A DNA stretch of 64,000 nt, from assembly GCF_037975245.1 (NCBI RefSeq), contig NC_092564.1, positions 4,950,484 to 5,014,483 of the forward strand. Reading direction: 5' to 3'. The notes beneath the pieces were generated by a model. That model did no database searches. It saw nothing but the letters and a program-made list of their open reading frames with translations, and was not told where the DNA came from. Origin of the DNA: Apostichopus japonicus. Taxonomy: Eukaryota; Echinodermata; Holothuroidea; Aspidochirotida; Stichopodidae. Below are positions 1 to 64,000 of this stretch, piece after piece. Numbering within the stretch: the first letter of the stretch is position 1; each line of letters opens with the position of its first letter. The translations under genes were made by a program, and so were the position numbers.

Positions 1-3000
1 CTAAATATCACTTGAACAAATGCACTGACTTTATATTGTACATGACACATTGGAACGGCGTTTAAACAGCAGCAAAAGTAGCACTATAAAATACGAATAC
101 GTTCTACACAATATATTAATACCACTCTAATAATCTTCGTTTAGACAGTTCTCACGGTGTTCCTCAAGTAACTACAATTATTATTTAATGACACTTATAC
201 TTGGCAAGGAGAGGAAGGCATATTGATCTATCCTAGAAATGACTGACTGACTTGACTGTAATAGATTGATCGATCGATGGACAATTTATTTCGATATTTT
301 GCAGCACAATACCTTACTAAAGCCACATTCTGGAGTGACGCTTCCTTTCCAAAGATATCCTTTATCTGGCAACAGTAGAGAAAGTAAAGTCACCATTTTT
401 TGTACAAAACGTACTTAAAATTTATGGACAGACTGCAACTTTCTCATTCCACAACCACCACTCGTTATGCTATAAACCAATACACACTGGCCATATCACT
501 TAAATATATATGATGTGTTAGTATGCTATCAATACTTTTATGGTGCATGTGAATAATTAAAATAAAATATTAAAATTAACAAAGGCTTAATATATCCAAA
601 AGACAGGTCTTTATCAAAGGAGCACATTTTATTTGCCAGTAGGGTACATTTGCTATTTTGGAAAAAAGTGGGAGGCACATGCCCCCAGTGCCCCCCCCCC
701 ACTCCTACCCCTGAAAGGCCACATTAAAAAGCTCTCAACAAAGATATTACCAATGCCTTCTGAAATAATTTCAATTCATGAGAATCCTTTCCACCATCAG
801 ACAGCTTCAAAGTTTGGCTTAGAAGACTTCCTCAAATTAAAGAAGGCATTTTCCTAAACTACTTACCACGCATTGAGTTTAGGATAAAACTGAACACATC
901 AAAAGGGTGTCAATGGATTTATTTGGAGACCAAAATTGCAATAAAATATCAAGCACGAACCTATGAAAGCATTACAAGACAAAGAAAACATATTTTCAAA
1001 TTGCAAAGACTAAAGCTAGAATGGCATTCCAAGCAGAGACCTTACAATTATATGTCCATGGTCTACAACCTGAGCAATCCAGCCCTAAGACTGTGGCTAT
1101 CCCTATATAGCCATTTCTTTGCTGAGAGTGTTTTATGTCTTTTACCCCCAACAAATCAAAGTGATGTTAATTTTAAAGCCTTCCCACTCTTACTCTGATT
1201 GGTCAAATCAAATTAGACAACCATTCACCATGTTTGTACACCACTGTGTACCATTGTACACCACTGTACACCAATGAACACCACTGTACACCATTGCACA
1301 CCACTGTGCTTCATTGTTCAGTACACCACTTTGCATCATTGTACACCTCTCAGCACCATTGTACACCACTGGTACAGTATAACACACTTAACCACCAGAT
1401 TAATAATACATGTACATTACTACCTGTGCTACCTTTTAAGGACTTGGATGTTTAAAATCCAATGCCAAGTCTCCTTACAGCATATCAATCAAACTGCCCT
1501 AGAGTCTACCGACCGAGACAAAATTTACGCATACAGTGCTAAATAACCAAGGGATCTGTCTCGCACATAATGCTCAACCTTTTACTTCTTTCTGTGTACA
1601 GTGCGTGAAGTGTTTCCCTGCTCACAATCAAAACACGTTTCACAACCCTAATGATTTCTGCCTGTATACATCAATATTGAAGATCTTTCGTCACATTTAC
1701 ATCGGATCATCAATCACTCGGTGTTTTAAGTACTAACAAAGGTAATGCCAGATATACAGACAGAGTGTCGATGCTACTCAAACATTTCGATAGCTGTTGT
1801 GAGTGCAGTAATAACAGACAGTATAATCACATTAAAAGATGCCATCAATAATTTGTCAGTCTCTATCCAAAAATATTCTTATGTACACTATTAGAGGCAT
1901 AACCGGTTCTCAGAGCAGGATTTTATAGCCCACCAACTACTGTACTAGCATAATATTATGGACATAGAAAACAAAAGTTAGGTAAATCATCTTTAAATGT
2001 TGAGCAACGTTTTTAAGATTTCTAATGATTTGAGAGGACTGGATTTCTTCTTTTATTAGACAACCAAACCTCTCATGGGATTTTGATTGCCAATCATGTC
2101 TTTGTTTCACATAAAAACATCCAGCCATACCCCTGCGCCTCCCCCCCCCCTCCATACACAATTATACATTATTTTTGTTGAAGAACATGTTCCTGAAGGA
2201 CGTTAAAAGTGAGATTACACCCTCTTGAATACTTTGCAATTTAATTTAAAGTTTGTTAACACCTCACAGCTTTTCTAGAAAGAAGATATTCATAGCAGGT
2301 TAAAATCTGAGATTCTTTGGACTGTAAAGTTCTAGAAGGTATACTACATATCAACAAGAGACATTTGTGTACTTTAAAACATATTATGCAACTGATGTAG
2401 CTGTACACAGATATTAATTGCATAAAGAAATTGTAAAAAGTAAGAATCTTGCAAAGCGAATCCTACTCCTCTTGTAAGATTGAACCTTACTTACTTAACG
2501 TTAGTCACAGATGAGAACTCGTTGGTCAAGCCAGCATTCCCAAATGTTTTGCACAACATTAGAAATTTTCATCATTGTTGAATTTTAAAATGTTAGTATC
2601 TTAGAAGAAAGAGATGTTTTGAGGTATCTGATAATTTTTTAAGAAAATTAGGTAAGGTTTTAGTACAGAGTAATTTTGACCTGACATAGCATTAGTATTA
2701 GAATACTACTTATTTTATCAATTTGAAATGACAATTGAAGGTGTATAATCAGATTTTGTCAAATTTATAAAGTTTCATGCTGCTACTGCTGAGGTCTTGC
2801 TTAATTTCATAATTCAGTCTCAAACAACTTTAAATAAAAATCAAAGGTTACAGATATGATTTTGAAAAGTTGATGAAATTTTTGGTTGCACATTTCTGCA
2901 GAAATCGTGTCACAGATAATCTGTTTTAACAGACTTTTCTATAATTTACCAGGTTTTGCATATTACTTATTTTCAGAAACACAGCACCCTGTTTCTATTC

Positions 3001-3677
3001 ATTATGTTTGACATGATTTGATGGCAATATTTGGATTTTGACTAAAACGCATACATCTTTAATTAACATGTTTCTTAAACACAAATTTTGCAACTGAAAT
3101 TTGACAGTTTATCTTTAAAGATTATTATTGGTACCATTTTGGCATCATTACTGATGGCGAACTGCCCAAAATGACATTAATTAACCAAAGTACTCAAGCT
3201 GTTCAGTTTCTTTTAATTAATTGGATTCATTAATAGGAGTTTGTACCTTTCAATACAATGAGAGTGTGGACGAAGCATCACAGTGTCTCATCAATTACCG
3301 GACAGAGTTCAAAGCTACACTCAATATTCAACATAGAAGTAGTTCAGTCATAAGAAAAATAACCTTCTATTTAACCTTACAAACTTCAGATAAAATGAAC
3401 TGATCTACAATTATATGCTATTCTAATATATACCCTCACCTTAATCCCTCATCCTTTGGACATCTCCATTTGTCCAACAGTACGTGCAGTGTGTCTGTAG
3501 CTGTATGTACACATAAATAAATTAGAGACATGCTTACATATAGACTTACTACAGAAATTAAAATATCCCTCTGATAAGTGTTGAAACAAGCAACGAGTTT
3601 GTTCACAGAGATATCTGGAATGGCAATGATGTGCATGTTTTGTCTGGATGGACTGCACTGGAAAAGTAAGTAGAATT
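1..3677. other. Region downstream of the minus-strand small gene; no confident coding sequence
   Basis: No open frame here looks conserved. The stretch holds a degenerate 10-bp tandem repeat at 1235-1371 and C-runs near 689-700 and 2141-2150. It should contain the 3' UTR of the minus-strand gene ending at 3678; the first clear minus-strand AATAAA (TTTATT on the plus strand) that I found is at 2052-2057, but nothing proves it is used. Confidence 0.5.
1235..1371. repeat. Degenerate 10-bp tandem repeat (CCAYTGTACA type)
   Basis: About fourteen consecutive copies of a roughly 10-bp word of the form CCACTGTACA / CCATTGTACA can be read, with scattered substitutions. The open frames across it are products of the repeat, not genes. 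Confidence 0.85.
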
Positions 3678-3769
3678 TCATCGTCTCCTCTCTAGTTTCT
3701 TCTGCCTCTTTTCTTTCTTTGCATTTTCTCTCCTAGTCACACTGACAGTGAGTTTGTAGACCACAAAAG
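3678..3769 (-). CDS. Exon 2 of the small membrane protein gene
   Basis: It follows a pyrimidine-rich acceptor (CTTCTCAG) at 3777-3770. It completes a GCT codon, finishes the membrane segment, encodes the Lys/Arg/Glu-rich tail, and stops with TGA at 3680-3678. Confidence 0.72.
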
Positions 3770-4671
3770 CTGAGAAGACAATGAGATTTCTTAATATTAC
3801 TTGAACAATTAATTGTGAATACCTGTAGAGTAATATGTTGCAGTGTTACCAAAAAAAATGGCCACAAATTTCAGGAGAAGAAAAACAAGGGATAGGAAAC
3901 AACGATGCGGAAGAAAGGAGATGATTTTCTTGATGTTGTACACAGTTGAACCTTTTATTGACAAGATGGAAATTAAAGGTAGTAGTGTTCCCAACATTAT
4001 AATCCACTGGCACCTGATATCAAAGTTTCATTCCAGAATCCTACGGAAAATGAGAGTCTATAATTACTAATCTCTTCACACTCCCTTCTAGTAAAACCCC
4101 TCTAACATAATAATAACATATTATAATAATTAATAATCCAGATTGTGATTTGCAGGGTTGGGTTAGGTACTGTAGGAATGGCTAAAATTTGTGGGCTAAT
4201 TGTAAGGCTAATGTGGAGAGTACTTGGGATTTAGAAATAGGCCTACTCTAGGCTAATATATTTATTAGGCTAACTTCATGACAAAGTTTAGTGAATGTAT
4301 TGAGCTACATGCTAAATGACTGCTTCATATTATCAGTCACCAAAAGTAAGTAAGGACACTCAATACTGCAAATGCTATCACAACATTAAATCGGAATTAT
4401 TCAACGGCCAGTTGCCTACGTTAACATGGTACATCCCTGGCAATACATAACCTATCCTCAGTGAGGTCTTGCTATAACGACATTGGTCTACTCTAACACT
4501 TTGTAACACTAACACGTAACAGAGCTTAATAATTTGTCAGCAAACATATGCCATTCGACTATACACCAATTTCTTACCAACTAGACAAACTACGACAATA
4601 GCTGGAATTATGAATACTCTATTGTCGAATCCCTCTTCCATTGGCGAATTTTTATCCTTGAATTCTACCAT
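3678..4671 (-). CDS. Small single-pass membrane protein, two exons, 61 aa, family unrecognised
   Basis: Not a single open frame. I join minus-strand 4671-4578 (94 bp) to 3769-3678 (92 bp). The donor reads G|GTAAGAA and the acceptor TTGTCTTCTCAG|CT, and both are phase 1. The product has an acidic N-terminus of about 18 residues, a hydrophobic segment at about residues 19-36 (FIIPAIVVVCLVAFVVY) that is created across the splice junction, and a very basic, probably helical tail ending in KKLERRR. The ATG has a strong context (A at -3, G at +4), and an in-frame TAA lies 24 nt upstream, so it is the first possible start in this exon. The topology (negative N-terminus, positive C-terminus) predicts a type III or tail-in-cytosol protein, perhaps in the ER or mitochondrial membrane. 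It resembles animal SMIM-type micropeptides in layout only; I cannot assign a family. The intron is 808 bp. Confidence 0.72.
4578..4671 (-). CDS. Exon 1 of the small membrane protein gene
   Basis: Start codon at 4671-4669 (minus), donor GTAAGAA starting at 4577. It encodes 31 codons plus one base: the acidic N-terminus and most of the membrane segment. Confidence 0.72.
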
Positions 4672-4999
4672 CTTCGTTGTTTTAACGGATATTTATCTAC
4701 AGGCATAAGTTTTTACCGGCGAATATTGCACCGAGTTGATAGCCCTGAAATTTACTGGTACCAGATCCGCGAAATTGATCTCCATTGAAAACACTGCATT
4801 GTGGTGACAGGTATACGCGTCACATTGGACTGGTGTCTTCATCCCGGTTAAAGCAGCTACTGCAGTCACTCAGTCTATGTTTTTGAAAATCGACGCGGTG
4901 GATTAAAGGATTGGTTCAGTTGTCATACATGTTTTATGTTATATGAAAGAAGACAGTAAAGAAACACAATGCTGAGAAAACTGTTCAAACATCTTTTCG

Positions 5000-5388
5000 G
5001 TTAAAGAGATATTCAAGTGTAAAGTTTTATCAGATTGTGTAGAAACTGCTGAAATCTGACTAGCTGTGATGTCACATTCTCACATTCCTGAAAAGCCTTT
5101 GTTTTTTATCTAAATATTTTGTGAGATTTCATGACTTTCAACCAAAAGATATGTCAGGAGATCTCATATTTGTCAAAGGAAGTATTTGAGATTAAACATC
5201 TGAAGAATTTTTGATTATATTATTTTCAAATCTGTCAAAAAATGTTAATAATTTATAAAGAAATATATTCACAAATGTTAAGGAAGTGAGGATGTGACGT
5301 CACACCCTCACAGTAAGTCTTTCTACACCAGTCGTTTTCATAGAAATTTTGATATTTTCAAAGTGTCATATCTCCTTAACAGAGCATG
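5000..5388. repeat. MITE-like element with imperfect terminal inverted repeats
   Basis: The left end reads GTTAAAGAGATATTCAAGTG and the reverse complement of the right end begins GTTAAGGAGATATGACACTT, so the ends match imperfectly as inverted repeats. Inside are two TGTGATGTCACA-like words. A similar arrangement (TTTAAAGGGATATTC end, GTGATGTCA inside) may exist on the minus strand at about 14830-15160. No target duplication was identified. Confidence 0.4.
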
Positions 5389-5611
5389 CTATCATGTTAG
5401 TTTCTTCACTGTTCTTTTTGTCCTTTTGTGCTCTTTTATACAAAATAGACATGTCAAACACCTGGACCAATCCTTTAAGAACAAAACATTGCGCAACCGA
5501 AAGGGGATCTGCTAGCGACACTCGGCTGCAAAAGCAGATGAAATTCGTTTGGAAGATGCCAATATGAGTAAGTATGCATGAACCAGATGTCAGTTCAACC
5601 CCACCCTGCGC

Positions 5612-5787
<176 letters not shown>

Positions 5788-6009
5788 TTACTACACTAAA
5801 TTTGTGGGACACAAAACTTGCTGCACTAGATTAATTAAGTTATTAATTAGTCAATTGCTTACGAGCATTAACAACTAGTTATATATGTAGCGATCTCAAA
5901 TTGAGGGGTAATATCTAGTTAGGGCTATCTATACGTGGCTTTGTCTTTCCCCTAACTCAGAAAGTTGTTCACTTTCCTACCAAGAACATCGGAAGTATAA
6001 CGTCAGACT

Positions 6010-6373
6010 CTTGTTTTATTTTATTATTTAACATTGAAAGGGTACATACGCTCGCTTAGCGTAATCTTATCTCCCCGAGGTCCTGAAATATTAAATCTAC
6101 AAACAGAAATAGAATAAAATAATATAATCATAATAAAAAAAATATAGAATACAAACGCAACAATAAGACGACAACGGAAAAAAAAAACATGCAAAATTGT
6201 CAATTCCATATAAAATACAACATGGAAAATTACATGAAAGAAAATTAAGAGCATAAGAAATTAGTAAAAGTCCTGGATAAAACCTTTAAAGGTATTTAAG
6301 GAGTTGGTAATTTTACACTCCTTTGACAACTCGTTCCATCCCTTAGCAGCAACATATGAAAATGTTTTCTAAA
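6010..6373 (-). mobile_element. 3' end of a non-LTR retrotransposon (LINE), degraded
   Basis: On the minus strand, 6373-6261 translates to a peptide with the layout of the extreme C-terminus of many LINE ORF2 proteins: aromatic-Ser-Tyr, AAKGWNEL, then a Ser-Leu-x-x-Phe-Lys segment and a stop (TAA at 6263-6261). A stop codon just upstream and frameshifts beyond it show that the copy is dead. The roughly 250 bp after the stop end in an A-rich AATAAA-containing tail at about 6030-6010, as expected for a LINE 3' UTR. The clade (CR1, L2 or other) cannot be fixed from so short a piece. Confidence 0.55.
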
Positions 6374-8871
6374 GATACTGGATATAATCAACCTCTAAGA
6401 ACACTCTTCGATTAAGGTGCGCGAGGGTAGTTACTCTTCAATCCAGAAGTGAAATGAAATGTGCGCTAGACAACCTTACGGAAGTATAATAACTTCTCTC
6501 TAAGATCTGAACCAACGCCATCTATCTGATTTGTTTGAATTTTACTCCACGACCATGCAAATGACGTCACCAGCATGAGTAATGCTTTTTACCTCATCCT
6601 AGCTTCACTGTTTTCGGGGAAGCGCTCTAGAAATAACGGCGCGCCGGTCTCACAGACAATGTACGAACCAGAACTCTTAATGTTGCAGAAAGTAAAGTAA
6701 AATTATTCCATCTTCAGACTTCTCTCTCCGACTGAAAAATCCTAAATAGGTTATTAATTGCCTATTTAAGGTTTTTAAATATCATAAAGACATAAAAGGG
6801 TAAATTAGAACGACAATGGATTTAATGTTCAACAATTACTCATCAAAATTGTTAACGCAAGTAAAACTCTGCTAGAAGGTATCTGTTGAAAGAACAGTGA
6901 ATGGCATTGTACAACGCTCATACTATACTCCGTGCAGCTATCACCGGTTCCTTCATAAGCGCCGTAACATATCACACACATTTTGTGACGGTAATGGATT
7001 ATTCAGCAAGGCTGTACCGTGTTGATAATTGTGAATTGAATTGCTCAGGTTCACATTAGTATAGGCCCAACCCTACAACATTTACGCAAACAATCATCGA
7101 AAAACTTTTCACCAGAGCAAACCACTGCTACTGTAACTTCAGAACAGTCTGTTGTCAGACATGGAAGAGGAATTTTGTGAGTATTCACCCAAAGTTGTTG
7201 TGACTTGATTCCGCCCTGTGTTGTTTATTTGACATTAACGTTTTCTCCAACATCAACGTTGTAGGCTAGCCTAGGTAGTATAGTAAAGGTTAGGATATGG
7301 GATGAGGTATAATTTTATTTTTAGTCCAAGCCTAGCCTAACTCAGGCAGTAGTGACCAACTTTTTGCTTTCCTTACACATAATTATAGTTTCCAGATAAT
7401 CCTCCTTGCTACTGTAGGAACTTTATCATTATGCAAATGCATTTCATTGTTCCATGCTGGCTGTCTAGTTGTTATGTTGCAATACAAATTGGTATTCAGT
7501 TAACATGACTAACGTTAGGCTTAATGACTAGTGTTATTTTGTTTTTGTTTTTTGTTAGGGTCTAAGTTAAGGGATCTTTGTGATGGTTAGCCTATGTTGG
7601 AGCTAAGTCAGTCATGAAGAAAGCACTAGTAGGCCTATAGAGGTTGATATTCAGTAGGCCTAGGCCCAAGTACATGCAGTTGTAACTTTAGCTGCTATTC
7701 ATTTCGATCACTGATTCTGAATGTGGATGTGGGAATCTAACATTAAACACAGTCAGCACAGCAAAATTGTTTGTGCATTTGTGCTTGACATGCTGACTTA
7801 GAAATGAATAATGTAAAGTAGTAGTTCTACAGTAGTTATGCTAGACCCTAGCTTCACATCGATGCAATCTTCCTTGTTGCACACTGTACAACCATATAGC
7901 CAGGGTCGGGCTATCCACACAAGAAAGTCCCTTACCACTTGTAAATATTGCAGCTTCGTGTCATGAGGCTTTGAATATAGGCACTGAAGATACTGTATGT
8001 TGCTGTCTTTTTCCAGTGTCAAAGTTGATTTCTAACATCATGTAATACAGAAAATCATTTTCATAAGGATTTCATTACTATACATAAAGGATATATACAT
8101 TTAATAAGCTTACTAGTCTTTAACAGAGTAGCAAGTGAATTTGTCTCTAAATACAGTACAAATTCCAGACTACAGAAAAATTGATTGGTAGAGGAACCAG
8201 AATAAGCATAAGCTTTTCTAGTCTGGTCTCTTTGGAAAAAGAAAAGATTCAAAGAAAAATAATAAGCAAATAATAACAACAGAGAAGGAAAGAAGAACAA
8301 ACAAAAAGAGAAACCTAAAGATTGTGGAACAGACTATATAGCTGCTTTGAAATGTATTGTATGTACAGTAATGTATTTATTTTCAAACAAATTCAATGAT
8401 CTGTAGGAGTAGGAGAACTTTTGGTTATTGTAAGAAGTTGTGGGTTTTTTAAAAGAAATAATGAAAGATGTTCATTCAAAAATGTGTTTTGTTTTCTGTT
8501 GACCTAGTTGTGAGTGTGTATACTTGGGGTTTGTTTCTCAAAAAAAGTTTGCGTCCGCGGGATGCAAGCAATTTGAAGAGTTTACGTCCCTGGCCAAAAC
8601 ATTGCGTCCTGGACACAGAATCCTGCGTTAGTAACAATGCTGAAATTTGTTTACCTTCTTCGCAAAAGTTGTAATCCATCAGCCCCTTGAAGGCTTTTCC
8701 CACATTCAAGGCTGCTTCGGCGTTGTAAAAATTACTTCCTAATTATCGATTATTATTACAAGTATAATAACACAGTGCCATACAAGTGCAGTAACTTTCT
8801 AGTAAACAAGGTTTTTGGTGTGCAAATTATACTTTAAACTGTCTCCCATTGCTCACTTTGAACAATTTTAT

Positions 8872-9330
8872 TCAAATATACTCAGATGCTTTAAGGAGTT
8901 CTTCAATCACACAAACCACAATTTCAGGAGAAATTTGTTCAATTGGGCATTGCATTGTTAGGATTGAAAATGATGTAGACTTGCACACTTTCAAACACCG
9001 GTGTTTGGGCAGTGAACAACTCCGAGCATGCCAAGCGTGCAAGGCATTTGGCGTGGGGTCCAGGGGACCGCATAAGGACAATGGCGGGATCAAGAGGTGG
9101 AACCGAACATTTACGTAAAGAGGGTTGCATCTGGGTAGATATAAATATGGAATGCAACAATTGCTCAAAACATTTGGCACAAGGCTTTTACTAAAATCTT
9201 CCCGAGCTGGGCCATGGCTGTCCGTGTGACATGTATACCTTGTAGTGTGCAAAAGAAGCCATTGACATTGCCCTTGTGAGTAGGATGTGAACAGATCATT
9301 AATGTACTCTTCAGCCATAACTGACTGCAA
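8872..9330 (-). other. Unrecognised 152-codon open frame with an overlapping AATAAA
   Basis: Minus-strand ATG at 9330 to TGA at 8874-8872. An AATAAA (minus, 8872-8867) overlaps the stop, and the centre (9000-9120) is rich in CpG compared with its AT-rich flanks. I recognise no domain, and a second frame over 9160-8939 looks equally protein-like, so this may be a decayed transposon or processed copy rather than a gene. A smaller minus-strand frame at 8709-8476 lies just downstream. Confidence 0.25.
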
Positions 9331-12300
9331 CTTTTCACGTAAAATTTTTCTTTGGTTACCCTTTTAGCATTAGGAATGTTAAAGTTCTATGGACACCTAA
9401 GAACAACATTGTCCTAATAACTCTAATTGGCATTAGAAATCATGAATATAGCTGCAGCCTGCAACCCCCATCAAAATCCATCAAAGATTGACCACTTTAC
9501 AAGTCTTTTCTTTATTCTAGTTCATTTATGGACATTGGATCAGATGAGCTATCTAAGAATGGTTTTACAATGCTCACAAATAAACTGTTGGTATCCTGTA
9601 CTAAACACCTTGAGCATCCATGGCCTATACGGACCTTTGAAAATAAAAGTTAGAAATTCCATGTCAATTTGACTGTCATTTTCTTTGCTTATAATACTGA
9701 AGGGAAGAGTGAATTATCCTTTCTAATATTGGTCTGTAAATCAGAGACAGTTTGATTAAAACACCAATTTTGTGGTCATACAGGTATGTATAATTACTTT
9801 AAAAGCTATAGTAAATAGCTACTGACTCAGAGTTAAATGCTTTATGTGGTGATCTGATATTGGCTGACATGTACTGTATAGTTCAGTCCATGACTATATA
9901 CACGTACAGTATGTAAACAAAGTGATGCTTAGGCCTTGGCTTGTTGTGGAATGCGTTATTCCATAAATGAGTAATAAAATATTTAATAACCTTTGCATCG
10001 AATTGGAATTATGTCTTTATGGATCTATTATTAACTTGACTAACACTCATAGATCAATCAAGGAACTGATGAGTGCTTTGTTAAGTATGATTGCATTTAA
10101 ATAGTGGACAGTATACATGTGTTCAGTACATATTATTCCACAGTACAATACTCACCGAGACTGTACTGTAGACTTTTATGGTACACAACTGTGTCTTGGC
10201 CTGGTCTTTGTAAACATAAAGCAAACTTGCTCAATTAAAAATGCTACTGTCATTATTATAATATACAGTAAATGCAGTAAGTACTGTATATTGTAGAATT
10301 GTAAATGTTTTGGTACAGTATAATTTGTGCAGTATTAACGTAGTATTTGTATTCAGTCAGACGGAAATTTGAAGTGGTCACATCATCTATAATTAGCATT
10401 GTACACAGTGTATGTGACATCATGCATGCATGTATAAAGGAATGGCAAAAACTGTCTGTCATAATACAGTATGGACTGTTAAATTGTTTGTTTCCTGAGT
10501 AATCTGTAAATCCCTAGCCTCTGGCCCTCAACTGCATGGAGTGACTAAGTTGAATTCTGTTGCTGAGTTGTGACAATGGCTTTTAAGAATGTTAATTTAT
10601 GTTTGCTAGCTTTTTATTGAGTCAATTCCATCCACGAAATGTTAGACTAGTTACATCTATGGTAGGCTGCTAGTGTGACAGTGTCAATATTTTGGTGATA
10701 AAGCTTACAACATACAGTAGCCATCTGTATTCCAATACACCGGGCCCAATATTCGGCTCACTTGGGCCAGAATCTTGCTCTAGCATTTAACTCTTCAGGA
10801 AAGCAATCCACTGTGTCAGAGTTAACTCAGAAAACAAAGACTTGACTTGGAATATTCTCTCAAGAATTCTGTATACATGTACAGTAAATAAAATGGTTAC
10901 AAAAACCATGTCTAAGCAGGATTCAAAAATAGATCTACAAAATATGTGCATGCATTGATTACCGGCATGTTGCTGTACATGCACACAGTGTGCAGCATCT
11001 GCTGTCCGGTGTCTTCTACTGTATGTTTAATATTGACCACTGCACTGGAAATATTGACAGTACCAGCCACAGGAATGCAGTGGTTTGTCCTCATAGAGGT
11101 CATGGCTAGGTCTTTGTCTGTGAGCTACTGTATGTTACTGTAGTATTCAATCCGTAGATCTATACAGTGTGGCCATAATAGTGCTGTGTGTTTACAATAT
11201 TACCTACTGTATACTCATATTGTACATCCTGTACTGTAGATCCCTGTAAAATGATGTCCATAAATTGCATCGTAACATTTAAATAACCTACATATGTACA
11301 GTAGTAACTGGTTTGCAAATAGTACCCATTGAGGACTACAGCAAGCACAAATATACAGTACAGTAGGTGAGCATTAATATAACCTTGGGCATTGCACTTT
11401 CTCAAGCGGCTCTATTTATAATACATTTCACTTTCTACTATTTGCACATAGTGGAGTTGTTATGAAAACACAATGCCCCTTTTATAGTATCATTGAGTAC
11501 ATTGGCAGCTTGGTTACATCCTTCCTATTGGCAATTATATTAAATGTTCACTGATCTGAGTGACTTCAGTTGGGTGCCCATATGAACAAATTCATGGAAC
11601 ATTAATGAGATTGCAATTGTTTCTCTCGGATTCAGGATTTTCTTCTTTCACAGATGCTACAAGTTCGGCAATATAGTGTCTCATATAGTACTGCAGTATA
11701 CAACACCTTGGGACGTACTTAGTACTTACAGTAGTACTGAATATTGCTGTAAATTGTCATTGCATTTGGGTTAATTCTGTCATTCAACCAAACTGAGTTC
11801 TACAGTATACATGTGTAAATTTAAACAAATAAGCTTTATAAACATCCTTTAGTATTTAAGTAGCTTGGGGGCACTTGGATGTCACAGTGAGCAATTGGAT
11901 TTTAAGTACTTTGTAAATGTACAGTATTGACTCAGGGTCTGGAATGTTTATATAACATATTGTAGACAGAATCGCCGGCAAAGGGAAAAAGGAAAGGGAA
12001 AGAAAGGTGATTCTCCTAAGTTGAGAAGAGGAAGCCTCATACAGGTAAATCATTTTTGTGCAGTAACCTTTATAGAGCACTGGTAAAACTTTGGTCATAG
12101 ATGATAGAACGTTCTACTACTATTACTGTATGGCCTGTTACCCAACGATATTACACAGTAATGTCCTGTTTCAGCAGTCTGTATGTGGTCAATGGTTGTG
12201 ACACTATTTAATAAAATTTGCCTCAATATGAACACTTGCATAGAGAATTCTAGATACTGTACTATAGTGTACAGTTCTTTCAATTGAACATACATACTGT

Positions 12301-14829
12301 ACATGTAACATAATGTACAGTATCAGTAGAACAATTTTGTGCATGGATTACCTTCCAATTGGTTAAATTATGCTGCAACAGATGGGATCATTTTTACAAG
12401 TACGTTGCAGAAAGGAAGTCTCCCTACATATACAGTAAATGGCAAGAAAGTGAAGGTTTGGTACGTCTGAAGTACTGTACAATCTTTGATGGTTCACGGT
12501 CAATTGCCACTCAGTTACCAGAAGAACTCTCCTGAACACTTGAAGGCTGACTGGTATAGTATATGCATACAGCATATACTGTTAAACGGACATTACATGT
12601 ATGGTAGGATCTACTGTACAGTATTTGCTGTCATCGCCCAGAGTCATGTTTAATTGGATGGTTACCTGTTACAACGAAATATTACCCCAGGGTATGAATA
12701 TTCATTGGTAATGCACACTGAATGATTGCACTTGTCAGTAATTGGTGATTTGTCAAATTATGGTTCCAAGATTATCTTTCCTAATACTGATTCAGGTCGT
12801 GGGATTCTAAATTGTGCAACTTGAAGCTGTACTGTACTGTAGCACCACAGGACGCTAAAGTATATCAATTTTGATTGGTGAACATTAAGTCGGTAAACAG
12901 AGACAACGTTCTCAATTCTAATGTACAGGTCATTACTTGGACAAACTTCTTGCCGGGCTCACTTTACATCACCTTGGTGTCTGTATTATCCATGCTAATG
13001 GCTGACGTTGATTGTACGTAGTACTGTACAGTCTGTAAATATGATACTGTGGCCAATTCCCAGCATTTCCCATATAAGTTTGTATTTTTCATTCATATGT
13101 GTCTGTATGTTTGTAGTGACAGCAGCTGGCATCAAAAGTTCAATAAATTAAGTTTTTCTGGATGATTACTGTAGAAACGATTGAAACCATGGTGATCTCC
13201 AAACGACAAGAGATTAAAGCATCCTGTACTGTAGTTTCTAAACAATCAGCGTTTTCATACGTCTGTCAAACTTAGCATACAGTATGTGTGTTCCTGTTTG
13301 TCGAATGTCTCCTGATTGTGCTATCAGATTGCTGTTGCTATTTTATCCAGGCTCAAATCCTGGTACAGTTAAAGTACATTACGTTTTTACAGTACTTACA
13401 CAACAGTGCACACTATCCAACAACAACTTTAGGCATTCAATCACCAACCGTAATGATTGTTTCTCAGATTTCAGTTTCACATTCGTCCATGTGTCCACCT
13501 TTGGACATTCACCGATGCCACCATTTTATCAACTCAGTAATCAATTTGAAAGTAAGAAAATGATATTTAATGACACTAAGCTAAACAGCCGGCAGTTTTC
13601 ATTGAGTCAGCAGATTTCTGTTTAGAAATAATATTTAATATGTAATTATTTTGGTTGATATGGTTATTGCAGTCAACTTACAGTACATGTAGGCTATACT
13701 GTATGTCAATTGACAAACGTTTCTCAGAAGTTATCGGTTTAAACACCTCTCTTGGTCACTGCCCAATACTTTCATGATTTCATCGATACTCTGTGTCAGT
13801 TTTGCAGCTCTAGGTAAGTGCCACATGTATGCTGTCTCTGCAGACATTTTTTCTTACTGTGCTGTACTGTACGTCCTGAGTGAGTACTGTACAATACTAC
13901 ATGTACAGTATGCATTCAAGCAGCACTGTGAACACACAGGAAGACTGACACCACAGTACCTGTTTAATAGTTTATGCACGAAGTGGGAATGTTCAATAAA
14001 TGTCTGTTAATATTGTCTAGTCTTGGGGGGGCGGGGGGGGGGGTATTCAGGGTGTCCTTGGGATGGAAAGAGGATCTTTAGAGGAAGTTTTGTCAGATAA
14101 TATTGATGTACTGTATCAACTGCAGCAGCAGGTTGTTATCTGGCTGTTGAAAATATTGATGTACATAGTGAACGGTTATCAGCGGAAGATTAAAAGTTTT
14201 TCAATGTTTGTTCGTTTCTGTAACAAGGTATTAATATGTTCCGACAGTATGTTCGTGCTGTACAGTATGAACTGTGCTGCATTGATTTTCGATACTGGAC
14301 TTACAGTAGTAATGAGTCTGGTAGTAACATTAGGTATAAAACTAAGTACTGAATATTGATAGAGCTTTGGGTGAGTTTAAATGCCTCGATGTACAAGATT
14401 ATCATATTCTACTGTAAAGACCATTTGCTATAGTGGCCTCATTACATTACATTGCAGATATGTACGTATACAGTAGCCATAGATTCACTAACTTGCGGAC
14501 ATGCACAAGATGACCACAGTCTACTGTACATAGACAGATGTCTATAGTGGCTTTGGCGTTAACTTTTCCAGACATACAGTACAGCTATTGATGCACTAAC
14601 ATGCCAGTTTGGTCAAATATGCATGATGCCTTTCTTCATCTTAAGAAATATAAATAATTTAATATTAAAAGCTATTGTAAAAGTATTGTTCTTGTACAGT
14701 ACAGTATATTAGCTAACCTTGTCAGACAATGACTGTTTATGGATACATCATACGTAGGTCCATATGTGCTGATTGTTTTCATCATGGAATGCTTAGTAAG
14801 TGACCAGTCGTTTTGTAGCTGTTCAAACG

Positions 14830-15165
14830 TAAGTTAAAGGTCATCGGTTTCTCCCAAAATATGCAAGAGAGTAGCAACAAGTTTTTCAAGGATAAATCAA
14901 CAATAAGATTATAATAGCCTAATATAAGTGAAGCTTCCAATGAGAATTTGCCAAGATGACATCACAGACTCCCCTACTGTTATCCAACTTCCTGGAGTAG
15001 TTGAAGGTTTAATCAGTAAAATGGGTTACATTCAATCAAAAATATCTTGAGTTATTGGCATGATATTGAGATGGGGTTTTCAACTAGCAGTGTGTAATAT
15101 TTCTCTCTTCCATATAAGTTTCACATTGTTTATCAACAGAATATCCCTTTAAACTTCAGGAAGTA
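14830..15165 (-). repeat. Possible MITE-like element related to the one at 5000-5388
   Basis: Read on the minus strand it begins TTTAAAGGGATATTC and contains GTGATGTCA, as does the element near 5 kb. The other end carries GTTAAAGGTCATCGG. The resemblance is weak and based on short words only. Confidence 0.2.
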
Positions 15166-18100
15166 CTGCAAAGTTGTGGGTTAAAGTACAGTGCAATACA
15201 GTACAGTGTAGTACAGTGCAGTGCAATACAGTGGTATCCTTGGTGGTTGCAAATCCTGATCACACTACAGCACCAGTGTACTGTATGTCAGACAGGAACT
15301 GATGTTGGGTCTCTAATTGACCATAATTGACCTAATTGAACCTGCTCTGAAAATGTTCTGTCCTTTGCTGCTCATGGCACGCCCCCATGAGCATTTCTTG
15401 TACAACATTTCTGGGATCTTATTAACATCTAAACTACTGTACTTACAGCATAAACTCCTGTAAGACTGCAAAGTGTACAATACTTCAATGGGAAGTCCTA
15501 ACCCTGCATACCTTTGATCTATTTTGTTACAGTACTTAGTTTCTTTGAAGTTAAATCTTCCATTTGTTTTTGAATGGATGTTGACTACTTGTTTGGGTGA
15601 TGATATTGATCCATATATATGTGGATGCTTGTACTAGCCTGTCACTTGACAATACAAGTCTATCAGCCCATGTAAGAACAAATTGATCGGCACTTTTTGA
15701 AGGATGCAGTGCAGCGTTCTGTTGTGTTAGCAAGACTAAAATGTAACACTACTGTAATGATCATGGTTACATTTTCCTCTGACTTACTTAATTGTTGACA
15801 TAGCTGTGCAAAGCAGGTGTTGAATATTATTAACATGCATGGTTTGTGATCCATGTGGAATGCACATATTGTGATATTTTAACTTTGTGAAAGAGAAAAT
15901 TATTTACGCTGCGTGTGCTTTATTGTTTACAGGTTCTGTGTCACGGTAAGTTCATTTTACAGTACAGTACAGAATATTTTGTGTCCATGAATTTCAGCTT
16001 AGCTACAGTGTCTCTACTCTGAGTTTACAGTACAGCATACTGGATCGCATGCACACATATGTAGTGCATACAGTACATTACAGTATGGGTTTATTGAGTA
16101 TGTTCGTACAGTATCCATACAGTAGCTCTCATCAATGTCAAGGGGAGAAATCGCCATTCAAAACGATGGTCAAGTTATATAGAATGACATATAAACTGCG
16201 AACTTGAATGGCACTTTGGAGTTGGTGCCAGTACTACTGTCTATGTATGTAGGCCCTTACTGTACATTAATTGTACTTAAAAGGTATGGTTTAGTGGAAA
16301 TTTTACTTAACTGATGAAAGAGGAACAATTCCTTGGGCAGCATCCTGGATCCTGGTGAAGTTTGCTCATCGAATTCCTTCCGTACCGATTTCAAACTAGA
16401 ACAGCATTTGAAGATGACTCTTTTGATGCTCAATGTGAACTTGAAGCAATTATGTGTGATATCGGAGAAGCACACTGACGAATTTCTTGTGTCTGTCTTT
16501 GAAGTTAACATCCAATTTCCTACTTCAAAAATGTAGTAATGTACATCACATTTCAGTCATTGTCATACACTGTTAACTTCACATACAGTATCTTTTGGGT
16601 AAATTTGGAATGCTAACCAATCCAAGGTCAACACAATAATTGAAAAGTAAAGAACAGAATACAATATTTTGCTGTTAGTGTGCAAAGTTCTATGACATCA
16701 CATCTGTGTGCTTTAAGTTCACTGATGGCACAAATTGTGGCAATTTCAATTATCAAAATACTGATAATGATATGTAAGAATTGGATGCAAACTTCACCAC
16801 ATGATCTAAAGTTAGAATTTGTTCCTCTTTCATTCCGTCAAAATAAAGATTTAAAATACATAAATTTTCCTCTGAACTGCCCTTTAAAGACATCATATTA
16901 CCTACAATTCAGTAATGCAATGAAAGCTCACCCCAGACTACCTCCCTGACTGCACAAAGTACAGTATGTAGTACTAGTTACATGGTAATGTGATGGTATG
17001 GAGCTTTAGTAATAGTTGCCACATTATTTTCCTTTCACTGTACAAAACTTTACACTAGAAAGTTTCCATTAAAAAGACCCAACAAAATGGTCAGCTGAAA
17101 CATCATTGACAAAAAGATAACAACTTTTCAAGGTTTTTTGGTCTTCTCTGAGGAAGTGATAAATGGTTAATCTTACACAGTGTTTATCTTAGAACATTGT
17201 AGAAATGATGTAAGTACTGTAATAAAGGTACTTTCGGAGATTATCATCAAACTGTTTGATATCGTTGCTAACTTTCTGACCCAGCTCAAGAGGAGCCTCA
17301 AAATAAGGAAATGAAGAAGGATTTCATTTCTCTATTGAATCGGTAAATACTGTACAGAAATGAAAACAAGTAACATCCTGAATGGACATGCAGGCTGTTT
17401 CATTAACTAAAGTATGCTGTAAGTATGGCAGGGCTTATTAACAGTGAGAAAAGGTATAGCAGCAATTTCCCACTTTTAATGCTTGCTAGAGACATACCTA
17501 CAGTACAGTAGGTGAACAGCATTTGTACACAGAATCGTAAAGTTCCGTAAACGTTTTTTTTAAATTACTATCAATTTTGGTTACAACTTTACCGACAAGG
17601 CCACGTAGTGTGTACAATGTTGAAACAGAATGGAAATAACTTTGTGTGGTGGTGACAACTGAAAGCTTTCACCTGGGCTACAGTATGCACATTTGTTACT
17701 GTGTGTTATAATGTCAAGCTGCTCCTTTAGTGTGACCATTAACTGGTCTCCATTCCGTCCACACCCGAAGCAGTGCAAATGACCGTCTCAAAGTCGTCAT
17801 TGATGAAGATGAAGAAGGCTAGCTTTGTAGTTGCTGATGTTGGCTTTAAAATCATACACGTACAGTAGTTACAGTATACTGTAACCATGCTGTGAAGTTT
17901 TCAATAATTATACCTCTGGCCAAGCTCAATTTCTTCAAGTTCCTGATTGGAAGCCTTTCATTTCCTTGACAAGATGTCCATCTAATGATTTGATGGATAC
18001 AAGAAATCAAAAGGAAATGTGTCAGCAAGAGGAAATTCAAATATTTTCTAGGAAAGTTCTAGTTTTGAAAATTGTCAAAGTCAGTGTGCTTGGTATGTAG

Positions 18101-18747
18101 GACTTGGTGCTAAACCTGTTATGTTGTTAATCAACCTGAGCGCTGTAACTAGCACACCTGTGTGAGACTCCCTTCCCTTTCCTTCTATTTATTTATTTAT
18201 TTTGGCCATCCTTCCCTCATTTTCCACCAAGTCAGAGCTCCCTTATCGAAGCCTTTTCGAGCCTTTTGGATCATGATTATTGAATAGTGATAAAGCATAC
18301 TATTAGTATAGACTTAAACAATTGTAAATTAGCCATCCCGCCTCGAATGAACTTAGAACATTATATTTTTACAGAAGTGTTTACAATAATAATTGTATAA
18401 CTTATTCTTTGTCTGGAGGGAGGAGGGGAGTGGGGGGGGGGAGGGGAAGCACTGTGCTATGACTAGTGCTATTATCTTACCTGTAGACTGACACACTGAG
18501 TATGAATGAGTTTTTGTGCTGTACCCGCAAGTGAAGGTATTGAACATGTAATGAAAGTGAAATTGAATTGGATTTTTCATTGTTGGAATGTAAAAGATGT
18601 TGAAACTGTAGAATCATTTATGGTGGTGTAGTTGTTTGGAGAAATTTCACATCTGTTATTAAAATAAAGAAAAATTACAAATTGCTTTCAGATTTTCTAT
18701 ATTATACTGTAGTTGAAACCATCCTTTTTATTTTGTTTCCTTTTCAG

Positions 18748-20703
18748 AATGAAGACATTCTTGTTCATTGGCCTCGAAGATTTTTCCTACCGAACTCTTC
18801 CTCCGCAGTGAAGGAAGTCTCTGCAAGTTAGATTGTAAGATTTAAGGAATTAATATTTTTACAAAATGGAGAATCTTGAGAACGAACCACCTTCATCAAA
18901 TTTAAGGAGATTAGACTGCGATAGAACATCACCCATAGGAAAAGAGTTCCTTTTCCTGGTTTTTGGACCAGTAGAAGAATTTCCCTTGTGCTCAAACTAG
19001 ACACTCCAACATGAGCAGTAGTTTAAGTAGAAATTCCAAAGTTAGAAAAAGTTTTAGATTAGAAATTACCCTAGAGAAGAGTACTGTGGAAACTTCTGGG
19101 TCCCTGGAAACCTTGAAGTCTGACATCCCAACCTCATCCGAAAGGGAATTTACAAATTCGAAAACCTGGAGCAGTGACCCAAAGTTGGTTAAAGACGCTC
19201 CGAGTCCTGCAGTGGCTAAAAAGTCGTCATCGTCCGGTAATATTGCAAAGTCTTTGATTTCAGGCAAATGGAAAAACAGCAACAGAGGATCTGAAAAGAC
19301 TATGAACCATACTGATGATGGTGCCACCAATGGAGCTAGTAGTAGTAGTCAAAAGACAAAGACCAGTCCTGTCACGAGAATTAAAACTGTGATACGCTCA
19401 ACGAAAGAAACAATTGTGGAAAAGCTTCCAGGTCTTTCTTCTAAGAATTCTTCAAAATGGCTTCAGCGTTCACGACCAAGAAGTGTAGGTGCATCTCAGC
19501 GCTATGGCGTCCACTGCAACGGCAATATACACCAAAGGGATCCAAGTCTATCACCGCCTCGTGATAGGAGAAGCCCCACAAAGGTAGATCGGAGCCGCTC
19601 CTTCAACGCCAAAAGCCGTGTCACCATTGACAACTTCGTTGCCAAACGTTGTGAAGTCTGGGAGCGAAAGTCGAGGGACTCGAGTCCAGAGCGAACAGTA
19701 ATTTTACCATTAGATTTGCCTTCTTCAGAGTCTGACCGGAAATCACTTATAAGACAAAGGACTGCTATGCTGTTTGAGCCAAAGGCTGCTGAGAGTACAA
19801 TACCAAGCAAAAAACAGCTCCTCTTAGATTTGAACGGTAGGACACCCAAGGGAACTCCATCCCAATCTAAACCAGCCAAACCGCAGTTGAAACCAAAGCG
19901 GGTGAACTTGTTCAAACGCGGTTCGCCTGTGAAACCTACCGAAGCGCATCACACAGAACCGACGGAACCTGAACCAGAGGTCCAGAACTCTTGCCCTCCG
20001 ACCGACGAGAGAGTCGTAAACGGAAATCAGCCCGCCATGGGTAAAACGTGTAGTGTACATCAGGAGGGGAGTGTCATTGAGGACGATTATGGGATAGACG
20101 TTTTGAAAACAGGGTACGACCAGTACGCCAACTGCAACGGCGTCACACCGTCCTCACCGAATCACTCAAGTAAGGACAGGTCACCCGATAAGCGATCTGC
20201 TAAGTACGAAAAAGAAAACCAAAACGTTGTCTTGCCAAAAGCTTCCAAACACAGGACCACAAGTAATTCCTCCAAAACACAGGAGGCTGTGCAATCAAAC
20301 GGTTGTGTTCCAAATGGGGTTTTAACGGAGAGGTTGGACAAGAACTTGTCCAACTATGAACTCCCTTCGAGATATGGTGGCGAGGTCACCAAACGACAGA
20401 CGGTCGCGACCCTTAATGGGGTTAAACTCGTAGACACTGTGATCGAAGGCGGCGGGGATGTCAAAAAGAAGGAACAGACGATCCCCGTGGACCACCCCAA
20501 GATCGACGACGTCGTGTTCGAAAACTCTGAAACTGTCGACAGGAGAGAGACGGTTGTAACGTTAAATGGAGTGCAGCTAGTGGAAAAGGAAGCAGAGAAA
20601 GATGGCTATTACTTCATCGATATTGTAAACAGGACCCAAGATGAACTGGAAGTATTATCCCGCGGCGCAGACGTTGATTTGGAGTCCGAACTTCCGGAGG
20701 AAG
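18748..20703 (+). CDS. DLGAP: DLGAP exon with leader and large coding part (CDS from 19011)
   Basis: It begins after the acceptor TTTCCTTTTCAG (ending 18747) and ends at GGAAG|GTAAGC, phase 1. The coding part (564 codons plus one base) starts at ATG 19011: an in-frame TAG at 18972-18974 excludes an earlier start in this exon, and the ATG has A at -3. The leader carries two uORFs. Notable are many RS/SP-type phosphosite-like motifs at about residues 150-230 and a repeated TVxTLNGVxLV motif at residues 464 and 514. The last codons (SELPEE, then the split codon) flow into SGRLRAA of the next exon. Confidence 0.9.
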
Positions 20704-23700
20704 GTAAGCTCTAACCTAGAAGGCCTAGTGGCGAGCATGTTGTGTCGGGCCACCACTGTTGATTTTGATTTGATTTATTTTACAAAATAAAGATACAAAG
20801 ACAATGCAAGATGCAAGGTGTAGGTCTCAGATGAAAACTTGTGCACAGGAAAATTACCAGTACTGTGTTCTCATTATGTAAAGGTATACTGTAGTACACT
20901 GGTAACAATATGACCTAATATGGTATTTAGGGTAACCTTCCTTGCTGGCTGAACAGTGTAATTTATCAACCTTGACAATCATTGATCATTCATTGTACCA
21001 AGTGTCATTGGGTATCAAAGTGCTGAGTGGTCTACTTACAAACTGTACCAACTCAATTCTCATGAGTAAAGTACAGTACTGTAGAATGAGAAAGTGAAAT
21101 AAAATACATACACAGAGGCATTAAAATACTGTGGTAGGCAATAAGGACATTCAGTGACTGTAGGTTGGAATAGGTATGGGGTTGGATAGGTTAGTGTGCT
21201 AACACTATGGAGATTATTCTTAATTTCAACATTCACTAGATGTATGGTAGGCTGGCTTAGGATTTCAATCATGGCAATGTCATGTCATGTGACATTATTT
21301 AATTCAAAGACAATTAAATTAATTAAGTCATTGGGTTCACAACACTTCAACTTTAAGCATTCATGTGTCATGGTTTCTGTTACATATATTGGCAGCTGAA
21401 AAGGGGGGGGGGGGGGGAAACTGACGAAGTCTGTTTTTGCTGTGTTTTTGCTTGGTCACATTTGTTAGTTTGATACTAGAGTAACTACTGTACGTACTAA
21501 CTGTACTGTTGCCATATATACATGTCAGTATTTAAATAACGGAGTCCTGGCCGTTGAGTACAGTGTTGCTCAACAGGTGAGGTCGTGCAAGTACAGAATG
21601 CAAATTGTTGCACGGCTACATGTTACAGCACTCGTGTATAGTACATTACTATACATTCAGTATTGTACTGTAGTGTGAACACACAGTGCAAAGATCATCC
21701 GTATGGATATATAATACTGTACAGTGAAGTGTTTATAAAGATAATGTTTGATAACGATTATGAACAGACCTGAGAGTCAACACTTTATTAAATATTAAAT
21801 CAGTTCTGTCATAGAGACACACCCATTGTTGCTATGAATACACTGTTGTCCTGCTCTGTAGTATACTGTACATGGATGACTCATCATAATTCTCTCTGTA
21901 TTTACAGTATCATGAATTGACTATTTACAATTTAGTCGCTATTTGCTTATCATGTGACATTATTATCATGTGACAGTTATGAAAATGGAATTTGATGTTG
22001 ATGTTGGTAATTTTCAAAATGGAAACTAAAGAAACTGTACTGTAGAAGCAGCTCAATGGAGACATGGATGTGGATCACATTGAAGTACACAAAATCAAAG
22101 TTGATGGATCGTGCACGGCCGCTTACTTACATTTGTCAAGTTTGTAACTAAGCCTTCTCTGCGGGGTTTTGTGAAAGGGCAAACAGGTTATTTACTGGAA
22201 ATGCACTCCCCTGTCAGAACTGTCAGTAGACTGAACATGTATGCTCTTGTGGAGGGCCTAATAGACTGCCATTTGGAAAACCTGCAGAAAATCTGAGAAT
22301 GCACATATTTTACCCCCAAAAATGTCCCTTTCAAGATGTAAGCAGCCTGTAAATTTACTTTGCTTCTTGCTTACAGTACCTGTCTCCCCACAACCTTAGC
22401 ACTCTTTTTCTGCCCTACCTAGAATAAACTGATAACTCTTTAACACTGTGACTTTAGAACCCTTCCGGTCAATGCCCTTCCTTCTCTTTCTACCACCCAA
22501 AGTGCTGTGTGCCTACATCTTTCTATTTTTGTGTGGAATCTAATATTTGACTTATTTTGATCAGAACAGTGTTATACTAGAAATTTGTCTTGCTCCTCAC
22601 TACTGTGATACTGTGTCAGCACTACTGTACAAGTCTACATATATATAGTACGTGTCCAAGTCATGATACAGTATAAGTAGGTTTGTAGCAATAAAACGAC
22701 CAATGCAGATGCCCAATCTTGGCATTACGGAAACTCATGTCACGACTTGCAGAGAAATTGATATGATACTGTACATATATATTCTAGCGTGGGCAGATCA
22801 ATGGCTGTTGTGTAAACATGAATAAGCACAACACAAACTTGTGATATTCACTAAGGAACTTGAATCCAATACAAAAACATTTCATTTCCTTTGTCCAGTC
22901 AATTATACAAGTGTCTTTATATGTAAGTTATCCTTTAAGAGTAAATCAAATTGAGCATTGCGTTACAGTACTTTGTTTAGTTCATATAACAGGAAATAAA
23001 TGTTTTAGCTGTATAATTAGAACTGTGTTACATGTATACATTTTTTTATATTTAACAATGAGTGGATGAAACTAGGACAGTTTGAGATGTAACTATAAAT
23101 TGTGGGTGGTCATAGAACTTGTTGACAATCTTAGGCCCTGTATACGTTGGGGATTCGACACACCCCATCTATCAGTTCAGCATTATAGTGATTTTGAAGT
23201 TGCCCACACATTTTCTGTACATTTGTTACACCCTGCGCCTTGTATCAGACCCAGCAGTTACGATCACGAAACAGGCTCTCATTCGAGGTTACTTAACGGG
23301 AAGAAACGACCCAAAACCATAAGCCATCTGATGTGCAGCGCTGTTACTGTACTAATGCCTACTAGTTGGGCAAGTAACAAACAACAACAGAAGTTATACT
23401 GTAGGTCCTGTCTGATCCTGGTTCAACACAAGAGCTGCCTTTGCATTGAAACTTTAAGGTGAAAGCACAGGGTCTGATTCTCCCTCAATTCTAGTCTATG
23501 GTAGGATCTAGCCACCTTTACATTACGTTTACTGTACATTACATTTACAGTAAACAGGTAGCCTGGGGTTCAACAACTTGTGCTTTGCGATCAAATGTAG
23601 ACATAGACAAGGCCTTGATGATTCCATCATGTAACAAATGATATTTAAATTCCACCCACAAATAATGTGGAGATTGAGTTGTTATTGACTTACAACTTTT

Positions 23701-26700
23701 TTAACCCAAACTTTGAAGAAGGATGTTTTGGTTGTTGGTTTGGTTAATATGAGAGACAGACATAATTATGACTGATACTGGGTAGTTCAAAATGTGGTTT
23801 TTCAATCACACACATATATTACCAGCAAAGGTAGTATCAGCCACAATCTCCCCATTGATCCTTTGCCCCAATAGACTGTAATCATATCCAATCCAAGAGT
23901 GGCTTAAACTGTTTTTGAGGGAAGTAGTTTGTTTGCACCAGTAAACTGCAATTTAACCTGAGAATGGAGACCTGGTATGATACTACTGCATACAGCAGTT
24001 CAGTATTGTACTGTGATGCATTGGCCAGTGTATTTAATTGCCTTACAATACATAGTACATGCAGTACTTCAGTGTTATGGCTGGTATTAACAACCTGCTT
24101 GAGATGTTCCAATTATTGTAGGCTGACAGGAAGGTGTACTCCACTCCAAGTGGAGATAAAGGAAATATTCTTATTATAAAAATGCTTGTTGCCGGAGTGA
24201 CCCCTGGAAAACAGACAATCCATTTCCGCAGTCCATATCTAGCTCCGCACACACTTATTTGAATTGTCTTTTAATTTTTTTTTTTTATCTTTATCAAAGT
24301 CTTATGAATAGGAAAGTTTATGACAAGTTTAGTTCTATAAAGAACCCTGGGCAATGTTGTTGAGATTTGGCCAATAATATAATAGTACAGCTGTTTTAAT
24401 ATGTTTGCAGCTGGTGTTCAAGAAAATTGTTGCTCTTTTAATGATTACAAAGTAGGTCTGAAAATGGAAATGTCCCTCAGATAGTTAACCTGAAAAGGTG
24501 ATTGTGTCTAAAAGAAAAATTTTGTCAGGAAATGATAAATTCCTAGCTCAAGAGTTTTACATTTTTATCAGCATTCAGTATTGTAGTCTTTGTAGATCAC
24601 TTTCTAGGGAAGGTATTGAGCATTTAGCAATGGAATTTGTAAATACACGACTAATTGAGTTTATTACTTACAGCCCTTATGTATACATACAGTAGATGTA
24701 TGTGTAGGCCATACAAGTAACCAGTGCATTCGGTTTTGTTGCATTGTGCAATCCTGCAGTACTGTACGTCTAACAGGCCCAACATCTGATGTACAGTATT
24801 GTTATGCACAAGTTTACAGTAGACAATGCATAATCCACAGACAATTGAACTCTTTAAATAATATTTAAGTTTGTTTAATTCTAATTACAAAAAAACTGAA
24901 CTTCTCCTGAAATCCCTCCCCTGCCGCTTTCTGGGTTGTGAAATACTGGGTGTGATCCAGGGTTACAAGGTAATTGCAACGTATTGTGGCTTCAGACTGG
25001 CACCCCCAGCTACATATGTACAGTAGGGTGATCACCATCGATGAAGGGCTGGATAGCTCAGTTGGTAGAGCACTGGGCCTCTAACCCAGAGGTCAATGGT
25101 TTGAATCACATTCTACTGTAGCCATAATTTTCTTTGTACTTTTCCAAATAATATTCCATAAAGTTTATGGACTTCAGTATAAAGTAGCAGGCCATCAAAG
25201 AATATAGACTTTAACTCGAACATGTTAAATTACCAGCTGGTACCGTAGGGCAGAAATTAGTAGGAAAATTACAGTGTATAACTTTATAGTTTGCACTGTT
25301 TACCAATGAAATACCTGTAGGCCTCTTAGGGGACTCCCTCAACAATGCATTGTAAATTGTTGGTTTGTTATCAAATATATATACTGTACTTCTATATGTT
25401 GATTGTGTACTTTAAATACGCATAAAGTTCTACTCCAGGGTGAAATTGTGTAGGTGTCCTTTCTTGTGTAAAACACTGATTGTATAGTTCTACTTACAGT
25501 ACTTAGTAATTAGAGTATTCTAACTAAACCCAAGGTTTAGAAAGAGCCTAATAACTAGTACATTGCATCGTCGTAACTCAAACCCTGGCTTGTAAACATC
25601 GTACATGCACTCGTTGGAATTACTGTAGGGTGTGTAGTACTAGTACCTCCTCATTTCAAGCCCTTTACCCAGATATTTTTAGGTGAAGGTGCCATGTTCA
25701 ACGTCCACAATCCCTGTCTAGTACAGTCAACAGATTTGCACACAACCATGTTATCATTGGTTTCAAGTTGAATGCCAGTATCAGCTCAGTGTCTTACAAC
25801 AGATCTAGATTAATATGGTGAAAGTTTTACTGTAAACCTGCAGTTAAGTACATTAAAAGAGGGGTTTTCAGTGTTAAACTCTAGCGAAATAAGTATGCCA
25901 TATATATATGTTATGTACTGTATAGTACAGTAGTAGCCTACTGTTTGTAGTTTTAATTCTATCTATTGATGGGATTTCTGAATATTCATCCTTGTGGACC
26001 TTAGTAAGCTCAATTACCTTCACAGTTCACACTTGCTGTGGTACTCTACTGTTAACATTGTTTATGATGGTAAACGATTGTAGGTTGTTGGTTCATTGAA
26101 CAATAGGTACCATAGCCTCTTGGTCTAATATACTTTGTGAAAGGGATCAAGCATTCAATCTTAAGGTGAACTATACACCAAGTTGCCATACCATGTACAG
26201 TACACAAGACATAATGATTATTTGGATCACTGCATTATAATACCAATTTAAGAGTGCTGTCTATGCAGTGAGTTAGCAGAATCAATAACTACTGTAAAGA
26301 GTGTTCATAGGCATTTAATCCTCTCACTAAAGTTAATGTGTGAAATCCTTTCTTTTTTATTCATCACATTCACTATTGACAGTAGGTGAGAACCAAAGCA
26401 TTTTAACAGCACTTGATGGTGTGTTTACATGTACAGTATGTGTAGATTGTGTGCATACATGTACAGTACTTAGAGGGTATGTGTGTGTGATGCCTTGGCT
26501 TGTAAACATAACAACTAACAATGCACATGGTTGGTTTACTTCGCTCCTCTCTTACTTGCCTCCCACTCCACAATTGCACTTTCCTTTCTACCGAACTACA
26601 CATTTGGAAAACGTTTTAGCAATGTGTCCTCGCTCCCTGGGCCAAGCCCACTAATTCCTACTTCCGTATCTACCACCTGGAAGTTACTACACATAGTTTT

Positions 26701-29700
26701 CCGCAAAATTATCCGATTAACTTCATATTGCACCATATTGAGTGCATGAAATAGATTGAAATTGGTGGAGGTTTGAAATTGGAGGAGGCTTGAAATTGGT
26801 GGAGGTTTGAAATTGGAGGAGGTTTGAAATTGGTGGAGGCTTGAAATTGGTGGAGGTCAAAAGTCGTTTAAGGACAACACAGAAAGTAAAGCTGAGATGA
26901 ACTTCATAACTTGTATGTAAATCCACTTTAAATATTAAATACAAGAGCATTTCTTCTCTGTGGAGGTCAAAGGTCATTTGAGGTCAATGTCAGAAGTCCA
27001 AGTCTCCAGCTTGAACGAACTTCATAATATTTGTGTGTGGATCCACCTTATTGAGTACAAGAACCGTGTTCGCAATTTACAATAACTGTTCTTCATGAAC
27101 TCCCCTTATTACAGTACATTGAGAATATAACCAAACCGTGTGATCATGATGATGGTGTTACAACAAGCAAGTCCCTTCAAATGGGAGCAGATACTATCAG
27201 ATTTCTATATAAGTGGTTAAATGTCGGTGAAATATCTAATGTACAACTGGAAAGAATGTTCAGAAATTAATATGATCATAGCCAATTAATGTAGTACTGT
27301 TAAGAGAGACCTATCTACAATGCTATAGCAATTAAAATTGTATATAATGGCTGTGTGGCAGTTATTTCACACAGCATCACAGAATTCACAGTTCATGGAG
27401 TCATGTGCATTAACAAGTAGGGAAGTGATTGTTATTCTGCTATTTGAGGTCCTATACATACTTTATGTTTACAATACAAAGTTGGCTTCCCTTGTTGCAG
27501 TTTCCTTTGTGGTCTAGTCAATAAATGAGCTATTGTACTACATCAGTGTATGCATAAAAGGGAAGGAGACTTTAAACAAACATAACTGTATAGTGCTACA
27601 CTGTAGGGCAATTCTAGTATTTATACTGTATACCTATGTTACAGTAGTTCTTTCTACATACTGTAGCCCTGCTAAAACTTAAAATTGCATCATTGATTGT
27701 TAATGTTCCTGTTAAACAAAAAACCACAGTATGTGGCTGTACTGTAGTTAAAGTATTCAAATTGATTCTTTAACTTGTCTGGAATAAAATATTGTGTAGC
27801 GCAAGAATTTATTGAAAGTGTTGTGCTACTTTCCAAGTAACGTTTGTTGTAAATTATGCCCTGAACCTCATGAAATCGATACTGTAGTATATTTCAGGGA
27901 GGGAAAACTTGGGCACATGAGGGCATATATATACATGTGTATAGTACTGTCAATACAGTATAGTATGGGAGGTACATTTATCTGTAGTTAAGTCTGTAAG
28001 TCCCAGTTTTATTAGATCTTGCACTTACTTGAAATGTTTTGCAACTTTCCGTAGAGTAACATTTTGACATTGCTATCGTCAGACCTTCAATTGCTTGTAT
28101 CTAGACTAAAACAGCTGTTGTCATCATACTGTACTGTATATGATAGTTAAATAATAGTAGTGTTTGATACTAATGTCACTATCGATCACATAGTATTTAA
28201 TAAAGAGATTGGTCAGAGAAATGTTACTGTTTTGAGAAAAATTCTGCTGTTACTGACACCTTACTTTTCACGTTTGTCATCTATTTCAGCGAGTGGACGG
28301 TTACGAGCAGCGATTGGGAAGACCAACCTCTTAACCACCAAGAAGTTCAAGCAGTTCAGAGGACTCTGTGATGAGCATGTGAGTATGTCCGTATGAACCC
28401 TGGACCCTTGCATTTCATAGTATGTCCGTATGGACCCTGGACCCTTGCATGTCAGAGTATGTTCTTGTGGTTACAATCTTTGACAGGAGGAAGGAACATA
28501 TATGTCATCCTTTGTTCTCGTTTGTAAATTGATGCATAAATTACATAAATTTCCCGTTCAACAATTCCACACCTGGGGTATGTTATATTGGAGATGAGCT
28601 TTCTTCATTTAAGTTTAACCACTACTCTGTTGTGAAGTAGGGTTGTCCTGTTTGCAGAGAATTCTCATCAATAGATGTAGGTGGGTCTCTCCTGCTGAAT
28701 TTCTACTATAGTTTCCAGTGATCCAGGCAACCTTTCTTTCTAACTTCATGAATTCCTCTCAGATAAACACTCCGACATTGAGCATATATATGCACTTCAA
28801 CATACTGTACACTAGTTAACTCAAAAAAATTTGAATGCAGCCCGGTATATACTGTAAGTATTGTCCAACCTGTCAAGTTTCTGGGAATTCTCTCTCACAA
28901 TTAGAGTTCTTAACTGGCCTAATTTTTTAATGATTTTCTGATGGTCCAACATGACTACAGTTAATATCCTGTGGAAGTGCAACTAGTTGATTTGCTAGTA
29001 GGAGCTCTCAGACAGACCATGCATACAGCACACCAAGATTATCGGCTAACCATTTCTTCCTGTTCAGACAACAACTTCGAAAACTTCCAGGTTGCTCAAG
29101 AAACAACATCTTTTTCTTCCCCAAAATTTCCTGCCTATCAGGTCTGTTGACAAGAATCATGGAATAGAAATTATCAAGTAATAGATACTAGGGTACTGTA
29201 TCTATCTTCTAATACCTACACCATACACGCCAATCATAAAAGCTAAAGGATGTAGAAATATCAGAGAGCTGAGGATACTGTTATAGTATAGTGCTTGCCA
29301 CATATCTTAGAGTCGAGCCACGTGAGTCATACCGGCTCTACGACTGCAACGTGAGTCCAGCACATTCTGTAGCAATACGTAAACAGGTAGACCTAATTGG
29401 TTTTCCCCGGTGTGTGTTGCAACATGCGACGCTGTTGACAAAGTCTTGACGTTTCTTGTCGCTGCAACCCATTCGGAATGCCGGGCGCCGAAGAGTACGG
29501 AAACAGCATCTTACAGCGTGCTAAGAATGTCCATAATTTTTGTTGCAATGTTGACATGTGGCACAGTATCTCTTCGGCAGTCATGAATATTTAAAATCTT
29601 GAGATATAAAGCATGGTAGATACCTCATCAAAATGGTTTGGTATCTGTATGACTCCCAGAGCGGTCTTAAGTTTGTAAGGTAAAAATCCAACCTATATAC

Positions 29701-32700
29701 TGTAGTATGGGTTGTCCATTGTGAGTATTGTGCCTGAGAATTTACCAAGTACTGTAGCTTTTAGTTACTAATTACTGAAATCCACATGGTTTGCTGGACA
29801 TAGTCACATTTCATTGAAATTGTTTGGAACCTTAAACAATGAAACAAAATACTGTTCTTGTTTTCTGTAATGTGAAGACAAAGCAAAGTCTTCATGTTGT
29901 TGTACGCTAGTGATTTTTTTTTATCTTCCCCTTGCCTGAATCTTCACACAAAATAAATACATTACAAATTGTATTGCGAGGACTGAAAATCTGCAATTTA
30001 TGCAAAAGGATAATGTTTATTTCATCTCAGTTTAAAAAGTGACAAATGAACTTTGTACAAACAAAAGAGGCAAAAGTTGAAGCAAAACATGGTTGTGTTT
30101 TACAAAGAGCAGTGCTGGTACTATCATGAGCAATGAAAGTACAGTGTAAGATTATTATTAGAAATAAGACACAGGAAAAAGTAAGGGAGACATGACTATA
30201 CCATTGTGTAGGGCATGCATGTGCACATGACTCAAGTGGGAAATTGGAAGTGGACAGTAGCCACATACAGCTCTCCCTTCTGTGTACAGTACAGTACATA
30301 TTGTACACAGTTGTTAACAGCAGTACAGTTCTGCATTATTAACCATTTCATATAATCCATGTTTTCTGGAAGAATTCAATAAGACATGCAGTAGTACATG
30401 GCAATGTCATCAACAAGCAATCCATACACCATATCCATATTTACTTCGTTCCCCACTTACTGTACCTGTCTCCCCACAACCTATGCACCGCATTCTACCG
30501 TGTCTAGAGTATAAATCCAAGGTAATCCGGGCGAATTTCGCGAAAATTTTTCTAACTCCGAAAAACACAGTGAGACACTTTGTGGGTAGAAAAATGAAGG
30601 AAGGCCATTAGGGCCAGTGAGGGTGTACAGTGTTAAAAGATTACCAGGGCATTCTAGACACGGTAGAATGCGGTGCATAGGTTGTGGGGAGACAGGTAAG
30701 TGGGTCACTCGTAAATATATAAACCAGTAAGTTTTATAATATACACCGAGAGTTGATTGCTGCTTGTGGGTGTTTGTGTTGTTTTCCTTCCTGACATTGA
30801 ATACTGTACAGTACATGATATAAATAGGACACCATGAGCTTGTAAACTGTGGAACCTAAACATGTTAGAATCTGGCCATTATGACTGGCTGTGTGCATTG
30901 AACCAAGGTGTGAATCCAGGGAACTGTTAATCTTAACAGTTCCCTTGTGGAAACTTAACAATGCCCTCAGTTGTTTCATTGTTCAAATTGCATCCTTGAA
31001 TTTGTTTGTGTGTATTTTTTTTATCAAATATCGTTGACTTGTTTCAGTTTTACTGGCGGTAGAGATTGTTAAGCCAGGCAGAGCACCATTTTTTGCATTC
31101 CCATCATTAAACATGTACTTTTAATAGGGTTGTGATGTTAAGGATGACAGATGACATCAATAGTAGTGCTGTTGATTGGTCAGCATTAATACTCAAATGT
31201 CAAGATTCCAGTACTACAGCTGCCTGCATAGACTGACCAATGTTATAATTAAAACATCACAGTCCACTGATCTTAGCATTCATTTCCAGTTCAGACCTAT
31301 TGAATATAACTGCATGTAACAGATCGACACACCATTAATTAACCAGAGTCACGGACGGCATATATGTTGTACTACAGTTTGTGCCTCCCCGTGACCACCA
31401 CATACAGTGGTCATTGGAACATTCAGTTGCCTGCAACCAATTTACTGCAGAGAAGGAACTAAAGAACAAGCAAGAAGCAAGAAATTATGTAGCAGAATTT
31501 GACATTTCACTCTGTGCCGATGAATAAAATAACCAACTACCTATTCTTATGGGGCTACAGTATTGGGTGAGATGGAAGGTTTACAATGATAACCCCCCAA
31601 AAAAGAAAAAATATGTCGAGCAATGTCGGCTTTTGTGCAGCATGTGCACATGTTTGCACTCCATGAAGTACAACAGGACCTGTGTACTGCATTAAAACAA
31701 ACTTGATTGTAACAATACAGTTGGTTTGAATAATTTCCATACAACCAATGACTTCCCTTAAATCGCCTACAATAACTGTCAATCAGATTTAAAGTCTGTT
31801 TAAAACATTTGTGCACCCCTTAATAAACAAAGAAGGAAAAATTAGAAAAAAACAAAATATTGGAAGAAGACTACAAATTTCAGGCTGGTTTTGATATCAA
31901 GTAGTTTGTGTTTGAAATTAACCTCCGCATATATCTCTTTTGAATCATCTAAGTCCTTAACATTATTAATGAATTTGCAGGTGTTATCAATATGGATGTC
32001 AAAGTGGCAACATAGTTTTATCTATTCATGAACGTTTAAGTTACGGAGGCGGGAGATTGATTGACCCCCAAGGGGTGACAACTTGTTTGTTATTCTCAAA
32101 ATGAATATGATGTGAGTAGTGAAACCTGATATTCATCACAAAACACAACCCAACGTGCCTAACACTTACCATGTTATCTTTAATGAGAATTACAGAAAAA
32201 CAGCACTTCTGTAGAAGTTAGAGTATGGTTTGCAGAACGTGACAAGCCGGATACTGATCATGCAAGGACAGTGGTTGTACGTGTACAAAGTATCACTTTT
32301 GAAGGCCACTACGCAAGAGCATTATTTACTTTGAACATTACTGGGTGAAAACTTGTGTCCTTTATGGCACACATGAATCTACACTGTACAGGAGAGACAG
32401 TATTGGTCCCTACCAGTGCAGTACAGTACAGTATGCATGTGTTTATTGCTAGAGAAAGGCATACAGTCGCTGATTTTTTTCTACATTCTGTTTTATTTTG
32501 TTTATTAAATCAAAAACTAATGTTAATTATCTGCTGTGGACTTTGCTTGCATAATATACAGTACGCTATCCATTAACACTGATAAAAGTACTTCATGATA
32601 TGGTTGATTGTATTAGGGAGGTGCCTTTAGAGAGATACTAATCTCCTACAAGCTTTGCTTACCTACTATACAGTATGCCAACTTACTTTTACACATTCTA

Positions 32701-34161
32701 TTACACAGGCTCTTTAGTGGATAAGCAGTTTGCTAACAGTTTTATTTTATTTTGATCTATAACACTGATAACAGTACTACATGATATGGTTGATTGTATT
32801 AGGGAGGTGCCTGTATAGAGATAGTAATCTCCTACATAGCATTTTGACAGTAGTGTACATAACTTGTTGAAACCATAGGGATTCTTGTCTATCTCTATGT
32901 CATTTCATGATGCACAAGGTTTTGTTGGACAGTTACCTTTTGCCGATCAGACACGTTCTACAGGATAGCCTCACAAACTTTCTATAATACACTTAACAAA
33001 AACCAGGCAGTTACCTCTGCGCATGTACACATTAAATATCGGCGGCACAGAAATGGGTCTGTTCAGACTTCGTTCATCCTTTCTTCTCTTCACACTAGTG
33101 TGATTATATGAGGTGCATAATATATACTGTAGTTTGGCCCTCACTTTCTGGAATGTCTGTTCATTCTTGCTCCTGAAGGTATTTTCACCAGGTCTTTCAT
33201 CCTTAGTAAAAATTGTCTCTTTCTCTTTCCAAATCCTATTTAGAACCAACACATGGAGGGCAGCAAGGTACCTACCTCTGAGGACCTGGCAGGGTTTTGG
33301 GACATGGTGATGATACAGGTGGATGACGTCAAGGCCATGTTTGAGGAGATTGACACAATGAGGAAGAACGACTGGCAGTCTCCTAAGAGGCCATCGCAAG
33401 TAAAGGTACCATTAAAATAATAAAAAAAACACTATCTATTTAAATTCTGGAACATTTAGCAATTAATCGACTAAAGCCCTGCAGGATTGAATTATGCATA
33501 AGTCACTTAACACCCAGAGTTGCAGTTTCACATCTATGTAGTTCACCTACAGATTGTTTTCAAATGGGGATATTTGGCGGTATGACCTTGACACCCACTC
33601 TGCAACTTTGACTTCCCAATGTCTGTCTAAAACCCTGAGAAGTGAACGACTTGTTTTTTTATCTTTTCCCCATTTGTATTCTATTGATGTTCCAAGTTAT
33701 ACTCTGAATTGCAATGTGGTTGACCAGATCAAGTAAAGTACTCAATGGAAAACATGGACAGTTTGAAACGTTATTTTAATACCCTCCTATTTGGATGTGA
33801 TTTCAAATCATATTTTTATGCCTCATTTGGCACAAAGACATGCAGAATCTATAAAGATATTGTGGGTGGTCTTATGTCATGTTCTAAAACTTCAACCTGA
33901 AACACACTATCATATTTCACATGTACCTATTTGCAGCCACCAGAGGTGCGTACCCCAAGTCGAAAGATGAGAACAAAGACTAGACCCAAGGCAACCACCC
34001 CAAATACAAAGAACTCGCTGAAAGACGTGGAGAGAGCGGCCAAAGCTAAACAGCAGAGGGAGGAGGCAAGACGTCGGCTCCTCGCTGCGAAGAAGGCCAT
34101 GCGGAGACGCACACTCAGCGATAGTCTCAGCGACGAGGTCGGTGTGGAGATATATTGTTAA
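18748..34161 (+). CDS. DLGAP: DLGAP/SAPAP (GKAP)-family protein, four coding exons, 722 aa
   Basis: Coding exons 19011-20703, 28290-28378, 33244-33405 and 33937-34161 join in phase. DLGAP proteins bind the guanylate-kinase domain of DLG/PSD-95 scaffolds and Shank at synapses; the DLGAP5/HURP branch binds spindle microtubules. The N-terminal 530 residues are low-complexity, rich in Ser, Arg, Lys and Pro, as in the family. From about residue 530 the conserved GKAP domain begins with YYF, then continues with SGRLRAAIGKTNLL and KFKQFRGLC (exon 2), DLAGFWDMVMIQVDDV and NDW (exon 3), and a basic ARRRLLAAKKAM helix (exon 4). The protein is shorter than vertebrate DLGAP1-4 (about 1000 aa). It ends EIYC, where DLGAP1-4 continue to a PDZ-binding tail. 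FWDMV and AAKKAM also recall DLGAP5, so it may represent an undivided invertebrate member; I cannot place it on a branch. Confidence 0.9.
18749..18811 (+). promoter_or_regulatory. uORF 1 in the DLGAP leader (20 codons)
   Basis: ATG at 18749 lies immediately after the splice acceptor; TGA at 18809-18811. It ends before the main ORF and is in a different frame. Its start context depends on the unknown upstream exon. Confidence 0.45.
18866..19000 (+). promoter_or_regulatory. uORF 2 in the DLGAP leader (44 codons), strong start context
   Basis: ACAAAATGG gives A at -3 and G at +4, better than the main start. The uORF stops with TAG at 18998-19000, ten bases before the main ATG, so reaching 19011 needs leaky scanning or reinitiation over a very short gap. 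Confidence 0.5.
22367..22515 (+). mobile_element. Partial copy of a TIR element related to 30452-30704
   Basis: It starts with CCTGTCTCCCCACAACCT after TTACAGTA and then aligns with gaps to the reverse complement of the element at 30.5 kb, sharing CTTTAACACTGT, a run near GCCCTTCCTTC and a CTACC-CAAAGTG block. No opposite terminal repeat was found downstream, so the copy is truncated or diverged. It holds a TACAGTA at 22372-22378 at the same point where the other copy has TACTGTA in one arm and only TA in the other. Confidence 0.65.
24895..25165 (+). mobile_element. tRNA-derived SINE, copy 1 (with a dead tRNA-like part at 25047-25123)
   Basis: The tRNA-like part keeps an intact A box (TAGCTCAGTTGG), an anticodon stem CTGGG/CCCAG and a B box (GGTTTGAATC). 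Base 33 is C instead of T, and the 3' acceptor strand is split by an extra CTGTA, so it is not a working tRNA. About 120 bp before it and 40 bp after it match the minus-strand copy at 58335-58560, including AGGG-GATCACCATC just before the tRNA part and a CTTTTCCA-A-T tail after it. That makes it a dispersed element rather than a tRNA gene. Confidence 0.75.
26755..26858. repeat. 17-bp minisatellite (TGAAATTGGWGGAGGYT)
   Basis: Six consecutive units differing mainly at GGTGG/GGAGG and GGTT/GGCT. Confidence 0.9.
26851..27063. repeat. Diverged direct duplication, about 110-bp period
   Basis: Copy A (26851-26947) and copy B (26961-27063) both begin TGGAGGTCAAA and share GAACTTCATAA, an ATCCAC block and a TACAAGA end. 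The first copy grows directly out of the 17-bp minisatellite. Confidence 0.7.
28290..28378 (+). CDS. DLGAP: DLGAP coding exon 2 (GKAP domain core)
   Basis: Acceptor TCATCTATTTCAG, donor CAT|GTGAGT. The first two bases complete an Ala codon, then it reads SGRLRAAIGKTNLL and KFKQFRGLCDEH, a segment highly conserved in all DLGAP proteins. The exon ends in phase 0. Confidence 0.93.
28382..28455. repeat. Two 37-bp tandem copies next to the DLGAP donor
   Basis: AGTATGTCCGTATG...CCCTGGACCCTTGCAT is repeated with three or four differences, starting 4 bases downstream of the exon boundary. Confidence 0.9.
29290..29590. other. CpG-richer patch inside a DLGAP intron
   Basis: Contains several CpG-bearing words (GCCGGGCGCCG, CGACGCTG, CACGTGAGTC) unlike the surrounding AT-rich intron. 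A minus-strand 63-codon frame (29584-29393) lies in it with a possible donor at CACGCT|GTAAGA. This could be an internal promoter or an old insertion; nothing decides between them. Confidence 0.25.
30452..30704. mobile_element. 253-bp MITE with about 55-bp terminal inverted repeats
   Basis: The left arm 30452-30510 and right arm 30649-30704 are inverted copies: CCTGTCTCCCCACAACCTAT followed by GCACCGCATTCTACCGTG and TCTAGA matches nearly base for base. The left arm differs by a 5-bp insertion that creates TACTGTA at 30458-30464. The interior has no coding capacity that I trust. A clear target-site duplication could not be seen. A related partial copy lies at 22367-22515. Confidence 0.85.
30919..30944. 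repeat. Perfect 26-bp palindrome (12-bp arms, 2-nt loop)
   Basis: GGGAACTGTTAA, then TC, then TTAACAGTTCCC. It could form a hairpin in RNA or a cruciform, or be a head-to-head transposon end. Confidence 0.9.
32575..32837. repeat. Direct duplication of about 78 bp, 186 bp apart
   Basis: Copies at 32575-32653 and 32761-32837 share AACACTGATAA, CATGATATGGTTGATTG, TATTAGGGAGGTGCCT and TAATCTCCTACA with few differences. Confidence 0.85.
33244..33405 (+). CDS. DLGAP: DLGAP coding exon 3 (GKAP domain, FWDM segment)
   Basis: Acceptor TCCTATTTAG, phase 0. It reads NQHMEG...PTSEDLAGFWDMV, then QVDDVKAMF and NDWQSPKRP, matching the second half of the GKAP domain. Two phase-0 donors compete at the end: CAA|GTAAAG (exon to 33399) and AAG|GTACCA (to 33405). 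The choice changes the protein by two residues. Confidence 0.92.
33937..34161 (+). CDS. DLGAP: DLGAP last coding exon
   Basis: Acceptor CTATTTGCAG, phase 0. It encodes a Lys/Arg/Thr/Pro-rich stretch, a basic helix (REEARRRLLAAKKAM) shared with DLGAP proteins, then SDSLSDEVGVEIYC and TAA at 34159-34161. In vertebrate DLGAP1-4 an EIY motif near the end is followed by a PDZ-ligand tail; here the stop comes one residue after EIY, and none of the three forward frames directly downstream restores such a tail. Confidence 0.88.
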   Translation, partial: PPEVRTPSRKMRTKTRPKATTPNTKNSLKDVERAAKAKQQREEARRRLLAAKKAMRRRTLSDSLSDEVGVEIYC

Positions 34162-34756
34162 TGGTTCGCTTCTAATAGGTCTTCGTTAGGTGTTAATGCA
34201 AGTAAAAGCGATTTGGATACCCTGTTTGTCGTCCCATGTCAGTCGCGTTTTCTAGAAGTAATTGTATGTGAGTATAAAGCTCGACTGTCGGCTTTATCAC
34301 AATTGGTTTTTAATGTATTTTGGGTGTTCTGACATTTCAAATAGCACATGACTAGATGTTGGAATCCAATGGCACTCCCGCCAAGAAGTTCAGGACAGTT
34401 CATGCTCAGAACAAACCTGAAGAGGTCCAGCTTTGGATGCCACGAGAAAGAGTGATAACTTAACAAGCCTTACTGTCGGTCGATACACCCACCGTGTTTA
34501 AGACACTTGTTAATGTCAAAAATTAAGTTAAATATCAAATGTCAGTTAAATATCATATCAGTCATATTTACCTCTGGGGTAAAGGAGAGAGTGAGAACCG
34601 GGCGGGTAAAAACTCACACTTTGTCATGTCATTTGATGTCATTCCTGTAAAGTAGATGATCAGATTTAAAAATACTGGTAGTGACGCATATCTAATGGGA
34701 GAAAAAGTCCACATAAGAAATTTACCCAAATTTATGTGCTTGGGTAGTATCAGGAG

Positions 34757-34762
34757 AATAAA
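34757..34762 (+). terminator. Candidate polyadenylation signal of DLGAP (AATAAA)
   Basis: First clear AATAAA that I found after the stop, about 600 bp downstream. Longer 3' UTRs are possible; further AATAAA words occur near 38.08 kb. Confidence 0.35.
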
Positions 34763-37689
34763 TTCTTCAAATTTGTGTCCCTTACTGTGAAGTTTTGTTC
34801 CAGTTTACAGTAGATAAGTGGCATGTGAAGAATCTGTTAACTTTTTTATTATGAAGCAGTAAAAAACGTAACGATTAGTGCGTAAACGGCCTCATTGAGG
34901 TTAGGGATAGGATTCTGTCCTCCAGGACATTTCCTCAGGTCATTGTAACTAAAGTATCTTTAGGTACAGTGAATTTTTATTATCACATTTATTGCATAGC
35001 TGCACACCAAATTACTAGAAAATTTAACAATTTTAATACCAAATGGGTGGCTTGTGCCGACTTAGTCATTATTAAAAGTCAACTCTAATAGCACCTGAAA
35101 AGTGTAAACTGTGATCTTGGTTTTTTTACCCTGTCAGTTACTGGTTCTGCAATCATTTATCTAGGTAGTGGCCGTAAACATTTGAGTATAAGTTACATTT
35201 AACAGAGACGTCTGGGGTAAGCCAAAATTCTGTGGTTTCAATGCTAATGGACTACAAGCACCGACAAAAAGAAAGTTATTAATAACTTTTACATTGATGT
35301 GTGTCTCAGTATCATTTGCCAGATTTTGATATATTGAGAGAGCTAACTTTTTGAGGGGTTCCTGTACACAGTAATTGAACTTTAAAATATAAATGCTTTG
35401 ATATAGAGTTACACATTAGCTAGCCTCAAAAGTCCTGAATCATCAAAGCACCGTGGACCGTAAATCTCATCTTTCATTTTCGTTGTGGTTCAAACTCCTC
35501 TTTCGAAATTTGCTTCCCAGGGACAGTCCCTGGGTATGAACGTGACAAGGTTATCCTCTGTTTAATGGAGACTCAAAGAAAAACTTTCACTTACTGTTCT
35601 CTTCATATACAAACTTAAAAAAAAAACAGTCTTTCTTATCTATAATCTTTGAAATGAGTTTCTGTGCATTTTTTAGGAGACAATCAGCAAGGCTTTGTTT
35701 CTGTAATTTCTAAGGTGGCCTCCTTAACATAGATAGATTGGTTATTAGTTTATGACTGAATATGATTTTCATAAATCTAATATTAGATGTGAAGTTGTGC
35801 GACTAGTTTAAAAGAAATCAGGTATGTACATGGACATCCTCAAAGAACAAAGCTTTGTCTCTCCTATTGTCAAACTTGAACCCCTTTTTATTGACCGCCA
35901 CCCCTCACTCATCATTCAGCTCATTCCCTTTACTGTTCAAGACCATTAGAGAGATGATTTAATAGCAGGCAGGAATACCCCTCTGGCAATCGTGTGGATA
36001 TAGTAGCTTTCTCAAAGTAGGAGACCAGATAGGTGCATGTTAAAGGACCATGGGTGTGTTTTGATAAACTGAAATGACCAGAATCAAAATGTAGAAAGCA
36101 GAAGAAGAACAGGAAAAAAGAAAGAAAGAGGGGACATGAATGGAAGTCACAGTCAGAAATCTTTCAGGGAAGGGAGGGGGAGGGAGGGGCATGGAAACGG
36201 AGAGGGTGGATTCCACTTTGAAAATATGTTTTTGGATTAAAACTGTTCAAAGCCATAGATATTCATTTTCCTAATGAACAAAATAATTTGCTGCCTGCCA
36301 ATTAAAGGGTACGGAACATTCATGATGATAGCTAGAATTTGAAGTGGTGTGACCGTTTAATTGCTATTTTGATGTTTTAGTATAGACTTGACCTCAAATG
36401 ATGGCAAGAGTAACTATTTCTGTCCCCGTTTATATTATCGGCCAAAGATAACTTGCCCATGGACAACAGTACTTCATTTCATATTTCCTATGACAATGCA
36501 GGCAACTCTTTAAATGTTCCTCTTTTTTTTCTTTTCTTTTTTGTATTAGGTATTTTAAATAAAATGGTATTACAGTATTTCAGGAAAGAGATTTTCTAAT
36601 CGTCAGTTATTAGACATTCATGCTGTGTGTGTAAGTCAGAAAAGAATCAGAAGTGTATTTAATAAAAGTGAATTGTAAAGTTTCAATTTAAGGGTAGTGG
36701 TAATAAAATAAGAGGCTTCATATTGATATTACTTACACCATATTGTGTGAAATGGTTTTTACAAGGTACAACATATACTGTATTATAAGGTGGGTGTGGG
36801 GTGGAGTAGGGTGGGAAGGGTGCATAGAGCTACAGTATTGTAGTTAAGAGGACAATGTCAACCCTTCCAGTACAACCACATGATTCAACCCATCCGACTT
36901 CAAACCACCAAATCATAAGCATATCATTCCTTCTTGCAAACTTTAAAGGTTTGCTTATTTCGTTCCCTTTATCGCTATATAGTCCTCTGGTACCATTTAT
37001 ATTTGGATGGGTGAAAAGAAGAAGGTAATTTTCAGCCAGCTTGAAACAAATCAGTTTATATCTCATGTAGGAATTTTGACGCTGATAGTGCCATCCTAAT
37101 TACTCTCTGACCAAAGTTAATGATTTCCAAAAGTACTTTTAAAATGGCTTCAAAAAGACTCTAGTGTGAATCAGAGGTACCCCTCTATTTTCAACACCTT
37201 AATTTCTACCGTTAACAAAAGTAGCTTTGCCTGATATTTGGGAAAGGCATTCAAGCAACTGTAAATTGTTCGTCAAGTTCAGGGATGTTTAGAATCCAAT
37301 GGCATCGGTGCTTTTATCTGGTAGTTGTCTGACAGTATTTGAAAGTAACAGATTTTAAATTTCTCAATTACATATATTTTTCATCTTCTCAGTGGGTAAT
37401 AGAAACCACATTTACTAAGACTGTTTATTAGAAATCAGTAAATAGTTTACCTAATGAAGGAAGACAACAAAAAAATGAGTAAAACAAAAGCTGGGTGCCT
37501 AACCCTTTGTAATTATTAACACAAAGGTTGATAGATTTGATATTAAAAATAATAAGTTAAGTAAAGTTTGGTGACGACAAGCAAACAGCCGAATTATTGT
37601 CCCTCACTTTCATGTCTTAATATATTTCCTATTGTGTACATACTGAAACTAAAAGCTTGGATGCCTTTTAGAGAGTATGTTTGTTTAAG

Positions 37690-37762
37690 TATGTAATGTG
37701 CTCCTTTAACTAATATCACTCTTTTTATGTAATGTGCTTCTTTAACTCATATCACTCTTTTG
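37690..37762. repeat. Tandem pair, about 37-41 bp
   Basis: TATGTAATGTGCTCCTTTAA with CTAATATCACTCTTTT is followed by a near copy with TTCTTTAACTC. Confidence 0.85.
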
Positions 37763-40244
37763 TATTTGTCATTAATACGTCGTCATCATTATGGGGGCGC
37801 TGTCTCTTTGCTTGCCCATAAAGCATTAAATTAGGGTTTTTTACGCCATTTTGGCTAGACAATGTAAATATATACACAGCTGAAGGGTCTCCCACATGTG
37901 TCGCATGTTAACAGCTGTTAGTGTGTGCTTGTAATATATTGTCACTTCATGTTTTCTCTATTTTTCTTCTTTTTTTTTTTCCCTTTTTTCCTCTTTTTCT
38001 TGTAAAAAGATGACTGTAAAAACAAAAGGATCACATTGCTTTTTATATTGCATTGTAGGGTTAGAGAATTGCACTTGTATAAAGTAATAAATAAAGACTA
38101 ATTAGTAAGACAAAACAAGCAAAAAATAATGTAAAAAAAAAGATTGAAAAAAAAGACAGCAAGCTAAAGCAAGATTCATGCCGTTAACAATTGCTCTGAC
38201 AGCCATGAACTTTCCAGAGGTCTGCTGAGAAAGTCTGTGGATGGTTGTAAAGCTGATTTTAAGTATTGCTTCGGAAACACAGAGACGAAACCGGAAGGTT
38301 TGGTCCAAAAACCGTCAAAAGGATAGGTCCCATGTGGTCAGCTTTTTGGTGATGAAAAAAAAGTGGAAATAAATCTTTATTTACTAAGCTTGGGAAAAAA
38401 AGATATAGGAAAGGTTTCATTTCAAGTTTTAAGATTTGATGAAAATTCACCCGTTAGTGAAAGCTCAGAATAATATCGTGGGTGTTTGATATGTACCAGA
38501 TGTTTTATGATTACCACTTGTCTCTCAAGTAACTGGGAAGATGGAGGGGGGGGGGAGTTGAAACTAGTAGGGTGGAAGTTTTTTCTCTTCAATATGAAGG
38601 TTTACAATGTTTTGTCTACAGAAAATCCTTTAAACGTTGAAACCTCTCACCAAAATGGCAAATTAACAGCTTCAAATGGTTGATTTCAATTTTTGATTAT
38701 CACATTTACCTACAGACATTTTCTGTGTATGCTTAATATGCATAGTTGTAATGTTTGATTGCTGATCATTAAGTGCTTTGCTGTCAAACTTTTAATGTCA
38801 AAGCAAGATGAACATATGGTACAAGTAAACATAGTTGCGTGCTGATGTTTTTCTATTCTTTTTATATCATTGGATATTAAAGACACTTGATGAAGAAGTT
38901 TCTGGAAACATCCACTTCTGTTAAATGAAGAGGGAATATTATTTGAGCTGTATGGTATCACTAATGTTAGTTTACACTCCATCTGGCATAGCTATGGTAC
39001 ATGGGAGCTGTACCACTATATCAGGCATGAGCCTTTTCAGCGAATTCACGGAATATCCGTGATTTCTTTTCTACCTCGGGGTCAAAAACTATTATCCTAA
39101 CACACTGTAGCATACGCAAACTGGAGCCTATACCGCAATTTTTGCAAAGTGCCGTGATTTTTTTTTTACCCCAGGCTTATCCCTGATATATAGAGACATG
39201 TGCAGAGTCACAGAGGTGTTCAGGCTTATGTACATACATTCCATACTTAATATATGCATTATCAATAAGTGTACAACAGAAAATAACCCACCATTAATTC
39301 ACGCTGATGCCATGATTCATGATATGGTTATTATATGACAAGATGGCCCTCCTAAGGACTGCACATACTGTAGCCTGTCTAGCATTAGGTTAGGTATTGT
39401 GTGACTCTGGGAATGGCCAGCACAAGTTTGTCCTCGAGTGTGCATGAACAGATAGAGAAACGAAATTTGAACACCTGGTGTGAAAAATGATGGTAGACAT
39501 TTTATTATTTATTGAGAAGAGGATTTAAGTCCATGAAAAAAGTATTAAAATAGAATTTAATACAAACATGGGCAAGCTCCCATACCTCTTCCTCTCTTCA
39601 GAAAATCTCCTATGTATATCTATGCTGGTTTGAAGATGCAAGCCATAAGAGGAATCATTAAATAATTTATGATAAAAGTGAATATTATTTTGAGACACAT
39701 GATGGTTTGATGGTACAGGTATGTGTGGTATTATAATAATATTTGCTTTTTATATAGCATTGAGAATAATTTATTATAAATTAATTACTTTTTAATTAAT
39801 TATTAATAAATTAATAATTTGTTATTATTATTATACCAGTTGCTTGCAGAGTATGTTTCCAATAGGAGATACAATAATGGGTTAGACTAGTTAGGAAGGT
39901 TTATACTGTTTTAACAGATGTCAAAGGTTAAAGTTTACTCTATGACCTTAGTCAATGGTTGAAATATTACTCTATAATGTAGATGATATTGACAGGTTGC
40001 CTAATACTGTGAGTTTCCTCTGAGAGTTAATTACTGATTGTAACATCAAATACTCATGTTTTTGATATTGTTCTCGTCTTTATCTATGTAATGTTCACAA
40101 CTCAAGATGTAATATCTTTGCCAGAAGAGTAACATTAATCACAGTATATATATTTTGAAAAACAAAATAAACTATTAATTTGCATGGGCTGCATTAAACA
40201 ATACATTGTTTCTTTTATTTGTTTTCAGTTTGACTATATGTTTA

Positions 40245-41391
40245 TTTACATGAAAGTATTAGGGTGTATAGTTTTATGTAAATTGAAGCATTGGGGTGTT
40301 TAGTTTTATGTGAATGGAAGCATTGGGGTGTATAGTTTTATGCAAATGGAAGCATTGGGATGTATAGTTTTATGTAAATGGAAGCATTGGGGTGGAAATG
40401 GAAGCATTGGTTGGGGTGTATAGTTTTATGTGAATGCCGGAAGCATTGGGGTGTATAGTTTCATGTGAATGGAAGTATTAGGGTGTATAGTTTTATGTAT
40501 ATAGAAGCATTGGGGTGTATAGTTTTATGTATATAGAAGCATTGGGGTGTATAGTTTTATGTCAATGGAAGCATTTGGGTGTATAGTTTTATGCAAATGG
40601 AAGCATTGGGATGTATAGTTTTATGCAAATGGAAGCATTGGGATGTACAGTTTTATGTACATGGAAGCATTTGGGTGTAAATGGATGCATTGGTTGGGGT
40701 GTATAGTTTTATGTGAATGCCGGAAGCATTGGGGTGTATAGTTTTATGTGAATGGAAGCATTGGGGTTTATAGTTCTATGTGAATGGAAGTATTTGTATA
40801 GTTTTATGCAAATATAAGCATTGGGGTGTACAGTTTTATGTCAATGGAAGGATTGGGGTGTATAGTTTTATGTGAATGGAAGCATTGGGGTGTATAGTTT
40901 TATGTCAATGGAAGCATTGGGGTGTATAGTTTTATATGAATGGAAGGATTGGGGTGAATAGTTGTATGTGAATGGAAGCATTGGGGTGTATAGTTTTATG
41001 TGAATGGAAGCATTGGGATGTATAGTTTTGTGTAAATGGAAGCATTGGGGTGTAAATGGAAGCATTGGTTGGGTTGTATAGTTGTATGTGAATGGAAGCA
41101 TTGTGGTGTATAGTTTTATGTGAATGGAAGGATTGGGGTGAATAGTTTTATGTGAATGGAAGCATTGGGGTGTATAGTTTTATGTGAATGGAAGCATTGG
41201 GATGTAAATTTTTGTGTAAATGGAAGCATTGGGGTGTAAATGGAAGCATTGGTTGGGGTGTATAGTTTTATGTGAATGCCGGAAGCATTGGGGTGTATAG
41301 TTTTATGTGAATGGGAGCATTGGCGTGTATAGTTTTATGCAAATAGAAGCACTGGGATGTATAGCTTTGTGTAAATGGATGCATTGGGATC
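40245..41391. repeat. 32-bp minisatellite array of about 1.1 kb with higher-order structure
   Basis: About 35 units of GGAAGCATTGGGGTGTATAG plus TTTTATGTGAAT. A compound variant (GGTTGGGGTGTATAG then GAATGCCGGAAGC) recurs with its GCCGG at 40436, 40719 and 41278, spacings of 283 and 559 bp, indicating amplification in larger blocks. Frames on the minus strand encode only a periodic peptide. Confidence 0.97.
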
Positions 41392-43469
41392 CATAAATTT
41401 GTATGACAGGTAATAAAGTTTTATTCACATCATGATCAATGGAAAGCTGGACAGGCAATAGATCGGAAAGGATGCTTTGGGAGAAAGGAGTGTGACTCTA
41501 GTCTAGTGAGAGAGGACAGGGTGAGGCCATCACAGTCCACCACCCCCCTCCCCCGCCCCATCCCTCCTTCGCTCTAAGAGTACAATACCTGTACAGCAGA
41601 TATAGGTATTTCAGTAGTGAAGACGGTGCATAACAGTCTTTGGGAGGGGCAGGTAAAGAGATGGTGCGGTAGTCTCTGAAGTCTATCTGAACAAATTATA
41701 CCTGAATTGGGAATTGCCATAGGGCTTTTACCCCGACTTCCCCACTGTTTGCTTCCCCGACATATGTTGTGGACTTGGAAAGCAAGGCATTCATGCAGTC
41801 ACACAAAATACACAAAGAGCAAAAGGTTTGGGACGTACTAAATTCATTTGTTGTATTGTAACAAACTGGCAGTTTATCATATATTACCTTCCACATACTA
41901 TATCACTTATAAACAGTTAACCTGATTAAGTGTAGTATCTATTCTTTTACGAAGCAACTTCACCTAACATTGATCACACGGTTAATCTCGGTGTGAGAGT
42001 AGGCCTACTGGGCTGGCTGGCGAGTAGATCAAGTTGTTCGGTTTTGGTGCCCATCAGGCTTAACCTTGGGTGACTTTACGCCTTTTATAACTGCCACAGA
42101 AAGGTTTCTGGACGTCTTGATAAATGCACATGGAGGGCGCCATTACAATGATATCGGCAGAGCCGTTCGGCTCTGGATAACTGTTCACTTTTGTAGAATT
42201 TGCGAAGCGTTCAGTTGGCGCAATCAAAACGATGTTTGAATGCAGTAGAATTATGATCGAAGTTAGAAATATATGAAAACAAATGTATTGCTAAGTCGAT
42301 AGTTCGACTTGACCAAAACAATTTAGTTTTAGCATTTTGTAGACCTCCTTTGCCTGAAGACAATTGGTTGTTTTAAGTCTCATTTCAACCGTCTTTACAC
42401 TTTTTATAATCCACAGTCAATGCAAATACGCTAAACCTGCAACGATCTCTACTTCCAAGATCCAAGATCACGATCCATGATGCAACGGATATGGATTTTA
42501 AACTCAATTCATATGTATTTGGAGTCACTGGTGTCGTAAATTTAAGACAAACCAATTATAAAATAGAAAGCAGTATTAACTAACATATAAAAGACAATGG
42601 CATCTCCGCTCTGAAAGAATTCGCTACAAAAGTCTCCTTATGATGGCTAAATATATTTTGCCAACTAAACAGTGTCTTGAAAATTGTCAAATTCTCTTAA
42701 ATTATCGCGGGATTTTTCCTCTGTTGGCCTCAAATTTAATGTTCACAGCGTATACGGTACGAATATACATGACTGAATTATAATCAATAGGCATGAAAAG
42801 TCTAGAGCAATGAGTAAAATCAAAGTAGGCCTATTAGCAATTTAAAAATAGTCATACGAAGCAAATTCCCATACTTTCACAGGAAAGTTTAGGTCTTTTC
42901 GTTTTCAAATTTATGCTATGACAAATATATACTGTGGAGCATGTATATCTAACGTTGTTATCATAATTTAACTGCTCGTAACAAAGAATGGTGGGCGGAA
43001 AGATGAATATAATTACCATTTCAGCAATATAGTTGCTTAAGCAAATATGAGCTAGTATCCATGCAGGTTCGCTCTGCTGAAGATACTATCTCGGTGCTTT
43101 GAATTGTTTTACATATCCCTGGGGCAATGGCTGTGTCGCGAGTTACAGGGGCACCTACCCCAAGTTTTTATGAAACCTCAAACCGTTGCATAAGCAGTGC
43201 CCTTTCGTAATAATTAGAGTATACCATCTTTCCATTTTTTTTTTAGTTATTAAAATCTGTTTGTCGCTTCCAAAAGTGTTAAAATGTAGGCCTAATTAAA
43301 AAGTGCCCTGTTGTTGGAAAAGTATAAAATAACGTAATTGAAACGTGTTCTTTTCATCTCTCTAATATAATTTGTGGTACGACATGCAACATAAGCGTGA
43401 TAACTAATGGGTTGCTCCCGCAAAATAAAATCACTTGTCCCACTGGCCTTCTATAAGTGTTTGCTTCCC

Positions 43470-43521
43470 GACCAACTCCGCCCCTCCCCCATCCCGACCA
43501 ACTCCGCCCCTCCCCCATCCC
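43470..43521. promoter_or_regulatory. Two tandem 26-bp copies carrying GC boxes
   Basis: GACCAACTCCGCCCCTCCCC plus CATCCC occurs twice back to back. CCGCCCC is an Sp1/KLF-type GC box. It lies 2.6 kb before the first recognised MTRR exon, so a promoter role is only a guess. Confidence 0.35.
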
Positions 43522-44640
43522 GTCCTCACCGTCATCTCTTCCGCCGCCACTATGCATATTGCCACTAAGCCTGCGTGCTTTATTTCCTTATTAATTTCAA
43601 TTATCAGAAATATAAATCGTTTATCCAAGGCTTAGTTATAAACGGAAGGTTCTCCTTGGCCATTCTGATACCTAATATACAATTATGGAGAGGAAATCAA
43701 GAAGGTATATAGGTTTCTTCTTTGTACATTTTTGATATAGTGTTTAGTATGTATTTGACTTCACGTTCAAGAATGACCAAAACCTACCGAAATATTGAAG
43801 GCTAAGGAGAGAGAGGGAGTATTCTGAACGTTTCGTCTGCTATGCAGAGGACTCTTGATGTTAATCACGGGCTCGCAAACGGTAATTGCGCAATAGTTAG
43901 CTAACGTCCACATATATAATACATGTCTGTTCTCACGTCGTGTTGTTTTACACAGAGCATACGAGCACCATATCGTCGCGAAGTCGGTCGTTGTGCTGAC
44001 ATAACACATTTTTGTAAGCGTAAGTCACATGTGGCTATTAAACTAACTTAGACCTCTCAAAGTGCTGGTAGAAAAGGTTGTTATTTTGTGTTTCTTGAAA
44101 AAACCAATCACCACCTGATCGTTGTTCTAAACGGCAGCCTACTGTAAGTTACAGTTTGGAGTGTAGTGTTTTCTAGGCTTAGGCCTAGGCCTACGTACCA
44201 TTACTACTAGTAGTACAAAGTTAAGTAACGGTACAAGGCCTACTAGTACTAGTACCTACTGTAAAGTAGGTACTATAAGGTTAGGCTGCGGAATATCAAA
44301 TTATATTTCCTAGACACAACAGTCTTTGATTCTATGGAACCAACATTTTTACTGATAATTTGTGACGATAAAATCACAAAGTGAATAATGTTATAGGCCT
44401 ATCATCTATATTCAGTCATTTTGTCAAATATTATTTACCAGTTGATTCAGTACATTATTTTCAATCACAAGAAATAGGCCTAGCCTATGTAGTGTTATTT
44501 ATTGTTGATTATTTGGGTGAATGTGACATTAAAGATTTTGTGAATTGTTTTAGGCATTTGGTTATCACTCAGCAGCTTCTGCAAGATATATCTCTTAAAA
44601 TTCAACTTAAATCCGCCTGTTGTTTTGTTTCGTCTGTCTA

Positions 44641-45615
44641 GGGTTCGCAGGTTTCTTCTGGGGTGGAATAAACCGCGAAAAAAACCGTGGTTTTTCCACT
44701 CGGAATAAATAGGTTTCTTCCGGACAAAATGGAAAAAACTGATGATAAAGTTTCATACCAACCTGCAATGATTTCTAACTATGTAATAAATGTACAAGAA
44801 GCACTATAGTGTCATCTAGGTAGTCTATATTAGAATTGGAGCACATGACCTGCTTCCAGCATATACTGTACAAAATATAGTACTAGGCTACTAGCATCGG
44901 ACAATTCAGGGAACAACTATGGGCAAGCAATATTTTGCAGACCAGAATGGTCCTGATTATAGCCCAGTTCTTAGTTAAAAACTAGTTTCTGAGTGGAGGG
45001 GCAAGTGTTCCCTGGAAACTATTGTAGGCCTACTTCAATGCACACTCATAACTACGATTACATTGACCACTATGATATGTTTCAATCCTACTACTGCAGC
45101 CTGCATTGTTACCATTACAATGGAGCTGAATAAACTTTGCCCTAGTTATTGTAATTTAGGGAGTTGCAGAAATTTAACAGATCAATCAACAGATTTAACA
45201 GATCTATTGTTCGGCTATTTTCTTGGTGTTCATTGTATTAAATCCTCAGTACATGGGCCAACCCAGGTTAATCATTCATACAGTATGGCCAGTTATGCAA
45301 TTCTGGTTGATGGGGAATTGCGAGATGATAAGTAGTCCTTCAATATTGTGATTTATAAGCAAACATCTTGTGGTGTAGAAAAACAACCCAAAATTATATT
45401 CAAAACAAAAATAATATTTTGATGGTTTCAATGGTATGCATTTCAGTCAGATGGTGGTAAACTATTTTTCTCTTTATCATGGATGTGGGTTGTGCTGCGT
45501 ATATATGCCAATTTTCACAGTTTCTTCTGGAAGAAACGCAGAAGAAACAGGTTTATTCCAGTTTCTTCCACGTCCCCGGAAGAAATAGGTTTCTTCCGGA
45601 AGAAACCGAACGCTG
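44641..45615. mobile_element. 975-bp non-autonomous DNA transposon-like insertion with 10-bp target duplication
   Basis: The 10-mer CGTCTGTCTA occurs exactly at both boundaries (44631-44640 and 45616-45625). The left end GGGTTCGCAGGTTTCTTCTG and the reverse complement of the right end, CAGCGTTCGGTTTCTTCCGG, match as imperfect terminal inverted repeats. Both ends are packed with GTTTCTTC/GAAGAAAC words, and the right end contains a perfect 20-bp palindrome (45588-45607). No transposase frame is present. A 9-11 bp duplication is typical of Mutator-like elements; the superfamily is inference. Confidence 0.65.
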
Positions 45616-46121
45616 CGTCTGTCTAACTTAAACCTAGGCCTACAAAGTACAATAACTTATTGTAGGTTGATACATTTCAGCATGTTGAAATAGCAGATAA
45701 CCTCCTCTATGTTTAAGCAAAGTTTTGATCCCTTTTACAATAAAAAGCTTAGCAAATCGATGTTCAAAGAACAAAGGCCTAGGCTATCCGTAGTAAGAAA
45801 ACAGAGCAAGGTTAGGCCTAAGCTAATGCTGATAACATTTGCTGAAATTCAGCTCTAATTGCAGAAGAGTGAAAGGTATACCAAAAAGAACATAGGGTAC
45901 CTTGATTAAAGTTAGATTTTTAGAGGAATCAAACCTTAAAAGCAATTTTGAAAGTTTTCAATGAATTTGAGTATAGAAAAAGATGTAGCCTAGGACTTTT
46001 TTAGGGTGGCCATTCTCTCTGCAGTTACTGCCAACTATTAAACTATTAAAGCTGTCAGTACTATGTAATTTATAGTATATATATTTCATGGAATGTTTTG
46101 TAAACTACTTGTATTTTACAG

Positions 46122-46326
46122 TTACTGTTGCTGCATGGTAGGGAGAAATCTCATCAAATTAACCCATAGAAAATTACAAATGCCTGAATGCACAAAGAAT
46201 AGGTTCCTTCTTCTGTACGGATCTGAGACCGGTCAGGCCCAGGCAATCGCAGAAGAAATTAATGAAGCTGCACCCCACCATGACCTTGCACCCGAGTTAC
46301 ATTGCCTTTCTCTTACAGACAAGAAG
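46122..46326 (+). CDS. MTRR: MTRR exon 1 (CDS from 46180, or 46135)
   Basis: An acceptor-like TTGTATTTTACAG ends at 46121, implying an untranslated exon upstream. Two in-frame ATGs are possible: 46135 and 46180. The second gives [20 protein letters not shown], the usual length before the FMN phosphate loop. The first adds a basic, acid-free leader (MVGRNLIKLTHRKLQ). Donor AAG|GTAAGA, phase 0. Confidence 0.9.
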
Positions 46327-49300
46327 GTAAGATATTATAGGCGTTATGATTCAGATCAGGAATCTACTTTAAGGAGCAAACATAACAATGGCACTGAAAA
46401 AAAACAAACATATTCTCCATTTCCGGTGATGGACATTTCGTGACTTTTCAGAATCTGTAAAAAAATGGAAATTAGAACTATCAGTGTAGACATTACTTGT
46501 ACAAGTTTGTAGCCAAGCTGGGACAGAAGGTTCATGGCCCACCCCCGTAGCAATGCAGCATAATGTGACCGAACGTTTGCTCAAAAAAAGTCAATTTAGT
46601 TGTGGTTAGTGCTTAGCAATATTGTTGGGTACTGTTAGTACAAAACCATGCCGATCGACCTGTCGGACCAAGCCAGTACCAAGCCATAAGACATGGAATA
46701 TTACAGGCTACTGTATGATTCCTAGCCTATAATATAGCAGACTCTCCCATTTGCCAGATGGTGGCAAAGTCTCTGAAGTACAACTTACAGGACACCAAAT
46801 ATTGTGCCACTTAACAGATGGACAGAGTACAGTACCATATTTGAAAAGATATTCATTTAAAATGACTCCCCACTTTAAGATGTAGATGCAGTACTTAAGA
46901 TGATATGTCTTCTTTTGTCTTTTTTCCCCCCTTACATCTACTAGTTCAGTCTCGACAAAGAAAGCTGTCTGGTAATGGTAGTATCCACCACAGGGGAAGG
47001 TGATCCACCAGAGACAGCAGAAAAGTTCTGGAGAAGACTGAAGAAGAAAACCCTTCCGAATGACCATTTAGCTCATCTGAACTATGCTTTGCTTGGTAGG
47101 TATCATGCGCAGCCAATCTTTCACCCTTTGATCTTTATTGTCATGTTCCAACTGGTAGCATTAAAATCTCTTGTTGAGAAACGCTTTAGAAAGCATCATT
47201 TTCCTTGAGGTGATAACTGCATTATATTTCAAATTTTTATTTGTTAGCTAGGTAAAATCTCTTTCCCCATAGACCTACTGTACCTCACCATGTATCGTTT
47301 GATGGAGTGTTGCATGTACTAAGGTGGTCTTTACAAGTCTTGACTTGTGACCTGAAACTTAAAATTGTCAGTAACCAATGAGTCTGCAATGTAGTAATCA
47401 AGAGTATAAAAGTGTTCATACTTTTTGCGTATTAATTTTGTTTTCCCTTTCTCTTTCTCCTTTCAAATTGTTTTCAGCCCTCGGTGATTCCAATTACACA
47501 AGCTTTTGTCAAAATGGGAAAAATTTTGATAAGAGATTAGAAGGTCTGGGTGCCAAGAGATTCTACCCTACCGCACACGCTGATGATGCTGTTGGGTAAG
47601 CATGTCTACTTTTCATCCTGGCAATGCATTGAAACTTTAAAAAAAAAAGTTTCGTTTGTACCTTTTAGTAGATAAGTGCATCATTTGAAATTGTGTGTTC
47701 CAAACTTTCACATGATTTATAGCATGCTTTGTCCAAATCTAACAGATTTGTAGCATATGGGTACACCATCATGAGTATGACTACACCATCAAGAGTATGA
47801 GTGCAACATCATGAGTATGAGTGCAACATTAGAGTATGAGAACAACATTATAAGGATGAGTACTTCATCATAATTATGAGTACAACATCATGAGTTTGAG
47901 TACACTTCTACACTATCAAGAATATGAGTACTACATCATGAGTATGAGTGCAACATCATGAGTATGAGTAAAACAACATGAGTTTGAGTACAACATCATA
48001 AGTATCAGTGCAATATGAGTATGAGTAAAACATTGTGAGTATGAGTACAACATTGTGAGATGAGTATACCATCATGAGTATGAGTACTTCATCATGAGGA
48101 TGAGTACAACATCATGAGGATGAGTACACCATCAAGAGTATGAGTGCAACATCATGAGTATGAGTAGTTCATTATGAGTATGATAACTACATCATGAGTA
48201 TCAGTGCAATATCATGAGTATGAGTACAACATTGTGAGTACGAGTACAACATTGTGAGACGAGTATACCATCGTGCGTATGAGTACTTCATCATGAGGAT
48301 GAGTACACCATCATGAGTATGAGTGCAATATCATGAGTATGAGTACTTCATCATTTAAGTATGGGTACACCATGAGTATGAGTACACCATCAAGAGTATG
48401 ATTGCAACATCATGAGGATGAGTACAACATCATGAGGATGAGTACAACATCATGAGGATGAGTAAAACATCATGAGGATGAGTACTTCATCATAAGTATG
48501 GGTACACCATCATGAGTATGAGAACACCATCAAGAGTATAAGTGCAACATCATGAGGATGAGTACAACATCATGAGGATGAGTAATACATCATGAGAATG
48601 AGTAAAACATCATGAGGATGAGTACTTCATCATGAGGATCTGTACACCATCATGAGTATGAGTGCAACAAGTATGATTACAACATCATGAGGATGAGTAC
48701 ACAGTGTATGTCATACAAGATTTCTGTAATGCACTGAGTCCGAGAATAAAGACACCGGGGTGGAATAAAGGCACCAGTAGACTCAAGTCTGAAGTCTTGT
48801 TGCTGTTAGGATTTATGATGATACCACAGCAGTGATTGAAATTGTCTTTAATTGTCTTTTTAATGAACAAGCAACAGAAGTGTAGTTTCCACCTCTTTAC
48901 CACAGTTGACACGTTCTAAATGCGATGAAAAAGATCATTCATAGCTAAGAGAACATGTATCCCAGGAACCTATGTGAATAATGTGTTAGTAAAGGATCTT
49001 GTTGATGTCACACAGGAGTCAACATGCCTATCTTGTTCATAACATAGACTGATATCAAATATTGACAAAGAATTGATGCATAGTCTAAAGTTTGGTAAAG
49101 TGGATCCATTTAATTCCAATGAAAAAAACACTTTTTAACTTCCACAGCTACATAGTGATCTTACGATTCTCCCCCTCCCCCTTGTATCATTCCACTATCC
49201 CTTTCCATAAGCATATTTCCTTGAATCCATCCCCTTTCATTCCACTCCTGCCATTACCCGCTCCTGTGCTATCCTCTCTTGCCCCTTTTCTCCACCTTCA

Positions 49301-52300
49301 TCTCTCCCCTTCCTCTCTACCCTTCCTCTCCCCTTACTCTGTCCCCTTCCTCTGTCCCCCTTCCTCTCTCTTCCCTTTCCCCCTTCATTTCTCTCTCCTT
49401 CCTCTCCCCCTTCTTCTCTCTCCCATTCCTCTCTCTCCCCCTTCCTCTGTCCCCTTCCTCTCTCCCCCTTCCTCTGTCCCCTCAGGCTCACATCAACCAA
49501 CATTTTTTTGTGTTAGATGCACCTGTTGTTCTGAGATACATTTATAAAAGACTTTGTTTCTTCCCCTGTCCATATTTTGTATTTAAAACTCTGTACTGAA
49601 TTGCAATTTTAATTCAAAATCTCCATCCATAAAACCCCATTAAATTTGATAAGACAGAGGATTAAATCAAATTGATAACAAGGCTTTAAGTTGTCAAAGC
49701 AACCAAACCTGTCTTTGTTATCTCTGCTGCTCATTTTCCCTTCACAAGACATCTGGAAAGGACGTGTGAAAATTTCATGTTAATTTCCCGCTATTCGTAT
49801 GTGTCATACGCCTACATTGGATTAATTGTGATACTGTAAGGGAGTTTCATCAGTATGCATTTTCCTGTAACATTTGATAGAGTTTGAAAGAAGGAATTAG
49901 GAGTATCTCTGCCTTGATCCATGATAAAGGTTAAAATTCTTATCAGGTACTGGTACAATAAAGATAATGACATTCCACCGATAAGAGGGAAATTTATCTA
50001 TCATGTTGCAGCCCTGGAAGCCATATTGTAGTGATGGTTTTTGGATTTAAAACTGCTGGTAAAACACAGTTTTGTGAAAATGTTCAGTAGGCTGAGGGTA
50101 TATTTATAGGGTCTGAGTGATTGAGAGGCAACGGTTATTATGTATGGTATGACACTAACTTGCTCAGTAATAGGACATTGATAAGTTCTGGCAATGGATT
50201 CATGATATTTAAAGGGATATTTTGGTCTTCACAGTTGACTGTTTAAAATAGAATGTCAATTTCCTGCAATTGTTGTACCATATTGGCAAAACATGTTCTA
50301 TATCACAATGATTTGAACTTATATAGTTTGCAAGCAAAGATCTGTGACTGTGGGGGGGGTGGGGAGGGGGTGATGGAGGGGGTATACACCTTCCTGTCTG
50401 AACTCCACACAAAAAAGGATAGTTATTCTAATTTTTGGCTCCAAACTCAAACTGGTAATATTGAAATTAGGACCACATTTAATAGTCCTTCAAATGAACA
50501 TTGAAACATTATTTCGGGTACCAAATATTTCTACAGTGAAGCAGTATACTACAACTTAAAGAACTTACAGATTATTAGGGAGCAAAGGGTCGGTTACAAC
50601 ATAGATATCTTACTATTTAGATTGAGTAGCACTGCTGTACTTGAAAATGTTAGATAAGGAAACTTTAAAAAAGGAACTTGCCAGCTTAAATGCTAAATTT
50701 GGAGATGGATACAAAATATTCTTCCATGCTTTGAAAGGGTTGTAGGCTGGCTTTTGGCCATGTATGGATATTTCCTTGAAGAATCAGTATAAATTCTCAG
50801 TGGTTTTTTTTCCCCCTGCCTTTCCATTGTCTGTGACAGTAGAATGTTATGTTACAATTTATGTAACTAGCTGCTTTAAACATGGGTGATACTACAGATT
50901 AACACTTTGATGAGCATTTTCCAATTTCAATTTCTTTATTCCAGTATAAATTACAGAATTTATAAATAGGACACAATTGAAGTAGTTTCCTATTTTTGTG
51001 CCTAGGGTAGCACCATTGCAAATGCCTACAGTATTTGTTTTTTGGCTCATTTCTATTAAACACCCAAATGTGGATTAAAAATGTAATTTTTCTTTGTCAT
51101 TCTCCTGAGCTGGCCTCATGATTGTGTTTTAATGTATTGCTCACTTCAGTATGATTGACTTGTGGAGGGTTTAGATCTTACAGTCCTCATAGAAACAAAT
51201 TGAAAGCACTTAGGGTTGGCACATAAGTTCTTAAGACGGTGAAGTGATGAGTTCATTTACCCGAACTGCTTGTAAGGAAGGTAAGGAAGAGGCCAGACTG
51301 AAAGAAGGGAAGTTTGAATGGAAAACTAATACGATATCTTGAGGCAGTTTCAAAGGAACTCGGTCGGTCATGTTGCCAAGAAGATGTTATTAAAGTTAAG
51401 TCCTCTTGTCTATTTTCCAGTCTAGAGGTAGTAGTAGAACCCTGGATAGAAGGCCTGTGGCCAGCTTTGAAGAGGCAGTTGGAACTAGAGGGCGTCACAG
51501 AGAGTTGCAACGGGGATGTGTGCGAGGTAGACGGAACGGAGGAGAAGCTCATTACGGGATCAGACTCTGCGAGGAGGGAAACCGACTCGGAACAGAAAGA
51601 CATCTCTAGAGGAACAATCAGTGGTGTAGAAGACAGAAGCAGCGACAGTGCGGTGCGCACCAATGGTTCGACGAGTCTGGCAAACGGAGACTCGCAGGAC
51701 GGAGGAGAAACAGATCTAACTTCATCAGCTAAAACAGACGAACAGAAGGACATCTCTAGAGGAACAATCAGTGGTGTAGAAGACAGAAGCAGCGACAGTG
51801 CGGTGCGCACCAATGGTTCGACGAGTCTGGCAAACGGAGACTCGCAGGACGGAGGACAAACAGATCTAACTTCAGCAGCTAAAACAGACGCTGCCTCTAA
51901 ACATAAGGAAGAAGAGTCAGGGGAATCCAGGATGGGAGGAGGTCCATCCTCGGAGCGGCCTGTGGTCGTCAGAGACGTTAAGGCTGAACCTCATACGCCA
52001 CAGATTAGCGGCGGAGACACCTTGAATAACTCTAGCCGTCCGATTCCTGAGGAAAGTTTAACATTTTCCAAACCTCCTCTGTGCAATGTTTCGCTCACCT
52101 TACCTCTTAATCCACCTCCTTTTCTGGAGATTACATTCAAAGAAGATGAATCCTTGGTAAGTACCGTATGATTCTCGTAATCTTCTTTTTGAAAAACTTC
52201 TTTTCTAGGTCGTAAAAGTCATTGAAATTTTGAAGTTTTAGTCTAGAATAGCCAGGAAAAGCCTGGTTTGAACACTTCTTATGATATGATCTGACATACC

Positions 52301-55300
52301 TACGAGCACAGGGTTAAAGAATGTCTTAGTTATTTAAAGTTATTAAAACAGCATAAAATTAGAACTGTGTTGAAAAGTTATGGCTACAACATGTCATGTT
52401 TGGGGTTAATGGCTGTTTGGACGTGTACAATATATCATTTACACGATTTGCATTTGTTAGGCTTACTAGAAACTTGGTAGCCTAACATTAAGTCATGATT
52501 AATATGTAGGCTTCATAATAAACCTATTCATACTATCTTTAGGAAATGTCGCTTAATGTCCCCAAGCAGTGATTAGTCACAATTTCATTGCCAGCACATG
52601 AAAATATAAGTTATTTGGAAGTAAGTGTTGACTTGGGGCTAACATACAATGTCTTCAATAAGTTAGTTGGAAGTAAGTGTTGACTTGGGGCTAACATACA
52701 ATGTCAGCAATAAGTTAGTTGGAAGTAAGTGTTAGCTATAGGCTAACATACAATGTCTGCAATAAGTTAGTTGGAAGTAAGTGTTGACTTCAGGCTAACA
52801 TACAATGTCTGCAATAAGTTAGTTGGAAGTAAGAGTTGACTTCAGGCTAACATACAATGTCTGCAATAAGTTAGTTGGAAGTAAGTGTTGACTTCAGGCT
52901 AACATACAATGTCTGCAATAAGTTAGTTGGAAGTAAGAGTTGACTTCAGGCTAACATACAATCTTTAAATTAGTGACTGAGTGACCAACAATTGGGTTAA
53001 TTTGAAAGGGTGTTAAATTTACGCAAGTTATTCATGAGTTTCACCATGGGAATAGGAAACTAGATGGAAGCTGGCAAACTTTGTGTTCATTTAACATATT
53101 TACAGTCTGTATTGGTTATATTGCCACCATTGTATTCAGCTGCACACAGGTTGTTTTAAGTTCCTTTTGCCTCCCTGCAACAGGTCAGTGGGATGACGAT
53201 AAGAAAGTGAGATAGGAGTAGACTATAATAAATGGGAAGGCGTTTCCCAGGTTATGTTCCAAACATCTCCATGCCAAGTATTTTAGTTTGCCAAACTCTG
53301 TTCAAGTATAACTTGAAAAAAAAATCAGAATCAAATTCAGTTTCTTTGGGGGATATTGTAAGTGCATTTCCTAGCTTGAAAACCAAAACGAATAATCCTA
53401 AAGATTGTTATTGTACCAAAAAGGTTGAAACTAACTAAAGACATAAATTTTGTTTATGAATAGTATTGTCAGTATTGCTCACCATATGTTGAATGATTTC
53501 TTTTCTCATTACATGGCAAGGTCATTTCAAATAATCCAATTTTGTTTTGCTTAATGTCATTTTATTTTTTCACTGCAACACTTTCCAGCATGTCAGAGAG
53601 CTTCCCCTTCAGTATGGTGCTGTATTCCCATCTGCTGCATCACCAGTTACCATGGCAACCGTCTCCAGAGCAACAAAGTTGACAAGCAGAGATGCGGTGA
53701 AGACGACCCTACAGCTGGAGCTACAGTTACCGGTCAGTTAATTCAGTTTTTGATTTTTGAAATGTAGATTTTTATTATATTGTTATAAATTTTGTGCACA
53801 ATCTTACATAAAATATGTTTAAAACAAGATCGCAAAGGAACCCTAACTTAAACTGCATATTAGATTGAAGCTTGTTAATGAGGAGGAAATAAAATGACTA
53901 AAGAGTATTGGCGTTTTAGTGATTGAGAAAAGTGACAGACTTCATACAAAAATATAAGAAGTTTACAGACCAGCTTTTGATAAGAAGCATCTTTGAGGAT
54001 TAGATTTTGTTGTGTGAAGTCTCACTTAATTATCATCAAATTAGTTGAAGGCTTTTTGAATCCAGTCAATCTTACTAAACTAGATGAATATTGCAGGACT
54101 GTTCAACTGACTGAATTGATAAATATTCACTCAAATTATTTGAGAAGAAATGTTAATTTTTAATTTATTTTCCCTCCTCATAACAGGACGATGAATCGAC
54201 ATCTTTCCAGCCGGGCGATTCGTTTGGAGTCATTTGCCCAAATAATACAGATGAAGTTAATAGACTGATATCAAGGCTTGAAGTCTCCAGTAAGGCTGAC
54301 ACTCCTTTCACCTTGAAACTAGAGGCTGGAACTCGGAAACGAAAGGCTTCCGTACCTGAGTTTGTTCCGGTACCAGCGACGTTGAGACTGGCCTTGACCC
54401 AGTGTTACGATATCAGAACACCGCCAAAGAAGGTTTGTAAGCTAATTTATTCATAAAACAACCCTTCTTATGTTTTATTAATGACGAGATGTTGAGATCA
54501 TGTCACAACATGTCAAGTTTTCACTTATAAATTTGCGAAAAGCATTTGTAGAATAGAAAAATACCTTTGTCCAGCTTGAAAATAAAATGTGGAGTTAGTG
54601 AGAGAGATTATTAAGAACTTTAGACTTAGAGATCAACATGTTATTGCATTTGTCATGTTAACTTCTGGAACAAGTCTACCTCTATATGTGACCACAGATT
54701 ACCATGACTAGTAATGCACCTATAGCAGCAATGTACAAAAGCTGCTTTAAACTGAAAGCAATATTAGTTGTTTTATTTTTACAAATTTTCTAATATTTTT
54801 CCAGTATCCTTCTTCATTTTTGTGAGGTCTTACGACATCATTGATATTTTTCCTGTTTACCCCAAGGTGCAATATTTATGAGATAATTGAGGACATAACA
54901 AAAAGTAACAATTGCTTAATTTATGCCCTCCCATAATTTAAATGTTACAGTCGGCCATTGTAATGTTGCTATCAGGTTTTAAGATGTTTTGTTCTGTCTG
55001 TGAAATTTGTTGTGATTTGAAATTGATGAGATGTTCAAATGTGTCTGTTGTTGTGTGACTTGTAGTGCCTTTGCTGATGATTAATGAAACCCTGGATCCT
55101 CCCTTAAATCATCTCGTCCATTTTCTAATATTACTAATTGTTGATTGTGAAGAGAGAAAAAATTGTGAGACACCAGCAATGAGCATCGTAATGGATTAAG
55201 AATAGAGGCTGCAGTAACAATACAAATGTGATTGCATTGGTGGTGTTTTATTTGACGCGAGAAGAATTTGTCTACGTAGGTTGTCAGTGTTCCAAAGTCT

Positions 55301-58300
55301 AAAAAATGTTTTTCCCTAGTAATTATAAGTTTACTTAGTTGGGAATCAGAGGGAAGTTGTGAGCTGAATTAAATTTGGCTGTGAAGTAGAGCAAGTGAAG
55401 CTCATTAAACATCTTTTTATTGCCCAGTACCACTTTGCTTTTTGTTTTTTTTAATGACTAAACCAAAAATATGTGTGTAGCTGAGATATGAGAGTCCATC
55501 TTCTTTTTGTAGACAATCCAGAAAAATTGGAATCGTCTCATTCAGTTTACATGCAGTTTCTGCTTAATCTTCAGTAGTTAGTGTAATATCCTCTTCATTC
55601 TATTTTTACATAACTGCTTGTATTAGTGCAACAGTCAAATACTATGGTATTCTGCATAGCCCAAGGGTCAATTTATGTGCCACAGTATTAAGAAGTATAG
55701 GGAAATCATTTCTAGTAAAACTTGCCATTTTATTCTTCAGTGGCATGCATAGGATATCAAAACTGGTGGAGCAAAATTCTAAGTTTTCCTGACTGATTTA
55801 GGCAGGGGCATGAACCTTTGAGGAAGATGGTGTGGACCTGGGTTTGTTGAAGCCGACTCCAATGTAGGAGGATATAAAGGTTTGTCCGAGAAAAGGAAAA
55901 CAGATTTCTAGGCATCGAATGATGCATTCTGAAGGTCTTAATGTAAGGTTGTGTTGATAAATAACTCTACACATTTTGGGTGAGATTGGAAAGTTGAATG
56001 TACACCAGGAACGGTGGTCTAATTCTCCCTCACCTAAATATAAAAACAAAATATACAGCACCTGGTTTTATACACACAGGAAATATTGTTTTGTTGGCAT
56101 TTTGGATAAATTTTCTTCATAAACTCATAATCCTATCACATTATGCCAAACATTTAACGCAATGCAATATCTTACTTGTTTCGTCGGCAGGCTTTCGTTA
56201 GAATGCTATCGGAGCACACGTCTAAAGAAGGTGAAAAACGTCGTCTTCAGGAACTCTGTAGCAAAGAGGGGGCAGCAGACTACAATAAGTTCATTCGTAA
56301 AGATCACCTTTCGCTGTCTGATATTCTAGAGGCTTTCCCATCATGTCTTCCACCGGTCCAGAGAATCCTGGAGAACCTCACTCGGCTTTTGCCTCGACCA
56401 TATTCCGTAGCAAAGTAAGGTTAAAAGTAGCTCACTGAGCTGTGTTATATTTCTCTAGCCACGCAAATAGAGACGCACTAAGTCCACTTATTTTGTTTTG
56501 TATATTGTTCTAGAGTCCACGACAGGTTGTTCATTGGACATTGAAAGTCTGTTGGGTTGTTTTCGTATCAGCACCACATATATCTGAAATTGCTAGTTTT
56601 TTTCACCAATTTTAACTCTAACCTTATGAACTTGAAAGAGAAAATGTGTAAAAGGGCCGAAATATCTACACCATATGTGAAATTCAGGCCTCTACAGTGT
56701 TCGGCTATATAAGTCATTCTACCATTGAGATTTAGTTTCTCCCTCTGTCAGTATGACCTCATCCGCCTCCCCAACCCCCCCCCCCCCCCTACCTGAGTTA
56801 AATTAGCTATTGCCAATTTGAAGGCAAACAGTGCATGTTGCTATAGCCTACAGTACATAACTTGAAGTAGTTTATGTACATACAACATCGAGTACTTTAG
56901 AAGTGTTGCATCTCACAATAGCTGAATTACCTGTGAATGTCGTGCAACAAAAGGGGTCCTTTTCATCGTTTGTCGGCATCCCTCTAACTAACTTTAATTC
57001 TTGGAGCCACATATTCATCCTTCCTTATTACTTGCTTGCAGTGAAGTCTGGCTTAAATAAAACACACAATGACAATACATGCACCTATCAGAAATGGAGC
57101 AAAGGCATTTCGCTTTGGGCAAAGTTTTTCTTAATATTTCATGAAAAAATTGTGACTGTAGCAATATGACGCTACATTTGCAACTGTTTTAGTCCGTAGC
57201 AATCTATAGTAAGTAACACAACACATTTTTCATTGCAGTGGGTGGTTACTAGCTAACACTGTGTGAAGTTTTCTCACTAGTAGTTTGCATAAGTCTGTAG
57301 TTAACTTTGTGAGTTTGCACCATTAAGCCAGTTGTCCCAGTTACATTAATGTACATGGATGCTGCATGTGAAACTGCCAATTTCAATAATATCTACAGTG
57401 TGTACAGTTTTACGTCATATATAATAATTTAATAATTTAATTTAATATTAAGTTACTGCATTGCATTACTGTATGGCAGATATTGAGTCCTGCATAGCCA
57501 CCACATACTACTGTACATAACCTCTGTATGTGATAGAAGAACATAATACTCAACATAATCAGTTACATACTCATGTTCCAGCTGAATACCCACAATACAG
57601 CCTTGTCATAAAAGACATTGTCATTTGTGCTGGTAGTGGCTGTAATGATGAAACAATAGAGTGTTTTGTAAGTATTGTCATGTGATCAGTTTGTTTTCCA
57701 GGAAAAAATGATGACATAAGGTAAAATGCAAGCACTTCCACTATGTTACCTAATGGTGAATGTTTTGTTGGTAGTACAGTCTGTATATCAAGCAACAAGA
57801 GTATGCATTTTATGGATATGGAGATATAGATATTAATGTCCCTACTGGCATTCAATACTTCTGATACAAGAAGGAAAGAACCGTCAGCTTTGCTGTTGAC
57901 TATCATGAGCATGAATCCCATTTATTTCTGTACTGTTTCATGTTTTTTTATGTTTTATTTAATTCCATTGTTTTTGTGGTCTTTGTTATTTTAACTCCAT
58001 TGTTTGTCGGTTTGTTTTTGTAGTTCCCCTCTTGGAAGTTGCAACATGATTCGCTTTGTGTTTAACGTCCTGAAATTCCCATCGACAGAGATAAAGAAGG
58101 CACAGGAGGGCCTGTGTTCCGGATGGTTAAACAAAATAACCACTTCTTTCCAAGAAGATATCAGTAACAACTCAGGTCTCAGTGATGTCAATGTTAAGAA
58201 ACTTAAGATCGAGGGCAAACCAAAGGTTCGTTACTTTGGTTAACTTTCGTCTAAAACTGGGTAGTGATATGTGACAGACATTTAGCTTTATATACCAGTG

Positions 58301-60697
58301 CAGGTTGCATATAAGTACCACTTTCAGTTTGAAACTTTGCCCAAATATTTAATGGAAAAGAGCAAGGCTAGAATGAGATTCAAACCAGTGACTCTGGGTT
58401 AAAAACCCAGGGCTCTACCAACTGAGCTATCTAGCCCTTAGTTGATGGTGATCCCTACTGCATGAAGCCATGTCTTTGCTGAAGGCCAGTTTGCTGGGAG
58501 GGGGGGGGAGGGGCGAGAAAGTGGCAGGAAGGGATATCCTGAGAAATTTGGCTATTTATATACATATAAATCTGAGCTTGTAACCCAGAGGTGACTGGAT
58601 CGAGTCCAGTTCTAGCCATGAATTTCTTTGTCATTTTTCATTTTATAAAATTCACCAGTCTGTTTTCTTTATTCATCATTTACTGACCAAATTAATGAAA
58701 TTAGTATATTACTCACTGATTTTGCCACTCCTTGCCAACTGTGAAGTCACATGAAGGAAAACCTTGATGAAGTTATACTAGTATTGTCATTGTATTGTAA
58801 AATGCCACAAAAAAATCCAAAGCTGGTTAGAGCTTTCTACTTGACTCCTATTATTTTATTTTTTTTCCACTTCGATCTTTAACAGATACCAGTTTATTTC
58901 CGAACCAGCACCAAGTTTCGTCTGCCAGAGGATGTCTCGAAGCCAGTGATTATGATAGGACCAGGCACTGGTGTAGCACCATTCATGGGATTCATGGAAC
59001 ACCGGCATTTCATGAAGGAGAAACGTCCCGCAGAACAGACGTTCGGGAAGATGTGGTTGTTCTATGGCTGCAGACACAAAGAGAGAGATTTCCTCTATAG
59101 GTAAAAGTGAAGAGAAAGATTTTAGGCTTTTTTTCCTTGCAGTTTTGGAGACATTTTGACTCTAACCCTTGCTTGCATATTAAGTGTGGACGGTAATAAT
59201 ATAAAGCCTGCAGCTACTAAGATGCAACAAACAATTATTGATCAGAAGTAGTTAGTTTTGGATTTATCTGTTAAGCTGCAGTGTGAATCCCATTAGGATT
59301 TGGAAAAGCAAGTTTCCGATTGTCCTTGAAAGCTATAGATATGGTAGCAAAATATCAGCACTGGTTAGCATTCAAGTTAGAGTGTTAATGCAGACAGATA
59401 TGGTGCTCAGTTTCAGTACATCTTTTCTGAAGAAGAAACGAAATGCAAAATTAGAGAAAAGCCCCTTTTATGAACGGATTAGCAAACAAATTGCACTAAA
59501 ACTGAAAGGAGGGGAATGTAATTATTCACTCAAATTTGCTTCTTTGCTGAAATTTGAATGGAATCTGTCATTAATAGAATAGAACTAGTATATATGGGAT
59601 TTTTTTTTATGACAAGCCTAGGATTCGTATATTGTGACTTTTATCATTATATAGCCCTAAGTTCTTGAAACCATAGTACCCCAATCTTTTTTGCACTTGC
59701 AAGAAGAATGCTGGATTCTCAGTTTTAAAAAGGTGACTTGTTAATGAAACTTGTCTTTTGGATTGAGTCATTTATTAAAGATGATAATTCAGTTGAACAA
59801 TCACATGTCTCCCCATCAGCCCCACATAGGTCTTCGATTTTTCCGCCTCCCTCTCCCCATGTGAACTTACTCTCAACTTTCTGCTCTCCTCGTTTCGCCC
59901 ACCTTAGGGATAGGATCAACTCCTTCTTCCAAGAGGGAATTCTGAGCAAGCTTACTATAGCATTCTCTCGAGATGAAGATGACGTCTCTGGGCCAAAATG
60001 CCGCTACGTCCAGGATCTGATGAGAACTCACAAGAAAGAGCTTGCTGACCTCGTCATGAATCAAGAGGCAGTGATTTATGTCTGCGGGTCAGTTGTTATT
60101 CCTTGATTTGACTTTTCATTTTGACTCTACTTTTACTTTACAATTTTATTTTTATTTTTACGAAACAAGGTCACAGTCAGGCTACAGGAATCAGTTCAAT
60201 CTTTTTTTTGTGTCACAGCATTTAAGAGGAAAGGAATGTCATAGGAGTTGTCCTAACTTTTCTTATTAATGCAAGGAAGCAAGTTCTTAAAATCAGTTTC
60301 ATTTTAATCAAAATTGTAAGGAATAATCTGTGGCCACAGTGGATTTATAAGCTAAATTGACTTATTCTGTGGGGCTTCTATTAATCTGTGTGTCATTTAC
60401 AGTTTGAATATTGTCTTTTCCTGTGATCATATTATTCAACCTTCCTACGGCTGTCTTTTCTTGTTATTAGCCCATTTTGAGCTATTAGTTTTCTGTGTTT
60501 GATGTGTTTTCTTAATAAAGTTTATAATTTCCTTTCTTTCATTTTCCTTCAGCGATGCAAATGGAATGGCGAAGCAGGTAATGGAGGCTTGGACAGAGAT
60601 TCTGTGCGAGTACACAGGGAAGAGCATCTTTGAGGTCAGCGTGTTGCTCGCTACACTTCGAGAAGAAGAGAGGTATTTACAGGATATCTGGACTTAA
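46180..60697 (+). CDS. MTRR: Methionine synthase reductase, 11 coding exons, 835 aa
   Basis: MTRR uses NADPH electrons, passed through FAD and FMN, to reduce inactive cob(II)alamin on methionine synthase so that it can be remethylated with S-adenosylmethionine. Visible in order: FMN flavodoxin domain (YGSETGQA at about 13-20, [22 protein letters not shown]), [13 protein letters not shown], a long acidic Ser/Thr linker (about 170-370), the FAD domain and connecting helices ([29 protein letters not shown], the FAD motif PRPYS, GLCSGW), and the NADPH domain ([35 protein letters not shown]). It ends RYLQDIWT, with the Trp that stacks on FAD next to last. All ten junctions agree in phase. Human MTRR has 698 residues; the excess is almost all linker, including two 50-residue repeats. 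A start at 46135 would add 15 residues. Confidence 0.96.
46945..47095 (+). CDS. MTRR: MTRR exon 2 (FMN domain)
   Basis: Acceptor TTACATCTACTAG, donor CTTG|GTAGGT, phase 0 in and phase 1 out. It encodes [20 protein letters not shown], an FMN-binding loop typical of diflavin reductases. A second AG five bases downstream would break the frame. Confidence 0.93.
47478..47595 (+). CDS. MTRR: MTRR exon 3 (FMN domain)
   Basis: Acceptor TTGTTTTCAG, donor GTTGG|GTAAGC. It encodes [15 protein letters not shown], then [13 protein letters not shown] and ADDAVG. Confidence 0.93.
47761..48702. repeat. 20-bp minisatellite array, about 940 bp
   Basis: Units of the form CATCATGAGTATGAGTACAA with many variants (GGATGAG, AACATC, TTCATC, CACCATC). 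About 45 units, some shortened. Confidence 0.95.
49165..49493. repeat. Polypyrimidine tract (CCCCTTCCTCTCT type)
   Basis: An almost pure C/T stretch on the plus strand with an irregular CCCCTTCCTCT period. Long open frames on both strands (49092-49547, 49237-49503) are produced by this composition. Confidence 0.9.
51421..52156 (+). CDS. MTRR: MTRR exon 4 (end of FMN domain and long linker)
   Basis: Acceptor CTATTTTCCAG, donor TTG|GTAAGT, phase 2 in and 0 out. At 736 bp it is by far the largest exon. After [20 protein letters not shown] it turns into a disordered, acidic, Ser/Thr/Gly-rich linker. Residues 196-245 and 246-295 are two copies of a 50-residue unit. The exon ends in [13 protein letters not shown], leading to the FAD domain. 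A 186-codon antisense frame over the repeat is a shadow. Confidence 0.93.
51590..51889 (+). repeat. In-frame 150-bp tandem duplication inside MTRR coding sequence
   Basis: Copies 51590-51739 and 51740-51889 begin at codon boundaries (GAA CAG) and differ at only three bases that I can see: one silent Lys codon, Glu to Gln, and Ser to Ala. Each copy encodes [20 protein letters not shown] and 30 further residues. Confidence 0.97.
52157..53588 (+). other. MTRR intron 4 with 52-bp tandem array
   Basis: Apart from the array at 52608-52962 I see nothing distinctive. Confidence 0.8.
52608..52962. repeat. 52-bp tandem repeat, seven copies
   Basis: Unit AATAAGTTAGTTGGAAGTAA then GTGTTGACTTCAGGCTAACA then TACAATGTCTGC. 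The last four copies alternate GTGTTGAC and GAGTTGAC, so the newest expansion used a 104-bp dimer. Confidence 0.95.
53589..53732 (+). CDS. MTRR: MTRR exon 5 (start of FAD domain)
   Basis: Acceptor CAACACTTTCCAG, donor CCG|GTCAGT, phase 0 on both sides. It encodes [20 protein letters not shown], the segment that opens the FAD-binding barrel in MTRR. Confidence 0.88.
54187..54432 (+). CDS. MTRR: MTRR exon 6 (FAD domain)
   Basis: Acceptor CCTCATAACAG, donor AAG|GTTTGT, phase 0 on both sides. It contains [19 protein letters not shown] and [15 protein letters not shown]. Confidence 0.93.
54433..56190 (+). other. MTRR intron 6
   Basis: 1.76 kb, AT-rich; I see no repeat, RNA or coding structure in it. 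Confidence 0.8.
56191..56414 (+). CDS. MTRR: MTRR exon 7 (connecting domain and FAD motif)
   Basis: Acceptor TTTCGTCGGCAG, donor GCAAA|GTAAGG, phase 0 in and 2 out. It contains [26 protein letters not shown] and the FAD-binding RPYS. Confidence 0.94.
56415..58023 (+). other. MTRR intron 7
   Basis: Holds a C-run (56777-56788), several TAC(A/T)GTA words, and a minus-strand 116-codon open frame (57921-57571) with no recognised domain. Confidence 0.75.
58024..58225 (+). CDS. MTRR: MTRR exon 8
   Basis: Acceptor TTTGTTTTTGTAG, donor AAG|GTTCGT, phase 2 in and 0 out. It encodes [15 protein letters not shown] and [11 protein letters not shown], the FAD pyrophosphate-binding region. Confidence 0.92.
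58335..58560 (-). mobile_element. tRNA-derived SINE, copy 2 (tRNA-Lys(TTT)-like part at 58366-58436)
   Basis: On the minus strand: acceptor GGCTAGA/TCTAGCC perfectly paired, intact A box, and an anticodon loop TTTTTAA reading Lys. The T stem is broken (ACTGG against CTCAT), so a working tRNA is unlikely. Upstream (CTTTCTCG, AGTAGGGATCACCATC) and downstream (CTCTTTTCCATTAAATATT) sequences match copy 1 at 24.9 kb, marking it as a transposed element. Confidence 0.75.
58573..58655 (+). mobile_element. SINE 3' fragment, copy 3
   Basis: It begins inside the anticodon arm (GTAACCCAGAGG), has a good B box (GGATCGAGTCC) and TTCTAGCC, then the family tail ATGAATTTCTTTGTCATTTT, similar to copy 1. The 5' half is missing. 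Confidence 0.65.
58886..59100 (+). CDS. MTRR: MTRR exon 9 (NADPH domain)
   Basis: Acceptor GATCTTTAACAG, donor TATAG|GTAAAA, phase 0 in and 2 out. It contains [12 protein letters not shown] (pyridine-nucleotide loop) and [15 protein letters not shown]. Confidence 0.95.
59101..59907 (+). other. MTRR intron 9
   Basis: 0.8 kb; a plus-strand 99-codon frame (59283-59582) shows no family resemblance. Nothing else seen. Confidence 0.75.
59908..60087 (+). CDS. MTRR: MTRR exon 10 (NADPH domain)
   Basis: Acceptor CGCCCACCTTAG, donor TGCGG|GTCAGT, phase 2 on both sides. It encodes [29 protein letters not shown] and AVIYVCG. Confidence 0.93.
60553..60697 (+). CDS. MTRR: MTRR exon 11 (C-terminus)
   Basis: Acceptor TTTTCCTTCAG, phase 2. 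It encodes [17 protein letters not shown] and [16 protein letters not shown], then TAA. The penultimate Trp is the residue that covers the FAD ring in this enzyme family. Confidence 0.95.
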
Positions 60698-60865
60698 AAA
60701 CAAAATAGTCAAATGTATATCACATTGACAAGGAAGTATGAAGATGGGATGCAGTGGCTGAAGATTAAAGAGACACTTGAAAACATATCTGTTGGTTTTG
60801 TAGTATGCAGCACTGAGGAGGAGGAGGAGTGGAGGTCTGTAGGCTGTTTGAGCATCGCAGAGATA

Positions 60866-61073
60866 CCTAGCTGTCACGCCTAGCTGTCACACCTTGCTGT
60901 CAAGTCTAGCTGTCACGCCTAGCTGTCACGTCTAGCTTTCACCGCCTGGCTGTCACCGCCTAGTTGGCACGCCTAGATGTCACGCCTAGATGTCACGCCT
61001 AGCTGTCACTGCCTAGCTGTCACGCCTAGCTGTCATGCCTAGCAATCATAGCCTACCTAGCTGTCATAGCTGT
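60866..61073 (+). repeat. 13-bp tandem repeat in the MTRR 3' UTR
   Basis: About 15 units of CCTAGCTGTCACG with variants (GCTTTC, GATGTC, TTGGC), starting 170 bp after the stop codon and before the likely poly(A) signal, so it should be in the mature mRNA. Confidence 0.93.
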
Positions 61074-61410
61074 TATACTCTTGAGTTGTATAAACAGTCT
61101 GGTGAGGAAAGGTTTGGCATTGTTGGACATCAAATGGACTGTTTAAATGTCTTCCAGGAATTGTACATTGTGATAATGAGGAAGGATTGAAGGTGAGTGT
61201 GTCAGGTGTGTGGACATTCCAGAAGACACTCGTAGTGTACTCTGTGGAGACCTGGTGGTGATTATGGAGTCTGTGGACATCAAAGCGATATTTGATTTTT
61301 CTTGTGTCGCCTGATTTCAACAATTGTGAGAAACGGAGCAATTTACATCCTGTTTTGATGCAGTGTTGGACATTTGATTGTTTTGATTATAAATCAGCCA
61401 TTTTCTCTTA

Positions 61411-61416
61411 AATAAA
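61411..61416 (+). terminator. Candidate MTRR polyadenylation signal (AATAAA)
   Basis: AATAAA in CTTAAATAAACTTTC, about 715 bp after the stop codon. Other candidates further down cannot be excluded. Confidence 0.45.
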
Positions 61417-64000
61417 CTTTCTACCACGAGGAAAGAATCTGGAGAAGAATTCAAGCTTCCACTTTAAGTGTAGAAAATTGTGTATGTGAGATAATATGGC
61501 AGAAAATAACAGATAGTAGAGAATAACTTATACAGGTTTAAAGGAGGAGTGTGGCTCGGTATATAGTGGTGTGCAACTTTATGCTACAGTTGAAGAACGC
61601 TTGTAAGATATATTCTCAATGAGATTTGAAGAAGATGTTAAGATTTGAACCAAGATTGAAAAAAGAAGAAGAAAGATAGGCTTCTGCCCGTGATGTTTTC
61701 AGGATGTCTGAAGTTAAGACGGGAAAAAAAGATATGTCACTCATGAGGCATGAACAAGCTACATGCTGGGATGTTGAAGACACATACAATGCCTTAGTAC
61801 AGTAGCTGTAAATAGGAGGCTTGGATGAAGGTTAGATACAGACTCACTCATGAGATGGCAGGCCCTACAACTCTGTGCTCCTTCCTCCTTTAAATCCCCC
61901 CCCCCTCCCCCCGACCAAAGAATCATGAAAATGTGACAAAAATCAAGGGTCTTAACAAAATTGCTGCCATTGTTAGTCCATACACATCTATTACCAGTCT
62001 TGATGAAGTAAGGTTTTATTTTGTTTATTTGCCGGGGCTGCTGCACTAAATTTTAAACCTGAGATTATTGCTTCCTGCTAGGCACAAACATTTCCATTCT
62101 TTTTCCTCTTGATACTAAAAGGTGCAATTGTAACCTATTGTGCATAAATATGGTAAACGGAAGTCATAAGTGTTCACCACATCCCTTCCACTTCAGGGTT
62201 TATATTGTACTGTACATGTTTCTGTAATACAATACAGACTAAACATTTTCTGTATCATTTTTATCGAGATTCTGTGAACTCTCTTGTCTCATTTTCCACA
62301 TTATATAGAAAAATGCATGTCCAACTTAATCATATTTTACTTTATCGGTGTAATGGGAAGTGAGTACCCAATGGAATAATGTTTGGATAAAGTGCAAATT
62401 TAGAATTCCTGGCAAAGCCATTGACATCTCATCATGCACAAATTTGTGAACGGACAGTGGTAGCATTCTGACAATGTGATAAGTCCAAAGTTAAATATGT
62501 AACACAATCACAATGTGATCTGTACGATGCATTATTTAATCGTTCATTATGCATGCAAATAACTGCAAAAACTGTTCACCATCTTTTATTAATACTGAAT
62601 CACAAACTAGGATTTACCCATCGCATTAATTTAAGTGTTTCGTTGTTGTTTTTATTTCTACTTGGTCACAAGCTGAGATAACAGCGTTGCTGTTTTTCTA
62701 GTGCCCTTCATATGTTTACCTCCCTACTCTAATGTTAGTTTTGTATAAATCTTGTACAAACATATGAGAAAGAAATTTGAGAATTGAAAATTGAAATTGT
62801 AAGTAGGTCGAGTACAAGTTCAAATTTAGGAACATTTGACTATTTATAGTGGGAGTCAATATTTTACCTCAGTGAAAATGTTCTTTCAGATACTATCCTA
62901 CCAGTTTACCCACTTTGAATTTCTACAGTACTAAAAAACAGATGAGTAGCAATGATGACAATTTTAACAATTTTGGTGCCAAACAACTCAGTCAAATAAA
63001 TCATCAGGTTTGAAGATTTCAAATGCTGGTGTGTTTGTGTCTGCAGTTCTGTGTCAGGGACATGTATCACAACAAACGTTGTACAAAGAGTGTCGATTAC
63101 CTAGGAAATTAACAGAGTGAATAATCTTTTCTTCAAACTTTGTACAAACAGTGTCACTTACCTAGGGAATGAACAGAGTGAATAATCTCTTCAATTTCTC
63201 TTCTTTATTGGCCAGTTTTGTGCTTGAGCTTATATTTGATGACTTGCCAATGATTGTAATTGTTAATTTTTAACAAAAACATGAAACATGATCCAGTGAA
63301 ATATGTTTTTTTTTTGTATGAAAATGAACAAAAGTTGCAGAGTGTTATTAAAAATAGTTGCTACTATGAATTTAATATTTGTTCTTCTTTTTCTTACATT
63401 GTTTGTTTATGTTGAAATGATTGATTTGGTCTCCTTAGATTTATTCTCCTTGGTAAAAAATTATTAGATTCTGAATTTAATTATTTGTAACTTATTTTAT
63501 TTTTTCCTTCTATTTCTTGGATTTTTTGTTCGTGTTGAAATGATGAATTTGGTCTCCATAGTTAAATGATCAGATTCTTATGATGGACAAATGGATGGAT
63601 TTATTATATTACTTCATTGCAGCTTCTTTCCAGGAATTGCGACACCCGATCATTAATTAAGAAGTTCATTGTGTAATAGGTAGACTTTGGTAGTTTATTA
63701 TTATAATACTGGTTGAGGAAGAGTGTGCTAACATTTTGGTGTAGTTTCATAGGTTTGTTTGGGAGTAAAGGTCATACCATATATCGTGTAACATTCTAAT
63801 TTGAATTGGGTCAACCATTTTGAATCGATCAACGAGTGAAATTAAATAATTGGGGACATTTGTCATATGATAATGTAGGGTGGGATAATGTTTTACAATG
63901 GCTTCTTTGTCTTCTTTGTTTTAACCATGTTCGGTTAAGAGATTTAAGAGGAGCGTAGTATAAATTTACATGACAGAGTTTAGTGTGATCCTTGGGTTTA
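61417..64000. other. Region downstream of MTRR, no gene recognised
   Basis: AT-rich. It holds a C-run (61898-61912) and small direct duplications (63079-63192, and a looser pair GTTGAAATGAT...TTTGGTCTCC at about 63411-63437 and 63534-63559). Confidence 0.6.
63079..63192. repeat. Tandem duplication, about 60-bp period
   Basis: Both copies read TTGTACAAA(G/C)AGTGTC, TTACCTAGG, AACAGAGTGAATAATCT. Confidence 0.88.

What the first reader, a model, noticed from the sequence alone, without database searches (positions are those of the whole stretch)
9800..32600. Dense TAC(A/T)GTA heptamers look like scars of Tc1/mariner excision
Seen: TACTGTA and TACAGTA occur again and again in the non-coding DNA of this stretch, much more than in 34-44 kb, and I found none in the coding exons of either large gene. 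They often run in series, TA CAG TA CAG TA (14695-14706, 15958-15972, 17499-17510, 30285-30296, 32422-32433) or TA CTG TA CTG TA (12830-12841). Known: Tc1/mariner elements insert at TA, and many with CAGT ends leave TACAGTA or TACTGTA after excision. Inference: each scar creates a new TA pair, so it can be hit again, which would explain the serial forms. If right, the region is a fossil record of a very large number of insertion-and-loss events, a mode of sequence growth that leaves no element behind.
Basis: partly seen in the sequence, partly recalled or inferred. Interest (0 to 1): 0.8.

Follow-up and report, generated by a model that had tools for sequence, protein, structure and literature searches.

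The report
Dense scars of departed transposons
A 23-kb stretch of what is almost surely a sea cucumber genome is peppered with one 7-letter word, and comparing repeat copies shows that the word arises as an exact 5-letter gain at a bare TA, the mark expected when a certain kind of jumping gene cuts itself out.

Summary
Observation confirmed. TACAGTA/TACTGTA is the commonest heptamer of the window (161); 131 lie in 9.8-32.7 kb against 11-30 expected, depending on the model. The exact word is enriched; its six most enriched one-mismatch neighbours are all transitions, like decay. The genome matches Apostichopus japonicus by its numbers.

In repeats, copies with a bare TA coexist with copies holding an exact 5-bp CWGTA gain: about 14 gains, including 7 of the 8 five-base insertions (of 22 insertions of 1-9 bp) at one TA of a repeat with 3,704 candidate copies, and the only 5-bp indel in each of two sets of recent duplicates. 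Serial forms are as frequent as random re-hitting predicts (11 against 8.6 +/- 2.9). This is the footprint known from Sleeping Beauty-type Tc1 elements.

Scars are in excess elsewhere too, but patchily; this island is the densest non-satellite stretch I saw. Not found: the CAG-ended element. Not obtained: a non-TA control. Open: why islands form (local hopping or a germline-accessible gene). A second scar-like class, TAGSCTA/TAGGCCTA, turned up.

The parts
9801..32700 (.). Scar island: 131 TACAGTA/TACTGTA in 22.9 kb, densest in 10-18 kb
   Evidence: flanking stretches low
22372..22378 (+). TACAGTA whose repeat copy in L019 has a bare TA at the same place (76% identical pair, direction of change not established)
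11354..11365 (+). Serial scar TA-CAG-TA-CAG-TA
12612..12623 (+). Serial scar of mixed orientation, TA-CTG-TA-CAG-TA
12830..12841 (+). Serial scar TA-CTG-TA-CTG-TA
14695..14706 (+). Serial scar TA-CAG-TA-CAG-TA
15958..15969 (+). Serial scar TA-CAG-TA-CAG-TA
17499..17510 (+). Serial scar TA-CAG-TA-CAG-TA
21072..21083 (+). Serial scar of mixed orientation, TA-CAG-TA-CTG-TA
28127..28138 (+). Serial scar TA-CTG-TA-CTG-TA
30285..30296 (+). Serial scar TA-CAG-TA-CAG-TA
30802..30813 (+). Serial scar of mixed orientation, TA-CTG-TA-CAG-TA
32422..32433 (+). Serial scar TA-CAG-TA-CAG-TA
18975..20711 (+). Long open frame (579 codons stop to stop) inside the island, scar-free, taken as an exon; no Pfam match
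33901..34158 (+). Open frame with a weak GKAP match (PF03359, E 2.3e-4, below Pfam's cut-off), taken as the probable last exon of the gene spanned by the island

Best explanation
The heptamers are excision footprints of TA-targeting cut-and-paste transposons whose ends begin CAG, of the Sleeping Beauty type in the Tc1/mariner superfamily. The element inserts at a TA and duplicates it. On leaving, staggered cuts keep three terminal bases on the donor, and end joining writes TA-CAG-TA or TA-CTG-TA, a net gain of 5 bp. Each scar holds two TAs and can be hit again, which gives the serial forms. Shown here: exact 5-bp gains at bare TAs, near-equal orientations, a modest symmetric target preference, transition-type decay in the island, absence from the long exon. 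Inferred: the identity of the element, end joining as the repair route, and the cause of the islands (I lean to local hopping of an element lineage; germline-open chromatin is the alternative).
For: Exact word enriched, neighbours not, with the six most enriched neighbours all transitions. 80 TACAGTA and 81 TACTGTA. Empty sites: window 22372 against L019, L013 repeat against L014 and L020, two units of the L025 array; 5 CTGTA and 2 CAGTA gains at one TA of a dispersed repeat, reversed-pattern control 0, in copies with different flanks that are 75-90% alike pairwise; a further gain at another TA of that repeat in L060; L075 against L077 and L078, and L079 against L080, each with the scar as its only 5-bp indel. 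Serial pairs at the rate of random re-hitting. Flanks lean to ATG/CAT on the two sides. Published Sleeping Beauty chemistry gives this footprint (passages: PMC4378557, PMC8151067, PMC7827188). Tc1-type transposase domains with open frames exist in the genome (45 DDE_3 matches).
Against: No CAG-ended element found. At the trapped TA 15 of 22 small insertions are not CWGTA: 8 TA, 1 CA, 2 TATA, 1 CAGT, 1 CGTA, 1 GCCTA, 1 seven-base duplication. The non-TA control did not complete. Among 12 five-base gap rows between non-satellite repeat pairs only 3 rows (2 events) are scars, though 6 of the others come from one tandem array; in the satellites L012/L026 other 5-bp indels dominate. The 20 best-scoring copies of the repeat show no private gain. 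Away from the trapped TA, 1 of 36 insertion calls in 40 copies is a scar. Decay-type neighbours are not in excess outside the island. Of the flank tests only one side at +1 is strong (p 7.5e-5); others are 0.01-0.2, uncorrected. Excisions in rice rarely leave the clean form (8 of 94; PMC4423477, passage).
Confidence: 0.85

Rival explanations
1. Replication slippage of a TACAG repeat unit creates and multiplies the word.
For: The genome holds many longer runs: (TACAG)3TA 751 times against 62 for the reversed pattern, often in arrays. Same-orientation pairs are 8 of 11 against 4.2 simulated. The L013-family gain can be read as a duplication of TACTG, and the two CAGTA gains at the trapped TA as duplications of the upstream CAGTA.
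Against: Isolated scars dominate (98 of 131 have no other within 12 bp). CTGTA gains next to CAGTA (5 of 7 at the trapped TA), and the L075 and L079 gains, do not copy the neighbouring five bases. Mixed-orientation pairs occur (3 of 11). The repeat finder shows no 5-bp-period array in the island, only one 48-bp array of period 15 holding a heptamer and one of period 16.
Confidence: 0.06
2. TACWGTA is a functional motif (protein-binding site or the like) kept by selection in the introns and flanks of this gene.
For: Exact, palindrome-like word, clustered in and before one gene, absent from its long exon.
Against: Gains appear in unrelated, dispersed repeat copies and duplicated stretches; neighbours of the word rise in the manner of decay; serial forms follow random re-hitting.
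Confidence: 0.05
3. Same footprint reading, but the source is a pogo/Tigger-type element or another TA-targeting family with CAG ends, not a Tc1 element.
For: 33 DDE_1 (pogo/Tigger-type) matches with open frames up to 983 codons; Tigger-like ends beginning TACAGT are listed for Rhodnius (PMC4678618, passage); the pogo element Passer leaves 0-4 bp (PMC9976928, passage). The Tc1-like open frames I read have no CAG-ended inverted repeats.
Against: The clean three-base CAG footprint is documented, in what I read, for Sleeping Beauty.
Confidence: 0.25
4. For the island only: open chromatin of a gene active in the germ line, not local hopping, concentrates insertions and excisions.
For: The island runs from about 9.8 kb to a probable last exon of a GKAP-like gene.
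Against: Two scar classes are both clustered but not co-located (correlation 0.05, inside the rotation null), where shared open chromatin predicts shared islands. The gene's first exon was not mapped and no expression data were available. Against local hopping in turn: the published range for Sleeping Beauty is up to 15 Mb (PMC7827188, passage), far wider than 25 kb.
Confidence: 0.4

Closest known systems
Sleeping Beauty (Tc1/mariner) excision footprints TACAGTA/TACTGTA
   Same: TA target, three terminal bases CAG or CTG left, 5-bp net gain (passages)
   Different: Known from engineered elements in cells and mice; here natural, very many, in a dense island, with no source element found
Excision footprints of rice DNA transposons (PMC4423477, passages)
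   Same: Natural excision marks recognised by comparing genomes
   Different: 94 putative events, mostly with deletions or filler; here one clean word repeated
Tigger-like MITEs of Rhodnius (PMC4678618, passage)
   Same: TA-flanked ends beginning CAGT
   Different: Those are elements still present; here only marks are seen

Membership tests
Sleeping Beauty-type Tc1/mariner excision footprint | Net gain of exactly 5 bp at a bare TA, recreating TA on both sides | tested here: met
   About 14 gains
Sleeping Beauty-type Tc1/mariner excision footprint | Middle bases CAG or CTG, both orientations | tested here: met
   80 against 81 in the window; 7 of 8 five-base gains at the trapped TA, 1 of 8 is GCC
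Sleeping Beauty-type Tc1/mariner excision footprint | Symmetric flank preference of a TA-targeting transposase | tested here: inconclusive
   Lean to ATG/CAT in 98 isolated scars against 1,692 other TAs; one side strong, others weak, uncorrected
Sleeping Beauty-type Tc1/mariner excision footprint | Source element with ends CAG... in the genome | tested here: inconclusive
   No such inverted-repeat element in held DNA or at the trapped TA; whole genome not scanned for ends
Sleeping Beauty-type Tc1/mariner excision footprint | Transposase of the DD34E type present | tested here: met
   45 DDE_3 matches, several with full open frames; spacing of catalytic residues not measured by a tool, and no link to the scars shown
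Sleeping Beauty-type Tc1/mariner excision footprint | Excision observed in cells | not testable with these tools
   needs an assay
Microsatellite slippage product | Gained unit copies the adjacent unit | tested here: not met
   CTGTA gains beside CAGTA; L075 and L079 gains; the L013 and CAGTA gains could meet it

The most novel reading that the evidence does not exclude
Scar islands are the written trail of single transposon lineages that walked in steps of a few kilobases: each hop left one 5-bp scar, so an island of 131 scars records on the order of a hundred local hops, after which the element was lost. Different elements write with different letters (CAG/CTG here; GGC/GCC/GGCC elsewhere), each in islands of its own. 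The genome would then be a recorder of transposition that outlives the elements, with, by rough extrapolation from 180 kb, some 300,000 CWG scars in this one.
Probability: 0.35. Interest if true: 0.88.

Novelty: new variant of a known kind. Interest (0 to 1): 0.72.

Why it matters
Annotation counts elements that are present; this points to a way to count those that left. The scar is short, exact and family-specific, so past rates and places of cut-and-paste transposition, hop lengths and target choice could be read from sequence alone. If scars are still being made, they are a source of 5-bp indel variation in a farmed animal and a frameshift pressure that exons must purge.

Tried and rejected
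MITE nest: no TA-CAGT...ACTG-TA inverted-repeat pair in the DNA then held; a looser scan gave one 12-of-14 pair at window 11921-13889, whose similarity ends after 15 bp; with so many scars in the island I take it as chance. Element trap: the left junction with a CAGT end at the repeat TA had 5 matches: two scars, one +CAGT copy, and two that I fetched and read as deletions or rearrangements; no element. Mariner transposase PF01359: no match, but its control rang nowhere, so no conclusion. The excess of TACGAGTA (Minos-like, recalled) comes mainly from a tandem array in L029. I suspected that the two scar classes avoid each other; not borne out (correlation 0.05). A second TA site (ATCTGACCTAN{1,9}GTTTCGAATG) and a non-TA control (GGACATCTCAN{1,9}GGTCCAGCTA) were requested and never answered.

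Rows left out before counts: L001-L008 (neighbours of TACAG runs) in the genome-sample counts and alignments; L012, L020, L025, L026; also L011, with two tandem arrays of the window; pairs touching L011, L012, L025 or L026. Of 40 listed copies of the repeat I fetched 20 besides L013; of 22 insertions I fetched 20, leaving out the CA and the seven-base duplication.

Full report
Origin. The window is G000:C4:4950484-5014483 of a 671.58-Mb assembly in 35 contigs. Total size, contig C16 (46.04 Mb) and contig C4 (29.64 Mb, next to the published N50) match the Apostichopus japonicus assembly (671.60 Mb, 23 chromosomes of 18.21-46.02 Mb, 34 scaffolds, N50 29.65 Mb; PMC10344927, passages; contig lengths). 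This is a match by numbers, not by name.

The observation. TACAGTA 80 and TACTGTA 81 in the window, first of 7,546 strand-collapsed heptamers. In 9,801-32,700 there are 131, against 10.8 (Markov-3 on collapsed sequence), 16.5 (Markov-2) or 30.2 (Markov-3 on the sequence itself). TACCGTA/TACGGTA is at background (1 against 1.1). The 19 one-mismatch neighbours total 190 against 132; the six most enriched (TATAGTA, TACAATA, TACAGTG, CACAGTA, TGCAGTA, TACAGCA) are all transitions. Read as decay, the excess of 58 over 7 positions of 131 words is about 6% per site, a rough figure of mine. Outside the island this pattern is absent.

Extent. Four 10-kb stretches 5 to 40 kb beyond the window's ends hold 2, 3, 3 and 2 heptamers. 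In 2-kb bins the share of TAs with a heptamer is 9.5-13% in 10-18 kb and 3% at 32 kb, dipping to 1% in the bin of the long exon, which has 72 TAs and no heptamer. In the 18 stretches of 10 kb first sampled, satellites included, the count is 217 against 51 for the reversed word. In 18 stretches without the satellite-rich ones (180 kb; four of them near the window) it is 128 against 43.4; 114 of 180 one-kb bins have none and 7 have four or more. The excess of 0.47 per kb would mean roughly 300,000 scars genome-wide; it rests on 180 kb and is an order of magnitude only. As a yardstick, the same two words occur at over 300,000 places in the mouse genome (PMC4378557, passage).

Empty sites. (a) Window 22350-22505 has TTACAGTACC where L019 has TTACC; a repeat in L013 carries a gain that copies in L014 and L020 lack; two units of the L025 array carry gains. 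The first pair is 76% identical and unpolarised. The L013 gain is inherited: 17 of 20 best-scoring copies have it exactly and 3 with one base changed; it could be a duplication. (b) That repeat, about 320 bp, has 3,704 first-look candidates. A pattern accepting any insertion of 1-9 bp at one of its TAs found 22: eight of +5 (CTGTA 5, CAGTA 2, GCCTA 1), eight TA, one CA, four of +4 (TATA 2, CAGT 1, CGTA 1) and one seven-base duplication; the reversed control found 0. I fetched 20 of the 22. They have different flanks, and the eight +5 copies are 75-90% alike pairwise, so I take the gains as mostly independent. L060 has a further gain at another TA. (c) Two sets of duplicates, fetched because of transposase matches and not for scars, each show one scar as their only 5-bp indel: L075 against L077 and L078 (17-20 mismatches per pair in about 1.95 kb) and L079 against L080 (15 mismatches in 692 bp). 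Altogether about 14 gains. Against this, only 3 of 12 five-base gap rows are scars (6 of the other 9 lie in one tandem array), and satellites show many other 5-bp indels.

Mechanism. Sleeping Beauty cuts leave three-base overhangs, and end joining turns them into a CAG footprint at the old TA (PMC8151067 and PMC7827188, passages). The anatomy here matches: TA kept, CAG or CTG, equal orientations, a lean of the flanks to ATG/CAT in 98 isolated scars (statistically modest). Eleven offset-5 pairs against 8.6 +/- 2.9 simulated show that the serial forms need no special cause, though same-orientation pairs are somewhat many (8 against 4.2), and slippage may add to long runs elsewhere: (TACAG)3TA occurs 751 times against 62 for the reversed pattern.

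The element. Tc1-type domains exist (45 DDE_3 matches, several with full open frames), as do pogo/Tigger-type ones (33 DDE_1 matches). The three Tc1-like open frames I examined for ends (L073, L075, L076) show no CAG-ended inverted repeats, and similarity between copies runs to the fetched ends. No CAG-ended element turned up in held DNA or at the trapped TA. The source is not identified and may be pogo-like.

Why an island. Both scar classes are clustered (variance/mean 3.7 and 3.6) but not with each other (correlation 0.05, inside the null). Shared open chromatin would predict shared islands; local hopping of separate lineages would not. Yet Sleeping Beauty's local hopping covers up to 15 Mb, and the P element's about 100 kb (PMC7827188, passage), so 25 kb would be unusually short, and the island coincides with a probable GKAP-like gene (PF03359, E 2.3e-4, below cut-off). 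I leave this open.

Second class. TAGGCTA/TAGCCTA (52 against 16.4) and TAGGCCTA (26 against 1.9) are in excess in 209 kb outside the island, dispersed, with serial and mixed forms; one exact GCCTA gain at a bare TA was seen. It looks like the scar of another TA-targeting element.

In print. Searches with the two words and footprint or Tc1 terms, excision footprints genome-wide, transposon footprints with genome evolution, sea cucumber with Tc1 and TAGGCCTA with transposon listed no paper whose title or abstract start describes natural accumulation or islands of such scars. These are listings of one open-access library; I opened passages of seven papers and no supplements.

Noticed in passing
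window 4238-4272, 7262-7662, 42000-45993; L023 3-6 kb; L058: Second scar-like class TAGGCTA/TAGCCTA/TAGGCCTA, in clusters, with serial forms (44180-44193, 7262-7273, 44475-44487) and a mixed one with CAGTA at 56844-56855; one exact GCCTA gain at a bare TA in a repeat copy.
   Followed up: partly
C9:37375603-37464739 of G000: Tandem series of matches to a Tc1-type transposase domain with identical scores at about 5.7-kb spacing, open frames mostly of 384 codons, at the end of the contig.
   Followed up: no
L073, L075, L076: Three divergent intact Tc1-like open frames (363, 356, 339 codons) without CAG-ended inverted repeats, in low copy number; possibly carried in larger units or domesticated.
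   Followed up: partly
window 46069-60103: Exons of a flavodoxin/FAD-binding reductase on the + strand (Flavodoxin_1 and FAD_binding_1 matches), probably methionine synthase reductase (recalled).
   Followed up: partly
window 51590-51890: A 150-bp tandem duplication, two copies 98% alike, inside an open frame within that gene region.
   Followed up: no
window 40250-41402 and 47756-48701: Minisatellites of period about 32 bp (36 copies) and 20 bp (47 copies); the first coincides with a strong GC skew of 0.42.
   Followed up: no
window 58364-58437: tRNA-Lys (TTT) gene on the - strand.
   Followed up: no
L063, the insert after ACAGAAGTGT in the repeat copy: A 33-bp insert with inverted-repeat ends beside TAA, and a TAA gain at the same place in L069: perhaps another small mobile element and its mark.
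   Followed up: no
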